From the NCBI RefSeq assembly GCF_024297065.1, contig NZ_CP101114.1, positions 1,950,501 to 2,014,500 on the forward strand: a stretch of 64,000 bases of DNA, in the 5' to 3' direction. The stretch is from Bartonella harrusi. Its GTDB lineage: Bacteria; Pseudomonadota; Alphaproteobacteria; Rhizobiales; Rhizobiaceae. Positions 1 through 64,000 of the stretch are shown one piece after another (positions within the stretch are counted from its first letter, which is position 1; the number at the start of each line of letters is the position of its first letter). A model generated the notes under the pieces. It worked only from the letters and a program-made list of their open reading frames with translations, made no database searches and was not told where the DNA came from. Both the position numbers and the translations under genes were made by a program.

Positions 1-36
1 AGATATTGTTAAAAGAAACTATCAAAAGATTTTATT

Positions 37-2463
37 TTAAAAGCGTTCTTCCTCAGCAGGTATCAAAATTTCTCGTTTTCCTGCGTGATTTGCTGCGCTA
101 ATGATCCCCTCTTCTTCCATCCGTTCAATCAGTGAAGCCGCACGGTTATACCCAATGCCTAAGCGGCGTTGAATATAAGAAGTTGAAGCCTTACGATCAC
201 GCAAAACGATAGCAACCGCTTGACTATAAGGATCATCGGCTGCCGGAGAAACCGAAGCAACATCCGCATCATTTTCTGCAATATCCTGCGTAATGGTTTC
301 TAAATAATCAGGAAGGCCTTGTGCTTTAAGATGCGCGACAACTTGCTCCACTTCATCATCAGCCACAAAAGGCCCGTGCACACGTTGAACACGCCCTCCT
401 CCCATCATGAACAGCATATCTCCCTGCCCCAACAATTGCTCCGCCCCCTGTTCACCAAGAATTGTTCGGCTATCAATTTTTGAACTAACAGAAAAAGAAA
501 TACGTGTAGGAAAATTGGCTTTAATCGTCCCAGTAATGACATCCACCGAAGGGCGTTGTGTTGCCATAATCACATGAATACCAGCGGCACGTGCCATTTG
601 TGCAAGGCGTTGAACCGCACCTTCAATGTCTTTACCAGCCACCATCATCAAATCGGCCATTTCATCAATAATGACAACAATATAAGGCATAGAACGAAAA
701 TCCAGTGTTTCTGTTTCATAAAGGGGCTCACCAGTTTCATGATCAAATCCGACTTGAATTGTACGCGTCATTGTCTCGCCTTGACTTTCTGCTTCCCTAA
801 GACGTGCATTAAAGCCATCAATATTGCGCACACCAAGTTTTGACATTTTACTGTAGCGTTCTTCCATTTCACGAACAGCCCATTTCAGTGCAATGACTGC
901 TTTTTTAGGGTCCGTTACCACGGGTGTTAACAAATGGGGGATGCCATCATAAACTGAAAGTTCAAGCATTTTCGGATCAACCATAATGAGGCGGCATTGT
1001 TCAGGTGTCATCCGATAAAGCAGAGACAAAATCATAGTATTAATAGCCACAGATTTTCCCGATCCTGTTGTCCCAGCAACCAAAAGATGGGGCATTTTTG
1101 CTAAATCCGCAATAACCGCTTCACCACCGATTGTCTTCCCCAAAGCAAGCCCTAATTTCGCTTTACTCTCCATAAATTCTTGCGCTTGCAAAATATCACG
1201 CAAATAAACCATCTCACGCGTTGCATTGGGTAATTCTATTCCAATGACATTGCGCCCAGGCACCACCGCAACGCGTGCGGATATTGCCCGCATCGAGCGG
1301 GCAATATCATCTGCCAGACCAATAATACGAGAAGATTTAATACCAGCAGCCGGTTCAAATTCATACAAAGTGACCACCGGACCAGGACGTGCATCAATCA
1401 TTTTTCCCTTGACGCCAAAATCTAACAAAACCCCTTCTAATTCATGAGAATTGGCTTTTAAGGCAGCAGGAGAAAGTTTAGCATCCCTTGCGGTTGGTGG
1501 AGAAACCGCAAGATAGTCTAAAAGAGGAAGGAGAAAACGACCATTTGAAGAAGCCTTTAAAGGCTTAAAAACATGGTTTTTAAGAGGAGGAGCCTTCTCT
1601 TGCTTTTCCTGACATTTTGCTTTTTCATCCAAGAAAATAGGTTCAATGCGATCAAAGGATTTTTCGCCTCTCTTAGAGCGCCTTTTGATAGAAAAAAGGC
1701 GAAAAAAACCCGCTTGTAAAAAATACAAAAGATGTAAAATCGCTCCCAAAGTTGTAACAAAAAAACCATGACGCCCCCTCTCTTCAACTTCCATATCTTC
1801 TAACGCATCAAAGGGAAGATTAGCCATTTCATTTTTTTGAACATTTTTTGCTTTACTTTTCTTTGTTTGGCGTCGCCACACCACGTTGCCTGCAAAAACA
1901 GCCATTAACAAACCTAACACACTCCCACCAAGACCCAACAACAATTTCTGAAATGGAGAAAAAAAGACAGGAAAAATTGCATAAACAGCATTTAAAGCTT
2001 TATCGCCCAAAAGTCCTCCCAAACCCATTGGCAATGGCCAATATGTAAAGAAGGCAACAGGTGTCATAAGAGCAAAAGAAATTAAAAAACAAATCGTTGA
2101 TATCACCCATAAAAAAAGGCGAAAAATCAAATTGTGGATATCCTTTTGTGCTAACAAAAGAAATGACCAAAATAGTGGTGGTAACAAAACACCAAGACTT
2201 GCCAAACCAAAAAACTGCATAACAAAATCTGAAAAAATTGCCCCCGGCCACCCCATAAAGTTTGTAACACTGTTTGTATTTGCATGTGTCAAAGAAGGAT
2301 CGGCAACATTCCACGTTGCTAAAGCGAAAACGCAAAAAATAAGAAAACCCAAAAGCCCAAGCCCAATGAAAACACCAATTTGACGTAAAAACATTTCAAT
2401 AAGCCGCGAACCATAAGATTTTTGCGCTTCTAATAAATCATAAGGTGGAGAACTTTGCTGCAT
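37..2463 (-). CDS. ftsK: DNA translocase FtsK
   Basis: Septum-located DNA pump that moves the chromosome termini through the closing division septum and activates XerCD recombination at dif. The 808-residue protein has several hydrophobic segments in the first ~200 residues (membrane anchor), a basic linker, then the RecA-like motor with Walker A GTTGSGKS near residue 465 and Walker B VVIIDEMADL near residue 597. The last ~65 residues form the winged-helix gamma domain that reads KOPS sites (RRLGIGYNRAASLIERME). Length is normal for alphaproteobacterial FtsK. The ATG opens the gene and faces away from the next gene. A xerC gene lies further along in this window. Family assignment is secure. 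Confidence 0.97.
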   Translation of the reverse strand: MQQSSPPYDLLEAQKSYGSRLIEMFLRQIGVFIGLGLLGFLIFCVFALATWNVADPSLTHANTNSVTNFMGWPGAIFSDFVMQFFGLASLGVLLPPLFWSFLLLAQKDIHNLIFRLFLWVISTICFLISFALMTPVAFFTYWPLPMGLGGLLGDKALNAVYAIFPVFFSPFQKLLLGLGGSVLGLLMAVFAGNVVWRRQTKKSKAKNVQKNEMANLPFDALEDMEVEERGRHGFFVTTLGAILHLLYFLQAGFFRLFSIKRRSKRGEKSFDRIEPIFLDEKAKCQEKQEKAPPLKNHVFKPLKASSNGRFLLPLLDYLAVSPPTARDAKLSPAALKANSHELEGVLLDFGVKGKMIDARPGPVVTLYEFEPAAGIKSSRIIGLADDIARSMRAISARVAVVPGRNVIGIELPNATREMVYLRDILQAQEFMESKAKLGLALGKTIGGEAVIADLAKMPHLLVAGTTGSGKSVAINTMILSLLYRMTPEQCRLIMVDPKMLELSVYDGIPHLLTPVVTDPKKAVIALKWAVREMEERYSKMSKLGVRNIDGFNARLREAESQGETMTRTIQVGFDHETGEPLYETETLDFRSMPYIVVIIDEMADLMMVAGKDIEGAVQRLAQMARAAGIHVIMATQRPSVDVITGTIKANFPTRISFSVSSKIDSRTILGEQGAEQLLGQGDMLFMMGGGRVQRVHGPFVADDEVEQVVAHLKAQGLPDYLETITQDIAENDADVASVSPAADDPYSQAVAIVLRDRKASTSYIQRRLGIGYNRAASLIERMEEEGIISAANHAGKREILIPAEEERF

Positions 2464-2961
2464 CCATCAATTCCAAATACAAAACCTTCGCATTAAAGAG
2501 TTATAAAATTATGACCACAAAATATTAACACAGTTTTAACTATCATCATCATAACAGTTGTCTTCTCTCTATACAGTTTCCTTACTCTCTACGAATGTCG
2601 CAAAACATTGTCCCTCAAGACAGTATGTTGTGAAATACGTTCATACCCATAAAATACCATAGCATTTCCGCTTGATTTTAGCTTTCTTTTACATCACCAA
2701 ATATATTTTCTTTTGCATCAACAAATGGAGAAGTGTAAAGTTGAAGAGAATATTTAAGATAAAATTTGCCCCATAGGTTTATAAATCTGAATCATACTCA
2801 ATGATCAACAGGAGAAAAATCAAGAGAAAGCAACCATCTCTAGACCAGCGTAAGAATGAAACCTTCGTCCTTTAGACGGAGGAGAGCAAAGAAGAAACCA
2901 TAACAAAGTAAAAGTAAATGAAAGAAAATTATCCCCTTTAAGAACAATTAAACGACAAACA
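2464..2961. other. divergent intergenic region, ftsK / ubiH-like
   Basis: About 500 bases between two divergent genes. It is AT-rich, has no convincing ORF, and must hold both promoters. I see no repeat or RNA gene. Confidence 0.5.
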
Positions 2962-4257
2962 ATGGAACAAAATATTGTGCACCCTAATCTCAATAAAAAT
3001 GAAAAAGCGAATAGAACGATAAAACCCAATAAAAATATAAAACAATGCGATATTCTCATTGCTGGTGGTGCCGCTGTTGGTCTCACTTTAGCAATAGCAC
3101 TCAAACAATCCACTCCTGAACTGAAAATTAATATTGTTGACGCTGCTCCTCAAGAAGATATCCCCACTGCCAATATACGAACCATCGCCCTTGCTGCTGC
3201 TTCTATTCGTATGTTAAAACAATTGCAATGTTGGGAACATATAGAACCCTACGCTCAACCCATTCATTCAATGATCATCACAGATGCATGCGCAGCTGAC
3301 CCTGTCAAACCAACGCTTTTAACCTTTGAAGGCGATATTACCCCTAATGAACCTTTTGCCACTATGATAGAACAAAGAGAGCTTATCAACGCTTTGAAAA
3401 AGCGTATAAAGGATCTCGATATCACTGTCATTGCAAATATGCGTGTCGTTGATTTTCATCAAGAAGATCAACATACAACGGTCACTTTAAACAATGAAGA
3501 CACTTGGCAAACGAAATTGCTTATTGCCGCTGACGGAGCACATTCAAAATTACGTGAAAAAGCAGGACTTAAAAACTTTTCTCACCGCTATAAACAAACA
3601 GCCATCATCTGCACGATTAAACATGAAAAGCCCCATCATGGACAAGCAACGCAACATTTCTTACCTTCAGGACCCTTTGCTCTTCTCCCTCTCAAAGGCA
3701 ACCGATCTGCCATTGTATGGAATGAACACCATAAAACTGCGCAATATTACCTCAAAGCTGACGCTGTTATTTTTGAAACAGAACTCGAAAAACGCATTGG
3801 TCACCGGTTTGGCAAACTCTCTTGGAATGGAGAGCGTCAAGCTTTTCCCTTAAACCTTTCTTTAACACGGCACTGTATTAAATCTCGTTTTGCTCTCGTT
3901 GGTGATGCTGCCCACACAATCCACCCTCTTGCAGGACAAGGACTCAATTTAGGACTACGCGATAGTGCCGCACTTGCCGAAGTTATTATCGAAACAGCAC
4001 GATTAGGCCTCGATATTGGATCCCTTACAGCTCTAGAACGTTATCAAAGCTGGAGGCGCTTTGAAACTGTACGTATGGCTTTAAGCAATGACTGGCTTAA
4101 TAGACTCTTTTCTAATGACAATCTTTTCTTGCGTATGCTTCGTGATACTGGTCTTGGAATTGTCAACCAAACACCAAAGTTAAAAAAATATTTCATTCAA
4201 GAAGCTTCCGGCCTCACCCCTAATGCCCCACGTCTCTTGCATGGACTCTCACTTTAA
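2962..4257 (+). CDS. ubiH: FAD-dependent UbiH/UbiF/COQ6-family hydroxylase (ubiquinone biosynthesis)
   Basis: Flavin monooxygenase of the UbiH/VisC/COQ6 family, which hydroxylates the aromatic ring during ubiquinone synthesis at the inner membrane. The N-terminal dinucleotide-binding segment (DILIAGGAAVGLTLAIAL, about residues 31-48) follows a ~30-residue polar extension. The second FAD motif GDAAHTIHPLAGQGLNLGL is near residue 315 and is diagnostic of the family. At 431 residues it is slightly longer than usual because of that extension. The ATG at 2962 is the only good start ahead of the FAD motif. Alphaproteobacteria often use a single broad-specificity hydroxylase, so which ring position it modifies cannot be read from the sequence. 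The symbol is a family label. Confidence 0.85.
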   Translation: MEQNIVHPNLNKNEKANRTIKPNKNIKQCDILIAGGAAVGLTLAIALKQSTPELKINIVDAAPQEDIPTANIRTIALAAASIRMLKQLQCWEHIEPYAQPIHSMIITDACAADPVKPTLLTFEGDITPNEPFATMIEQRELINALKKRIKDLDITVIANMRVVDFHQEDQHTTVTLNNEDTWQTKLLIAADGAHSKLREKAGLKNFSHRYKQTAIICTIKHEKPHHGQATQHFLPSGPFALLPLKGNRSAIVWNEHHKTAQYYLKADAVIFETELEKRIGHRFGKLSWNGERQAFPLNLSLTRHCIKSRFALVGDAAHTIHPLAGQGLNLGLRDSAALAEVIIETARLGLDIGSLTALERYQSWRRFETVRMALSNDWLNRLFSNDNLFLRMLRDTGLGIVNQTPKLKKYFIQEASGLTPNAPRLLHGLSL

Positions 4258-5165
4258 GAAAAATGAATAAAAGCCATACTGTTTCACTTTTTACAATCAG
4301 TGAAAATAGAGACTCTTTTTCATCAAAATGGGTCCTTTGCTTATTTTTAAAAACCAAAGTTTTAGAAAACCCCCATAACCCCCATAGACGACTTTAGGAA
4401 AATCTATACATAATTGTACAAAAAGTTACCTACATTCTTTCATCACAATTTTCCATAAACGACACATGCAACAGCACAGCTCCCACACAATAAAAGAAAA
4501 CAGACAAACACCAAAAAATTGCACCATCTTTTTATTTTCAACGTGTTTTTTAATTTCATTTATACGAATAATGAAATTTGCTAACCAACACTTCACAATG
4601 TTCACAAAATTATATTAAGACAAATATGAGCCATAAAAAAATAAAATGTGATACTTTAATGTACATAATTTTAGAAGAAAAACCAGACTTAAACTTATAA
4701 AAATAACAGACTCATGACAAAGTAGTATTCAAAAACAGAAGTCCCCATATCCAACAATATATTTATACAGAACAGTCATTGATCAATTTTGCATAGAGAG
4801 TTAAACTCTTTACTACAATAAGATTCATCTATCTCAATCCTTTTATGACAATGCAAGAAAAACCATTTGCTTTCTCATGATGAGAGGAAACAATATATAA
4901 AAAACACTTTAAGATAAAGAATAAATAGTTCTCATAGATCATCTGAATACGAAAGCAGATGCAATTTTAAGTCCGCAAAAAGAATAAAAGCACGGTTATC
5001 ATGGTAATATACTCTTTGCATTTGAGTAAATTTGTATGTTTTTATTGCTTTATTTGATTACGCAGCATCTTAACACGTCATCCTTTAAATATAGCGATTA
5101 TCTAAAAAAGCACACTGTTTAAGTTGATATCTTTTGCTATTCTTCTACTTTGCAAATATTGCCTA
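4258..5165. other. gene-free AT-rich region
   Basis: About 0.9 kb with no coding-quality ORF on either strand, ending at the sdhC-like fragment. It marks the left flank of the Trw region. I recognise no RNA gene, insertion sequence or repeat in it. Confidence 0.5.
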
Positions 5166-5167
5166 TG

Positions 5168-5231
5168 TAAATGCCTCAGCCCCCACAGCCCATTGAAATT
5201 AACCAAAGAGCGAGAAAGACTATTCCGAAAG
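5168..5231 (-). pseudogene. sdhC fragment (partial copy)
   Basis: About 63 bases match the inside of the intact sdhC at 31688-31750, in the same orientation, with roughly nine mismatches and one single-base gap. The shared core includes AACCAAAGAGCG and ATTCCGAAA. Similarity ends abruptly on both sides, so it is a dead fragment. It forms a direct repeat with the true gene and, together with it, brackets the whole Trw locus. Confidence 0.8.
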
Positions 5232-5239
5232 AATATGTG

Positions 5240-5527
5240 TCATGTTACTTCTAATTCCTCAAGTGTATATCCATTCTCCAACCATTCTTTAATCCACTTA
5301 GGTCTACGCCCACGCCCATTCCACAATTCCCATTGGTTATTGGGATTTCTATAGTAACGTTCTTTATTCACAAGATCAGCGATGTTAATTCCATGTGCAC
5401 TAGCGATTTCAAGAATTTTTCGCCGTGCATTTTGCTTTTCTTTTGCTTGCCGTTTTTTTAATTCCACCTCAATTTGGGTACGCATCTCTTGTAGTTCATC
5501 AAAATTCATATTTTTAAGATTATTCAC
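5240..5527 (-). CDS. H-NS family nucleoid-associated protein (xenogeneic silencer type)
   Basis: Small DNA-binding protein of about 95 residues. The N-terminal half is a charged heptad-like coiled coil (dimerisation). The C-terminal half has the H-NS AT-hook-like signature YRNPNNQWELWNGRGRRPKW followed by a helix. Such proteins silence AT-rich acquired DNA. It is transcribed away from the Trw locus and shares an upstream region with it, so it is a natural candidate for a local regulator. In plasmid R388 korB lies beyond trwN, and this gene is in a comparable position, but position alone does not prove it is KorB. I chose the GTG at 5527 because AGGGGAG lies 8 nt upstream. An earlier in-frame GTG at 5560 would add 11 residues. 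Confidence 0.85.
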   Translation of the reverse strand: MNNLKNMNFDELQEMRTQIEVELKKRQAKEKQNARRKILEIASAHGINIADLVNKERYYRNPNNQWELWNGRGRRPKWIKEWLENGYTLEELEVT

Positions 5528-5654
5528 CTTATCACTCCCCTTGCAAAAAAAGAATTTCACTTTGCCATATTTTTAACACAATTATAGACGATTTTTGTCT
5601 ATTTGTTATCGAAATTTAAATTACGATAAATATATCACTTAACGGAGATGTGTT

Positions 5655-6272
5655 TTGAACCACGAAGAATTATTTATTTGTGTCTCAGCTCTCACAACCA
5701 TATCCTTTTCCAGTTTGACTACTGAAATTGGTGAGTGGAACGTGCAAACCCAATCACACCTCTCCGACTCTTACGAACCAGTAGTCGAAAGTGAATATAA
5801 ATCGCCATTTTATAAACTATGGCAACACACAATAAAGGGCAAGTCCTCTGCCTGTAATGATAATACGATTTATCCTAACAAGCAGGGCTTTTTTTACATA
5901 CATCGCTTTACTCCTTCATATTATTATTCCTCAAAAAGTTTTAAACAATCAGGAAATACTGCAAAATTAGCCTCAATAATTCCCCCAAAAGGGTTATTGT
6001 TTTGGCAAAAGCTCTCTTTCGGTAAACAGAATAACCGTAATGCTTTCTGGTGGAATGTGTACAACTTTACATCACAAATTTATATCATGAATTGGATATT
6101 ATCTTGTATTAAAAATCTTCTCAAAAGAAGTAAGATTTACAGTTACAAAGCGTATTTTAAACTAAACAATTTCACTTCGCAAATCTATACAAATATGATG
6201 TGGCAACAATCAGAAAAGTCACATGGAATTCACATCAATAAGATTTTGTATCATCGGGTGTGCTGCTTATGA
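5655..6272 (+). CDS. hypothetical protein upstream of trwN
   Basis: Reading frame of 205 codons opening with TTG, with GGAG about 8 nt upstream. Its stop overlaps the trwN start as ATGA, suggesting translational coupling. The product is rich in Asn, Tyr, Phe and Ser, has no clear signal peptide or domain, and contains NFTSQIY twice, about 32 residues apart (near residues 137 and 169), mirrored by an imperfect DNA repeat. I recognise no family. It could be a fast-evolving protein or a degraded gene that stayed open by chance. Confidence that it is expressed is moderate at best. Confidence 0.4.
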   Translation: MNHEELFICVSALTTISFSSLTTEIGEWNVQTQSHLSDSYEPVVESEYKSPFYKLWQHTIKGKSSACNDNTIYPNKQGFFYIHRFTPSYYYSSKSFKQSGNTAKLASIIPPKGLLFWQKLSFGKQNNRNAFWWNVYNFTSQIYIMNWILSCIKNLLKRSKIYSYKAYFKLNNFTSQIYTNMMWQQSEKSHGIHINKILYHRVCCL

Positions 6273-6925
6273 CTCTTCAAAATTTCATGACACTTGCTGC
6301 TGTGTGCGCATCTACTGTACATCCCCCAACATTTTTAACTGTTGCTATGCAAGAATCTAAAGATGACATTCGTGCAATAAATATGCGTGATCATTATACA
6401 TTATCCTATAAATTCTCTACATTGAAAGAAGCGATCAAAACATCTGAATGCCTTGAACAAAATAGGCATAATTTTGACATAAATTGGGGACAATTTAATG
6501 TTCGAAATTTGAAATGGCTTGGTGTTTCTTTCTCTGATGTCTTTTATCCATGCAAAGATCTTAAAGTTGTACGAACTGCTTTAACGCATAGCTATGAGCA
6601 GAAAACATCAAAGTACAATTCTGAACGAACTGAATTACAATCCGTGATCAATTTTTATAACTTGGAAAATTTCAGAAGTGGCTTTACTGGTACTTATATC
6701 CCAAAAACTGCCTTCTATGTCGAAGGAGAAGCTTCGGTACTTATAAGTGAAGAATCGCAAGAATCTGCAAAGCTTCATACAAGGAAGCAAGAGCAGCATA
6801 TTAACACAGATGCACTTCCTCCTCCCTCAGAAGAATTAGCAGATGTATTTACACATAAAGCAAGCGGTGTGCGTGATGCTTTTGTAGAAGAAGGTCTTTC
6901 TTCATTAGAAAGGCAACAGGAGTAA
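6269..6925 (+). CDS. trwN: TrwN, VirB1-like lytic transglycosylase
   Basis: Muramidase that opens peptidoglycan locally so the type IV secretion channel can be assembled. The N-terminal ~115 residues carry the SLT fold: the putative catalytic Glu is Glu29 in VAMQESK, followed by the FDINWGQFNVRNLKWLG segment (the family's G-x-x-Q-I-N-x-R-N stretch) and the PCKDLK motif typical of VirB1. The remaining ~100 residues are polar, low in conservation and probably disordered, as in other VirB1 proteins. No classical signal peptide is visible. The ATG at 6269 overlaps the upstream stop. An in-frame GTG three codons earlier is possible. It precedes the trwL genes as expected. Confidence 0.85.
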   Translation: MTLQNFMTLAAVCASTVHPPTFLTVAMQESKDDIRAINMRDHYTLSYKFSTLKEAIKTSECLEQNRHNFDINWGQFNVRNLKWLGVSFSDVFYPCKDLKVVRTALTHSYEQKTSKYNSERTELQSVINFYNLENFRSGFTGTYIPKTAFYVEGEASVLISEESQESAKLHTRKQEQHINTDALPPPSEELADVFTHKASGVRDAFVEEGLSSLERQQE

Positions 6926-7054
6926 CACAGTCATCGCATTTATGAATTAGGACTATAATTTTGATAAGATATAGTAATGAAAGGTAGATAAAGGGATATT
7001 AAAGCTCTAAATTGGAAGATTATATGAAATTTTTTCTAATTGAGGGCACAAATA

Positions 7055-7354
7055 ATGAAAATGATAGAGCAAAACAGTGTTGATATCGCATTCAGTCAAA
7101 AGGCAGCACGTGAGATTACAATTGTGATGCGTTCAGAAAGAGAGTGGTATTTCACATTTGTTGCAGATGATCCGATAACCGGAAAACCAAATAAGTATAC
7201 GCTTCTTACACAAAGAGGGAAATTAAGAACTTGGGCTGATCCAAAATATCTCTTTAAATTTCTTCATGAAAGAGGTGTTTTTTATGGTAATTTTGAACTT
7301 AATCAGGACGAAAAACATGAAACAAACAAATACTCTTCTAACAATAGTTCGTAA
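7055..7354 (+). CDS. small conserved-looking protein in the korA position
   Basis: Product of about 99 residues. The ATG at 7055 has GAGGG 8 nt upstream and is preferred over an upstream TTG at 7040. The sequence has a charged N-terminal helix, then an aromatic, basic core (WYFTFVADDPITGKPNKYTL, RGKLRTWADPKYLFKFL) that looks like a compact folded domain. Its 3' end overlaps the start of trwL1 by about 38 bases, so the two are probably co-transcribed. In R388 the gene between trwN and trwL is korA, a repressor of the trw promoters. I do not see a clear helix-turn-helix, so the KorA role is inferred from position only. Confidence 0.55.
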   Translation: MKMIEQNSVDIAFSQKAAREITIVMRSEREWYFTFVADDPITGKPNKYTLLTQRGKLRTWADPKYLFKFLHERGVFYGNFELNQDEKHETNKYSSNNSS

Positions 7355-7634
7355 TAGAAGCATTGCGACTGCCGCGGCTGTCACTGTATTTTTGATGGTA
7401 CATCCTTTATATGCTCAAGCCCAAAATTTAAATAATGCAAAAACAGTTCTAGAAAAGTTCCAAGAAGAATTGGGTAAAATTATCCCTGTTGCTGCCGCTG
7501 TCATCCTTTTGTGCTTAGCAATTGGCTATGCAGGACGCTATATTGAAAAAGATACATTTGTACGATGGGCAATTGGTGTGGTCATCGCTGGTTCTGCAGC
7601 CGAAATTGCTAATATGTTATTCAAAGTAGCATAA
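7317..7634 (+). CDS. trwL: TrwL1, VirB2-like major pilin
   Basis: Pilin precursor of about 105 residues. It has a signal peptide with cleavage likely near LYAQA, then two hydrophobic segments separated by the basic hinge GYAGRYIEKDTFVRW. Trw pilins form surface filaments. I chose the ATG at 7317 because it lines up with the starts of the sister copies (MKQ/MKR followed by N/LNFQ-like residues). The ORF can be extended upstream only through the preceding gene. This is the first of five tandem paralogues. The hinge and second membrane segment are nearly identical in copies 1-4, while the region just after the signal peptide differs. Confidence 0.92.
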   Translation: MKQTNTLLTIVRNRSIATAAAVTVFLMVHPLYAQAQNLNNAKTVLEKFQEELGKIIPVAAAVILLCLAIGYAGRYIEKDTFVRWAIGVVIAGSAAEIANMLFKVA

Positions 7635-7789
7635 TGAAAATAAATCATAAAGTTGTGTGCTATGGAATACTCTTTTTATTCAAAAAATAAAGATTTCAAT
7701 GATTTTTTCCATGTCAATATAAACTATTACTTATAACAAGAAACAAAAAGCTATTTGCGCTAACAACACTCTAAATAAAGGCAAATAAT

Positions 7790-8110
7790 ATGAAACAGTT
7801 AAATACTCTTCAAACAGCAATAAGTAAGAGATCTAACGCAATTGTTGCGGCAACAAGTGCGTTTTTTATAACACATTCTGCGCATGCCCAAGCAGCGGGT
7901 TTAAACAATGCAAAAAAAGCTCTGGATGAATTCAAGAAGCAATTAGATATAATTATTCCTATTGGTGCTGCTGTTATACTGTTATGCTTAGCAATTGGCT
8001 ATGCGGGACGCTATATTGAAAAAGATACATTTGTACGATGGGCAATTGGCGTTGTTATCGCAGGTTCAGCAGTTGAAATTGCTAAGTTGTTATTTACGGG
8101 TGCTGCATAA
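7790..8110 (+). CDS. trwL: TrwL2, VirB2-like pilin
   Basis: Second pilin paralogue, 106 residues. Signal peptide ends near HAQA, and the mature N-terminus is AGLNNAKKALDEFKKQ. The hinge GYAGRYIEKDTFVRW is unchanged from copy 1. It is separated from copy 1 by about 155 non-coding bases, part of which resembles the spacer before copy 3 (CATGTCAA-TATAA-like stretch), showing that spacers were duplicated with the genes. The variable portion is the presumably exposed N-terminal segment, compatible with antigenic or receptor-driven divergence. Confidence 0.92.
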   Translation: MKQLNTLQTAISKRSNAIVAATSAFFITHSAHAQAAGLNNAKKALDEFKKQLDIIIPIGAAVILLCLAIGYAGRYIEKDTFVRWAIGVVIAGSAVEIAKLLFTGAA

Positions 8111-8248
8111 ATTTATTGAAACAAGAAAGGTTCTTTTCATGCAAAGAAGCGCTTGAAGATTCGTGACTTCATGCATATCAAGAGGAGTTTTTCTTCTCTT
8201 ACAGAGAAGATTATTTTCATGTCAACATAATCTATTAGGTTAAACAAT

Positions 8249-8566
8249 ATGAAACGATTACTGAATTTCCAATTAAAGAGTAATGATATAACAAACATAA
8301 TTGCTGCAACTATAACTGTATTTTTTATAAGCAATCCTGTATATGCTCAACAAGCAACTCTAGACAAAGCACAAAAAGCTTTAGAAGCTCTAAAAAAAGA
8401 TCTCATTGATAAAATTATTCCTCTTGCTGCTGCTGTTATCCTTTTATGTTTAGCAATTGGTTATGCAGGGCGCTATATCGAAAAAGATACATTTGTACGA
8501 TGGGCAATTGGCGTTGTCATCGCTGGTTCAGCAGCTGAAATTGCCACGATGTTGTTTAAGTCATAG
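8249..8566 (+). CDS. trwL: TrwL3, VirB2-like pilin
   Basis: Third pilin paralogue, 105 residues. Signal peptide ends near VYAQ. The mature N-terminus has the Lys/Glu-rich stretch DKAQKALEALKKDLIDK and then the shared IIPLAAAVILLCLAIGYAGR segment. The stretch LIDKIIPLAAAVILLCLAIG is identical to copy 4, so copies 3 and 4 are the closest pair. Same strand and spacing as its neighbours. Confidence 0.92.
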   Translation: MKRLLNFQLKSNDITNIIAATITVFFISNPVYAQQATLDKAQKALEALKKDLIDKIIPLAAAVILLCLAIGYAGRYIEKDTFVRWAIGVVIAGSAAEIATMLFKS

Positions 8567-8657
8567 TGTGTTTATTGCAATAAATAATAATACAAAATGT
8601 GAAAAATTACCGATAGTTTCACTTGCGTTGAGAATATAAGATCCTTAAGAGTAAAAC

Positions 8658-8969
8658 ATGAAACAGTTCAATAATTTTCAATTAAAAAATAGCAACAGAT
8701 TTGTTGTAATCTTCGCGTCTATAACGGTATTTTGTATGTCTCACCCTGCATATGCAGAGCTAAAAAATGCTAAGAATGCTTTAGAAAAACTAAAGGCTGA
8801 ACTCATTGATAAAATTATTCCTCTTGCTGCTGCTGTTATTCTTTTATGTTTAGCAATTGGCTATGCAGGGCGCTATATCGAAAAAGATACATTTGTACGA
8901 TGGGCGATTGGTGTCATCATTGCTGGTTCAGCAACCCAAATTGCTACCCTGTTGTTTACAGGTAAGTGA
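8658..8969 (+). CDS. trwL: TrwL4, VirB2-like pilin
   Basis: Fourth pilin paralogue, 103 residues. Signal peptide ends at AYA, before ELKNAKNALEKLK. It shares the LIDKIIPLAAAVILL segment with copy 3 and the GYAGRYIEKDTFVRW hinge with copies 1-3, and ends in a short C-terminal tail (LLFTGK). It sits about 90 bases after copy 3. Confidence 0.92.
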   Translation: MKQFNNFQLKNSNRFVVIFASITVFCMSHPAYAELKNAKNALEKLKAELIDKIIPLAAAVILLCLAIGYAGRYIEKDTFVRWAIGVIIAGSATQIATLLFTGK

Positions 8970-9106
8970 AGCCAATTATGAAATTGGCACGATGCATGAT
9001 ATTTTAAAAAACATATCAATTGGTTTAGATGTGTTTTTAAAATTCTGCTTATATTACAAAGGGGATATTACTTATGGCGATTTCAGTCATAATAAGGATA
9101 AAAAAT

Positions 9107-9418
9107 ATGGAACAATTAAATATTCTTCAAGCAAAAATGAGCAAAAGGATTCATACTCTTGTTATAATACCAATAATGCTTTTAATGACTCAAGTTGCAT
9201 ATAGTCAAACAAAAAACAGGTCCATAGATATTTTTATAGGTATGCAATATGGGTTAAGTATGGTTATTCCCATTGTTGGTGCTGTTCTTCTTTTATTACT
9301 GTTACTTATTTATTTGTTTCGCATCATCTCAAAAGCTACGTTCATACGATGGTCATTCAGTGTTATCATGGCAAGCGCAGCGTTTTATATTAGCAGTCTC
9401 TTGTTTTACATCAACTAA
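9107..9418 (+). CDS. trwL: TrwL5, divergent VirB2-like pilin
   Basis: Last and most divergent pilin paralogue, about 103 residues. The ATG at 9107 has AAGGA 8 nt upstream and aligns with the other copies (MEQLNILQ versus MKQLNTLQ). Signal peptide, two membrane segments and overall size are kept, but the otherwise invariant hinge has become IYLFRIISKATFIRWSF and the mature N-terminus lacks the Lys/Glu helix. It lies 12 bases before trwM, so it occupies the position of the single trwL of R388. It may be a specialised or minor subunit, or the oldest copy. Confidence 0.85.
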   Translation: MEQLNILQAKMSKRIHTLVIIPIMLLMTQVAYSQTKNRSIDIFIGMQYGLSMVIPIVGAVLLLLLLLIYLFRIISKATFIRWSFSVIMASAAFYISSLLFYIN

Positions 9419-9430
9419 CCGGAGCAACGC

Positions 9431-9739
9431 ATGAAACTGAAAAAACATGAAGCATTTCCTTTATTTAAGGGCGCAACCCGTGTTCCAACAATTTGGGGTG
9501 TGCCCATGATGCCACTTATTGTTATGGTTACAGGTGTCGCTACTGTTGCTATGACAGTAAATATCTTTTTGTGGTTAATTGCACCGCCGTTATGGTTCAT
9601 TATGGTGCAAATTACCAAGAATGATGATAAAGCATTCCGTATCTGGTGGTTGTGGATTGATACCAAATTTCGCAACCGTAACAAAGACTTTTGGGGCGCC
9701 TCAAGTTACAGTCCCTCTAATTACCGCAAAAGGAGATAA
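9431..9739 (+). CDS. trwM: TrwM, VirB3-like inner-membrane T4SS protein
   Basis: Small inner-membrane component of the secretion machine, 102 residues, single copy. A polar N-terminus with the VirB3 signature (LFKGATRVPTIWGVP) precedes one long hydrophobic stretch that may form two membrane passes, and a basic, aromatic C-terminal tail. A GGAGCAACGC ribosome site precedes the ATG. It ends 2 bases before trwK, the usual VirB3-VirB4 pairing. Confidence 0.93.
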   Translation: MKLKKHEAFPLFKGATRVPTIWGVPMMPLIVMVTGVATVAMTVNIFLWLIAPPLWFIMVQITKNDDKAFRIWWLWIDTKFRNRNKDFWGASSYSPSNYRKRR

Positions 9740-9741
9740 AT

Positions 9742-12212
9742 ATGACCGCTGTTGAAAGCAGCAAGCGTCTCGCTTCAGAGACGCCAGTAAGTCTGTTCAT
9801 ACCCTATTCCCATCACATTACAGATACGATCATCTCTACGAAAAATGCAGAATATTTATCAATCTGGAAGATTGATGGACGTTCGCATCAAAGTGCTTCG
9901 GAGGAAGATATTTTTCAGTGGGTAAAAGAGCTCAACAATACTTTGCGCGGTATTGCATCAGCGAATTTGTCACTATGGACTCATATTGTACGCCGACGCG
10001 TTTACGAATATCCCGATTCAACCTTTGATCAAATGTTTTGCTATCAGCTTGATGAAAAATACCAGCAAAGCTTTACGGGTTATAATTTGATGGTCAATGA
10101 TCTGTATTTGACTGTTGTTTTCCAACCGATAGCTGATAAAGTTATGTCATTTTTTTCCCAGCATGAACGTGAAACGCTTGATCAAAAAAGGATGCGGCAG
10201 GAAGCATGTATCAAAGCTCTCAATGATATTAACAACACCTTAGGTCAGTCACTAAAACGTTACGGAGCAGAACTTCTTGGTGCTTATAAAAAAATGGACG
10301 CGCTTACTCTTCAGCGCTCGAATTTCTCGCCATGCTTGTTAATGGCGAATACCGCCCTATGCCGGTCTGCTACGATCGTTTTGCCGACTACATGTCTATC
10401 AATCGACCTTTTTTCTCAAAATGGGGAGCTCTTGGTGAATTGCGTACCGCCAGTGGAATGCGCCGATTTGGTATGGTGGAAATTAAGGAATATGATATAA
10501 CGACGAGACCAGGTCAACTGAATGTTTTGCTGGAAAGTGATTTCGAATTCGTGTTAACCCAAAGTTTTTCTGTGCTCTCACGACATGCTGCCAAGGATTA
10601 TTTACAGCGGCATCAGCGTAATCTTATCGATGCACGAGATGTAGCAACGAGCCAAATTGAGCAAATTGACGAAGCACTGAATCAGCTTGTCAGTGGACAT
10701 TTTGTTATGGGTGAGCATCATTGTACATTAACCATCTATGGTGACACAGTTCAACAAGTTCGTGACCATATGGCAAAAGCAAGTGCCGCCTTGTTAGACG
10801 TTGCCGTACTACCCAAACCTGTCGATTTAGCCATAGAGGCTGGTTATTGGGCACAACTTCCAGCAAATTGGAAATGGCGGCCACGTCCTGCGCCGATTAC
10901 ATCACTAAACTTTCTGTCATTCTCATCCTTTCACAATTTTATGTCGGGTAAACCGACGGGAAACCCATGGGGACCAGCAGTTACAATTCTTAAAACAACA
11001 AGTAAAACACCGCTTTATTTCAATTTTCATGCCTCCACACTTGAAGAAGATTCAACAGACAAACGGTTGCTTGGAAATACCGCACTCATTGGGCAATCTG
11101 GTTCTGGTAAAACTGTTCTTCTTGGATTTCTGTTAGCACAAGCACAAAAATTCAAACCAACGACTGTTGTTTTTGATAAAGATCGTGGCATGGAAATTGC
11201 TATCCGAGCGATGGGAGGTCGATATCTATCATTTAAAGCTGGTAAAGCAAGCGGTTTCAACCCATTTCAACTTCCCCCCACACAAGATAATCTGATTTTT
11301 CTCAAACAATTTGTTAAAAAATTAGCAGAAGCTGGTGGTGAAGTCACACACCACGATGAAGAGGAAATTAACCAAGCTGTCACATCTATTATGAGCAATA
11401 ACATCGATAGATCGCTGCGTCGTTTGTCTTTTTTGATACAGTTCTTACCAAATCCGCATCAGAGCGATTATAAAGCACATCCATCAGTACACGCTCGCTT
11501 AATAAAATGGTGTGAAGGCGGTGATTATGGATGGTTATTTGATAATCCCAATGATGCGCTTGATCTCTCGACACATCAAATTTACGGTTTTGATATTACC
11601 GAATTCTTAGATAATCCAGAAACCCGTACCCCAGTTATGATGTATTTGCTTTACCGCACGGAAGGAATGATTAGCGGGCAGCGATTTATGTATATCTTCG
11701 ATGAGTTTTGGAAACCTTTACAAGATCCGTATTTTGAAGATTTGGCAAAAAACAAACAAAAGACGATCCGTAAACAAAATGGTATTTTTGTTTACGCAAC
11801 ACAAGAACCTGGTGATGCCCTAGAAAGTAATATCGCCAAAACGCTTATTCAGCAGTGTGCAACTTACATTTTTCTAGCCAATCCCAAAGCAAATTATGAA
11901 GATTATACAGAAGGCTTTAAACTGACAGATGCTGAATTTGAATTGATCAAAGGACTTGGTGAGTTTAGTCGGCAGTTTCTCATCAAGCAGGGTGACCAAT
12001 CTGCACTTGCAGAGCTAAATCTCGGCAAATTCCACGTAAAAATTGATGGAAAAACCATTACGCGTGACTTTAGTGACGAGCTTTTGGTGTTATCAGGTAC
12101 CCCTGACAACGCAGAGTTGGCCGAAAACATTATCGCTAAAGTAGGCGATGACCCGGCAGTATGGTTGCCAATTTTTTTACAACATATAAAAACTGATCGA
12201 AGGGGAACATGA
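9742..12212 (+). pseudogene. trwK: TrwK, VirB4-like ATPase, interrupted by one frameshift
   Basis: VirB4 is the large ATPase at the base of the channel and is needed for pilus assembly and secretion. Two overlapping frames cover it: codons from 9742 carry the N-terminal CagE/VirB4 domain, and the frame ending at 12212 carries the rest, with Walker A GQSGSGKT near 11094 and Walker B MYIFDEFW near 11690. The switch lies at 10312-10317 (after ALTLQ): one missing base there restores LQ-x-LEFLAMLVNGEY, the expected VirB4 sequence. With that base the protein would be about 823 residues, a normal TrwK length. An ATG at 10332 could start a truncated C-terminal protein. A sequencing error is quite possible, because the rest of the frame is undamaged. 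Confidence 0.85.
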
Positions 12213-12955
12213 AAAAAATAATTCTTACAGTAATGATAGTAGTAATTTTTGGAACTTCAAATTCTACAGCAGAACTTTATTGGTTTAGAAAAAATGCATA
12301 TCTGGATAATAATAAAACGGGTAATAGTAGAACAGTAATGCTTAATATAAAACCAGTACGTCTTATGAATCTTGTTGATTTAACAAAACAAGAGCCTCCA
12401 CTGAATAAAGAGCAGCTTGAACAAACAAAAAAAACAAATCAATTTATAACAGGTAATCGGAATTTTGCCGCTGAAAATTTTAAGACTATGCAAACAGATT
12501 TAGGCAGCTTTTTTCTTAAAGATCCACAATTAATCTACAAGATAAATAACCATCCAACTATATCCGCATCACTCAAAGGTATTTTGCAAGAAGAAGAAAT
12601 ATCTACAACTGTTCGTGAATCGCGCAACTCTATCAAAAAACGCACCCAATATGCAGCAGTTATTGATAAAGCTGTAAGTTTACAAACTTTTCAGGAAACA
12701 GAAAATCGTTTTAAGCAAATCTCTGGACTCCTAAAAAAAATAAATGCAACAACTGACTTAAAAGACATTGCAGAACTACAGGCACACATAAAAGGAATGC
12801 TCGCCATGATCCAAAACGAAGCAACAAAATTACAGATGGTTGCCTATTCACGCAATGCAGAACAAACTCTTATCAAGCAGCAAAAACAAAAACGTAACAT
12901 GAAAATCTTAAACAGTGAAAATAAAGCAATGCCCACTATACGATTTATACGATAA
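12209..12955 (+). CDS. trwJ: TrwJ1, VirB5-like pilus-associated protein
   Basis: Minor pilus-tip component of about 248 residues, thought to act as an adhesin in the Bartonella Trw system. The N-terminal hydrophobic segment looks like a signal peptide. The rest is helical and charged. From about residue 70 (KEQLEQTKKTNQFITGNRNF) it is nearly identical to copy 2, whereas its N-terminal ~70 residues are unrelated and lack the Pro-rich linker and part of the helix. It starts with an ATGA overlap on the trwK stop. The 5' segment therefore looks like the ancestral or a recombined end, and the 3' part like a gene-converted copy. Confidence 0.88.
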   Translation: MKKIILTVMIVVIFGTSNSTAELYWFRKNAYLDNNKTGNSRTVMLNIKPVRLMNLVDLTKQEPPLNKEQLEQTKKTNQFITGNRNFAAENFKTMQTDLGSFFLKDPQLIYKINNHPTISASLKGILQEEEISTTVRESRNSIKKRTQYAAVIDKAVSLQTFQETENRFKQISGLLKKINATTDLKDIAELQAHIKGMLAMIQNEATKLQMVAYSRNAEQTLIKQQKQKRNMKILNSENKAMPTIRFIR

Positions 12956-13191
12956 ACTATCTATAACAAACATTTATGCCATTGATCGTTTTTCATCTTA
13001 GAAATAAAGATTTCGCATAGTATCTAGTGGTCTCTTTAAAATTCTAGAGAACGCAAAAAAATTTAATCTACCTAAAAACGATTCCAAAGACAAATGCTTA
13101 GTTAAATGGATTGTATAAATACGAATAAACACACAGCATGCATCAATGTCCTAAGTGATGGAAAAACAGAAATTTGTTAAAGGGGAATATC

Positions 13192-14076
13192 ATGGATTTT
13201 GTAATGTTCACGCAGCTTTTCAATAAAATTGATCAGGTAACAGCAACATACGTTACAGATATTTCATCAAAAGCAATCATTGCAATTACACCCATTGTGT
13301 CAATTGGGCTCACTATAGCTTTCATCACATATGGATGGCTCATCATCCGGGGCACTGTAGATATGCCCATCGTTGAATTTATTAACCATTGTTTGAGAGT
13401 GAGCATTATTACTTCAATTGCTCTCACTGCAGGGCTTTACCAAAATGAAATAGCCAATTTAATTACAAAAATGCCCAATGACTTGTTACATGCATTGATG
13501 CCCACCGCACCCCAAAATGCCGACTTTATCGAATTGATAAACAAAGTGGCCGAAAATGGGTTTAAGCGAGCAAGCGAAGCTTTCGAAGAAGCTGCTTTCT
13601 TAAATTCTGAGGGGCTTCTGTACGGTCTCTTCGGCATTCTCATCTTACTTGCAACAAGTTTCTTAGCCGCAATTGGCGGTGGATTCATTTTGTTAGCAAA
13701 AATCGCACTTATACTTCTCATCGGTCTTGGACCGTTCTTTATCATTGCCTTACTTTGGCAACCAACCTATCACTTTTTCGAACAATGGATCGCTCAGATC
13801 TTAAACTACACAGTTCTTATTACACTTTTGGCTACTGTATTTAAACTTATGATGAGCATCTTTGCAAATTACATGAATGATTTGCAATTTGATGGTCACC
13901 AGAATGTCAGTTATGCACTTGGTGGTGTTCTCATCTTATCTATTCTCTCCATTATGCTGTTGTTCAAACTATCAAGCATTGCGAGTGCCTTGGCAAGAGG
14001 TGTTACATTTGGACACCTCTGGAGATTAAATAGCGTAGGAAATAATGCTTTCCGTGACAGATATATAAGAAAATAA
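13192..14076 (+). CDS. trwI: TrwI1, VirB6-like polytopic membrane protein
   Basis: Inner-membrane channel component with about five to six hydrophobic segments, 294 residues from the ATG at 13192. AAGGGGAA lies just upstream, and an alternative TTG six codons earlier is unlikely. The central periplasmic loop (roughly residues 85-140, ending in KRASEAFEEAAFLNSEG) is followed by the conserved AIGGGFILLAKIALILLIGLGPFFI segment typical of VirB6. It lies about 235 bases after trwJ1. The encoded protein is identical to TrwI2. Confidence 0.92.
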   Translation: MDFVMFTQLFNKIDQVTATYVTDISSKAIIAITPIVSIGLTIAFITYGWLIIRGTVDMPIVEFINHCLRVSIITSIALTAGLYQNEIANLITKMPNDLLHALMPTAPQNADFIELINKVAENGFKRASEAFEEAAFLNSEGLLYGLFGILILLATSFLAAIGGGFILLAKIALILLIGLGPFFIIALLWQPTYHFFEQWIAQILNYTVLITLLATVFKLMMSIFANYMNDLQFDGHQNVSYALGGVLILSILSIMLLFKLSSIASALARGVTFGHLWRLNSVGNNAFRDRYIRK

Positions 14077-14175
14077 CAAAAACCCCTATAACATAGTAAC
14101 AAATACCTACGTTACAGTTAATATTTTCATGACTAAAAACAATCACAAAGCATACGTTTTATTTTATAATCAAAA

Positions 14176-14204
14176 TTGAAATAAAGATAAAAAAGTGTTA
14201 GAGG
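14176..14204 (+). promoter_or_regulatory. promoter-like element before trwH1
   Basis: TTGAAA, 17 bases, TAGAGG, embedded in the conserved block TAATCAAAATTGAAAT. The same element with the same spacing occurs in all five J-I-H units. The start of trwH1 is 35 bases after the -10-like hexamer. The extent of conservation upstream of the -35 suggests a bound regulator as well. Confidence 0.55.
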
Positions 14205-14238
14205 TATATATTTAAATTAAAGAGAGGGGTATTATAAA

Positions 14239-14370
14239 ATGAAAGTGATCAGTTTTATACTTTTGATTGCGAGTTTTTTATCCGCTTGCGGATTGGCTCC
14301 AAAACCAAAGCAACCCAATAATTGGAACCGTGTGCCTATTAACAAAACCCTCCCTGCCGAAACTCAGTGA
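14239..14370 (+). CDS. trwH: TrwH1, VirB7-like lipoprotein
   Basis: 43-residue lipoprotein that anchors the outer-membrane core by pairing with TrwF. Signal peptide with lipobox LSAC (Cys17), then a Pro/Lys-rich segment and WNRVPINKT, the VirB7 motif that contacts VirB9. GAGAGGGG precedes the ATG. The stop lies 8 bases before the trwJ2 ATG. DNA is identical to copy 2. Confidence 0.9.
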   Translation: MKVISFILLIASFLSACGLAPKPKQPNNWNRVPINKTLPAETQ

Positions 14371-14378
14371 GGTATAAT

Positions 14379-15182
14379 ATGAAAAAAATAATCACCACAA
14401 TAACAGCAATAACAATGGTAGTAATTTCTGTAACTCCAAGTTTCGCAATATTTTTGTGGGGAGCAGGATCTGCAGATTTAAAAGCAGGAGTTCCTGCTTT
14501 GCCTGGTAGTTTTTTTAAGAAAAATTCTCCCCCCAAAAAAACACCTCCAAAACCTCCTATAGTTATACCGTCTCTTACACAAAAACTTCTTACAGAACTC
14601 ATTGATTTAACAAAACAAAGACTTGAGCAAAATAAAGAGCAGCTTGAGCAAACAAAAAAAACAAATCAATTTATAACAGGTAATCGGAATTTTGCCGCTG
14701 AAAATTTTAAGACTATGCAAACAGATTTAGGCAGCTTTTTTCTTAAAGATCCACAATTAATCTACAAGATAAATAACCATCCAACTATATCCGCATCACT
14801 CAAAGGTATTTTGCAAGAAGAAGAAATACCTATAACTGTTCGTGAATCGCGCAACTCTATCAAAAAACGCACCCAATATGCAGCAGTTATTGATAAAGCT
14901 GTAAGTTTACAAACTTTTCAGGAAACAGAAAATCGTTTTAAGCAAATCTCTGGACTCCTAAAAAAAATAGATACAACAACTGACTTAAAAGGCATTGCAG
15001 AACTACAAGCAGGCATAAAAGGAATGCTCGCCATGATCAAAAATGAAGCAACAAAATTACAGATGGTTGCCTATTCACGCAATGCAGAACAAACTCTTAT
15101 CAAGCAGCAAAAACAAAAACGTAACATGAAAATCTTAAACAGTGAAAATAAAGCAATGCCCACTATACGATTTATACGATAA
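14379..15182 (+). CDS. trwJ: TrwJ2, VirB5-like protein
   Basis: 267 residues from the ATG at 14379. A longer ORF start overlaps trwH1, but this ATG aligns with the other copies. Signal peptide (ending near PSFA), then a variable Gly/Ala/Pro-rich segment (KKTPPKPPIVIPS), then the helical body with LIDLTKQRLEQNKEQLEQ and a Lys-rich C-terminus. Its middle and end match TrwJ1; its signal peptide matches TrwJ3. The signal peptide and the helical body have clearly been shuffled independently among the copies. Confidence 0.9.
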   Translation: MKKIITTITAITMVVISVTPSFAIFLWGAGSADLKAGVPALPGSFFKKNSPPKKTPPKPPIVIPSLTQKLLTELIDLTKQRLEQNKEQLEQTKKTNQFITGNRNFAAENFKTMQTDLGSFFLKDPQLIYKINNHPTISASLKGILQEEEIPITVRESRNSIKKRTQYAAVIDKAVSLQTFQETENRFKQISGLLKKIDTTTDLKGIAELQAGIKGMLAMIKNEATKLQMVAYSRNAEQTLIKQQKQKRNMKILNSENKAMPTIRFIR

Positions 15183-15418
15183 ACTATCTATAACAAACAT
15201 TTATGCCATTGATCGTTTTTCATCTTAGAAATAAAGATTTCGCATAGTATCTAGTGGTCTCTTTAAAATTCTAGAGAACGCAAAAAAATTTAATCTACCT
15301 AAAAACGATTCCAAAGACAAATGCTTAGTTAAATGGATTGTATAAATACGAATAAACACACAGCATGCATCAATGTCCTAAGTGATGGAAAAACAGAAAT
15401 TTGTTAAAGGGGAATATC

Positions 15419-16303
15419 ATGGATTTTGTAATGTTCACGCAGCTTTTCAATAAAATTGATCAGGTAACAGCAACATACGTTACAGATATTTCATCAAAAG
15501 CAATCATTGCAATTACACCCATTGTGTCAATTGGGCTCACTATAGCTTTCATCACATATGGATGGCTCATCATCCGGGGCACTGTAGATATGCCCATCGT
15601 TGAATTTATTAACCATTGTTTGAGAGTGAGCATTATTACTTCAATTGCTCTCACTGCAGGGCTTTACCAAAATGAAATAGCCAATTTAATTACAAAAATG
15701 CCCAATGACTTGTTACATGCATTGATGCCCACCGCACCCCAAAATGCCGACTTTATCGAATTGATAAACAAAGTGGCCGAAAATGGGTTTAAGCGAGCAA
15801 GCGAAGCTTTCGAAGAAGCTGCTTTCTTAAATTCTGAGGGGCTTCTGTACGGTCTCTTCGGCATTCTCATCTTACTTGCAACAAGTTTCTTAGCCGCAAT
15901 TGGCGGTGGATTCATTTTGTTAGCAAAAATCGCACTTATACTTCTCATCGGTCTTGGACCGTTCTTTATCATTGCCTTACTTTGGCAACCAACCTATCAC
16001 TTTTTCGAACAATGGATCGCTCAGATCTTAAACTACACAGTTCTTATTACACTTTTGGCTACTGTATTTAAACTTATGATGAGCATCTTTGCAAATTACA
16101 TGAATGATTTGCAATTTGATGGTCACCAGAATGTCAGTTATGCACTTGGTGGTGTTCTCATCTTATCTATTCTCTCCATTATGCTGTTGTTCAAACTATC
16201 AAGCATTGCGAGTGCCTTGGCAAGAGGTGTTACATTTGGACACCTCTGGAGATTAAATAGCGTAGGAAATAATGCTTTCCGTGACAGATATATAAGAAAA
16301 TAA
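15419..16303 (+). CDS. trwI: TrwI2, VirB6-like membrane protein
   Basis: Second trwI, 294 residues, protein sequence identical to TrwI1. Same ribosome site and same 235-base leader after trwJ. Because it is an exact copy it adds dosage or recombination substrate but no new protein variant. Confidence 0.92.
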   Translation: MDFVMFTQLFNKIDQVTATYVTDISSKAIIAITPIVSIGLTIAFITYGWLIIRGTVDMPIVEFINHCLRVSIITSIALTAGLYQNEIANLITKMPNDLLHALMPTAPQNADFIELINKVAENGFKRASEAFEEAAFLNSEGLLYGLFGILILLATSFLAAIGGGFILLAKIALILLIGLGPFFIIALLWQPTYHFFEQWIAQILNYTVLITLLATVFKLMMSIFANYMNDLQFDGHQNVSYALGGVLILSILSIMLLFKLSSIASALARGVTFGHLWRLNSVGNNAFRDRYIRK

Positions 16304-16402
16304 CAAAAACCCCTATAACATAGTAACAAATACCTACGTTACAGTTAATATTTTCATGACTAAAAACAATCACAAAGCATACGTTTTATTTTATAATCAA
16401 AA

Positions 16403-16431
16403 TTGAAATAAAGATAAAAAAGTGTTAGAGG
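16403..16431 (+). promoter_or_regulatory. promoter-like element before trwH2
   Basis: Identical to the element before trwH1: TTGAAA, 17 bases, TAGAGG. Confidence 0.55.
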
Positions 16432-16465
16432 TATATATTTAAATTAAAGAGAGGGGTATTATAAA

Positions 16466-16597
16466 ATGAAAGTGATCAGTTTTATACTTTTGATTGCGAG
16501 TTTTTTATCCGCTTGCGGATTGGCTCCAAAACCAAAGCAACCCAATAATTGGAACCGTGTGCCTATTAACAAAACCCTCCCTGCCGAAACTCAGTGA
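16466..16597 (+). CDS. trwH: TrwH2, VirB7-like lipoprotein
   Basis: 43-residue lipoprotein identical to TrwH1, with lipobox LSAC. The stop lies 8 bases before the trwJ3 ATG, the same spacing as in the first unit, so trwH and the following trwJ are probably translated from one message starting at the promoter-like element. Confidence 0.9.
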   Translation: MKVISFILLIASFLSACGLAPKPKQPNNWNRVPINKTLPAETQ

Positions 16598-16605
16598 GGT
16601 ATAAT

Positions 16606-17379
16606 ATGAAAAAAATAATCACCACAATAACAGCAATAACAATGGTAGTAATTTCTGTAACTCCAAGTTTAACGCAAACACGTTATTTCCCTAATTTTTT
16701 TTATTGGTTTAGCTCCCCAAAGAAACCAACACCTCCAACTCCCCCAAAACCTCCTATAGTTAAGCCGTCTCCTATACCAAAACTTCTTACAGAACTCATT
16801 GATTTAACAAAACAAAAACTTGAGCAAAATAAAGAGCAGCTTGAACAAACAAAAAAAACAAATCAATTTATAACAGGTAATCGGAATTTTACCGCTGAAA
16901 ATTTTAAGACTATGCAAACAGATTTAGGCAGCTTTTTTCTTAAAGATCCACAATTAATCTACAAGATAAATAACCATCCAACGACATCCGTATCATTCAA
17001 AGATATTTTGCAAGAAGAAGAAATATCTACAACTGTTCGTGAGTCGCGCAACTCTATCAAAAAACGCATTCAGAATGCAGCAGTTATTGATAAAGCTGTA
17101 AGTTTACAAACTTTTCAGGAAACAGAAAATCGTTTTAAGCAAATCTCTGGACTCGTAGAAAAAATAAATGCAACAGCTGACTTAAAAGGCATTGCAGAAC
17201 TACAAGCACGCATAAAAGGAATTCTAGCCATGATCGAAAACGAAACAACAAAATTGCAGATGGTCGCCCATTCACGCGATGCAGAACAAACTCTTATCAA
17301 GCAGCAAAAACAAAAACGTAACATGAAAATCTTAAACAGTGAAAATAAAGCAATGCCCACTATACGATTTACACGATAA
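16606..17379 (+). CDS. trwJ: TrwJ3, VirB5-like protein
   Basis: 257 residues. It shares the signal peptide with TrwJ2 but replaces the following segment with TRYFPNFFYWFSSPKKPTPPTPPKPPIVKPS, a distinct Pro-rich linker. The helical body shows scattered substitutions relative to copies 1 and 2 (TTSVSFKDILQ, VEKINATADLK). Downstream it is no longer followed by an intact trwI: only remnants remain. It is therefore the last gene of the intact left-hand block. Confidence 0.9.
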   Translation: MKKIITTITAITMVVISVTPSLTQTRYFPNFFYWFSSPKKPTPPTPPKPPIVKPSPIPKLLTELIDLTKQKLEQNKEQLEQTKKTNQFITGNRNFTAENFKTMQTDLGSFFLKDPQLIYKINNHPTTSVSFKDILQEEEISTTVRESRNSIKKRIQNAAVIDKAVSLQTFQETENRFKQISGLVEKINATADLKGIAELQARIKGILAMIENETTKLQMVAHSRDAEQTLIKQQKQKRNMKILNSENKAMPTIRFTR

Positions 17380-17795
17380 AAACTTCACAGCAACTCATTT
17401 ATTGTATTTCACTGTAGGTTCTTTTAATAACTGTACTCAGTCTTATGACAAGACGATCATACGCACTGCGTTAATCTATAAATAGTTAACAGAAAGTATA
17501 AACGACATGTGCAAAAACGCAAATTATATACACTTAGAAAGAAGATTTTACCCTTTCCAATACTTTCATCGTGCTATTTCTAAACTATACTTCAAGTATA
17601 TTAACTGGAAAAATACGTCATATTTTAACACTTCTAAATTACATAGAATAGGAAATACTTTCTCTCTCACTAATCAGATAATCAAAATCCAACCACTTAT
17701 AAGATATTATTGATATAGAAAATAAAAACGATTAAAAATTACATAATTTATAATCAAAATTGAAATTATAGTAGAGATATGTTAGGGTATCTAAC
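17380..17795 (+). pseudogene. trwI 3' remnant and spacer
   Basis: No intact gene. Around 17610-17690 the sequence resembles the end of trwI: a TTACATAGAATAGGAAATACT stretch corresponds to TTAAATAGCGTAGGAAATAAT of the functional copies. A 68-codon ORF here is probably accidental. Almost all of trwI has been lost, leaving its tail and the promoter-like element. Confidence 0.55.
17760..17788 (+). promoter_or_regulatory. promoter-like element in the decayed unit
   Basis: TTGAAA, 17 bases, TAGGGT, preceded by the same TAATCAAAA block. The trwH that should follow is missing: a trwJ-like start (ATG at 17796) comes directly after. Conservation of the element here may simply reflect recent decay. Confidence 0.5.
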
Positions 17796-18634
17796 ATGAC
17801 TAAAAGAGAAAAGAAACATAAAAAAACTATTATTTCAGTAGCAATAACAATCATTTCTGAAATACAGAGCACAAATTTTATGGTTTATAGATCGGGAAGA
17901 TCCGATTCTTATGAAAATTCTTGCTCTCAGGAAAATTCTTAGAAATCAGAGAAGAACAACTCTCCTTCTCTAAAAGATGTAATGCGATAGGCAAAACAAA
18001 AGATACTCTTGTTTCTTTAGCAAAAGAACAGCTTGAAATAGTAAAAAACAACTTAAAGACTATAAACAAAACATACCATTCTATAACGCGTTCTCGTCAA
18101 TTTTATATTATGCAAACAAAAAATGCAGATACTCTTTATTTTAAAAATCCACACTCCATCTAAATAAAGATAGGTTTGATATAAAAAGCTCTTCAATAAA
18201 TTCGCATGTTTCTAAAATAGAAAAAAGTGTAACGGCCCACTGGAGTAAAATCTTAACCTTTTTTCAATTCCTGTAGTACGTGCACTTATTGAAGACCGCA
18301 GCCAATATACAGCAGTTGTAGATAAAGCTTTGAGCTTGCAAATTTTTGATGAAGAAGAAAACCGTTTTATGTACATCAAAAAAAAGCCTTAATTGACACG
18401 GAACAGGCGCATGATATTAAAAAGATAAACGAATTAAATATGTATGTTGAAGGTACACTTGCAGTAATCCAAAATGAGATTACTAAATTGCAAATGGTTG
18501 CACTTTGGCGTGACACAGAACAAACACTGGTCCACCAGCAAAAATATAAACGCAATGCAAGAATTTCAAACCGTAACAACAAACAAATACCAACGGTAAA
18601 AGTACAATATATAAAAGCTACAAAAACAGAATAA
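17796..18634 (+). pseudogene. decayed trwJ copy
   Basis: The sequence follows trwJ throughout but is broken by stops and frame changes. The start resembles the signal peptide codons. A middle frame (17921-18163) encodes EEQLSFSKRCNAIGKTKD... and stops after KNPHSI (the KDPQLI point of intact copies). The end (18440-18634) encodes EGTLAVIQNEITKLQMVA, matching the C-terminal body. It cannot make a full protein. Confidence 0.8.
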
Positions 18635-18832
18635 GCTCTTTATAACAAGCTCATACCATAAATTTACTCTAATGAAAAATAAGTGTGTAATGCTTAGAGC
18701 AATCCCAACCAACTAAAAAAACATATAAAAATTTGATCGCCTTAAGTCCCAAAAATATTTTTTGTGAATAACATGAATGCAAAAAACAACACCATACACC
18801 AATATTTCAAAACAATGGAAAAGTGAAAATTC

Positions 18833-19745
18833 ATGACAGAAAAGCACTCTGCACTTTAGAACATTTACACCACTTAAATTAATACAATAACAAATACATA
18901 TATTACGGATATTTCATTAAAAATGATCGTTATAATGACACCTGTTGTCTCAATCGGTCTTAGTATTACTTTCATTGTATATAGATGGCTTATTATTCGC
19001 AGTACAATTGATTTATTCCCGGTGTAGTCGATATATCTATCTCTGACTTTTTAAGCCGTTGCTTACGGATAAGCATTATTCCCTCAAGGGCACTAACTTC
19101 GGGATTTTATCAGTAGAAATCGCAGATTTGATAATGAGCACATTTAGTACCTTATTATCTGCACTAACAACTTCATAAATCAACCATTCCCCAAATGATC
19201 ACCACACTTGATATGACCGAACCGAAGATTTAAGCGAGCAAGCGAAGCTTTCGACGAAGCTGCTTTTTCTTAAATTCTGACGGCCTTCTTTACGGTCTCT
19301 TCGGCATTCTTATTTTGCTTGCAACAAGTTTCTTAGTAGCAATTGGTGGTGGACTCATTATGTTGGCAAAAATCACACTTTTGCTGCTTGCCGGTCTCGG
19401 TCCATTCTTTATCATTGCCTTGCTCTGGAAACCAACCTATCGTTTTTTCGAACAATGGATCGCTCAAATCTTAAACTATACAATACTCATAATACTCCTA
19501 GCCACCGTATTTAATCTGATGATGGGTATCTTTGCAAATTACATGAATGATCTGAAGCTCGATGGTCACCAGAATGTGGGTTACACACTTGGTGGTGTTC
19601 TCAGCTTATCTATTCTCTCCATTATGCTGTTGTTCAACCTATCAAATATTCAAGTGCTTTGGCAAAAAGCATCACATTTGGACATTTATGGAAGCTGCCT
19701 GCAGTAGGAAAGAACGCTTCTCGCAACAGATATATGAGAAAATAA
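18833..19745 (+). pseudogene. decayed trwI copy
   Basis: Codons for YITDISLKMIVIMTPVVSIGL (N-terminal part) are present but interrupted by stops and small deletions around 19020-19200. The 3' half is an open frame at 19315-19707 (LATSFLVAIGGGLIMLAKIT...) matching the second half of TrwI, frameshifted near the end. It retains the FEEAAFLNS-like segment out of frame. Not functional, but a possible donor for gene conversion. Confidence 0.82.
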
Positions 19746-19848
19746 CAAAAAATCCTATAATGCAGTGAATAATTTCCGTGCTACAAACGTAATATTTCTG
19801 TAAATGAAAATAAAAGTTGATTTTATGCTATTTATTTAATAATCAAAA

Positions 19849-19877
19849 TTGAAATAATGATAAAAAAATGTTAGGGG
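19849..19877 (+). promoter_or_regulatory. promoter-like element before trwH3
   Basis: TTGAAA, 17 bases, TAGGGG within the shared TAATCAAAATTGAAAT block. The start of trwH3 lies 33 bases downstream. Confidence 0.5.
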
Positions 19878-19910
19878 TCTATTTCACAGTCGAAAAAGAG
19901 GACTATTAAA

Positions 19911-20054
19911 GTGAAAATAATCATTTTTATAATTTTGATTGCGAGTCTTTTATCCGCTTGTGGATTAGCTCCAAAGCCAAAACAACCAAATAATTGGAAC
20001 CGTATCCCTATTAACAAAACAATCCCTGCTGAAATTCAGCGAGGAGCAATATGA
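19911..20054 (+). CDS. trwH: TrwH3, VirB7-like lipoprotein
   Basis: 47-residue lipoprotein starting with GTG, with GAGGAC upstream. Lipobox LSAC, then LAPKPKQPNNWNRIPINKTIPAE as in the other copies. It is four residues longer than TrwH1/2 (RGAI tail) because its stop overlaps the next ATG as ATGA, exactly as trwH4 overlaps trwG. So this copy was once the trwH that directly preceded a trwG. Confidence 0.8.
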   Translation: MKIIIFIILIASLLSACGLAPKPKQPNNWNRIPINKTIPAEIQRGAI

Positions 20055-20158
20055 CAAAAAAACAAACTAAACCAGTAAAAGCAGAAAAGCTTAACAGTTA
20101 TTACGAAGAGAGCCGAGGCTGAAAACGTGAATTCATTAACGAATTTATAAGATCAGTA
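20051..20158 (+). pseudogene. trwG 5' fragment
   Basis: About 105 bases match the start of trwG at 22467: the encoded MTKKQTKPVKAEKLNSYYEE is nearly the same, then a TGA replaces the Leu codon after SRG, and similarity fades after the EFI-NEFIRS codons. It is a breakpoint scar from a duplication that included the trwH-trwG junction. Confidence 0.88.
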
Positions 20159-20218
20159 CTAGCGCAGTAATGTAATTACCATTTCTTCTAGAATTATATA
20201 ATAACAAAGGATAAAGCT

Positions 20219-21076
20219 ATGAAAAAGCTGATTATTATAACAGCAATCAGTTTATTTTTTGAAACGCCCAGTCTAGCAATAGGAATAGGAGTTGGACTGC
20301 CAGACATAAGCCTCCTATGGAACAGTGGAAAAGAAAGTTCAACGTCAACGTCAATGTGGAAATGGAGTTCAGGAATAATACCTTCGTACAGCAATGGAGA
20401 TAAAACAAAAAAAGCATCAGAAAAAAAACAACAAGCAGCCAGCGATCCTCTTCAAACCTTAATAAAACAACTGCTTGAAATAAATAAGAAGCAGTTCGAA
20501 AAAACTGAAAAAATACATGATGCTATAACAGGAACTCAAAAAATCAGCAAAAGGCAATACGATATACGACACGATAATAATGATATGTTACTTAAAAAAC
20601 CAGAATTCATCTACGATAAAGATAAACAGACAGAAATTTCTGAAAATATTCCCAAAGTATTGACAGAACTTATACAAAAAGAAAATTATTTTGATATGTA
20701 TGCTATAACTGATAGACGTGCATCTACAGATGCACGTAATTTTATCGATCAACGCATCCAATATGCAGCGCTCATTGATAAAATTATAACTTTGCAAACT
20801 TTTCAGAATGCAGAAAAGCGTTTTCATAAAATTGCAGAAATATCAACAAATATCGAGCAAACAGACAATCTAATGGATATCGCTAAATTGCAAATGCATA
20901 TAAAAAGTTTGCTTACTGTGATCCAAAACGAAGCGACAAAATTGCAAATGGTCGCACATTCGCGCAATGTAGAACAAGCACTTATTAACCGACTAAAACG
21001 CAAGCGCAATACACAAATTCTTAGCAGTAAAAATACAGGAATGCCAATTATACCGCTACACCACAATAAATTATAA
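20219..21076 (+). CDS. trwJ: TrwJ (last copy), divergent VirB5-like protein
   Basis: 285 residues, the longest TrwJ here. Signal peptide, a Gly/Ser/Trp-rich variable segment, then the helical body (QLLEINKKQFEKTEKIHDAITG) with the same architecture as copies 1-3 but clearly divergent, including an insert around ENYFDMYAITDRRASTD. Only the C-terminal core (LQTFQNAEKRF, IQNEATKLQMVAHSRN) is close to the others. It lies just after the trwG fragment and belongs to the right-hand intact unit. Confidence 0.9.
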   Translation: MKKLIIITAISLFFETPSLAIGIGVGLPDISLLWNSGKESSTSTSMWKWSSGIIPSYSNGDKTKKASEKKQQAASDPLQTLIKQLLEINKKQFEKTEKIHDAITGTQKISKRQYDIRHDNNDMLLKKPEFIYDKDKQTEISENIPKVLTELIQKENYFDMYAITDRRASTDARNFIDQRIQYAALIDKIITLQTFQNAEKRFHKIAEISTNIEQTDNLMDIAKLQMHIKSLLTVIQNEATKLQMVAHSRNVEQALINRLKRKRNTQILSSKNTGMPIIPLHHNKL

Positions 21077-21302
21077 TCAACATTTATACTTTCGTATCCT
21101 CTCTAATCATGAAAAAACACCATATAATACTCAAATGCCCTCCGATAACCCAAAGAAAAATATAAAAAATCTAACGCATTCTTCAAACATCTTGAAAAAA
21201 TATTTGTAGCAAATTGTATAAATGTAAATGAAGCACATAACATATATCAATCGTCAATGCCCCAAATGATGGAAAGATAAAAATTCGTTAAAGAGGAATA
21301 TC

Positions 21303-22163
21303 ATGAACTTTACAATGTTCACGCAACTTTTCAATAAAATTGATCAGATAACAGCAACATACATTACAGGTATTTCATCACAAGCGATCATTACAATTAC
21401 ACCTATTGTGTCAATTGGTCTCACTATAGCTTTCATTATATATGGATGGCTCGTCATTCGTGGCACAGTGGATATGCCAGTCAGCGAATTTATCAACCGC
21501 TGCTTCAAAGCAAGTATTATTACTTCAATTGCTCTCACTACAGGACTTTACCAAAATGAAATAGCCAATTTAATTACAAAAATGCCCAATGACTTGTTAT
21601 ACGCATTGATGCCCACCACACCCCAAAATTCCGACTTTATCAAATTGATCGACAAAGTAGCTGAGAATGGATTCAAACGAGCAAGTGAAGCTTTCGAAGA
21701 AGCTGCTTTCTTGGATGCTGACGGATTACTGTATGGTCTCTTTGGTATCCTCATCTTATTTGCAACAAGCTCTCTAACGGCAATTGGCGGAGCATTCATT
21801 TTGCTGACTAAAATTGCACTTGTACTTCTTGTCGGTCTTGGCCCTTTCTTTATCATTAGCTTGCTCTGGCAACCAACCTATCGCTTTTTCGAACAATGGA
21901 TCACTCAAATCTTAAGCTATACAATCCTTATAATACTCCTAGCTACTGTATTTAGTTTTATGATGAATATCTTTGCAATCTACATGAATGATCTGAAGTT
22001 TGATGGTAAGCAAAATGTCAGTTATGCACTTGGCGGTGCTCTCATCTTATCTATTCTCTCCATTATGCTGTTGTTCAAACTATCAAGCATTGCGAGTGCT
22101 TTGGCAAGAGGTGTTACATTTGAACACCTCTGGAAATTAAATAGAGTAAGTAGGAAGGGATAA
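21303..22163 (+). CDS. trwI: TrwI (last copy), VirB6-like membrane protein
   Basis: 286 residues. Close to TrwI1/2 over its whole length with scattered substitutions, mainly conservative and many in membrane segments, and a shorter C-terminal tail (EHLWKLNRVSRKG). AAAGAGGAA precedes the ATG. It keeps the same ~225-base leader after trwJ. Confidence 0.92.
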   Translation: MNFTMFTQLFNKIDQITATYITGISSQAIITITPIVSIGLTIAFIIYGWLVIRGTVDMPVSEFINRCFKASIITSIALTTGLYQNEIANLITKMPNDLLYALMPTTPQNSDFIKLIDKVAENGFKRASEAFEEAAFLDADGLLYGLFGILILFATSSLTAIGGAFILLTKIALVLLVGLGPFFIISLLWQPTYRFFEQWITQILSYTILIILLATVFSFMMNIFAIYMNDLKFDGKQNVSYALGGALILSILSIMLLFKLSSIASALARGVTFEHLWKLNRVSRKG

Positions 22164-22265
22164 TCCCACAGCAACAACACCACCAAAATATCTCTATAAG
22201 AGAAATAAAATTAACAAAAGAAAAACTCTCTAAAGTTACATACTCTTTTTATTTTATAATCAAAA

Positions 22266-22294
22266 TTGAAATAACGATAAAAAAATGCTAGAAT
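22266..22294 (+). promoter_or_regulatory. promoter-like element before trwH4
   Basis: TTGAAA, 17 bases, TAGAAT: the best match to a sigma-70 consensus among the five copies. It would drive trwH4 and the downstream trwG-F-E-D genes, whose products make the core complex and an ATPase. Confidence 0.6.
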
Positions 22295-22326
22295 TACATA
22301 TTACATTTAAAAAAGATGGTGTTTAA

Positions 22327-22470
22327 ATGAAGATAATCATTTTTACAATTTTGATTGAAATATTTTTATCCGCTTGTAGATTGGCTCCAAAGCCAAAGCA
22401 ACCAAGTCAATGGAACCGCATCCCTATTAACAAAACAATTCCTGATGAAATTCAGCGAGGAGCAATATGA
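22327..22470 (+). CDS. trwH: TrwH4, VirB7-like lipoprotein
   Basis: 47-residue lipoprotein with lipobox LSAC followed by Arg, and the SQWNRIPINKTIPDE segment. It overlaps trwG by ATGA. It is the copy in the canonical R388 position directly ahead of trwG. Confidence 0.9.
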   Translation: MKIIIFTILIEIFLSACRLAPKPKQPSQWNRIPINKTIPDEIQRGAI

Positions 22471-23165
22471 CAAAAAAAGAAGCTAAACCAGTAAAAGCAG
22501 AAAAGCTTAACAGTTATTACGAAGAAAGCCGAGGATTGGAACGTGACCTTATTAATGAATTTATGAGGTCACGTAAGACAGCGTGGCGTGTAGCAGGTGT
22601 CGTTGGTATTTTTGGGTTGTTTGGCATGGTGTGTGGAGTTATTGGTTTTTCCCAACCAGCTCCAACGCCTTTAGTATTACGCGTTGATAACACAACTGGT
22701 GCGGTTGATGTGATTTCTGTGATGCGCGAACATGAGACAAGTTATGGTGAGGTTGTGGACAGATATTGGCTTAATCAATATGTGCTTAACCGTGAAACTT
22801 ACGACTACGACACCGTTCAACTCAACTATGACACGACAGCACTTTTAAGCGCACCAACTGTTCAGCAGGAATTTTATAAGATCTACGAAGGTGAAAATGC
22901 GCGTGACAAAGTACTTTCCAATAAAGGGCGCATCACAGTTAAAGTAAGGTCAATCCAGCCAAATGGACGTGGCCAAGCAACAGTGCGTTTTACCACACAA
23001 CAACATGACACGACCGGTACTATTGGACCAAAACAACATCAAATTGCGACAATTGGTTACACCTATGTTGGTGCACCAATGAAATCATCTGATCGATTGC
23101 TTAATCCTCTTGGTTTCCAAATAACAAGTTACCGTGCTGACTCGGAAATACTGTTGAACAATTAA
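22467..23165 (+). CDS. trwG: TrwG, VirB8-like inner-membrane T4SS protein
   Basis: Bitopic inner-membrane assembly factor, 232 residues, single intact copy. Short cytoplasmic N-terminus (LNSYYEESRGLERD), one membrane segment (about residues 40-60), then the periplasmic NTF2-like domain with the VirB8 features VDRYWLNQYVLNRE and GPKQHQIATIGYTY. Its first 35 codons are duplicated as a dead fragment at 20051. trwF follows within 14 bases. Confidence 0.95.
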   Translation: MTKKEAKPVKAEKLNSYYEESRGLERDLINEFMRSRKTAWRVAGVVGIFGLFGMVCGVIGFSQPAPTPLVLRVDNTTGAVDVISVMREHETSYGEVVDRYWLNQYVLNRETYDYDTVQLNYDTTALLSAPTVQQEFYKIYEGENARDKVLSNKGRITVKVRSIQPNGRGQATVRFTTQQHDTTGTIGPKQHQIATIGYTYVGAPMKSSDRLLNPLGFQITSYRADSEILLNN

Positions 23166-23178
23166 GGGATTGATTATT

Positions 23179-23985
23179 ATGAAAAAAATTGTGTTAATGA
23201 CTCTATTGTCTTCACTTGTTTCTCTTTATACAGTACCCGCACAGGCACTCAAAACTCCATTTAATTCACAATATGATCATCGTATTCGTTATATCACTTA
23301 TAATATAGCTGATGTCGTTCAAATTGAAACCGTTCTCGGCGTGGCAACACATATTATCCTTGAAGAAGGCGAACAATATATCACCCACGCTTTTGGTGAC
23401 TCAGATGCCTATGCCTTTGCCCATAAAGGGCGGCATATTTTTATTAAACCCAAAGCAGAACTTGCCAATACAAACCTGATCGTTGTGACGGATAAACGTA
23501 GTTACAAATTTCGACTACAATTTCGCAATGACCGTGCTGGAGCGACTTATGAATTAGCTTTCCATTATCCTGAAGAAAATACCAAAAAATTAGAGGAACA
23601 CAAGCAACACCTTGCTCTCGAACGTGCTTTTCATAAAAGTATGGCAGGTTATAATCTGAGCTACACCATGAGTGGTAATCAAGACATTGCCCCAATAAAC
23701 GCTTGGGACAATGGACGTATTACCTATTTCAAATTTCCCGCCAACATGGATATGCCATCAATTTACGTAGTGGATGGCGAAGGTAACGAAAGTTTAATAC
23801 CACGTACTGTTGTGGGCAATTCCAATGATATTATCGCTGTTCATAAGGTCAATCCTAAGTGGCTTATACGTCTTGGTAAACGCGCTTTAGCTGTTTTTAA
23901 TGAAGCCTATGATCCCAATGGTATACCAAACACAACTGGAACAGTATCTTCGGCAGTTCATCGCATCAATAAAGGAGACAAATAA
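23179..23985 (+). CDS. trwF: TrwF, VirB9-like outer-membrane core protein
   Basis: Periplasmic/outer-membrane core subunit, 268 residues from the ATG at 23179 (AAGGGA 9 nt upstream). Signal peptide ends near AQA. The N-terminal domain includes the GVATHIILEEGEQ segment, and the C-terminal domain (from about residue 165, MAGYNLSYTMSGN) binds the TrwH lipoprotein, with NGRITYFKFP and GRRALAVFNEAYDPNG-like VirB9 motifs (here GKRALAVF). The stop overlaps the trwE start (TAATG). Confidence 0.95.
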   Translation: MKKIVLMTLLSSLVSLYTVPAQALKTPFNSQYDHRIRYITYNIADVVQIETVLGVATHIILEEGEQYITHAFGDSDAYAFAHKGRHIFIKPKAELANTNLIVVTDKRSYKFRLQFRNDRAGATYELAFHYPEENTKKLEEHKQHLALERAFHKSMAGYNLSYTMSGNQDIAPINAWDNGRITYFKFPANMDMPSIYVVDGEGNESLIPRTVVGNSNDIIAVHKVNPKWLIRLGKRALAVFNEAYDPNGIPNTTGTVSSAVHRINKGDK

Positions 23986-25172
23986 TGTTCGATAATAAGA
24001 AAGGGGATGAGAACAACAAAGCTACAGAACTGGACTACCCCCAACAAAAACACATTGAAGGTGCGTATGGTAGCTCTGAATTAGGTACAGAACGCCGTCC
24101 AACAGTTCCTGGTGCACGTGCATTGTTAATGGTAGGACTCGTTGTCGTAGTGGCGGTACCAATTGCTTTAACTTGGAAAGCATTAAAAATGCGTAATGCT
24201 GTAGAAGTTGAAGAAGAAAAGCCTCAACAAACAGTGCAGCAAATTATCCCTAGCTATACTCCTCGAGCGATAGAAGAACCTAAGGTTGTCGAGGAGATAG
24301 AAAAACCAACAGAAACGGAGGCTTCAACAGAAGAACTTCCACAAACTTTGGCGAAACTTCTTCAAACAACGCTTCCGCAACAATTGCTCAAAGATTCTGA
24401 AGAATTAGCACGCAAGCGTATGTTCAGTTCAGGTCTTAACAATGGTGGTGGTAGCGAAGGTTCTGCAGAAAATTCAAAAAACAGTACATCTACAAATAAT
24501 AGCAATAGTGGCCCATTATTCGACAATTTACAACAACCTGTACGATTAGATCAATCCCATGCAGTCCAACTTCATAACCGTGATCTTTTGATTACGCAGG
24601 GAACACAGATAGACTGTACATTAGAAACAAAAATCATCACATCACAACCGGGAATGACAACATGTCATTTAACGCGCGATGTTTATTCTACAAGCGGTCG
24701 TGTTGTTTTACTAGATCGTGGTTCTAAGGTCGTTGGTTTTTACCAAAGTGGCTTACAACAGGGACAATCACGTGTTTTTGTGCAATGGTCACGTATTGAA
24801 ACGCCCTCTGGTGTTATCGTGAATCTTGACTCACCAGGCACAGGCCCTCTTGGTGAAGCAGGTATCGGTGGTTGGGTTGATAAACATTTTTGGGAACGAT
24901 TCGGTGGTGCAATTATGGTGAGTATCATTGGTGATTTGGGAGAGTGGGTAAAAGGAAAAATTGGTCAAGATAATAAAGGAAAAACTGGTCAAGATAATAA
25001 AGAAAAAAAACAATCCCAAAGTGTGCAAAGTGCTGAATCGGTAGTAACCGATATTGTTCAAAACTCAATCAACATTGTCCCAACACTTTATAAAAACCAA
25101 GGTGAAAGAGTGAATATTTTTGTTGCTCGTGATCTGGATTTTAGTAATGTCTACAGCCTCGTTACACGCTAA
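23985..25172 (+). CDS. trwE: TrwE, VirB10-like core scaffold protein
   Basis: Protein of 395 residues that spans both membranes and gates the core channel. Short cytoplasmic tail, one inner-membrane helix (about residues 43-62), a Pro/Glu-rich periplasmic linker, then the TrbI/VirB10 barrel (LLITQGTQIDCTLETKI, GSKVVGFYQSG, SPGTGPLGEAGIGG). The antenna follows: helix WVDKHFWERFGGAIMVSIIG, a surface loop holding two GQDNK repeats, and a second helix ending in ERVNIFVARDLDF. Single copy; its 3' end overlaps trwD. Confidence 0.95.
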   Translation: MFDNKKGDENNKATELDYPQQKHIEGAYGSSELGTERRPTVPGARALLMVGLVVVVAVPIALTWKALKMRNAVEVEEEKPQQTVQQIIPSYTPRAIEEPKVVEEIEKPTETEASTEELPQTLAKLLQTTLPQQLLKDSEELARKRMFSSGLNNGGGSEGSAENSKNSTSTNNSNSGPLFDNLQQPVRLDQSHAVQLHNRDLLITQGTQIDCTLETKIITSQPGMTTCHLTRDVYSTSGRVVLLDRGSKVVGFYQSGLQQGQSRVFVQWSRIETPSGVIVNLDSPGTGPLGEAGIGGWVDKHFWERFGGAIMVSIIGDLGEWVKGKIGQDNKGKTGQDNKEKKQSQSVQSAESVVTDIVQNSINIVPTLYKNQGERVNIFVARDLDFSNVYSLVTR

Positions 25173-26208
25173 CTCAATACAGAAAGATCAAGCAGTTGCT
25201 CAACTCCTGCAACCACTTGATCATTTTTTAGAAGATACAAAAGTTACTGAATTATCAATCTGCCGCCCCTGTGAAGTGTGGACAAAAAGCTTCACAGGAT
25301 GGCAGGTACATAGCGTACCAGAATTAACGGCTACTTTTTTACAGACACTTATCACAGCTCTTATCGTTTATAATGGTATGGCTCCTCAAAGCATTAATTA
25401 TGTACGTTTACCCGGTGGACAACGCGGTACAATTATACAAACTCCAGCCATCATTGATGGTACACTGTCCTTTATGATTCGTAAGCATTCTTTCACCGTT
25501 AAGACGTTAGAAGAACTCAACGGAGAAGGCGTATTTGATGATTTTATCGATGTAAGTTTTAACAAGCCTTCGGAAGAAGAAGCACATAACCTGTTATCGA
25601 AACACGATTTTACACGATTGGAACCTTTTGAAGTGCAACTCCTAGGTCTCAAACGTGATAGAAATATTCTTGAATTTTTAGAAGAATGCGTCCTTCACAA
25701 ACGCAATATCATCATTGCTGGAAAAACAGGATCGGGCAAAACGACATTTGCTCGCTCCTTAATTGAAAAAGTACCTGTAGAAGAACGCATTATCACGATT
25801 GAAGATGTTCATGAACTTTTTCTTCCTAATCATCCCAATCATGTGCATATGCTTTATGGTAGCGGTGCAGGTCGTGTTACAGCTGATGAGTGTCTAGATG
25901 CCTGTTTGCGTCAATCACCTGACCGTATTTTTCTTGCGGAACTTCGTGGCAATGAGGCATGGGAATATCTCAACTCGTTGAACACTGGGCACCCTGGATC
26001 AATTACAACAACGCATGCCAACAATGCTTTGCAGACATTCGAGCGGTGCGCTACATTGATCAAAAGATCAGAGGTTGGTCGTCAATTTGATATAGAAATG
26101 ATAAAGATAGTGCTCTACACTACAGTGGATGTGGTGTTATTTTTCAAGGATAGAAAGCTCTCTGAAGTCTTTTATGATCCGATTTTTTCTAAATCGAAGA
26201 TAGTTTAA
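25147..26208 (+). CDS. trwD: TrwD, VirB11-like traffic ATPase
   Basis: Hexameric cytoplasmic ATPase of the secretion machine, 353 residues from the ATG at 25147, which overlaps trwE by 26 bases. N-terminal domain with VELSICRPCEVW-like VirB11 features (here VTELSICRPCEVW). Walker A is GKTGSGKT near residue 193, the Asp box is ITIEDVHELF, Walker B is DRIFLAELRGNEAWEY, and the His box is TGHPGSITTTHANNA. All motifs are intact. Last gene of the locus. Confidence 0.95.
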   Translation: MSTASLHANSIQKDQAVAQLLQPLDHFLEDTKVTELSICRPCEVWTKSFTGWQVHSVPELTATFLQTLITALIVYNGMAPQSINYVRLPGGQRGTIIQTPAIIDGTLSFMIRKHSFTVKTLEELNGEGVFDDFIDVSFNKPSEEEAHNLLSKHDFTRLEPFEVQLLGLKRDRNILEFLEECVLHKRNIIIAGKTGSGKTTFARSLIEKVPVEERIITIEDVHELFLPNHPNHVHMLYGSGAGRVTADECLDACLRQSPDRIFLAELRGNEAWEYLNSLNTGHPGSITTTHANNALQTFERCATLIKRSEVGRQFDIEMIKIVLYTTVDVVLFFKDRKLSEVFYDPIFSKSKIV

Positions 26209-26248
26209 GTAAGTATCTTTTCTGAAGAAAATTATGCAAATAATAACA

Positions 26249-26275
26249 GACGCAGCAATTTGTTGCGTCTTTTTT
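26249..26275 (+). terminator. intrinsic terminator after trwD
   Basis: Hairpin GACGCAGCAA / TTGTTGCGTC with a short loop, followed directly by TTTTTT, about 40 bases after the trwD stop. It ends the Trw transcript. Confidence 0.85.
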
Positions 26276-26280
26276 ATAAC

Positions 26281-27384
26281 TCTTTAAAATAAATTTTCTC
26301 TTCTACTTATTTTGCTCTGGTGAACCTTTCACGCTTTTATAACAAAGAAGAAATTGGCGATAAACAAACCTAAAGAAAACCAAACCAGACACAAAGTTTT
26401 ATTGCATGCAATTTATTTCTTGTGATCATTTTTTCTTTATTCTTAAAAAAGATGTCTTTTACAGTAAAGAAAAGAAATCACTAGCAAAACACATATCTTA
26501 ACAAAAGAAAAAATTCTTGATTCGCATATTAGTGAAAATTCTATGAAATATACACACTCGAAAAGTACAAACCATTGTTATTTTCTAAAGACAATAGATT
26601 ACCATTCAAAAACTCTGTGCTTCATTTGCCATCCATCAATACATATGTTGTTCATCAAACAATTTTTATACAATCTGCCGATAAGCATAATTTAACGTAT
26701 TAAATTTCTATTTAGCACAAACAAATCTCATATTCCAATTTTTGTAATGGAGGATATAAACAGCATAATATAGAGAGTTTCATTATCGTGTAGTAATAAA
26801 TTTCAGCTCAACCTTCTTTGCACAAGAATTCATTCTTATAGCAAATCAAATTTGCATCTAAAAATATCTTGAAAACCAATTTTACAACAACTTGATTGAA
26901 CGCATCCTCATTTTTGGTTTTTTTAGCATAATTTTGTAGTGTTGCAGACCATGCATAACATTGGAATAATTGTATATAAGCTTTTATGCTAACATCGACA
27001 TGCCCCCCTGTTAAAAATGGCAAAAAATGACACAATAAAAGAAAAAAACGTTTTACATTATATTATCTTGAACAATAGCAACAACAAACAGTATTTCATT
27101 ATATTGTCCAATAATTGCTAATAAAATTTCCACTTTCATATTGGCAAGTTACGAGATATTTTTGCTTCTAAAACAAATTTCTTGCACTTTTAAGCAAGCG
27201 ACAAGAGAATTCCCTATACAACTACAAAAAGTTCTATTTTCCATGGATGAATAAAAAAAGAATGCGAAATTGTCACTCATAAAGATTCGCTAGGATTCAG
27301 CAACATTTCTATGATAGTTACATCCATTGCAATAGTATCAATTCCTTGCAACGTATTATATATAGGCAAGACATTATAGCGAGA
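26281..27384. other. gene-free AT-rich region right of the Trw locus
   Basis: About 1.1 kb without a convincing gene. A 75-codon ORF on the - strand at 26808-27035 has no recognisable domain and no good ribosome site; I do not call it. The region ends at the integrase-associated repeat. Confidence 0.5.
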
Positions 27385-28240
27385 ATTTATCGTTTTGCAT
27401 GTTGAATGAGAGACCCGAATATTCTACAGATTCTCTCATTTCAAACTTGCTTTATGTTGAATCAATCAAAACCATTCCCTTGCGCATCACAAGTAGGATT
27501 CTTGTGTGGATAAAAAACTCTAAAAAAAGGAGTAAAATACCTCTTATGAATCGTCTAAAGACCAAGAGCTGTCGCAACATTGGGTGGCGTTAAAGAGTAT
27601 GATGGTGCCGGCTTGTGCCTCATAAGCGTAAAGATGATGGTACTCAATGGATTTTACGTCGTCGTGAAATGGGCTTAGGTGCCTTAAGAAAGGTTACTTT
27701 AAAAAAAAGCACGTGAATTGGCAACTGGGTGGCGTTCTGTTTTGCATGAAGTTCGTGCCCCATTAAAGAACGTGACAAACGAAAGTAAGGCAACGCGTAA
27801 TCTCCATTACTTAAAAGATATTGCTGTAGATGCTTTTAAAAGTCGTAAAGCTGAATTAAAAAATGATAGTAAGGCTGGAGATTAGTTTTCACCTTTACAA
27901 CTTCATATTTTGCCAAAATGAGGCTGTTTACCGGTTTCAGAGATTACGCAATACGCTTACCCCCATTTGACATACAAAAGCTGAAACCGCTAAAAAAGTA
28001 CTAAATCGCCTTAATCTTTATCTTAAACATGCTGCTGCATTGGGATGAGATGTTGATTGACAAGCAACAGAAAAGCACGTGCTCTCTTAGGCAAACAACG
28101 CCATAAAACGCAAAATAAACCAGCAATGGATTGAAGAGATGTGCCGGCCTTTTATAAAACACTTTGCAAAACACCACCCCTAACACGACTAGCTTTGCGA
28201 TTGCTTATTTTTACAGGTGTTCATACATATTAGGGTATAT
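27385..28240 (+). pseudogene. decayed tyrosine-type integrase with upstream hairpin repeat (copy A)
   Basis: Starts with a repeat containing the imperfect inverted repeat GAATGAGAGA ... TCTCTCATTTC (about 27404-27441). The reading frame then opens at ATG 27546 (MNRLKTKSCRNIG) and can be followed, through many frame changes and stops, by GAGLCLHKRKDDGTQW, REMGLGALRKVTLKKARELATGWR, an NLHYLKDIA segment and LRLLIFTGV near 28195. This is the Arm-binding and core region of a P4/phage-type integrase. Catalytic C-terminal motifs are missing. It is the longest of the remnants in this window. Confidence 0.8.
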
Positions 28241-28415
28241 TTTTTATAATGTGACATTTCTTTTGCGCAAAAAAAGGGACCTTTTTAAAAGCGATCAGCA
28301 CTATTTTTAATGCGCATACAAAAGCCAATAAGCTTTTAGAGATTAAACACTTCAAAAAGTGCAACAATCTCACAAATGTTTTATTTCTTCTATGACTTTC
28401 ATGAACTGGTAAGTT

Positions 28416-29195
28416 TTAAAGACGGCGTTCAACCATGAGTTTTTTAATCTCAGCAATTGCCTTCGCTGGATTTAGCCCCTTTGGACAGGTTTGTGCACAA
28501 TTCATAATCGTATGACAACGATAAAGGCGGAAAGGATCTTCTAAGTTATCAAGACGCTCACCACACATCTCATCACGTGAATCAGCAATCCAACGATAAG
28601 CCTGGAGTAAAACTGCTGGTCCTAAATAACGATCGCCATTCCACCAATAACTCGGACAAGATGTTTGACAACACGCACACAAAATACATTCATAAAGCCC
28701 ATCGATTTTTTGGCGATCGGAATGACTTTGTAACCACTCTTTTGCAGGTTCTGGAGAAACGGTTTGCAACCAAGGTTCAATCACACGGTGTTGAGCATAA
28801 AAACGCTTCAAATCAGGCACCAAATCTTTGACAATGGGCATAGAAGGCAAAGGATACACCTTAATGGGATGCTTCACATCATCCATCCCTTTGGTACAAG
28901 CCAATGTATTGGTTCCATCAATATTCATAGCACATGAACCACAAATCCCCTCACGGCATGAACGGCGCAGTGTCAAAGTTGGATCAATATGATTCTTGAT
29001 AAACAAAAGCCCATCGAGAATCATCGGACCGCAAGCTGAACGATCTACATAATAAGTATCGAGATGAGGATTTTCCTCATCATCAGGCGACCAACGATAA
29101 ATATGAAATTCTGTCAGTTGGGTAGCACCTTCAGGCTTAGGCCAAACTTTTCCCGGTTTTACTTGAGAATTTTTGGGAAGCTTAATCTGGACCAT
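28416..29195 (-). CDS. sdhB: succinate dehydrogenase iron-sulfur subunit SdhB
   Basis: Electron-transfer subunit of complex II in the TCA cycle and respiratory chain, 259 residues. It carries three cluster motifs in order: the 2Fe-2S ligands in [16 protein letters not shown] with a later Cys, the 4Fe-4S ligands in [15 protein letters not shown], and the 3Fe-4S/4Fe ligands in [17 protein letters not shown]. Last gene of sdhCDAB, 14 bases after sdhA. Confidence 0.98.
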
Positions 29196-29209
29196 CGTTC
29201 ATTCTCCCC

Positions 29210-31054
29210 TTAATAAACACGTTTTTTAGGCGCGATACGCTTTAAATCGATACCACCATCTGCTTCAGATGTTAATGGATCAACATGGACAGGCCGATAG
29301 GACAAAGTGACCTTACCTTCTTTTGACAAATGCGAAAGGGTATGTTTACGCCAATTTTTGTCGTCACGCTCTGGATAATCTTCACGCGCATGCGCACCAC
29401 GACTTTCTAAACGTGCTTCTGCAGAATAAACAGTTGTAATTGCATTGGCCATCAGATTTTCAAGCTCTAATGTTTCAACCAAATCAGAATTCCATATTAA
29501 TGAACGATCTGTTACTTTGAGATCAGACAATTCATCCCAAATTTGGCTTATCCGTCGACATCCTTGTTGCAAAGACTCTTCGGTACGAAATACCGCAGCA
29601 TCTTCTTGCATAGTCCGTTGCATTTTTTCACGCAACACAGCAGTTGGTGTTCCTCCTTGGGCAAAACGCAAACGATCAAAACGTGCCATAATCTGATCAA
29701 CAGCATCTTCATTAATAGGTGGAATTTCCGCATCTCGATCAATAACCTCACCGGCACGAATTGCAGCGGCACGCCCAAATACGACAAGATCAATCAATGA
29801 ATTTGACCCCAAACGATTAGCCCCATGGACAGAAGCACATCCAGCCTCCCCCACGGCCATCAAACCCGGTTGAACACGATCAGGCGAATCAGCTGTTGGA
29901 TTGAGCACTTCTCCATAATAATTAGTAGGAATACCACCCATATTGTAATGAACCGTTGGCAGAATGGGAATAGGTTCTTTTGTCACATCAACCCCCGCGA
30001 AGATCCGTGCTGATTCAGAAATCCCTGGTAAACGCTCATGCAATATTGCGGGATCAATATGGTTGAGAACCAAATGAATATGATCTTTTTTGGGACCAAC
30101 ACCACGTCCTTCACGAATTTCAAGTGTGATACAGCGTGAAACAAGATCACGTGAAGCCAAATCCTTAAAGGAAGGCGCATATCGCTCCATAAAGCGTTCA
30201 CCTTCAGAATTGATCAAATAGCCTCCTTCACCACGTGCTCCTTCTGTAATGAGACAGCCCGAACCATAAATCCCTGTAGGATGAAATTGAACAAACTCCA
30301 TATCCTGAAGTGGCAATCCCGCACGTGCAATCATTCCTCCGCCATCACCGGTACAGGTATGTGCCGATGTTGCTGAAAAATAAGCGCGTCCATACCCCCC
30401 TGTTGCTAGCACAACCATCTTTGCCGAAAAACGATGGATTGTACCATCATCAAGATTCCACGCGACAACGCCGGTACACGCACCATCAGTCATAATCAAA
30501 TCAAGCGCAAAATACTCAATAAAAAACTGCGCATTATGTTTTAAACTCTGTCCATAGAGAGTATGCAAGATAGCATGCCCCGTGCGATCGGCTGCGGCAC
30601 AAGTGCGTTGCACAGGTGGACCTTCACCAAACTGTGTTGTATGCCCGCCAAAGGGACGTTGATAAATTTTTCCTTCTTCCGTCCGTGAAAAAGGCACTCC
30701 ATAATGCTCTAATTCGTATACAGCCGCAGGTGCATTACGCACCAAATATTCCATTGCGTCCGTATCACCCAACCAATCAGAACCTTTTACTGTATCGTAC
30801 AAATGCCATTGCCAACTATCAGTTCCCATATTGGAAAGTGAGGCTGCAATGCCGCCCTGTGCTGCAACCGTATGCGATCTGGTTGGGAAAACCTTTGTGA
30901 CACATGCTGTTTTTAACCCCTGCTCTGCCATACCAAGCGTAGCACGCAAACCAGCTCCACCAGCACCAACCACCACCACATCAAATTTGTGATCCACAGT
31001 ACGATAAGAAGCATTACCTGCTCTAGCGCTCAGAGGAGTTTCTCTACTTGCCAT
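29210..31054 (-). CDS. sdhA: succinate dehydrogenase flavoprotein subunit SdhA
   Basis: Catalytic subunit that oxidises succinate to fumarate, 614 residues. GGGGGTT precedes the ATG at 31054 (start MASRETPL); an upstream extension of 22 codons would run into sdhD and is rejected. FAD-binding [13 protein letters not shown] near residue 30, the flavin-linked His in [10 protein letters not shown], and the family's active-site segments HPTGIYGSG and [20 protein letters not shown] are all present. Confidence 0.98.
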
Positions 31055-31059
31055 ATTAT

Positions 31060-31446
31060 TTAACCCCCTAATGCAATTTTCAAAAGAGCAAAAATGATGA
31101 CACCGCCCAAAACAAAACAAAAGAGAATATTCAATGCCAAGAAGAATATTCGAAAACCCTCACGAGGAATATAATCTTCAATCACCACCTGCATTCCAAG
31201 TTTCATATGATAAAGAACAGAAAGGGCCATCAATCCCATTAAAACAGCAACAACAGGATGCGCAAGCCGTGCACGCACAATATTATAGTCCTTTCCAACC
31301 AATGAAAGAATAAGCACAATGAAAAATATCAAAAGCGGTAGATTGATAAAACCTGTCAAACGCTGCAACCAAAAATGCTCTGTTCCTTCATGCGCACTTC
31401 CACGTCCACGGACTTTTGCAAGTTCTGTTCGAAAATCTTTTTTCAT
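31060..31446 (-). CDS. sdhD: succinate dehydrogenase membrane anchor SdhD
   Basis: Small membrane anchor of complex II, 128 residues, three hydrophobic segments. The [20 protein letters not shown] start matches alphaproteobacterial SdhD, and the His in [12 protein letters not shown] is in the position of the haem ligand. It lies between sdhC and sdhA. Confidence 0.95.
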
Positions 31447-31464
31447 AGCTTCTCCACCCCCCAG

Positions 31465-31866
31465 CTAAACAATGCTATATCCAATAACCCAAATGGCAAG
31501 AGTAACAATAAGAGAAATAAACACTGTTGCCCAAGCAGTTACTGTCGCCTTTTCTTTAGCCAAAAGGCAAGGTTTTAGGTCCCAAACAATGTGACGAATA
31601 CCACCAACCATGTGATGGACACCCGCAAGAGTATAAAGAAACAAAATACAAAGGCCGAGCCAAGAACTATAAATCTCGTTCACCGTTCTAAATGCCTCAA
31701 CCCCACAGCTGATGGAAAATAACCAAAGAGCGAAAAAGACCATTCCGAAATAAAGAGCCATACCGGTAAGACGATGTGCAATTGACATCGCCATCGTGAT
31801 CGTCCAACGATAAATACTCACATGGGGAGAACGAGGGCGCTCTTTCATCCTAATTGTCTCTGTCAT
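31465..31866 (-). CDS. sdhC: succinate dehydrogenase cytochrome b556 subunit SdhC
   Basis: Membrane anchor that holds haem b and binds ubiquinone, 133 residues from the ATG at 31866 (AGG 6 nt upstream); an upstream TTG would add nine residues. RPRSPHVSIYRW is the diagnostic N-terminal motif, SIAHRLTG follows, and HHMVGGIRHIVWD carries the haem-ligand His. A fragment of this gene is found as a direct repeat at 5168-5231. Confidence 0.96.
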   Translation of the reverse strand: MTETIRMKERPRSPHVSIYRWTITMAMSIAHRLTGMALYFGMVFFALWLFSISCGVEAFRTVNEIYSSWLGLCILFLYTLAGVHHMVGGIRHIVWDLKPCLLAKEKATVTAWATVFISLIVTLAIWVIGYSIV

Positions 31867-32350
31867 AAACATCCTGACCTGGCTTTGTTGCAACTGCGTT
31901 CTGAGCGATAAAACCGAACAAAACGATCAAATGCATTATCATTCCCACTTAATTTGGCGTCTCAAACACACCAATATTACAGGTCGGTTATCTCAAATAA
32001 CGGATTAAAGGTCACGCTTAAAAAAACCGATTGTTTCACAGACATAATCTGCAAAACCCGCCTTAACTTAATACAATTTTATCTTCACGTCAAAGGTCTA
32101 ACATCTTTTCTCAAAGAGAAACATACATTTTTTCCTGTATGCGCACCTTTTTTTCTGAATATCAATGACATAGCTTATGAGGATTAAATTTCAGATTTCA
32201 CCATCATTATAAAGGAAATAAGAAACTGAAACTTCGAAAAGTTTAACATTTTCATATTCCTTTAAAGCCACTTCTTGAGGTTGCAAAAACGAACCGCAAC
32301 AGAAGCGATTATAAAAATCACTTTTGCATAAATCCTAGCCGATACAATGT
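31867..32350. other. intergenic region sdhC / rplS
   Basis: About 480 bases. It holds the sdh promoter on the - strand, but I could not fix hexamers with confidence. No other feature seen. Confidence 0.45.
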
Positions 32351-32791
32351 TTATTCAACAACTTGTGTTGTGGCATCGGGATCAACAGCTGCTTCTTTTG
32401 CAAGTTCAGCAACTTTTTCAGCTTTTTTCCGGTAATCTCTTTTTTCAGCGATACGCGCAGCTTTACCTCTCAAACCACGAAGATAATAAAGTTTTGCACG
32501 ACGCACTCTACCGCGACGCACAAGCTCAACAGCTTCAATTAAAGGAGAATAAGTTGGAAAGACGCGCTCAACACCTTCACCATAAGAAATCTTGCGCACG
32601 GTAAAGGTCTCATTCAACCCACCACCTGAACGTGCGATACAAACACCTTCATAAGCCTGAACACGGGTACGAGTTCCTTCAGTTACACGCACCATGACAC
32701 GAACTGTATCCCCTGGTTGAAAGGTGGGTAATTGGCGTTTTGCTTCAATTTTTGCACATTGTTCAGCTTCAAGCTGTGCGATAATATTCAT
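32351..32791 (-). CDS. rplS: 50S ribosomal protein L19
   Basis: Large-subunit protein at the 30S-50S interface, 146 residues. N-terminus [11 protein letters not shown], then [27 protein letters not shown] and [14 protein letters not shown], which define L19. The C-terminal tail is acidic and longer than in E. coli, as in other Rhizobiales. Downstream of trmD in the conserved order. Confidence 0.98.
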
Positions 32792-33001
32792 TTCCTTTAT
32801 CCTTTATAGTTTTTATCGAACAGTCAGAGCGCTCAACTTTTGCCGCAAAAACCTTTTCATAAAAAGAAAAGAAGTTCTTCAGGCTATGCTTTATGCAGGA
32901 GCGAATACACCATTTCTTCATTATCTTGAAACGATAGAACATCCTTCACAGAAAAACACTCTCAAGAGAGAACCATGCAATACACCACCTTACAAGATGA
33001 A

Positions 33002-33706
33002 TCAAGTTTTCTGATGATTTTTATGATAACGCGCATAAAGATCAGGACGACGTTGACGCGTTACCAGTTCGGCTTGGCTTTGACGCCAATCCGCAATCGC
33101 TTTATGATGACCTGATGTCAACACTGGCGGAATGCTTCGCCCTTCAAAAACAGCAGGACGCGTATAATGAGGATGTTCCAACAAACCATTTTCAAAACTT
33201 TCACACTTTCCAGAAAGCCTATTCCCCATAACGCCAGGAAGAAGACGGATAAGTGCATCCAGAAGGACGAATGCCGCCGTTTCCCCTCCTGAAAGGATAT
33301 AATCACCAATGGAAACTTCTTCCAATTGCCGCGCTTCTATGACCCGTTCATCGACGCCTTCAAAGCGCCCACAAACCAATGTCACTCCCGATTCACGTGC
33401 CAAAGAGCGAGCATAAGTTTGGTTAAAAAGCCGCCCCCGTGGACTCATCAACAATCTTGGCGAATCATCTGGACAACCATCAAGGGCAGCGGCTAATACA
33501 TCCGCCCGCATTACCATACCAGCCCCACCACCAGCTGGTGTATCATCAACGCTATGGTGTTTATCTAACGCAAAATCCCTAATTTGCACTGTCTCCAAGG
33601 ACCATATTCCCTTCTTTAAAGCCTGCCCTGCTAATGCGTAACCTAAAAAACCAGGAAACATTTCAGGATAAAGTGTTAAAATGCGTACTTGAAAATTTAT
33701 TTTCAT
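33002..33706 (-). CDS. trmD: tRNA (guanine-37-N1)-methyltransferase TrmD
   Basis: Methylates G37 of tRNAs to prevent frameshifting, 234 residues. SPOUT knot residues [24 protein letters not shown] and [14 protein letters not shown] are present; the C-terminal domain ends in [11 protein letters not shown]. It is about 200 bases from rplS. A partial copy of its 5' half lies just upstream. Confidence 0.97.
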
Positions 33707-33754
33707 TCTTTCATTTCACCTTCAATCCAATTGCTACTCAATGAATGCCAACCC

Positions 33755-33848
33755 GTGTATCATCAACGCTATGATGTTTATCCAAAGCAAAATCCCTAAT
33801 TTGCACTGTCTCCAATGATCATATCAACTGCTTTAAAGCTTTCTCTGT
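33755..33848 (-). pseudogene. trmD fragment (partial copy)
   Basis: About 95 bases match trmD 33538-33634 in the same orientation. The core AATCCCTAATTTGCACTGTC is unchanged; about a dozen mismatches lie elsewhere. It sits between trmD and rimM, so a piece of trmD was duplicated in tandem just upstream of the gene. Confidence 0.9.
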
Positions 33849-33910
33849 TAAAAAGCCCTAAAAATTCAAAAATATCTCAAGAGAAAGCGCTAACCCATAT
33901 ATTTATCAGC

Positions 33911-34516
33911 TTATTTTTGCGTTCTTTGACTTTCCACTTTTCTTTTGTTTCTTTCACCTTTATTTTGCCTCATACCATCAGCCTCTTTATCATCGCTTAA
34001 TCCAGCAGCGACGGGATCAACAACAAGAAAACCAGAGGCAATACAAATTTTTGGCACAGCTACCTTGCTAAAAGGAATAAGCACCGTTTTGCGCGTATTC
34101 AACCGTATTTCAAGCAAATCACCAGCTCCAAAATTAAAAAAACCATGCACTTCACCTAATACTTGACCAACACAATCTTGAACAGAAAGTCCAATGAGAT
34201 CGCACTGATAAAATTCATCCTCATCCAAATCATTGACCAATTGTTCACGAGCAACATACAGGCGAATTCCTTTTAAGTTTTCAGCAGCACCGCGATCTTC
34301 AATCCCCTTAAAACGCACAATTGCATTCTTTTTTTGCACGCGAAGTCTTACAATTTCATAAGTCCGCCCCATATCATCGTAAAGAGTAGCATAAGTCTTT
34401 AAACTCTGTGGTTCACCATTTAAAACTTTGACCAAAATGTCTCCTTTTATGCCATGAGGCAAACCAATAATGGCAAGATAGACTTTCTTTTTAGACTTTT
34501 TTTTATTATGTTCCAT
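33911..34516 (-). CDS. rimM: 16S rRNA processing protein RimM
   Basis: Assembly factor for the 30S subunit head, 201 residues from the ATG at 34516 (MEHNKKK); a longer ORF start 27 codons upstream lacks support. VYLAIIGLPHGIKGDILVK is the N-terminal RimM motif, and the PRC-barrel follows from about residue 95 (EDEFYQCDLIGLSVQD, VLIPFSKVAVPKI). The C-terminal 30 residues are basic and poorly ordered. rpsP, which normally precedes it, is 16 kb away. Confidence 0.95.
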   Translation of the reverse strand: MEHNKKKSKKKVYLAIIGLPHGIKGDILVKVLNGEPQSLKTYATLYDDMGRTYEIVRLRVQKKNAIVRFKGIEDRGAAENLKGIRLYVAREQLVNDLDEDEFYQCDLIGLSVQDCVGQVLGEVHGFFNFGAGDLLEIRLNTRKTVLIPFSKVAVPKICIASGFLVVDPVAAGLSDDKEADGMRQNKGERNKRKVESQRTQK

Positions 34517-34647
34517 ATGAAATATCATCTCTTCAAAATGATTCCTTGAATTTTGTAACTTTGCTATTAAACCTTGTTGCCATATCAAAATCTTCACAAA
34601 AAGACCTTTCTTGGTAACAAAAATAAATGAATAAAAGGAGAAGTCTT

Positions 34648-35469
34648 ATGGCAAATATTATGCTGTTTTACAAAGATATTACCCCAATTAATAAAGTTGC
34701 TCATAAAAACCTCAAATTTTCTCCCCCAAGTGACATGTCCTTTGCTAAAAATACACATTGGGTTCCTTTAGCAAGCAGTGAATATTTTCAAGCTGCTCTA
34801 GACTACCCTATTTTGTTTATGTGCGCAGAAGATGAGAATAAGAAAAAACATTATACATCGGCTGCTCTTGTGGGTCTTTCTAACGACGAAAATGATTACA
34901 TCACCTCCGATAAAAATTGGGAACGAAACACTTATGTTCCCGCTTTTGTCCGTCGCTATCCTTTTGTTCTTGCTCAACTGCAAAATGAAAAAGAGCTTTC
35001 CGTTTGTTTTGATCAACAATCAGGTATGTTCAATGAAGTTGCGGGAACAGAACTCTTTAATTCCGATGGATCTATTTCCCCTTTTATGGAAGAGCGTATT
35101 CATTTTCTTGAAAGTTTTAAAATTGCTATGGAAAAAACCACTGAGTTTATTGATGCTCTTGTAGAGATAGATCTTCTCAGTCAAAAATCTATCAATGTAA
35201 AAAATGACCAAGGTCTTTCGGCACAATTGGAACATTTTTGGGTTGTTGATGAAGAAAAACTGAATAAACTCTCTGCAAGTCAGCTCGCCAAACTTCATAA
35301 AAATGGCTTTTTAGGATTAATTTTCGCGCATTTGATGTCAACGCATAATCTTTTAAAAATACTCTCTTTAAAAGGTGAAAAGCGCATTATGAATCATGAA
35401 GAAGCACTCCCAAAAAACAGCGACGACTCTGGAAGCGAAAAGCAGAAAAAGAAAGAAACCCTCAATTAA
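34648..35469 (+). CDS. SapC-family protein
   Basis: 273 residues from the ATG at 34648 with an excellent AAAGGAG site. Matches the SapC family pattern: THWVPLASSEYFQAALDYPILF near the N-terminus, a central RRYPFVLAQ, and a C-terminal EKLNKLSASQLAKLHKNGFLGLIFAHLMSTHNL. The family was first noted near S-layer genes but its role is not established. The last 25 residues are charged and repetitive. xerC follows 3 bases later. Confidence 0.8.
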   Translation: MANIMLFYKDITPINKVAHKNLKFSPPSDMSFAKNTHWVPLASSEYFQAALDYPILFMCAEDENKKKHYTSAALVGLSNDENDYITSDKNWERNTYVPAFVRRYPFVLAQLQNEKELSVCFDQQSGMFNEVAGTELFNSDGSISPFMEERIHFLESFKIAMEKTTEFIDALVEIDLLSQKSINVKNDQGLSAQLEHFWVVDEEKLNKLSASQLAKLHKNGFLGLIFAHLMSTHNLLKILSLKGEKRIMNHEEALPKNSDDSGSEKQKKKETLN

Positions 35470-35472
35470 AAA

Positions 35473-36441
35473 ATGCCGACAAAGAAAGACTGTAGAAAAG
35501 ACAAAAATATTTTTCTTATTCCAGCCAACCATGCCATTTTAACAGCAAGGAAAAATTGGTTAGAGGATCTTGTTCAAACACGGCGTATGGCAACAAAAAC
35601 AGCACAAGCTTATGAACGTGATACACGGCAATTTTTGTTTTTTCTCTGTCAACATTTAGGGTACGAACCAACCTTTGATGATCTTGCCAATTTGCGCGTT
35701 ATCGATTTGCGCGCTTATTTGGCTTATCGTCGTGCACATGACGTAAGCGCTCGCTCTTTAAGTCGTGGGATGGCGGGTTTGCGCTCTTTTTTCAGATATT
35801 TATCGCGAGAAGGCATCGTCAATGTGCCTGCTGCTAAGCTTGTCCGAACCCCAAAACAACCAAAATCGCTTCCAAAACCTTTGGCTATAGAATATGCGCT
35901 TCATATTGTTAAACAAGAAAATCAACAGGAAAATGAACCATGGATTACTGCCCGCAATGCTGCTATTTTGATGCTTCTTTATGGCTGTGGCATGCGAATA
36001 TCAGAAGCTCTAGCACTCACACCGGAGCAATTTTCTGATCCTGAAAAAACAAGCTTATTTGTCACGGGAAAGGGTCAAAAAACACGCCTTGTTCCGCTCA
36101 TAAAAATTGTCCACGAAACGGTAAACAATTATCTCAAATGCTGCCCATATCCTTTGGCAAATAACCAACCAATGTTTCGCGGTGCGCGTGGTGGCCCTTT
36201 GCAGCCCGCCATTATTCAACGCGCCGTTCGCAATTTACGAGCAAGTCTTGGTTTACCAGAGACTGCCACCCCCCATACATTGCGTCATTCTTTTGCGACC
36301 CATCTTTTATCACGAGGAGGGGATTTACGTACCATTCAAGAACTCCTTGGCCATACCAGCCTCTCCACCACCCAAGTCTATACCCACGTTGATACAGACC
36401 GTTTATTGGAAATTTATCAAAAAGCGCATCCCCGTTCTTGA
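35473..36441 (+). CDS. xerC: tyrosine recombinase XerC
   Basis: Site-specific recombinase that resolves chromosome dimers at dif with XerD, driven by FtsK. 322 residues. N-terminal SAM-like DNA-binding domain (residues about 25-115), catalytic domain with Arg175 (GCGMRISEAL), Lys200 region (VTGKGQKTR), His268 and Arg271 (HTLRHSFATHLL), His294 (LGHTSLSTT) and the nucleophile Tyr303 (QVYTHV). Complete, so it is a housekeeping enzyme and unlike the broken integrases nearby. XerC rather than XerD is inferred from resemblance and gene context. Confidence 0.88.
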   Translation: MPTKKDCRKDKNIFLIPANHAILTARKNWLEDLVQTRRMATKTAQAYERDTRQFLFFLCQHLGYEPTFDDLANLRVIDLRAYLAYRRAHDVSARSLSRGMAGLRSFFRYLSREGIVNVPAAKLVRTPKQPKSLPKPLAIEYALHIVKQENQQENEPWITARNAAILMLLYGCGMRISEALALTPEQFSDPEKTSLFVTGKGQKTRLVPLIKIVHETVNNYLKCCPYPLANNQPMFRGARGGPLQPAIIQRAVRNLRASLGLPETATPHTLRHSFATHLLSRGGDLRTIQELLGHTSLSTTQVYTHVDTDRLLEIYQKAHPRS

Positions 36442-36463
36442 AAAATTTAAAGGAAAAGAGCAA

Positions 36464-36742
36464 TTAAACAGACCCAACTTCAAGCGCCAAAGCATGAACA
36501 CAAGTTGCAAGTTCTTTTTGTAAAACTTGATAGATTGTTCGATGTATCTCCACACGCGTCATACCAACAAAAGAAGAAGAGAGAATTTTTACCCGAAAGT
36601 GCGTTTCCCCTTTCCCATCAAAAGCATGCTCTTCATGGGGATGCCCTTCATGAAGGTGACTCTCGTTAATAACCTCAAGTTTTTGTGGATGAAAAGCATC
36701 TTGGAGTTTCATCGTAATGATTGATTGAATCGGAGTAGACAT
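36464..36742 (-). CDS. BolA-family protein
   Basis: 92 residues. BolA fold with the ESHLHEGH / THFRVKILSSSFVGMTRVEIHRTIYQVLQ pattern; such proteins pair with monothiol glutaredoxins in iron-sulfur and stress control. A His-rich stretch (HLHEGHPHEEHAF) lies in the loop that in BolA proteins helps bind the cluster. Convergent with xerC. Confidence 0.88.
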   Translation of the reverse strand: MSTPIQSIITMKLQDAFHPQKLEVINESHLHEGHPHEEHAFDGKGETHFRVKILSSSFVGMTRVEIHRTIYQVLQKELATCVHALALEVGSV

Positions 36743-36866
36743 GTTTGTTCCTTAGCGAAATGAATTTCTTGGAATAAGCTTTTTTGATCAACAAAGAGAG
36801 TGTGGGAACAAATTTTTCAAAAGTCAATTCTTGTCAAACTGATCAATTTTGCATAAATCTAGAGAC

Positions 36867-37487
36867 ATGGTAACAACATCTAAATTATTCGACTCAATTC
36901 GAATCAGTTCCAATAAAAAGGAACGGACTGAATCGCAAGCACAACAATGTCAATGGGAAGGCTGTGAGCAAGCAGGCACGCATAAAGCACCAGCAGGTCG
37001 CAATCACGAAGGTCAATATCTCCATTTTTGTATTGATCACGTGCGTGCTTATAATAAAAATTTTAATTACTTCTCTGGTCTTAGCGATAAAGATATTGCA
37101 AAGTTCCAAAAGGATGCCCTTACAGGGCATCGCCCGACATGGCCTACCGATTTTAGCAATGGCACCTCAAAAAAAACCGCTGCGAATTATGCGCAAATCC
37201 GTTCTGGGACAGCTGCTTACCAAAACCGTATGCGTGATCCCTTTACGCTCTTTACCCAACGTCATTCAACCAGAAATTCCTCAAGAAAATTAAAGCCCTT
37301 AGAAGCAAAAGCTTTTGAGACATTGGGATTAGCAGCAAACGCTTCATCTGAAGAGATCAAAACAAAATATAAAGAACTTGTAAAAAAACACCATCCTGAT
37401 TCCAATGGCGGCAACCGTTCTTCAGAAGAACGTTTTCGCGATGTTTTGCACGCTTATAATTTGCTCAAAAAATCTGGTTTGTGCTAG
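36867..37487 (+). CDS. J-domain protein (DnaJ-like)
   Basis: 206 residues from the ATG at 36867. The N-terminal ~135 residues form a Cys/His-containing region (CQWEGCEQAGTHKAPAG, FCIDHVRAYNKN) probably binding a metal. The C-terminal J domain (about residues 147-206) has the essential HPD in KKHHPDSNGG. Such proteins stimulate Hsp70. The bolA, J-domain, cobS, cobT order is common in Rhizobiales. Confidence 0.88.
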   Translation: MVTTSKLFDSIRISSNKKERTESQAQQCQWEGCEQAGTHKAPAGRNHEGQYLHFCIDHVRAYNKNFNYFSGLSDKDIAKFQKDALTGHRPTWPTDFSNGTSKKTAANYAQIRSGTAAYQNRMRDPFTLFTQRHSTRNSSRKLKPLEAKAFETLGLAANASSEEIKTKYKELVKKHHPDSNGGNRSSEERFRDVLHAYNLLKKSGLC

Positions 37488-37589
37488 AGTAACGCATCCC
37501 CGTGCGATATGCTCTATACAAAGCACAATTTTAGCAATATTATGAATCGTATTTACAATTAACATAATGATTTATAATAACAATTCATC

Positions 37590-37812
37590 ATTTTTTATCT
37601 TGAATGAGAGACTCGTATATCCTCAGATTCTCTCATTTCAATCCTGCTAATGTTGAATCAATTAAAACCATCCCCTTGCACACCACAAGTAAGACTATCG
37701 TGTGGATAAAAAACGAGAAAGAAAGGATTCAAATACCTTTAATGAATCGTCTAAATACCAAGGACTGTAGCAACATTTTAAGCTAGAAGATAGTATGATG
37801 GTGCCGACTTGT
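37590..37812 (+). pseudogene. integrase 5' remnant with hairpin repeat (copy B)
   Basis: Aligns with copy A from its hairpin (GAATGAGAGA ... TCTCTCATTTC) through the integrase start (ATGAATCGTCTAAATACCAA at 37741) and GATGGTGCCGACTTG. Similarity ends at about 37812, and only about 25 codons of the integrase remain. Confidence 0.85.
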
Positions 37813-37951
37813 TGCAACATATCAGAGAACGTCTGGTAATAAAAGTTCTCTGATGCCCAAGACTCTCATGATAGGGCATTGCATAAGTGCTCTAACTCTT
37901 GTATCGTTTTCTAACGAATAAAAAGAGCGTCCTTTCCCTTCCGAAAAAACA

Positions 37952-38938
37952 ATGACAGAAAAAAAACTGACAGTTGAAAATATGCCCGATATCACAGTTT
38001 GTGCTCGCGATCTGTTTGATGTTGATACGGATATGAAAGTCCCTGCTTTTAGCACAAAAAGCGCCCACGTTCCCGATATAGATCCCGATTATCTTTTTGA
38101 TCAACAAACAACTTTAGCAATTTTAGCAGGTTTTGCCTTTAACCGCCGTGTCATGATTTCCGGTTATCACGGCACTGGTAAATCGACACATATTGAACAA
38201 GTTGCAGCCCGTCTCAACTGGCCTTGTATACGCATTAATCTCGACAGTCATGTGAGCCGTATTGATCTTGTAGGAAAGGATGCCATTGTTTTAAAAGATG
38301 GCTTACAAATCACTGAATTTAAAGAGGGCATTTTGCCTTGGGCTTATCAAAACAATATTGCTCTTGTTTTCGATGAATATGATGCAGGCCGTCCTGATGT
38401 TATGTTTGTCATCCAGCGTGTTCTTGAAGCTTCTGGGCGACTAAGCTTGCTTGACCAAAGCCGTGTTATCACGCCTCACTCAGCCTTTCGTCTTTTTGCA
38501 ACCGCAAATACCATAGGCCTTGGCGATACAACAGGACTTTATCATGGCACACAACAAATCAACCAAGCCCAAATGGACCGTTGGTCACTTGTAACAATCC
38601 TCAATTATTTGCCGCATGATAAAGAGGTTGATATTGTTTGTTCCAAGGTTAAAACTTTTCAAACAATAGAGGGGAAAAAGACAATTTCACAAATGGTCCA
38701 TGTTGCTGATATGGTGCGTCAATCTTTTATTAATGGAGATCTTTCAACCGTCATGAGCCCACGCACTGTCATTACTTGGGCAGAAAATACGAAAATTTTT
38801 CAAAATGTTGGCTTTGCCTTTCGACTTACTTTTCTCAATAAATGTGATGAACTCGAACGTTCAGCTGTTGCAGAATTCTATCAACGTGCCTTTGGGGAAG
38901 AGCTTCCTGAATCACGCATTCATGGTGTTTCGCCTTAA
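37952..38938 (+). CDS. cobS: cobaltochelatase subunit CobS (MoxR-like AAA+ ATPase)
   Basis: ATPase that, with CobT, drives cobalt insertion by CobN in aerobic cobalamin synthesis. 328 residues. N-terminal segment with the [11 protein letters not shown] motif, Walker [14 protein letters not shown] near residue 70, Walker [15 protein letters not shown] near residue 137, and the arginine-finger region [14 protein letters not shown]. No CobN lies in this window, so the pair may serve another metal-chelatase-like or protein-remodelling function. Confidence 0.93.
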
Positions 38939-38943
38939 GGAAT

Positions 38944-40864
38944 ATGTCAATCATGACTATGGATACTGGCGATAACAGCAAAAATTTAACCAACGATTCT
39001 CCCAACACAACTCTTGATGCTACAGCTTTTAAAAAAGCACTTTCCACCTGTATCCGCGCCATTGCTGGTACAAACAAGCTTGAAGTTTCCTTTAACAATA
39101 ACAGACCATCTTTAAGTGAAAATTATGCACGTTTACCGGAATTACCACAACATGCAACAAACAAAGATATCACGATTACGCGTGGATTAGGCGATTCCAT
39201 GGCTTTACGCACAGCATGGCATGATAACCGTATTCACACACAATTTGCTCCACAAGAATCAGAAGCCCGTGCCATCTTTGAAGCGCTTGAGCAAACACGT
39301 ATTGAAGCAATCGGCACCTTAGCCATGGAGGGAATTGCACAAAATCTTGATGGTATGCTTGCTGATAAATATCAAAGGGCCCATTATCAAAAGATTAACA
39401 CGCAAAGTGAAGCCCCTATCCAAGAAGCCATTGCACTTTTACTGCGTGAAAAAATAACCAAACGCCCTCCCCCAAAAGAATCTGGACCGGTATTAGAGTT
39501 ATGGCGTCAAGAAATCGAACAAAAAGCTGCAAAAGAACTAAACGAACTCACACACCATATTTACAACCAACCTGCTTTTGCACGCATTGTTCGTCAAATG
39601 CTTGTGACATTAAAAATGGCTGCACAACTAGAAGAAACTTCTGACAGTGAAAATAGTAAAAAATTAAAAAACCAGTGTGAACCCCAAAATCAAGCAGAAG
39701 AAGAGAGCAGCAACGAAAAAAAAACCCAAAGCGAAGAACAAACAACAGCAGAACAAGAAAGTGATGCGCAAAACAAAGGAAAAACACAAGCAACACGAAC
39801 CAATGACAGTGACAAAGCCGAAGAAGAACAAGAGAGAAATTCTTGGCAAAAAAAAAGTAAACCAAGCCAAACACCTTTTCACTGATTCAGAACAAATGGA
39901 AAGGCTTGGTAATTATAAAGTTTTCACCCGACAATTTGATGAAATTCTGGAAGCGATAGATTGTTGTCCTGAAAGCGAATTGGATCAGTTACGCCATTAT
40001 CTTGATAAACAAATCAATCATCTACAAAACATCGTTGGGCGTTTAGCCAATCGCCTACAGCGCCGTCTTATGGCACAACAAAATCGCAATTGGAATTTTG
40101 ATCTTGAGGAAGGATACCTTGATACAGCACGACTTTCCCGTCTGATCATTGATCCCATGCAACCCCTTTCTTTCAAAATGGAAAGCAACACCCCATTTCG
40201 TGATACTGTTGTTTCACTGCTCATTGATAATTCAGGCTCAATGCGTGGACGACCAATGACTGTTGCAGCAAGCTGTGCAGATATTTTAGCACAAACCCTC
40301 GAACGTTGTGGTGTCAAAGTTGAAATTTTAGGCTTTACCACAAAAACTTGGAAAGGCGGAAAATCCCGTGAACAGTGGCTTAGCCAAAATAAACCTCTTA
40401 ATCCGGGACGCCTCAATGATTTATGTCATATTATCTATAAAAGTGCGGATACCCCATGGCGTCGAGCACGGCGTAATTTAGGTTTAATGATGCAGGAGGG
40501 CTTACTGAAAGAAAATATCGATGGTGAAGCATTAATTTGGGCGCATCAACGCCTTTTATCACGACGCGAACAACGACGCATTCTCATGGTCATCTCTGAT
40601 GGAGCCCCTGTTGATGATTCAACACTATCGGTTAATTCCAGCAATTATCTAGAAAAACATTTACGCGCAGTAATTCAAGAAATCCAAACCCATTCTCCTA
40701 TAGAACTCATTGCCATTGGCATTGGTCATGATGTCACACGCTATTATCAACGTGCCGTCACAATTATGAATGCTGAAGAACTCGCCAACGCTATAACAAA
40801 ACAATTAGAAGAGCTCTTTAGCAATAAAAAATTCCATCGCCATAAAAGATTAAAAACTTTTTAA
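38944..40864 (+). pseudogene. cobT: cobaltochelatase subunit CobT, one frameshift in a poly-A tract
   Basis: Von Willebrand A-domain partner of CobS. The 5' frame (38944-39885) gives the N-terminal domain and a Gln/Glu/Lys-rich linker; the second frame resumes with [12 protein letters not shown] and the VWA domain with the metal-ion motif DNSGSMRG. Together they would give about 640 residues, the normal size. The frame change occurs at or near the run of nine A at about 39848-39856; one A fewer joins the frames. Slippage in the tract or a read error is likely, and the 3' part keeps clean coding sequence. Confidence 0.88.
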
Positions 40865-41230
40865 ATCAGCCGCACGATAGCATAGTATGACATTGAAAGA
40901 GATGCTCTACAAACCAGCGCTATCATTATATTTGCCCGCTTTATATTTATCCGCTCTCAATAACGCTAAAAACTTTTACATTTAAGCGCTTCTCATGAAG
41001 TATTTTCCATTTTTAAACGATTTTACCACCACATCTCTACCTATAACGTAAAAGTAAACACTCTTTATTAATTTATGATGAGAGTGTTTAAAATAAGAGA
41101 ATCTTGTTATATTTGCGAATCTCATCGCAAAGTGCGAAATGATAAATATCATTATAAGCCAATATTTTATCATAGAATAACAAAGCACTCCCCATTCCAT
41201 CTTCAAGAATAAGGAGAGAATAAATCAATA
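40865..41230. other. intergenic region cobT / yhhQ
   Basis: About 370 bases between convergent genes. The right part (41084-41179) is copy E of the integrase-upstream repeat; the left part shows nothing recognisable. Confidence 0.5.
41084..41179 (-). repeat. integrase-upstream repeat without integrase (copy E)
   Basis: Aligns with copy D at 59582-59690: shared AATAAGAGAATCTT, ATATCATTATAAG, CAATAT and TATCATAGAAT. Only the region around the hairpin survives here; no integrase codons follow. Confidence 0.7.
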
Positions 41231-41935
41231 CTATTCATTACCAACAAAAGACGATTTATCTTTTAAATGATTGTTATAAAGAGGGATTTTTATAGCTCTA
41301 AGAATTGTTCCATAAGGAATCAACATAAACAAACTCATAATAATTTTTACTGAAAAATCGCCAAAAGCAAGTGAGAGCCAAATCGGAATCTCCACCTCTC
41401 CCAAAAGAGTCGTCCCCAAGATTGAACTATCAGCATAACCTGTCATCTGATCAATAAAGGAAAAACAACTCGCAAAAGCAAGAGAAAAAAACAAAACCGT
41501 ATCCAAAGCGGAACCAACCAACGCCGCTGCTAAAGGCGCTTTCCACCATGTCTTACGCCTTAAAGGCGTAAAAACCATAATATCAAGCAGTTGTCCAAAT
41601 AAGAATGCTAAACTAGAAGCAATTGCAAGCCGTGGTGTCGCCAAGATCCAAGAAACAAAAACACCAGAAACAAAACCAGCATAAACCACACGCCGCGCTA
41701 CGGCTGGACCACAAAAACGATTAGCTAAATCATTGATCAGAAAAGCTATCGGATAGGTAAAAGCACCATAGGTTAGGAGTTCATTTAAACCAAACCAATA
41801 GACAGGATACTGCACCAAAATATTAGAAGCAGTTACAGTAAGGCACATCGCAATGATAGAGAAAGCAATATACCTTCTCTTTTGCTGTGCGAATAAAAGA
41901 CTCTGTACTGAAGACATTTTTTTAACTTGGGACAT
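41231..41935 (-). CDS. yhhQ: YhhQ/VUT-family queuosine precursor transporter
   Basis: Inner-membrane transporter of the ECF-like VUT family that imports queuosine precursors, 234 residues, about six hydrophobic segments. The family signature TYPIAFLINDLANRFCGPAVARRVVY and the FGQLLDIMVFTPLR and ALDTVLFFSLAF segments are present. Substrate is inferred from the family. Bartonella depends on salvage of many metabolites, which fits. Confidence 0.88.
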   Translation of the reverse strand: MSQVKKMSSVQSLLFAQQKRRYIAFSIIAMCLTVTASNILVQYPVYWFGLNELLTYGAFTYPIAFLINDLANRFCGPAVARRVVYAGFVSGVFVSWILATPRLAIASSLAFLFGQLLDIMVFTPLRRKTWWKAPLAAALVGSALDTVLFFSLAFASCFSFIDQMTGYADSSILGTTLLGEVEIPIWLSLAFGDFSVKIIMSLFMLIPYGTILRAIKIPLYNNHLKDKSSFVGNE

Positions 41936-42001
41936 GGAACCAATAAAAGACAGTACTCAAAGAGTAAAAAGCCAAAACAAAAGCTTCAAAACGAAAAACA
42001 A

Positions 42002-42307
42002 CTATGCTGCTTGTTCAGCCTTATTTTCAGCTTTTTTCTTAATGATTTGGCGTTTTAACAAACGCGCACGTTGCGACAATTCTTTATCATCAGCTTTGAT
42101 CAAAAAGCCATCAAGACCACCGCGGTGCTCAACAGAACGCAAAGCACTTGCTGAAACACGCAAGCGATAACCTTGCTGTAACACTTCTGAAATCAATGTT
42201 ACATTGCAAAGATTTGGTAAAAAACGACGACGTGTTTTATTGTTCGCATGGCTAACATTATTGCCATAAAGAACTGTTTTTCCTGTCAATTCGCAGGCAC
42301 GAGACAT
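42002..42307 (-). CDS. rpmB: 50S ribosomal protein L28
   Basis: 101 residues from the ATG at 42307 ([10 protein letters not shown]). [15 protein letters not shown] and [14 protein letters not shown] are the diagnostic segments. The C-terminal tail is longer than in E. coli, as in other alphaproteobacteria. Single gene between yhhQ and surf1. Confidence 0.97.
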
Positions 42308-42574
42308 AAACTTCACCTTTAAACCCTAAGAAACTGTAAAATCTCAATACCCGAAAAAAGAACAACGCAAAGAACGCCCTTAAACGGACATTATCGAGAA
42401 AGTATGTTTCTAATAGGGTGTCGACAATAAAAGGTCAAGTCTTTTATAGAGCCTTTTACATCCCTTGTAAGAGAATTTTTGCATGATTTTCCAGAAAAGA
42501 CGTACAAAATGTTTTTTTTAGCACCCAATAGTGCTAAAAGAATGCTTATCATTCTAAAAGGGGAAGCGTTAATC

Positions 42575-43360
42575 ATGAACAAAACAGTTTCTTCCATTGC
42601 AGAACTTCAAGAAAAACATATCCGCTTTTCTTCACTCCTCCTTAGCATTTTATTGACGTGTTTTTTCCTTCTCTTTAGTGCACTAGGTGTATGGCAAATA
42701 CAACGATTAAACTGGAAAACAAATCTTATCACCAGTGTCAATCAACGTGTTCACTCACATCCCATCAAAGCACCACCACAAAATCAATGGAGACACGTTA
42801 CTTTTGAGAAAGATGAATATCGTCCTATCATTATCACAGGAAAGTTTCTAACAGATAAAAATATTTTTGTTATTGCTGTTGCTCAAAATACCACGGGCTA
42901 CTGGGTTTTAACCCCCTTACAAACAGCTGACAATACCCTGACCTTTGTGAATCGTGGTTTTATCCCCATGGATGCGCGTCAAAACTTTCAAAGAGCAGAA
43001 CAAGCAGACACAGAGCGATCAACGCAGCAAGATTCTGCGCAAAAGTCAGAGCAAACCACAATCATAGGTTCATTACGAATGAGCGAAAAAAATGGATTTT
43101 TCCCACGGAAAAATAATCCTGATAACGATTTATGGTATACACGAGATCTTCCCGCTATGGCACAAAAACTTGGCTTATCCACCGTTGCCCCTTATTTTAT
43201 TGACGCTGGAAAAAAAACAGCTCCACAAAAAAAGCTTCCCATTGCTGGCTTAACGGTTGTGCATTTTCGCAATAATCATCTTGTCTATGCTATCACGTGG
43301 TTTATTTTAGCTGCTGGTGTTCTCGGTGGTTCACTTTTTCTATTGCAACAAAAACGCTAA
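42575..43360 (+). CDS. SURF1-family cytochrome c oxidase assembly protein
   Basis: 261 residues from the ATG at 42575, with AAAGGGGAA upstream. One membrane helix near each end and a periplasmic domain between them. LFSALGVWQIQRLNWKTNLI and TGYWVLTPLQ, FVNRGFIPMD match SURF1. The C-terminal motif NNHLVYAITWFILAA is diagnostic. It helps insert haem a into subunit I of the terminal oxidase. Confidence 0.92.
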   Translation: MNKTVSSIAELQEKHIRFSSLLLSILLTCFFLLFSALGVWQIQRLNWKTNLITSVNQRVHSHPIKAPPQNQWRHVTFEKDEYRPIIITGKFLTDKNIFVIAVAQNTTGYWVLTPLQTADNTLTFVNRGFIPMDARQNFQRAEQADTERSTQQDSAQKSEQTTIIGSLRMSEKNGFFPRKNNPDNDLWYTRDLPAMAQKLGLSTVAPYFIDAGKKTAPQKKLPIAGLTVVHFRNNHLVYAITWFILAAGVLGGSLFLLQQKR

Positions 43361-43581
43361 AAGAAACAAGGCATTCACCTCGTGAAAAGAGGCTGTTAAA
43401 TGATTTTACTTTGAGGAGAATACTCCACAACAAAATATCCCCTCGCCCTATTGTGTTGAGAGTTTCATAGATGCCTTTATATACTTTATTTTCTTTTGCA
43501 AAAAAATATACAGGAACAACCAGCACACACAAACAGGTGCCGCTTCTTGCCATACTCTTTTAAATGTTATCACAAAAACAA

Positions 43582-43734
43582 TTAAAAAGATTTATGCGAA
43601 TAATAGCGTGCAATTGAACGAATATTGCCGCGACAAATACCAAGATCATTCAATTCATGTGTTGAAAGACGGCGTAACGCATTAACTGTTCGCCGATAAC
43701 GGCGCCAATTACTATAAGAACGTAGAATATTCAT
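43582..43734 (-). CDS. DUF1127 small protein
   Basis: 50 residues from the ATG at 43734, with GGGGGT upstream. The NWRRYRRTVNALRRLSTHELNDLGICRGNIRSIAR segment is the full DUF1127 domain. Arg-rich small proteins of this kind in alphaproteobacteria affect RNA turnover and phosphate or carbon responses; the target here is unknown. Confidence 0.85.
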   Translation of the reverse strand: MNILRSYSNWRRYRRTVNALRRLSTHELNDLGICRGNIRSIARYYSHKSF

Positions 43735-43881
43735 ATTTTTACCCCCAAACCTCATTTGAATCATTACTAGATTGTAAGATAAAGCAAATTACAAAAAAAG
43801 AGTCGTGCTATAATTTCATAACAGATATGCACTTATGGCAGGAGAAACTGATCCCATTGGCAAAAAGCAAGATCCTAAGCA

Positions 43882-45498
43882 TCAATGGCGAAAATGCCGT
43901 ACACCTGTAAAAACCATAGCTAAACCATGGGCATCAGCAGCAGCTATCACTTCCTCATCACGCATGGAACCACCTGGTTGAATAACAGCTGTTGCACCAG
44001 CGTCAAAAGCTGCCAACAAACCATCTGCAAAAGGAAAAAATGCATCCGATGCAACCACGGACCCTTTGGTTGGAGTTTCTGTTAATCCCGCTCTTTTTGC
44101 ACTTTCTTCAGCTTTATGCGCAGCAATTTGAGCCGAATCAATACGGCTCATTTGGCCGGCACCAATACCAACAGTTGCACTATTTTTCGCATAAACAATA
44201 GCATTTGATTTAACATGCTTTACCACCCGAAAAGCGAATTGAAGATCACGCATTTCATCTTGACTTGGGGCCCGCTTTGTCACCACTTGCAAATTAAGAT
44301 CATCCACCACCATATTATCACGCGACTGCACTAACATTCCACCAGAAAGCGTTTTGGTAACAAGCCCTCCACATCGTGGATCAGGAACACCACCTGTTAT
44401 CAACAAACGAAGATTTTTTTTCTTAGCAATAATTTCACGTGCGGCCATTGTTGCATCAGGAGCAATAATCACTTCCGTGAAAATTTTGACAATTTCTGCT
44501 GCACATTCTTCATCAAGAGTTTGATTTAACGCAACAATTCCACCAAATGCGGAAACATTATCACATATGAGTGCTTTCAAATAAGCCTCTTTCAAACTCT
44601 GTCCTTCCGCAACACCACAAGGGTTGGCATGTTTAATAAGCGCAACAGCAGCAGTCCTTTGAGGATCAAATTCTGCTACGAGTTCAAATGCCGCATCTGT
44701 ATCATTCATATTATTATAAGAGAGTGCCTTACCTTGCAAAAGTTTAGCTGTTGCAACACCAAAACGTTTCTCATTATTACGATAAAACGCCGCCTTTTGA
44801 TGTGGATTTTCCCCATAGCGCATAACACTTTCAAGATGACCAGAAAAACTCTGCCACGATGGCATTTTAACTTTTAAATCCTTTGCGAACCAAGCCGCTA
44901 TGGCGGCATCATAAGCCGCAGTGTGTGCATAAGCACATAGTGCTAACTGACGGCGCATAGACAAACTGAGACACCCATCATGCTTCTTTAATTCCGCAAG
45001 AACAGCATCATAATCACTCACTGCTGTAATAACACCAGTATAAGCATGATTCTTTGCTGCCGCACGAATCATTGCCGGTCCACCAATATCAATATTTTCA
45101 ATAATCGTTTGTCTATCAGCTCCAGATTGAGAAGTCTCTTCAAAAGGATAAAGATTAACTACCAAAAGATCGATTTCACAAATACCATGCTTTTCCATAG
45201 CTTCCCTATGGCTAGGATCCTGTCTTACACCTAACAGAGCACCATGAACCAAAGGATGAAGAGTTTTAACGCGCCCATCCATTATTTCTGGAAATCCTGT
45301 AATTTCAGCGACATCTTTGACAGCTAACCCCGCAGCGATCAAAGCTTTAGCTGTCCCTCCTGTCGAAATCAATTCAACACCATAACGATGAAGCGCTTGC
45401 GCAAATGGCACCAAACCAGTTTTATCCGACACGGAAAGAAGAACACGACGAACCCGATGAAGATCAGGTATGGGAAAACTTTTTGCAACAACATCCAT
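43882..45498 (-). CDS. purH: bifunctional AICAR transformylase / IMP cyclohydrolase PurH
   Basis: Catalyses the last two steps of purine synthesis, 538 residues from the ATG at 45498. N-terminal MGS-like cyclohydrolase domain ([34 protein letters not shown]), then the transformylase domain with [13 protein letters not shown] and [16 protein letters not shown], and the C-terminal [10 protein letters not shown] motif. Intact. Followed downstream by the heparinase-like and rsmB genes in the conserved Rhizobiales order. Confidence 0.97.
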
Positions 45499-45652
45499 AA
45501 AAGGAATCCTAAAAATAATGACCATTTGAGAAAAACGCACTCACGCATCTATAGCATATGCCATTATCAAAATACACTGAAAGGAGAAAATATCTTTCTT
45601 AACACACAAAGAAAGGCTTTATCTTTACCAGTAAAAAATCTGATCATTATTT

Positions 45653-47353
45653 TCAAGGATGGCACGTAAAACGCCAACGAACTTTTTCTTGGAATGCAGG
45701 ACAGCAATACAAAACGATCTGTTGTGTGCGTTGCGGACCTACAGATTCAGCAAAATCAATCGAATCTTCAAGAAAAATATCAGCATCAGGAGACATAAAA
45801 TACCACTCTTGTCCACCTTGAGCGGCTAAACGCACACCATTTCCATCATAGTTAACCTCAACTTGGGGATGAAGATGAAACCGAACAGCAACATGATTCT
45901 GTTCATTTTGCTCTGCCTTATATCTTTTTGCAAGCCCCTTAGGTGGCACAAAAAAGCGGTCAAATCCCTCAATCATTGTTCCATTTGTTGCTAAAATAAG
46001 ACCACGCTCATGAACAAGATTAAAAGGCCGCACATAGCCATCATGGCTCGCAATAAAACCCGTTTTTTCTGAATCCTCTATACGGCGCACTTTAACATCC
46101 GTTGGCCCTTCAAGCAAAAGTGAAGCGCCTTTCTTCTTTTTTTTACGAAAAATGCCCACCGAACAATCATTAACCGTTGCGGTTGAATGTGCCGCAGTCA
46201 TACGTCCTAAATGCTGATATTCCTCACGTCCATAAGGGTTAACACCTGTATTGATAATAAAGCGACTTCCTCGTGAAGACATTTCAAACGACAAACATCC
46301 AGAACTAGCATGTTGTGCAACAGAACGTGGCGGAAATTTTCCTGTATCTGCAAGCACTGTCGTTTGATGCGCTTGTAAACGTTGAAACCCTGAATAACGT
46401 GCATAACTAAAAGGATGTCCAGCTGTCTCATCAAGCTCTAAAACGGTTGATAAATGCTTAGAGACAAGTGGTCCAACCCCATTAAAATGCGCCAATGTTT
46501 GATCTTCATGAATAAAAAACCGTAAAGCTGGCAACATACGTTCAACAGAATCAATGAGGATCCGCGGTGCTGTTTCATGACTCTTCGCAAACAGATGACG
46601 AAGCGACAATAAATCTGATAACAAATTGAGCAAAATGGCAGGACTACGTGAAATATGACCACCATCAACTAAAATCTGCTGTGAAAGTTCCTCTATAAGA
46701 AAGTTTTGCACCTTTTTTTTGATTGCAGCAGAAACAGGCAAAGCAAGAGAGGCAAATGTCAAAGCGGCAGCAGCTTGTAAACGTTGATCATCGCTTTCCA
46801 TGCTACAAATCACTGTGCGCAAATAACGAAACTGAAAGCCAAGTGCACGTAAAAAGCGTTTTTCAAACCGTTCACTTGCCTTTTGCAACAATATTTTCGA
46901 ATGGCAAATCCACGAAATCAAACGCCGAGCCACAACCGGACCACTCCAAGCAAGCCCTTTGACTGTTTTACCACCATGATCAAGCCAATCTTCTAAGAGA
47001 GAACGCGCATGTGCTACAGCCAAATCACTCTCTGCTGCCGCCATATGCCGTAACCAATGAAAATCATGCAAAGCAGCTTCCCATTCTGGTGCTGGTGGAA
47101 CCAACGCAAAAGGTGAAACAGCACCAGCCTCAACCATATGACCAGCAAAAGCAAAACGACCATGATAAAATTCGTGTGCCATCACCGGATCAGCTAGATG
47201 CAAATCAATGGGATGCGCTAAAATTTTATGGGGACGAAATCCCGAAAACCGCCAACGAAACAGAGGGCCAACGGATAAACGCCGTATCAATTGGTGTATC
47301 CTATACCCAAAATCCGACGTCTTTACCTGATAACTTTTGACTGCAACCGCCAC
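45653..47353 (-). CDS. heparinase II/III-family protein
   Basis: 566 residues starting with GTG at 47353. The N-terminal half is all-helical, typical of alginate-lyase/heparinase folds (LRHMAAAESDLAVAHARSLLEDWLDHGG). The C-terminal half is the heparinase II/III beta domain (GCLSFEMSSRGSRFIINTGVNPYG, HSTATVNDCSVG with its catalytic-type His). In Rhizobiales this gene always sits next to rsmB, but its substrate is not known. A 24-codon frame just upstream is probably accidental. Confidence 0.82.
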   Translation of the reverse strand: MAVAVKSYQVKTSDFGYRIHQLIRRLSVGPLFRWRFSGFRPHKILAHPIDLHLADPVMAHEFYHGRFAFAGHMVEAGAVSPFALVPPAPEWEAALHDFHWLRHMAAAESDLAVAHARSLLEDWLDHGGKTVKGLAWSGPVVARRLISWICHSKILLQKASERFEKRFLRALGFQFRYLRTVICSMESDDQRLQAAAALTFASLALPVSAAIKKKVQNFLIEELSQQILVDGGHISRSPAILLNLLSDLLSLRHLFAKSHETAPRILIDSVERMLPALRFFIHEDQTLAHFNGVGPLVSKHLSTVLELDETAGHPFSYARYSGFQRLQAHQTTVLADTGKFPPRSVAQHASSGCLSFEMSSRGSRFIINTGVNPYGREEYQHLGRMTAAHSTATVNDCSVGIFRKKKKKGASLLLEGPTDVKVRRIEDSEKTGFIASHDGYVRPFNLVHERGLILATNGTMIEGFDRFFVPPKGLAKRYKAEQNEQNHVAVRFHLHPQVEVNYDGNGVRLAAQGGQEWYFMSPDADIFLEDSIDFAESVGPQRTQQIVLYCCPAFQEKVRWRFTCHP

Positions 47354-47417
47354 AATTTCAACTCCGTACGTACCAAATCACGTACAATTTCAGCCATTTT
47401 AGTAAATGAACCGTTAA

Positions 47418-48770
47418 TTAAGCCACTTTCCGCAGGCGTTCCGCAAAAAAACCATCCATTCCTAAAAACAGGTTTTTCTCAACATCAAAATTTTGCTGAC
47501 AAAAGTCAACAAGAGTCGTTCGTAAAGTCCCTCTCATAGAGAGCAAATGCGCCATTGCGCCCATTTCTTCTGCACCAATAGGTTCCAAAACAATGTCATT
47601 ACGTGTCGATAAAATTTTCTCAATAAGATCTTCACCCTCTTCCCTTGCTAAGGAACAATTGGAAAAAACAAGACACCCGCCTATCTTCACCAAAGCAATT
47701 GCCATGACAAGCAAATCATATTGCAACGCCGCTAATTTAACGATATCGTCCATAAAATATCTGGATGACGGCGTATTGTTCCTGTGGAAGAACAAGGAGC
47801 ATCGAGAAGGACAGCATCAGAAAGCTGTTGGGGATGAAAGTCTCTCATATCGCCCAACCACGTGTGAACTGTAAAATGCAACCGCTCCATATTCGCCTTT
47901 AAACGCGCTACCCGATGAGCAGACAGCTCAACTGCTGTCACTTTAGCCCCCTGCAAAGCCAATTATGCTGTTTTTCCACCAGGGCTTGCACAAAGATCAG
48001 CAACATTCTTCCCCTGAATATTTCCAAGTAAATAAGCAGGCAACGCCGCAGCAAAATCCCGAACCCACCAAGCCCCCTCAACCTGGTAAATCAGTCACAG
48101 AACAATCCAAACGACTCAACCGAATGGAACCATTCGGCAAAACAACACCTTCAAGCCGTTTAGCTCACCCAACACTATCGGATTTAACAGTCAAATCGAG
48201 GGGCGGCGGTGTACTTTGAACAGCCAAAATTTGATCTGCTTTTTCTTTTCCGTAAGTTGAAACCAAAAGCTGCGAAAACCACGCAGGAATCCCTTCCATG
48301 GGTAGAAACCTGTTGGCGCAACAACACCGCCTCACGCGCAATATTACGCAAAAGAGCATTCACCACTCCTGAAAAACGGCGCATACACGGATCAATTTTG
48401 GCCACACGCACAGCTAAATCAAGAGCAGCATGATCAGGGATATCAAGATAAAGGATTTGCACCACACTGACATGCAAAAGATGCTGAAGTGCAAGCGCTT
48501 GCGGGAGCAAAGGTCGCATCAAAAAGCATGATAAAGCAGCTATAATCTGCCCCCGATGATGCAATGCTGCTATCAAAATAGCACGACACAAAGAGCGATC
48601 GCGTTGTGAAAGCCCTAAATATTGCGGATGCCCATGTTCATTATCCGTTAAACCAGCAAGAGACGCCTTCTTATAAAGCACCGCTCCCAAAAGACGAACA
48701 CCACCTGTCGAACAGCTAATCCGGGAACATTTCTTTCGGACACATGCCCCGCTTTCTTGTGTTTCAAATC
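47418..48770 (-). pseudogene. rsmB: rsmB/sun (16S rRNA m5C967 methyltransferase), degraded
   Basis: All parts of RsmB are present but no frame is continuous. N-terminal NusB-like domain: TDNEHGHPQYLGLSQRDRSLCRAIL near 48600. Then a frame change near 48320 leads to LPMEGIPAWFSQLL and PPPLDLTVKSDSVG followed by a stop. The methyltransferase core survives in pieces: NVADLCASPGGKTA then TAA, ALQGAKVTAVELSAHRVARLKANMERL, catalytic DAPCSSTGTIRRHPD, another frame change, then GGCLVFSNCSLAREEGEDLI. At least two in-frame stops and several frameshifts make this a true pseudogene. Confidence 0.93.
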
Positions 48771-48807
48771 AATACCCTTACACCTTTTTTCCCCCAGAAC
48801 TCTATAA

Positions 48808-49848
48808 TCAAGATTTCTTTGTCTTTTCATAACGAAGCCAAGAAGGACGCTTTGTAACACGTTGAAAGCCATTATTTTCAAGATCACTTGATAGATGGGT
48901 TTGAACACCCCGCTTCACACTTCCATACTCTAATCCCGTGCTTTTTTCCTGAAAACTATCTTCTCCATTCCACCCCATGTCTTTGACGATTAACCCTTTC
49001 ATTTCTTTCGCCTGCCGATAAAGAGCAGCAATACGATTTGCCGTCGCCGGATGGGTAGAAAAAAGGCTATCAGCTCCTTCACCGCTCAAGGGATTAATAA
49101 TAAACATATGTGCTGTTGCTGGATTATGCTCTGCTTCTTCATTATAAATCCCCCGTCCACCATCGGCAATTTTACGCAACGCAGAAGCCAACCATAATGG
49201 GTTACCACATATTTCAGCCCCGCGACGATCAGCAGCATATTCACGCGTACGGCTAATCGCCATTTGCACCAGCATTGCTGCAAAAGGCGCCACAAGCAGA
49301 GCGATAAGACTGCCAAGCCCTCCACCGTGAGAATGTTCTGAAGAATGACGCTGCCCACCCATAAAAAAAGCAAAATTACCAAGCATCGAAATTGCTCCAG
49401 CAATCGTCGCAGTCAACGTCATTGTTAACGTATCACGATGCTCAATATGTGCTAGCTCATGCGCCATAACGCCGGCAATTTCCTCTGGACTCAACATCCT
49501 CAACAATCCAGTGCTCGCAGCAACGGCCGCATTTTGAGGATTACGTCCTGTCGCAAAAGCATTTGGCTGTGCATTCTCAATAATGTAAACTTTTGGCTGA
49601 GGAAGAGAAGCTCTCCTAGCTAAATCACTGACAATTTTATAATAAACCGGCGAGGAATTCTGATCAACTTCATGTGCATTGTACATTCGGAGAACAATTT
49701 TATCCGAATTCCAATAAGAAAAAAAATTTAGACCACTTGCCATCAAGAGCGCAATGATCATACCCCCTCCGCCTCCAACAAGATAACCAACTCCCATAAA
49801 AAGAGCCGTCATAAAAGCCAAAAGCATGGCTGTACGCATTATGTTCAT
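48808..49848 (-). CDS. htpX: membrane zinc metalloprotease HtpX
   Basis: Quality-control protease for misfolded membrane proteins, 346 residues. Two N-terminal membrane segments, zinc motif HELAH at residues 130-134 (His130, Glu131, His134), a further membrane pair, and a downstream Glu ligand in the [12 protein letters not shown] segment. The C-terminal ~60 residues extend beyond E. coli HtpX and end in [10 protein letters not shown]. Divergent from the DUF1674 gene. Confidence 0.95.
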
Positions 49849-49931
49849 TACTCAAAAAACTCCATAATAAAATACAATCAATGTTATATGATGGGGTTTT
49901 CTTTCTGCTTCTTCAATGGAATAGGTGTAAA

Positions 49932-50144
49932 ATGGATAACAAAGACCAGAAAATAAGCAAACAAAAAACAACGGATCAACAGCAGCCCCTCTCTCCAGCA
50001 GCACAGCGTGCCCTCCACGAAGCTGAAAAAAGGCGAAAAAATGAAACCAGTGAAGAAAAGCCTTTAGAAAAGGGTGGACGCGGCAGCAAAGATCCCTCAC
50101 GCTATGGAGACTGGGAAATCAACGGGCGCGCCATCGACTTCTAG
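49932..50144 (+). CDS. DUF1674 / SDHAF4-like succinate dehydrogenase assembly factor
   Basis: 70 residues from the ATG at 49932; an upstream in-frame extension lacks a ribosome site. A charged, disordered N-terminus leads to the C-terminal motif GGRGSKDPSRYGDWEINGRAIDF, diagnostic of DUF1674/SDHAF4. In mitochondria SDHAF4 binds the flavinylated SDHA subunit and helps it join SDHB. The sdh operon lies 19 kb away in this window. The function here is inferred from the family. Confidence 0.85.
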   Translation: MDNKDQKISKQKTTDQQQPLSPAAQRALHEAEKRRKNETSEEKPLEKGGRGSKDPSRYGDWEINGRAIDF

Positions 50145-50269
50145 AAGAACCAATGTTGATTTTAAAAATCAAACGCCCCTTTAGAGAAAACCCGTTTTTG
50201 TTTATCAAAAACGGAGAGTTATCGTTGTTCTTCAAAAAACGTGTAGAAGGAATGATATTTGCAGAATCA

Positions 50270-50635
50270 TTATACTTCTTCTGCTGCTGAAGCAGCAGCG
50301 TCTTCAGCGGCTTGCTTTGCCGCAGCGATACGTTCTTGTGCTTTTTTGCCAGGTTCACCTTTTTGCGGATTATTGCGGGTTGGACGCTTTTTCAAGCCAG
50401 CAGCATCCAAAAACCGCAAAACGCGATCTGTTGGTTGCGCTCCGTGACCAAGCCAATACTGAATACGTTCTTCATTCAGTTTGACACGTGGTGTCTCTTT
50501 AGGCAACATTGGATCCCATGCACCAACACGTTCAAGAAACCGCCCATCACGCGGACTACGAACATCCGCAACAACGATATGATAGTAAGGACGTTTTTTT
50601 GAACCTCCACGGGACAAACGAATTTTTAATGCCAT
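50270..50635 (-). CDS. rpsP: 30S ribosomal protein S16
   Basis: 121 residues. [22 protein letters not shown] and [14 protein letters not shown] are the family signature. The Ala/Lys-rich C-terminal tail is an alphaproteobacterial extension. Followed upstream in transcript order by ffh and the chorismate mutase gene; its usual downstream partner rimM has been separated. Confidence 0.97.
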
Positions 50636-50668
50636 ATTTTATCTCCTATTATCAGTTTTGGCTTTCGT

Positions 50669-50980
50669 TTAAGTTGATTTATTTTGTTTGTGCTCTTCAG
50701 CAATGATTTCATGCTGACGCACCACCTCTTTAATAACAAAATTCAAAAATTTCTCAGCAAAATCGGAATCGAGATGACTCTCGATAGCCAATTGTCGCAA
50801 CTGCGCAACTTGGTTTTTTTCGCGCTCAGGATCCACCGCAGGCAAATCATAACGGGCTTTTAAGTGCCCAACAGCCTTTGTGCAACGAAAACGCTCTGCC
50901 AAAATATGGACCAACGCTGCATCAAAATTATCAATGGATGCTCGTAAATGCACCAATTCATCCAATATCTTTTCCTGCAT
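50669..50980 (-). CDS. chorismate mutase (AroQ class)
   Basis: 103 residues, a single-domain helical mutase that converts chorismate to prephenate for Phe and Tyr synthesis. LVHLRASIDNFDAALVHILAERFRCTKAVGHLKA carries the N-terminal Arg, the second Arg and the Lys of the active site, and DPEREKNQVAQLRQLA follows. It lies between ffh and rpsP, as in many Rhizobiales. Confidence 0.9.
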   Translation of the reverse strand: MQEKILDELVHLRASIDNFDAALVHILAERFRCTKAVGHLKARYDLPAVDPEREKNQVAQLRQLAIESHLDSDFAEKFLNFVIKEVVRQHEIIAEEHKQNKST

Positions 50981-51004
50981 TATATTTCCTTCCCTCTTTG
51001 CATC

Positions 51005-52573
51005 TTATTTTTTCTTGGGATGCTGAGGAAATTTTTCCCTCTCTGCAGTACCATTGGCAAGCCCCGGAAATGTAAATCCACGCCCTGGCAGGCCAGGTAA
51101 GCCCTTCCCTCCATTATCGCTCTCAATCTGCTTTTGAAGTGTTGAGAACTGCTTTGGATCAAACCCTGATAAATCGGGAAGCACCCCAGAATCTCCACCA
51201 ACAGCTCCCATACTCCCCAACCCCATCTTAGCACCAAGCCCTCCTAACATTTTTCCCATCAAACCGCTTTTGCCTTTGCCGCCCATGGCTTTGACCATAT
51301 CAGCCATTTGTCGATGCATTTTCAAAAGCTTATTAATATCAGCAGCACTTGTACCAGCCCCCTTAGCAATCCGTTGTTTACGGCTATGTTTCAAAATTTC
51401 AGGATTGGCCCTCTCTAAAGGTGTCATTGACGAAATAATAGCCAATTGACGATTAAACAAACGATCATCAAGTCCCGCAGCAGCAATCTGATCTTTAACT
51501 TTACTAAAACCCGGTAACATTCCCATAATGCCACCCATTCCGCCAAGTTTTTTCATTTTTTGCAATTGCTCTGCCAAATCATTGAGATCAAATTTTCCCG
51601 CCTGCATTTTTTTTGCCAAAGCGGTTGCTTTTTCATGATCCATTGTTTCCGCAGCTTTTTCAACCAAAGAAACAATATCGCCCATTCCAAGGATGCGATC
51701 TGCAATACGACTAGGATGGAACTCTTCCAAAGAATCTATTTTTTCACCGATTCCAATTGCTTTAATAGGCTTTCCAGTCACGGCACGCATTGAAAGAGCA
51801 GCACCACCGCGACCATCACTATCCATACGTGTTAAAATAATTCCTGTAATTCCCACCCGCTCATCAAAAGAGCGTGCCAGATGAACAGCATCTTGCCCCG
51901 TAAGACTATCGGCAACCAACATAATTTCATGGGGAAGGGAACACGCTTTAATTTCGACCAACTCCAACATCAACGCTTCATCAATATGGTTACGTCCTGC
52001 TGTATCAAGAATCAGCACATCATAACCACCCAATTTTGCTGCCTGTACCGCACGTGATGCGATATCAACGGGAGACTGTCCAACAATAATAGGTAAACTT
52101 GCCAGTTTTGCCTGTTCTCCTAATTGGCGTAGTTGTTCCTGTGCTGCGGGACGGCGTGTATCTAATGACGCCATGAGAACTTTTTTATTATTTTTATCCG
52201 TAAAACGTTTTGCAAGTTTTGCTGTCGTCGTTGTTTTTCCGGAACCTTGCAAACCAATCATCATGATAACAACAGGTGCTGGAGCATTTAAATCGCTCAA
52301 AACACCTTCACTGCCTAGGATGTTAACCAATTCATCGTGAACGATTTTAACAACCATCTGTCCAGGTTTAATTGATTTAACAATTGCAGACCCAACAGCT
52401 TTCTCGCGAACCCTATCGGTAAAAGAACGTGCAACATCAAGAGCAACATCGGCTTCCAACAAAGCGCGACGAATCTCACGCAATGCCGCTGTTACATCCT
52501 GATCCGACAAAGCACCACGCCCTGTCAAATGAGACAGTATGGAACCAAGCCGCTCTTGTAAGGATTCAAACAT
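51005..52573 (-). CDS. ffh: signal recognition particle protein Ffh
   Basis: GTPase that directs inner-membrane proteins to the translocon, 522 residues. N domain, G domain with GLQGSGKTTTTAKLA (residues about 107-121), DTRRPAAQEQL, DTAGRN and TRMDSDGRGGAALS, then the Met-rich M domain (GMGGIMGMLPG, KMLKMHRQMADM-like helices). The C-terminal tail is Gly/Pro-rich. First gene of ffh-aroQ-rpsP. Confidence 0.97.
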   Translation of the reverse strand: MFESLQERLGSILSHLTGRGALSDQDVTAALREIRRALLEADVALDVARSFTDRVREKAVGSAIVKSIKPGQMVVKIVHDELVNILGSEGVLSDLNAPAPVVIMMIGLQGSGKTTTTAKLAKRFTDKNNKKVLMASLDTRRPAAQEQLRQLGEQAKLASLPIIVGQSPVDIASRAVQAAKLGGYDVLILDTAGRNHIDEALMLELVEIKACSLPHEIMLVADSLTGQDAVHLARSFDERVGITGIILTRMDSDGRGGAALSMRAVTGKPIKAIGIGEKIDSLEEFHPSRIADRILGMGDIVSLVEKAAETMDHEKATALAKKMQAGKFDLNDLAEQLQKMKKLGGMGGIMGMLPGFSKVKDQIAAAGLDDRLFNRQLAIISSMTPLERANPEILKHSRKQRIAKGAGTSAADINKLLKMHRQMADMVKAMGGKGKSGLMGKMLGGLGAKMGLGSMGAVGGDSGVLPDLSGFDPKQFSTLQKQIESDNGGKGLPGLPGRGFTFPGLANGTAEREKFPQHPKKK

Positions 52574-52815
52574 TCTCTACCTCATTGCTACATAATAAAC
52601 AAACTAAAATGGCACCCGAGAACGCATCGCGCCGTCGAATGTTGACCTCTGAGATCTCTTTATACCCTTCAACTGGGGTCTCAGTCGGTGGCTCCAAGTT
52701 TATTTTGTCACTGAAAGCTTGTTCTTTCAAACAATAAAAGCCCACCTTTGTCAAGATTTATCATGTAATAGCGTTCATTTTAAAGTTATTTTAAAGGATA
52801 GCAAACATTTACATT

Positions 52816-53463
52816 TCAAAATTCTCCAACCTCAACACGCATAAAATCACCTGTTTCTTGTTCTATACTCCACAATTCACCGCTTGAGATATCAAACCAA
52901 ACTCCATGCAATGTTAAAACGCCCCGCTCTTTACGCGCCTTTATCCACGGAAATGTCTCTAAATTTCTCAACGAATGACGAATAGAAAGCTGCTCTAATG
53001 CGATCTGCTGCTCTTGCCTAGACAGTGATTTATAGCCAACAACATCTTGCGCGGCTGGTGCCAAAAGGTCAATCCATTGCCCAATAAAATCTTTTGACGA
53101 TAAAGACTTATAAGTCCCTTTAAGAGCAGTACTCACCCCTCCACAGTGCGCATGACCGAAAACAACAATATGCTTAACTTCAAGCAATTGTACAGCATAT
53201 TCAAGAGCTGCTGATGTTGCATGATATTGATTATCAGGAGAAAATGGAGGGACTAAATTCGCCACATTACGCAACGTAAAAATTTCACCAGGCCTAGCAT
53301 TAAAAATCGTTTCTGGTATTGCGCGCGAATCACAACAAGCAATCACAAAAACTTCGGGTTTCTGCCCTTCAAGGGCCAATTGTTGATAATGTGCTGTTTC
53401 ATAAGAAAAGTGATGTTTTATAAAAGACTGGTAACCACTTAAAAGTCTTTCTGGCAAACGCAT
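52816..53463 (-). CDS. beta-class carbonic anhydrase
   Basis: Zinc enzyme that interconverts CO2 and bicarbonate, 215 residues. Zinc ligands Cys43 and Asp45-Arg47 pair in ACCDSRAIPE, His104 and Cys107 in VFGHAHCGG. I chose the second ATG of a doublet (53463) because AGAGGGGA sits 4-5 nt upstream, better placed than for the first ATG; the longer start at 53484 would add seven residues. Confidence 0.93.
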   Translation of the reverse strand: MRLPERLLSGYQSFIKHHFSYETAHYQQLALEGQKPEVFVIACCDSRAIPETIFNARPGEIFTLRNVANLVPPFSPDNQYHATSAALEYAVQLLEVKHIVVFGHAHCGGVSTALKGTYKSLSSKDFIGQWIDLLAPAAQDVVGYKSLSRQEQQIALEQLSIRHSLRNLETFPWIKARKERGVLTLHGVWFDISSGELWSIEQETGDFMRVEVGEF

Positions 53464-53731
53464 CATTCCCCTCTTACTTTCCATTTTTATATTTTACGAA
53501 CAGACCCTTAAGACAAAAATACCCAAAGTATTCTATCATCAACACAAAGCTCTTCGCCCAAGATAGCAAATTATTACTTTGAAATGGAAGCAACAAGTTA
53601 AACGTTTCTCAAAATAAATAACTATTCTCTTCGAGAAGAAGGTGTTACACTGCCAAGAGTGATATAATGGTCTGCTTTAATGAAGAAGGCCTCTAAGAGC
53701 AAAAAAGGGAAGTTTAAAGGGAAGAACTATC

Positions 53732-56700
53732 GTGTTACAACAAAAAGCAGCAGAAACAAAAAACCATCAAAATAACATAGAACAAATTCTTTTTGCTCAT
53801 ACCGATAAAGAAGATATCGTCTGTTACGAAAGCGAGGAACTCCAAAAAGCCGCAACCGCCGCTGTTGAAGCTTTCAACCGCCACCAAGCAGGAAAAACCA
53901 TCATCTGCTTTGAACAAAATTTAACCCGTAACAACAAACCTATCACCGTCATCACGCTCGTAAACGATAACAAACCATTCCTACTCGATTCTATTTTGAA
54001 TGTTTTCAATCAGAATAAATATCATATTTATTTGATTGCACATCCCGTACTTAATTGTGCCTCTGGACAACGCATTAGCCTGATGCAAATTCACATTGAG
54101 TCCTTAAACGAACCGCAAATACAAAAACTCAAAGAGGGACTCACTCTCGTTCTTGAACAGGTCAATGCAGCTGTACAAGACTGGAAGCCTATGCTTGAAG
54201 AAGTGAAAAAGCATATCCATACTTATCAAACAAATCTCCCGCAACACTATAAACAAGAGGGCGAAAAAGCTATAGAGTTTCTTAACTGGTTGATGGACAA
54301 TAATTTCATCTTTCTTGGCATGCGTAGTTATCATTTCAAAAAACACCAAGAGCCTACAAAAGCTTTTATAGCCAGCGATGTTGAACTTGGTATTCTCACA
54401 GATGCCTCTATCCGTATTATCGGTGACGCGTGTGTGGAAGAACCTCCACAAGAAATCTTCTCCTTTATGGAAAGTGACAACTTGCTTATTGTAACAAAAG
54501 CAAACAGTCGTTCAAGAATTCACCGTCCTGTTTGGCTCGATTATATTGGTCTTAAAATCTTTGATAAAGAAGATAAGCTATGCGGAGAATTGCGTATTGT
54601 AGGATTATTCACCTCCTCAGCTTATACACGCTCTATTTTGCAAATCCCTTTTTTAAAAGAAAAAGCAGAAACTATTATTCAACACCTTGGATACAGTCGA
54701 ACTGACTATTCTGGAAAAGCGCTCATCAGTGTTTTAGAAACCTATCCAAGGGATGAAATGTTTCGTTCCGACATTGATACATTAACAGAAAATGCCAAGC
54801 TTATTCTGCAATTAGATGAACGCCCCCGTTTACGGGTGCTTGCCCATACGGATTCTTTTGGACGTTTTGTATCTATACTTGTTTATGTCCCTCGTGACCA
54901 GTATAGCAGCAATATTCGCGAAAAAATTGGCGAATATTTTGTCGAACTCTATCAGGGTGATTTTTTTGAATCCTATCCGCTCTTTTTAGAAAGTACACTC
55001 ATTCGCGTCTATTATATCATCCATCGCAAAGGAAACGAAAGCGCCCCTATTGTCGAGCGGATGACACTTGAACAAAATGTTCGTTCGATAGCAAGAGGTT
55101 GGGAAGATAGCGTTCAAACCATTGCTCTTACCTGTAAAGCAACAGACCAACAAATGTGTTTGGCTAGCCGATTTCCCAATAGCTATCGTGACTTATTTTC
55201 AGCTGAAGATGCAATAAAAGACGCTAGTCATATTCTCAGTCTTAATGATAAAAAACCCCTTTTCGTTACTTTTTATCATCCACAAAATAAAGAAAAACAG
55301 ACCCTTTCTCTCCGGCTTTTTCACCGCCATCAAGCACTTGCTCTTTCCAAACGCGTACCCCTTCTTGAAAATATGGGATTTCGCGTCATAGCTGAACAAA
55401 CTCTTGAATTACCAGACAGCAATGGAGACTCTGTTTATCTTCATGATATGCAATTGGAGAGTGCTTTCCAACTCTGTATCGATTTTGCAAAAAACGGTCA
55501 AAAACATGCTGAAACATTCGAAGCAATTTGGTCGCAAAATGCTGATAATGATGCCTTTAATGCCTTAACCCAAACAGCAAAGCTTCATTGGCGTGAAATT
55601 GTCGTTTTGCGCCATTACGGACGCTATCTGCAACAAACTGGAATTCCTTATTCACAAGATCGTGTTGCCCAAACTTTAAACGCTTACCCTGATATTACCC
55701 AAGATCTTTATACTTTATTTCATTTAAAATTTCATCAAAGCCATACAGAAAAAGAGCGAGAAAAGAACCAACAGATTATTCAACAACGCATTGAAGAAAA
55801 ATTACAGAAAGTATCCGGTTTAGATGACGATCTGATTTTGCGCCGTTATCGTAATCTTATCGATGCAAGTTTACGAAGCAATGCCTTTACTCCTTTAGAA
55901 AATGGTGATCCACGACGTACTTTAGCAACCAAGCTAGACCCTCGCCAAATTGAAGGCTTACCTGAACCGCGCCCTTATAGAGAGATTTTCGTTTATGGAC
56001 CAGAAGTTGAAGGGGTTCATTTGCGTTTTGGTCCTATTGCGCGCGGTGGAATCCGTTGGTCTGACCGTGCACTCGATTATCGCACCGAAGTGCTCAGCTT
56101 AGTCAAAGCGCAACAGGTTAAAAATGCTGTTATTGTTCCTGTTGGAGCAAAAGGTGGATTTTATCCTCATCGCCTTCCCCAAACGAATGATCGCGCCGTC
56201 GTAATAGAGGCCGCACGACAAGCCTATATCGATTTTATCACAGCTTTGCTTTCCATTACCGACAATCTGGTAAACAACCAAATAAGCACTCCTCACAATA
56301 TTATCTGTCATGATGACCATGACCCTTATTTTGTTGTTGCAGCAGATAAAGGGACAGCAACATTCTCTGATACAGCCAACACCATTAGTCAAGCGAATCA
56401 CTTTTGGCTCGATGATGCATTTGCCTCTGGAGGTTCAGCAGGTTATGACCACAAAGCCATAGGGATTACAGCGAAAGGTGCGTGGGAAGCTGTTAAAAGA
56501 CATTTTCGTGAATCCTTTAATCACGATATCCAAACAACGCCTTTTACCTGTATCGGTGTTGGTGATATGTCCGGTGATGTTTTTGGCAATGGAATGCTTC
56601 TTTCCAAACAAACAAAACTCATTGCTGCTTTTGACCACCGCGATATTTTTATAGATCCCAATCCCAATATAGCTGAAAGCTATGCTGAACGTCTGCGTCT

Positions 56701-58420
56701 CTTTCAACTTCCTCGTTCAAGTTGGCAGGATTACGATCAAGCAAAATTATCAAAGGGTGGTGGTATTTTTTCACGAACAATGAAAACCATTACTCTCTCA
56801 CCCGAAGCAGCACAAGCCATTGGTTTTGAAAAACAAACAGGAACACCCTTTGAAATTATCTCTGCTCTTCTCAAAGCACCTGTTGATCTTTTATGGTTTG
56901 GCGGCATTGGGACTTACATTCGTGCAACAACAGAACCGGATGCACAAGTAGGCGATCGTGCAAATGATGCTCTCCGCATTACTGGTGAACAAGTTCGTGC
57001 AAAAGTTATTGGTGAAGGCGCTAATCTTGGTGTCACACAACGTGGTCGTATTGAATATGTCTTAAATGGTGGGCGATGCAATACAGACGCCATTGATAAC
57101 TCCGCAGGTGTTAATTGTTCAGATGTTGAAGTCAATATCAAAATCGTTCTAGCATCAGCCCTTCATGCAAAAACGCTTACCCGCGAAGCACGCAATGAGC
57201 TCTTGAAAGAAATGACTTCCCAAGTTGAACAATTAGTCCTACGCAACAATTATTTACAAACACTTGCTCTTTCTTTAGCTGAAAGCCAAAGCATTGCCGA
57301 TTTACCTTATCAAATACGCTTTATGCATGATTTAGAACAAAAGAAACTTCTCGATCGCAGAGTTGAAATTCTCCCTGATGAACAAATTTTACGACAAAGA
57401 ATAACACAAGGCCAAGGACTTATACGTCCAGAACTCGCGGTCATTTTGGCATATGCAAAGCTAACCCTCAAAGAAGAGATCGCTCATAGTGCTATTGTTG
57501 ATGAAAGTTATTTTGACAAAATCTTATTACATTATTTCCCAACGCAAATTCAGACAAGTTTTGAAAAAGAAATCATTAACCACCAATTGCGTCGTCATAT
57601 TATTGCAACCCTCATTGCCAACGATATTGTGAATCGTGGAGGGCCTACTTTTGTGAGTCGACTCCAAGATGCTACTGAACAAAAGGTTGAAAATATCATT
57701 CGTGTTTTCATCGCATTGTGTGATGGCTTTGCTATACCTCAATTGTCTGATCAAATTGATAGACTTGACAATAAAATACCAGGTCTTGTCCAAAACAAAT
57801 TTTACGCAGCGATTACGTCAATGCTTTTTGAAACAACAAATTGGGGCTTGCGCAATATGGATCTCTCGACTCCATTAGAAGAACTGGCAAAAACAATAAA
57901 GCAAGCCCGTACTGTTCTTGAAGAACTGCTAACACATTCCAGCGATAACGATATCAATCAAAAAATCAAGGAAAAAACAAACCATTATAGCGAAGAAGGT
58001 GCACCAAAAACTTTAGCACAGCAATTGGCTCTTTTGGACGCAACCCCCATAATTTGTGACATTTCTTTGATTGCCAAACAAAGCAACAGCGACCTTATTA
58101 AAACCGCAAAGATTTATTTCTCACTTGCGCAAATCATTCGTATAAATCGCATTAATGAAGCAAGTCGAACAATTCCTGTCGTTGATTATTATGATAGTAT
58201 GGCCTTAAGCCAAGCTAAAGAAAATATTGCCGAAAGTTTACGCAAAATTGTTCTGAAAATCCTGAAAAATTATGGAGCAAAAGAAGATCCTTTTGCAGCT
58301 TGGAGTAAAACAACAGAAGATCAAATTCATAATGTCACAAACCGCATTGGTGCTCTCATTGAAAATGATCTCAACATTTCTCGTTTTACCTTCGCAGCAG
58401 GTATGATTGCCCAACTTTAA
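53732..58420 (+). CDS. NAD-specific glutamate dehydrogenase, large (GDH-180 type)
   Basis: Oxidative deamination of glutamate to 2-oxoglutarate, feeding the TCA cycle. 1562 residues, normal for the large bacterial family. The N-terminal half carries ACT-like regulatory domains; the catalytic half has GPIARGGIRWSDRALDYRTE, the active-site Lys region PVGAKGGFYPHR, GVGDMSGDVFGNGML and GANLGVTQRGRIEY. The start is GTG with AAGGGAAG upstream. Glutamate is a plausible main carbon source for this organism. A short copy of its 3' end lies just downstream. Confidence 0.95.
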   Translation: MLQQKAAETKNHQNNIEQILFAHTDKEDIVCYESEELQKAATAAVEAFNRHQAGKTIICFEQNLTRNNKPITVITLVNDNKPFLLDSILNVFNQNKYHIYLIAHPVLNCASGQRISLMQIHIESLNEPQIQKLKEGLTLVLEQVNAAVQDWKPMLEEVKKHIHTYQTNLPQHYKQEGEKAIEFLNWLMDNNFIFLGMRSYHFKKHQEPTKAFIASDVELGILTDASIRIIGDACVEEPPQEIFSFMESDNLLIVTKANSRSRIHRPVWLDYIGLKIFDKEDKLCGELRIVGLFTSSAYTRSILQIPFLKEKAETIIQHLGYSRTDYSGKALISVLETYPRDEMFRSDIDTLTENAKLILQLDERPRLRVLAHTDSFGRFVSILVYVPRDQYSSNIREKIGEYFVELYQGDFFESYPLFLESTLIRVYYIIHRKGNESAPIVERMTLEQNVRSIARGWEDSVQTIALTCKATDQQMCLASRFPNSYRDLFSAEDAIKDASHILSLNDKKPLFVTFYHPQNKEKQTLSLRLFHRHQALALSKRVPLLENMGFRVIAEQTLELPDSNGDSVYLHDMQLESAFQLCIDFAKNGQKHAETFEAIWSQNADNDAFNALTQTAKLHWREIVVLRHYGRYLQQTGIPYSQDRVAQTLNAYPDITQDLYTLFHLKFHQSHTEKEREKNQQIIQQRIEEKLQKVSGLDDDLILRRYRNLIDASLRSNAFTPLENGDPRRTLATKLDPRQIEGLPEPRPYREIFVYGPEVEGVHLRFGPIARGGIRWSDRALDYRTEVLSLVKAQQVKNAVIVPVGAKGGFYPHRLPQTNDRAVVIEAARQAYIDFITALLSITDNLVNNQISTPHNIICHDDHDPYFVVAADKGTATFSDTANTISQANHFWLDDAFASGGSAGYDHKAIGITAKGAWEAVKRHFRESFNHDIQTTPFTCIGVGDMSGDVFGNGMLLSKQTKLIAAFDHRDIFIDPNPNIAESYAERLRLFQLPRSSWQDYDQAKLSKGGGIFSRTMKTITLSPEAAQAIGFEKQTGTPFEIISALLKAPVDLLWFGGIGTYIRATTEPDAQVGDRANDALRITGEQVRAKVIGEGANLGVTQRGRIEYVLNGGRCNTDAIDNSAGVNCSDVEVNIKIVLASALHAKTLTREARNELLKEMTSQVEQLVLRNNYLQTLALSLAESQSIADLPYQIRFMHDLEQKKLLDRRVEILPDEQILRQRITQGQGLIRPELAVILAYAKLTLKEEIAHSAIVDESYFDKILLHYFPTQIQTSFEKEIINHQLRRHIIATLIANDIVNRGGPTFVSRLQDATEQKVENIIRVFIALCDGFAIPQLSDQIDRLDNKIPGLVQNKFYAAITSMLFETTNWGLRNMDLSTPLEELAKTIKQARTVLEELLTHSSDNDINQKIKEKTNHYSEEGAPKTLAQQLALLDATPIICDISLIAKQSNSDLIKTAKIYFSLAQIIRINRINEASRTIPVVDYYDSMALSQAKENIAESLRKIVLKILKNYGAKEDPFAAWSKTTEDQIHNVTNRIGALIENDLNISRFTFAAGMIAQL

Positions 58421-58495
58421 AACATACCGGTCAGATTTAAAGCAATGCCTTCAGATGTACAGCAATGCAAAACATAAAAGTTTTAAAAACTTTCA

Positions 58496-58545
58496 CTTTC
58501 ATGATGTCACAAACCGCATTGGTACTCTCATTGAATGATCTCAAC
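58496..58545 (+). pseudogene. glutamate dehydrogenase 3' fragment (partial copy)
   Basis: About 48 bases match 58326-58375 of the intact gene (TGTCACAAACCGCATTGG then one mismatch, CTCTCATTGAA, with a two-base deletion before TGATCTCAAC). Same orientation, so a small direct repeat. Confidence 0.88.
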
Positions 58546-58639
58546 TTGCTGTCTTGTACGTAACAAGTAAGGGAAGAAAGAATCTGCTGTCTGCGCTTTT
58601 AAATCAAACAACGCATTGATTTATAATGATAATTAATCG

Positions 58640-58915
58640 TTTTGCATATTGAGTGCCCTCCCCAGATATTGTAAGATTCTCTCATCTTAAATCATCTCAT
58701 TTTGAATCAATCATAATCATTTATTTGCACATTATAAGCGGAGCTGGTGTGTGGGTAAAAACTCTAAAAAAAGGAATAAAAATATCTCTTATGAAGAATC
58801 TCAATACCAAGAGCTATCGCAACATTGGGAAACCGGTAAAGAGTACGATGGGGCAGGCTTGTACCTTCATAAGCGTAAAAATGGCGGTGCTCAATGGCTT
58901 TATCGTTAAACAGAG
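58640..58915 (+). pseudogene. integrase 5' remnant (copy C)
   Basis: Follows copy A: AATCGTTTTGCAT, AGATTCTCTCAT, TTGAATCAATCA, then the start ATGAAGAATCTCAATACCAA at 58790 and codons for SYRNIG and an HKRKNGGAQW segment, ending in a stop. The hairpin left arm is eroded. Confidence 0.85.
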
Positions 58916-58969
58916 CACTTAAAATACCTTATCCCCATAGTAAAATTGCCCCAATGCAACAGCATATTT

Positions 58970-59690
58970 GAGACAAATATTAAGATGGTTTAGTGTTTTT
59001 TAATTTTCCCAGCTTTTGTATGTCAAATCGGTGCAAACGTATTGCATATATTATCGGTTTGTGTGATCTCTAAAATGGTTAGACAGCCTAATTTGGGGAA
59101 AATATAAAGACGTAAAGGTGAAAATCAATCTCCAACCTTTTCATCTTCTTTTAATTTAGCTTTACGAATTTCAAAAGCATCCAAAGCAATATCTTTAAAT
59201 AATGCAGACTACGCATTGCTTCACGCTTTTGTTTCTCACATTCTTTAATAGGGTCACGACTCACGCAAAACAGAACGTCATTGTATTGCACATTCACAAG
59301 CTTTTTTTTAAGAAACATTTCTTAAAACACAGAAGTCCATCTCACACCCCCACCCGTGGATGGTATAACGTAAAAACCATTGATCACCACCATCTTTACG
59401 CTTATGATGGTACAAGCTGGTCTCATCATACTCTTTACCGTCCCCCTCCAATGTTGCGACAGCTCTTGCAATAAGACGATTCATTAAAGGTATTTTTATT
59501 CCTTTCTAAATGGTTTTTATCCACACGATAATCCCACTTGTGATGTGCAAGGGAATGGATTTGATTGATTCAACATAAGCATGTTTTGAATAAGAGAATC
59601 TTAGGATATTCGAGGATATCATTCAACATGCAAAATGATGAATTATCATTATAAGTCAATATGTTGCTCTATCATAGAATTACCCTATGG
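58970..59690 (-). pseudogene. integrase remnant on the opposite strand (copy D)
   Basis: Reverse-strand counterpart of copy A. On the - strand: hairpin region at 59582-59640, start near 59488 (ATGAATCGTCTTATTGCAAG), GGGGACGGTAAAGAGTATG, KDGGDQW-like codons, then from about 59290 the part corresponding to 27750-28000 of copy A (LHYLKDIALDAFEIRKAKLKED, GDWFSPLRLYIFPKLG). Frame changes throughout. It converges tail to tail with copy C, so the pair forms an imperfect inverted duplication. Confidence 0.82.
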
Positions 59691-59745
59691 TAAAATTGTC
59701 CCATGGTAAAATTGATTGGCAACATACAAAGAGTAGACTTTAGAC

Positions 59746-60905
59746 TTAAAGTGGCGCAAGCCGGCCGAGTTTTAAAAAACCTAATTTTGCCCATCCATGG
59801 GTAATCTTCAAGGGCAGAATGGGAGAGCCATCTGGACTTTTAGGCATCATGCTCAAAACAAAGAATAAAGCTTGCAGATTATTAGCTTGCTCAGGAAACA
59901 AGCGTTGCATAGTGGTAAGAAGCTCCATATGCTTCACAAAAACAAGATCAAATTCTGCTGTCAAATAGCCTTCATCATCAAAGGAGAAAGGTCCACTGAT
60001 ACGCAGGAGACCACCTGTATGAAAAGCCAATTCACCACGCTTTAAAACACCACTTTTCCCATACAAACACTGTTTCCAACCACCTCTTCCATTTTCAAAC
60101 AAATGAGAGAGATCATTGAAAGTCCATTTTAAATTGCCATTAATTTTTGGGAAATCAACAAAATAAGGTGCAAAAAATAGGGAAGAGTCAAAATCATCAA
60201 CAATAAGGTGCCCTGATAAATGATTTTTCTCATTTTTCAGATCAAGTCGCAAAAATTCTGCCGCTATTTTTTGGGGCACATTCTCTTTATCTAACGAAGG
60301 TACCATCATATCCACAGCATCTTGCAAAGATGCTTGATTTCTAACATTTTCTTGTATGAGCTTCTTATTCTTCGTTTTTGATCCAAATTTTTCTGAAAAT
60401 TTCTGATCCTTACGAGAGGAAGCAATGGTAGAAACCTCAAGCCCTTCAGCCATCAGTTTAAATGTCCTCACCGTTTTCCAATAAGGCTCTGTTTCAACTA
60501 CAAGATTGCGCCATTGCAACGCAATAGGCATTTTTCCAGAAAAAACAATGGACGCAGGAGAAGAAACATTAAACTCTACAAAACGAGAAGCATAAATTGG
60601 TGCACCAACCATCAAACGCGCAGTTGATAAGGAAAACTCGTGTAAAGGCCAAGAAAACTGAAAGTTATCACAAGAAACACCAATACGTAACGGATAACCA
60701 TTTTTACTGAGATGTTTGCATACAATCGTTATATCACGAGCAGAAGCTCTTGCGAGGAGATCAGAAACACGGTCTTCTATTTTACGTGAAAAAAAAACCA
60801 AAGTGCACTATAAACGCATATCACAACAAGACAAAACAGCCCAAAAAGCAAATAACGCAAAGAAAGGCTTTTTCGTAGTGATGTCAACTGAGAGATTATA
60901 GACAC
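59746..60905 (-). pseudogene. DUF2125 family protein, frameshift in a poly-T tract
   Basis: Main frame (59746-60801) encodes a DUF2125 protein (ITIVCKHLSKNGYPLRIGVSCDNFQF, HEFSLSTARLMVGAPIYAS), probably periplasmic and membrane-anchored. Its N-terminal anchor is in another frame: a GTG at 60905 with AAGGAAAG 8 nt upstream starts MSIISQLTSLRKS and a membrane helix ending LWFFF. The frames would join if the run of nine T at about 60789-60797 had ten. Without that base the anchor is lost. A homopolymer error or reversible slippage is likely. Full length would be about 386 residues. Confidence 0.8.
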
Positions 60906-60948
60906 AATGACAACTTTCCTTATCTTCTATGAATAAAATTTTTAATGC

Positions 60949-61695
60949 TCAGGCACAAACGCTGGGTACACAAAAAATCTGTTGTAACGCATTTTCAAAC
61001 CATTTACTCAAAGCCTGATCATAAATTAAACGACCTTTCAAATGTGCAGAAGCAGGTTGAGCACCTTTTTCAGTCAATTTGTGTGCTGAACGCACCACCA
61101 AACGCCGCATCATAGCACGTGTGAATTCGGCATGGAATTGCAAACCCCATGCATTATCTCCATAACGAAAAGCTTGTACAGGATATGTATGACCTGTTGC
61201 TAAAAGCGCAGCTGCTTTAGGTAAATCATAAATACCTTCATCATGAAAATGGTAAACCATTCCTGGCCAATTCATCAAAGCCTTGCCTTGTGAGGTTGCT
61301 TCCAGAGGGTACCAGCCAACTTCAACAATTCCATCACTTCTTGTACCAACACGTCCCCCTAGATTTCGCGCTAACATCTGTGCTCCAAGACAAATCCCCA
61401 AAAAAGGCTTATTTTCTTTCAAGGATAAGGAAATCCAATCAATTTCCTTGCCAATATAAGCTTCCTCATCATTGACACTCATCGGTCCCCCCAAAATAAC
61501 CACACCGGCATAATGCTTCAATGTATCGGGGAGTTTTTGTCCTAAAATAGGGCGATAAATATCAAGAACAAAACCATTTTGTTGCAAAAATTTTCCCAAA
61601 CGACCAGTATATGTAGATTGACGATGTATCACCACCGCAATTCTTGGTTTGCACTTTTTTTGCTTTGCACTAAAACACCTTTGATGTAAAAACAT
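60949..61695 (-). CDS. class I glutamine amidotransferase (GMP synthase-like)
   Basis: 248 residues, stand-alone amidotransferase domain. Catalytic triad visible: Cys102 in LGICLGAQ, His188 and Glu190 in LQFHAE. VVILGGPMSVND is the oxyanion strand motif. Stand-alone homologues of GuaA glutaminase of this type act in gamma-glutamyl hydrolysis or unknown reactions; the acceptor cannot be told here. The first ~17 residues are basic. The ribosome site is weak. Confidence 0.88.
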   Translation of the reverse strand: MFLHQRCFSAKQKKCKPRIAVVIHRQSTYTGRLGKFLQQNGFVLDIYRPILGQKLPDTLKHYAGVVILGGPMSVNDEEAYIGKEIDWISLSLKENKPFLGICLGAQMLARNLGGRVGTRSDGIVEVGWYPLEATSQGKALMNWPGMVYHFHDEGIYDLPKAAALLATGHTYPVQAFRYGDNAWGLQFHAEFTRAMMRRLVVRSAHKLTEKGAQPASAHLKGRLIYDQALSKWFENALQQIFCVPSVCA

Positions 61696-61777
61696 TTTTT
61701 AATCAATCATTTCTGCAACCAAGTCACTTTTCATTTTTTAAGAACAAGAAAATAATATGCACTATAACTTTCTTGAT

Positions 61778-63346
61778 TTAAAATAAACGAAATTTTTTTC
61801 TTGACAAAAATGCCTCCTCTTCCTCTGTTTTAACTCCTGGATCATCAACATTTAAGTGGATTTGACTCAATACCGTAATATCTTGATCTTTTATATCTTG
61901 TTTCTGTAGTGGTGCATGATACTCAAGGGGACGCTCTACCGAAGATGACTCTCCAAGCATCTTATTTTCGATATCAGCACTCTTCCCTACCCCATTTGCT
62001 TTATCTTGATTCTGCTTTTCCAACTCACTCTTGGTCGCCTCCAATGTGAAGGGAGCCATACGAGGAGGCGCTTTCCATTCAAAACAGCCAAGACGTCCGC
62101 TAATTGGAGACACAACCGACCAAGAAGGAAAAATGTCCCCATCACACATCCACACCGGATCACGTTCAGCACGAAGTGCCAAAGAAAGCCATTGTCGCAC
62201 AGCTCCTTGATTATTTCCCTGCGCTTCTTCAATATCTGCCAACAATAAATAAACACTTTCACGCGGATGATATTGCAGTGCTTTTTCAGCTTGTTCCCTT
62301 GCTAAGACTATCTCACCAGCATCCAAAGCAGCTTTGGCAATAAGGAAAGTCGCTTCGAATGTCTCCTTATTATAAGAAGCAAGAGTTTTAGCCCTCTTCA
62401 ATCGCCCAACAGCTCCTTCTTCTTTTTCAAGATAAAGCACTCCCAAATCAGGATGAGGTTCTTTCTGCCAAGCTGTAATAATCATTTTATCCGCTTTACG
62501 TGTTTCATTGAGTTTATAAAGAATATCAGCAGCAACAATCGTTATAGGCACAAAATCAGGCAATAATTTATGCGCTTTTAAAATGGCTGAACGTGCTTGC
62601 ACAGGATGCGTTTCAAACAGATGAAGAGCCTTCCCACATAACAATAAAGCTTGTGTATGTTGACGTTCTACAGTTGAACGAATTGCACGTGGCAAAGCTT
62701 TTTGTGCACGTTCAAAAACAGTAAGTGCCGTATCCCATTTACCCTCAACACTCAACCGTTCAAGCACAGCCTGATGCGCCCACAAAAGTGCTGGTGATAA
62801 AGCCAATGCTTCTTCTGCATATTGTTGTGCTGCTTCATAAGCTTTGCTTTTTAGAGCTTCACGAAACAAACCGTAAAGCCCCGCCAATTGTGTTGGTGCT
62901 TCTTTTCTCATCTCCTCATAAAGGCGGATGGCAGAAGCAGAGTCATTTTGCAAAGAGAGAATTTGAGCTTGTAAGAGTTTTACCAACGGTTCCTGTTTAT
63001 CAGAAAAATATTTGCCAACATGTGCCTCCATTTGTTGTGCCAAAACACCATCACCGGCAAAAACGGCAAGGATTCCCTGTGAAAGAGCTTGATAACCACG
63101 CTTTTTACGACGTTGATAAAAATAATGAGAGAGAGCTCTAGGTACAGAAAAAAAGGCAGATAAAAGCCACCATAAAAGCGCTAAAACTCCAAGCAATAAA
63201 ATGAATGCGCACAAAAACGTTAACAATGAAACAGAAAACCGAAAGTGCAAAAATGTTATAACAAAAACGCTATTGTGATTAGCAACCCATCCAAAAGCCA
63301 GGCCGATCAAACAGACAACAAAACTGTAAATAAAAACACGTATCAT
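61778..63346 (-). CDS. hemY: HemY-like membrane TPR protein
   Basis: 522 residues. Two N-terminal membrane segments (about residues 5-25 and 40-65), then TPR-like helical repeats (VKLLQAQILSLQNDSASAIRLYEEM, AYEAAQQYAEEALALSPALLWAHQAV). The family HemY N-terminal domain motif is present. It sits next to a mitofilin-like gene, the usual alphaproteobacterial hem-mitofilin-hemY order. The name comes from a link to haem synthesis; the exact activity is not settled. The C-terminal ~100 residues are charged and disordered. Confidence 0.9.
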   Translation of the reverse strand: MIRVFIYSFVVCLIGLAFGWVANHNSVFVITFLHFRFSVSLLTFLCAFILLLGVLALLWWLLSAFFSVPRALSHYFYQRRKKRGYQALSQGILAVFAGDGVLAQQMEAHVGKYFSDKQEPLVKLLQAQILSLQNDSASAIRLYEEMRKEAPTQLAGLYGLFREALKSKAYEAAQQYAEEALALSPALLWAHQAVLERLSVEGKWDTALTVFERAQKALPRAIRSTVERQHTQALLLCGKALHLFETHPVQARSAILKAHKLLPDFVPITIVAADILYKLNETRKADKMIITAWQKEPHPDLGVLYLEKEEGAVGRLKRAKTLASYNKETFEATFLIAKAALDAGEIVLAREQAEKALQYHPRESVYLLLADIEEAQGNNQGAVRQWLSLALRAERDPVWMCDGDIFPSWSVVSPISGRLGCFEWKAPPRMAPFTLEATKSELEKQNQDKANGVGKSADIENKMLGESSSVERPLEYHAPLQKQDIKDQDITVLSQIHLNVDDPGVKTEEEEAFLSRKKFRLF

Positions 63347-63357
63347 CTTGCGCCTGT

Positions 63358-64000
63358 TTACCTCTTCAGAGCCTTAACAGATCCCTGCTGTGCCGAGAAT
63401 AGCAACTTCTGAAGCCGCTGATGAATAGCAATATGTCTTTCAAGTTTATGAACAAAATCCACCGAAACATCTTTCGCATTTTGAGGCAATGTTTGCCATT
63501 CGCTCAAAGCCTTTTCGTAATCACCCGCTTGAATAGCAACTTCCATTCGTGCCGCAATCGCCTCTAGCGTCATACCCTCGATATTTCCAATTGGTCGTGA
63601 AACGACCAAACCTTTTATCCATGCCCAAACCCGTTTAGAAAAAGCAGCATCTGATGCAACATTATTTTGCACACGAACGATTGCATCGGCAACTCTAGCA
63701 AACTCATCTGAAAGTTGCGCTGAATTTGGAAGTCCTCTATCTGCTGTTTTTTGTAACAAATCAAGTCCATCCATTGTAGGCGCTAATTGCTGTAATGTTT
63801 TCAGTTCATTGATATAAGACCCTCCACGTTCTATGGCATTTTTTAGCGAACTGATGGCAATAAACAGCGCAATACTTACCTCTTGTTTTTCACTCTCTTT
63901 AACAGCAATTTCTTCCTGCATGGTTCCTAACTGTTGCTTTAAGAGAGCAAGAGCGCTTGCATTGCTTTGCCCAACGGACAAAGCCGTTTCCATATCTTTC
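63358..64000 (-). CDS. mitofilin/Mic60-like inner-membrane protein, cut by window edge
   Basis: C-terminal part only; the frame remains open beyond the end of the window, so its start lies outside. The visible ~213 codons contain a coiled-coil stretch (LLKQQLGTMQEEIAVKESEKQ) and the mitofilin signature near the end (ARMEVAIQAGDYEKALSEWQTLPQNAKD). Alphaproteobacterial homologues shape membranes and lie between hemD and hemY. The hemY gene follows after 11 bases. Confidence 0.82.
   Translation of the reverse strand, partial: KDMETALSVGQSNASALALLKQQLGTMQEEIAVKESEKQEVSIALFIAISSLKNAIERGGSYINELKTLQQLAPTMDGLDLLQKTADRGLPNSAQLSDEFARVADAIVRVQNNVASDAAFSKRVWAWIKGLVVSRPIGNIEGMTLEAIAARMEVAIQAGDYEKALSEWQTLPQNAKDVSVDFVHKLERHIAIHQRLQKLLFSAQQGSVKALKR

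Follow-up and report, generated by a model that had tools for sequence, protein, structure and literature searches.

What would drive the tandemly duplicated trwJ-trwI-trwH units of Bartonella harrusi, and what is the promoter-like block that recurs among them? In our 64,000-nt window (the whole stretch of DNA analysed), a preliminary description had reported five TTGAAA-17 nt-TAGnnn arrangements inside a conserved block. All five were confirmed, at 14176, 16403, 17760, 19849 and 22266 (hereafter P1 to P5), and the window holds no others; in 100 dinucleotide shuffles TTGAAA-N17-TAG occurred 1.66 times on average and at most four times, and no shuffle contained five. Each site is enclosed by the 16-mer TAATCAAAATTGAAAT, which has exactly five zero-mismatch matches in the whole 2.27-Mb genome, all of them these. 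Allowing up to two mismatches genome-wide adds 13 matches, every one with two mismatches. Each block comprises a KorA operator-like site (O1), scored here against the palindrome of plasmid R388, and a -10-like hexamer.

14169..14188, + strand: O1 of P1, 20-mer ATCAAAATTGAAATAAAGAT; left half perfect, right half with four mismatches to the R388-type palindrome; -35-like TTGAAA (14176-14181) inside
14199..14204, + strand: -10-like TAGAGG of P1, 17 nt past TTGAAA, with TG one base ahead (extended -10); TGTTAG also in R388
16396..16415, + strand: O1 of P2, same as P1, a recent duplicate
16426..16431, + strand: -10-like TAGAGG of P2
17753..17772, + strand: O1 of the dead-unit block P3; perfect left half, four mismatches in the right half; AGT in place of the outer GAT that the other four retain
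17783..17788, + strand: -10-like TAGGGT of P3, without trwH downstream
19842..19861, + strand: O1 of P4, ATCAAAATTGAAATAATGAT, identical to the genus consensus; left half perfect, right half with three mismatches
19872..19877, + strand: -10-like TAGGGG of P4
22259..22278, + strand: O1 of P5, ahead of trwH-trwG-trwF-trwE-trwD; left half perfect, right half with four mismatches
22289..22294, + strand: -10-like TAGAAT of P5, the sole one of the five to pass a generic sigma-70 scan (10/12, TG before)

P1 and P2 lie within a 100% identical repeat, so there are four distinct copies, and the constant spacing rests on four duplication-related copies. The block had also been said to be kept in the dead unit: P3 does retain the 16-mer and TGTTAG, but the bases between them match P1, P4 and P5 at just 5-7 of 12 positions, and the outer triplet has changed. 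Loss of the operator right half in P3 was considered and rejected, as 4/10 mismatches is no worse than in P1, P2 and P5. The generic scan is without power in this AT-rich DNA: it picked out 38 promoter-like sites in 12900-22500, where 39.6 were expected. An Rfam search of 12000-23500 returned no family at gathering score.

Four trwH genes were located.

14239..14370, + strand: trwH1, TrwH/VirB7-type lipoprotein of 43 aa (PF20898 E 3e-4, 21.4 bits, under the Pfam cut-off of 27; tblastn to R388 TrwH, 56%)
16466..16597, + strand: trwH2 (tblastn)
19911..20054, + strand: trwH4 (tblastn)
22327..22470, + strand: trwH5 (tblastn), overlapping the trwG start at 22467

With tblastn up to E 1, trwH starts were found at 14239, 16466, 19911 and 22327 only, and none after P3, where trwJ and trwI remnants follow 3′ of 17760. 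The expectation of a block before every trwH is borne out for all four genes, but there are five blocks, one of them without trwH. P1, P2, P4 and P5 each sit between trwI and trwH (for P2, trwI2 before and trwH2 after). Each promoter would transcribe the next H plus J and, in some cases, I: H-J-I from P1, H-J from P2 and H-J-I from P4; the last copy, P5, leads into H-G-F-E-D, as previously noted. The idea that each J-I-H unit has its own promoter is thus consistent with one promoter/operator per unit, predicted by homology to R388, but the genes read would start with H. Transcription of J1-I1 (12209-14076) must come from upstream.

The IncW plasmid R388 (NC_028464) carries ATCAAAATTGCAATCCTGAT before trwH, with TTGCAA-N17-TAGACT and TGTTAG, the same 17-nt geometry as in the window. 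Common to its PtrwH and the window are the position between trwI and trwH, the left KorA half-site ATCAAAATTG (perfect in all five window copies), the TGTTAG motif and TTGnAA-N17-TAGnnn with TG one base ahead of TAG (5/5 window copies and R388); in both, KorA and KorB genes lie upstream in conserved order. R388 has one PtrwH as against five, and its operator right half is CAATCCTGAT, whereas the window has AAATAATGAT or similar; the inverted right half-site has two mismatches in R388 and three or four per ten in all five window copies. Other kor sites of R388 indicate the palindrome ATCAAAATTGCAATTTTGAT, which occurs with up to three mismatches at five places in 14 kb of R388 kor/trw DNA (one at korB/kikA, two at korA, one upstream of trwH and one within it) and nowhere in 300 shuffles. 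At up to four mismatches the window contains eight such sites, compared to 0.47 expected from 100 Markov shuffles, and five of the eight are the blocks; at up to three, the full palindrome is found at three places in the genome, namely P4, window position 40083 and contig position 639914, P4 being the sole trw site. According to the accessible portion of PMC3937220, PtrwH of R388 is a measured promoter repressed ~90-fold by KorA, which predominates as repressor at PtrwH, PkorA and PkikA; the effect of StbA is 2- to 10-fold, and StbA also acts weakly on PtrwH. Two plasmids less closely related, pMBUI4 and pAd12, carry the palindrome (0-2 mismatches) upstream of korA, close to korB (in pAd12 this copy falls within the gene annotated next) and upstream of trwH; the trwH copy comes with TTGCAA-17-TAGGCT, and no TG stands ahead of its TAG. 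An Oligella plasmid has a perfect palindrome before trwH, with TACACT rather than TAG 17 nt after TTGCAA.

The putative regulators and further kor sites lie upstream in the window.

5240..5560, - strand: korB by position, H-NS-family protein (PF00816; 68% identity to the R388 H-NS-family protein)
5608..5627, unstranded: KorA operator-like site in the gap between korB and the 5655 ORF; arms ATCG/CGAT, five mismatches; equivalent place in R388 and other Bartonella
6946..6965, + strand: KorA half-site 5′ of korA; right half 9/10, left half 5/10; two boxes here in R388; also in relatives
7055..7354, + strand: korA, likely repressor (65% identity to R388 KorA; 140.9 bits to NF041289, whose cut-off is 100)

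Judged by sequence, the 7055 protein is KorA; its position identifies the H-NS-type protein as KorB. Of these two, both proposed earlier as regulators of the block, KorA is the one indicated by the operator; it has one match in the genome at E 0.001. The palindrome and regulator family of the R388 korB/kikA and korA sites recur in the window, although the counterparts at 5608 and 6946 are degenerate, and at korA mostly the right half alone is left in Bartonella, unlike in R388. RP4 KorA and R388 ArdK, whose structures have been solved, are likewise plasmid-borne transfer-gene repressors acting at promoter operators (PMC9723621, accessible portion). In contrast, the 7055 protein matches NF041289, and phmmer against the PDB up to E 1 matched no chain; we infer that it belongs to a protein family other than that of RP4 KorA and ArdK. 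For the KorA site sequence of R388 and the Bartonella trwH promoters we found nothing in print, most subscription papers falling outside the search. The kor boxes may be treated in Seubert et al. 2003 and de Paz et al. 2005.

Across Bartonella, 35 of the 37 trw stretches with trwH have an operator within four mismatches of the genus consensus. L100, one of the two stretches without, is the only one with korA broken early; this stretch has also diverged strongly (TrwI 48-50% identical), so the operator loss may not stem from the korA loss. For L113 the automatic count finds no site within four mismatches, and alignment shows a divergent version. None of the 81 trwH copies has a perfect right half: each shows at least two mismatches, and 54 have three. 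The preliminary description held that the spacing never varies, which is true of the window but not of the genus: with anchors set automatically, and wrongly in a few divergent copies, TAG follows at 17 nt in 26 of the 81 copies, at 16 nt in 14 and at 15 nt in 5; the other 36 lack a TAG anywhere from 13 to 19 nt. Some members of the genus have TTATAA or TGGAAA as the -35, with a spacing of 15-16 nt. Matches within one mismatch of the operator consensus occur in 20/71 genomes. One such match, G050:C61, is on a contig different from that genome's trw stretch.

Taken together, we consider that the blocks are, with a probability of about 0.86, copies of an R388-type PtrwH promoter with a KorA operator, as predicted for Bartonella from sequence similarity to R388, position, geometry, conservation and KorA presence; from these observations we infer promoter firing, KorA binding and co-regulation of the copies. 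The -35 hexamer would lie mid-operator, with the extended -10 (TGnTAGnnn) 17 nt downstream. A regulator site had been suspected to extend upstream of the -35; homology to PtrwH argues for such a site, but the operator contains the -35, so a bound KorA dimer would cover it and shut the promoter. The promoter lies within the J-I-P-H segment that was duplicated in tandem, so each duplication would have copied promoter and operator along with the genes, and the single korA gene would control all copies in step.

A second KorA-like site (O2) may lie within trwH.

14248..14267, + strand: O2-like site in trwH1, codons 4-10; six mismatches, weak
16475..16494, + strand: O2-like site in trwH2; six mismatches, weak
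19920..19939, + strand: O2-like site in trwH4; five mismatches, right half 9/10
22336..22355, + strand: O2-like site in trwH5; four mismatches, right half perfect

These sites are suggestive only. The O2 position has at least five mismatches in 62/81 Bartonella copies, and pMBUI4 and pAd12 have no palindrome inside trwH. The O1-O2 distance is variable; apart from a few copies, O1 starts 62-70 nt ahead of the trwH start codon. Other trwH codons are equally conserved in the genus (e.g., Leu14 is TTA in 44/48), and codon usage close to the start codon may have peculiarities of its own. A bolder and rather doubtful extension is that J-I-H amplification multiplies one repressor's sites, such that the number of units tunes whole-pilus expression through KorA titration, with two operators gripping each promoter. 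One korA would then face five O1, up to four O2 and the korB and korA sites, with operators at the -35 and ~78 bp downstream, in the trwH signal-peptide codons.

Passive hitch-hiking, in which the blocks were merely copied with the duplicated segment and transcription runs from far upstream (PkorA) through all units, appears improbable. It would fit the duplication origin of all five, the identity of two and the persistence of P3 in a dead unit, as well as the terminator-like sites in 12900-22500 (7, with 5.8 expected), all within genes or remnants and none in inter-unit gaps. However, the operator and TGnTAG are kept from R388 and across most of the genus while the flanking intergenic DNA has diverged, and the dead-unit 16-mer is intact although the 100 nt upstream are just 52-59% identical to the other copies.

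Less probable still is that the block serves the H-NS-type KorB or a chromosomal regulator instead of KorA. H-NS-type proteins prefer AT-rich DNA, and the sites are very AT-rich; the accessible portion of review PMC6299047 names KorA and KorB jointly as kor-box binders. The site, however, is a defined palindrome, and in the accessible portion of PMC3937220 R388 PtrwH is mainly KorA-repressed and KorB is absent from the six regulators found. The exact 16-mer was not found outside trw among the matches listed for 71 genomes: the 31 counted there are all in trw, 30 before trwH and one at P3. Least credible is a promoter at the TATAAT on the block's 5′ edge (e.g., 14165-14170, 16392-16397), whose -35 would lie still further 5′, for although ATCACA-17-TATAAT scores 10/12 at 14142 and 16369 and P3 and P5 also carry TATAAT there, R388 lacks it, relatives have TTTAAT, ACTATT, TCTAAT and others, and P4 has AATAAT.

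A one-mismatch copy of the 16-mer occurs in many Bartonella, some without a TrwI match. We rejected it as the mark of a chromosomal regulon; in the two such loci inspected, L054 and L068, the copy falls within a long open frame and is therefore coding sequence, the encoded protein presumably resembling UvrA.

Under the R388-type promoter reading, each pilus-gene block holds its own promoter/repressor site inherited from an R388-like conjugative plasmid, so that repetition would seem to add control switches along with genes. In models cited by PMC2610397 and PMC2883598 (accessible portions), red-cell infection depends on the Trw adhesion machinery; both papers state that the copies are 'probably' co-expressed. 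A KorA operator common to all units would provide a mechanism for this presumed co-expression. The analysis thus names a likely control switch for the adhesion machinery, makes expression of the variant J copies directly testable and offers what would be a clean case of gene amplification amplifying the binding sites of a repressor.

Exactly five TTGAAA-N17-TAG sites occur in the window, at 14176, 16403, 17760, 19849 and 22266 (hereafter P1 to P5), just where the preliminary description placed them. They lie within the following arrangement of trw genes, in a genome of 2.27 Mb.

Upstream part, in order: korB (minus strand), an ORF at 5655, trwN, korA, several trwL, trwM, trwK
9742-12212: trwK, a VirB4-type ATPase, in two reading frames
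Repeat part, in order: J1-I1, P1-H1-J2-I2, P2-H2-J3, P3 with remnants of J and I
End of the repeat part: P4-H4-(start of trwG)-J-I, then P5-H5-G-F-E-D
20051-20155: start of trwG, 35 codons, 3′ of trwH4

The trwE and trwD genes of the window were matched as VirB10 and VirB11. The trwG start after trwH4 suggests that one duplicated segment ended inside trwG. The junction between the two trwK frames falls close to residue 184 of the R388 counterpart, and every one of the 32 Bartonella stretches that gave a trwK match has the gene in a single frame. The split is either a frameshift that broke the gene here or an assembly error, and conclusions on activity from this genome therefore need caution.

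The conserved 16-mer around TTGAAA, TAATCAAAATTGAAAT, has exactly five copies in the genome, one per block. Since P1 and P2 are identical, there are four distinct copies from which to judge constancy within the window. Across 71 genomes of the genus, 31 exact 16-mers were counted among the matches listed, in 15 genomes; 30 precede a trwH in the fetched stretches and the remaining one is P3. None was found in those of the 71 genomes that lack a TrwI match at E 1e-30. A near-identical 16-mer is present in many Bartonella; in stretches L054 and L068 (about 1501-1516) it falls inside a long open frame that resembles uvrA, and in these two it was rejected as a coding coincidence.

In the IncW plasmid R388, the trwI-trwH gap contains ATCAAAATTGCAATCCTGAT followed by TGTTAGACT, with TTGCAA 17 nt from TAGACT. 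The R388 palindrome ATCAAAATTGCAATTTTGAT is also found between korB and the next gene (one mismatch) and twice before korA; scanning 14 kb of R388 DNA gave five sites at ≤3 mismatches, compared to 0 in 300 shuffles. Plasmids pMBUI4 and pAd12 encode KorA proteins with 53-54% identity to the KorA of the window; in both, palindrome sites with 0-2 mismatches lie upstream of korA and of trwH and close to korB. At trwH they have TTGCAA-17-TAGGCT, but without the TG, and an Oligella plasmid has a perfect palindrome before trwH but TACACT instead of TAG 17 nt on. Because the palindrome recurs at these R388 and plasmid kor/trw sites, the block is, on sequence grounds, the left half and centre of a predicted KorA operator. 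The extension of the block upstream of the −35 hexamer had hinted at a regulator site; the predicted operator would be that site, with the hexamer itself at its centre. Outside trw, the palindrome-like ATCGCAATTGGAATTTTGAT at window 40083-40102 has 3 mismatches to the KorA operator.

The candidate KorA, encoded at 7055, shares 65% identity with R388 KorA across 98 residues and matches NF041289 at 140.9 bits (cut-off 100); a genome search gave this one match. KorB is assigned by position to the H-NS-type protein encoded at 5240, which shares 68% identity with its R388 counterpart. A KorA/KorB circuit acting on kor boxes is described as interchangeable and common to Bartonella and R388, in a general statement that names no sites (PMC6299047).

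TrwI was matched at E 1e-30 in 38 of the 71 genomes, and 37 stretches were fetched from 36 of the 37 genomes besides the window's own (G017 was left out). With trwH present in 36 of them, and after removal of seven tblastn matches judged not to be trwH (89 to 82, R388 included), the set including the window comprises 81 trwH copies in 37 stretches, 58 of them distinct. The operator is found at ≤4 mismatches to the Bartonella consensus in 35/37 trwH-bearing stretches. The exceptions are L100 and L113; the latter shows a divergent operator version in the alignment. Its genome is fragmentary and also yielded stretch L114, where the operator has 4 mismatches. Of the 81 copies, 37 have a perfect left half and 80 have between 2 and 5 mismatches in the right half.

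TTGAAA stands exactly at the anchored place in 39 copies (that of L100 is spurious); 25 of them have TAG at 17 nt, one has it at 15 nt and 13 lack it. The promoter geometry is thus old but not frozen. The claim that spacing never varies holds in the window (5/5 at 17 nt) but not in the genus, where the alignment shows TTATAA or TGGAAA and a spacing of 15-16 nt in some members.

An open korA frame of 88-100 codons is present in 26 stretches, window included, some ending early on the 3′ side (88-94 codons; stops flagged). All 25 of these that have trwH carry the operator at ≤4 mismatches; korA is out of view in 11 other trwH-bearing stretches. In L100 (genome G047), korA (10042-10325) is broken: a stop follows the fifth codon and the reading frame shifts. 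Both the operator before trwH and the korB site are gone (8 mismatches each). Searches of L100 found no trwN match and a weak korB match; its trwK is in one frame. L100 is apparently a trw locus freed from KorA, a single case from a very divergent lineage.

Eight of the 71 genomes have a KorA match and no TrwI match at E 1e-30. Those at G046:C15:6604-6894, which holds four stops, and G042:C1:1265909-1266163, which is short, may be what is left of a trw locus that was lost; for the other six, gaps in draft assemblies may be the reason. In L091, two extra trwH-like copies (5761 and 6942) lack the segment from the operator region to the trwH start codons, as if it had been deleted between two TTGAAA/ATGAAA-like sequences.

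The dead unit does retain the element, as first described: P3 has an intact 16-mer and TGTTAG. Identity to the other copies is 52-59% over the 100 nt upstream, 74-76% for the dead trwI and 55-60% for the dead trwJ, and 5-7 of 12 bases are kept between 16-mer and TGTTAG. P3 shares with P1, P2 and P5 a count of 4 mismatches in the right operator half, but its outer GAT is changed. At a neutral identity of 75%, the chance of keeping 16/16 is about 1%, a weak figure because the region was chosen after inspection.

In R388 a further site, ATCATTTTTGCAATTTTGAT, lies within the first trwH codons, 78 bp downstream of the first operator; it has 3 mismatches, none of them in the right half. R7K has the same site and Oligella one with 4 mismatches, also at 78 bp; the palindrome scan found none in pMBUI4 or pAd12 trwH. 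In Bartonella, this stretch ends in TTTTGAT in 67/81 copies and has ≥5 mismatches to the whole palindrome in 62/81. Random synonymous recoding reached the observed match with P 0.004 for R388, 0.00004 for Oligella (R388 codon usage), and 0.02, 0.07 and 0.02 for H5, H4 and H1 of the window. Shared trwH codons 4-10 are identical between R388 and the window (5/5, 5/5 and 3/3). Further along the gene the fraction is 0.30-0.48, and in seven other kor/trw genes (with a single count for trwI) codons 4-10 give 11/26. The site is a possible additional KorA contact.

The activity of PtrwH has been measured in R388, where KorA represses this promoter ~90-fold; PkorA and PkikA are KorA targets as well, and the effect of KorA on PkorB was reported as not significant (PMC3937220); korA-trwLMKJI and trwHGFED are the operons named in PMC11828410. 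From R388 we infer how the promoters and operators of the window most likely function. KorA would cover the −35 and keep the trwH promoters closed. J1-I1 has no block in front and must be read from the korA/trwL side. Once KorA is relieved, the units would fire together, every unit from its own start.
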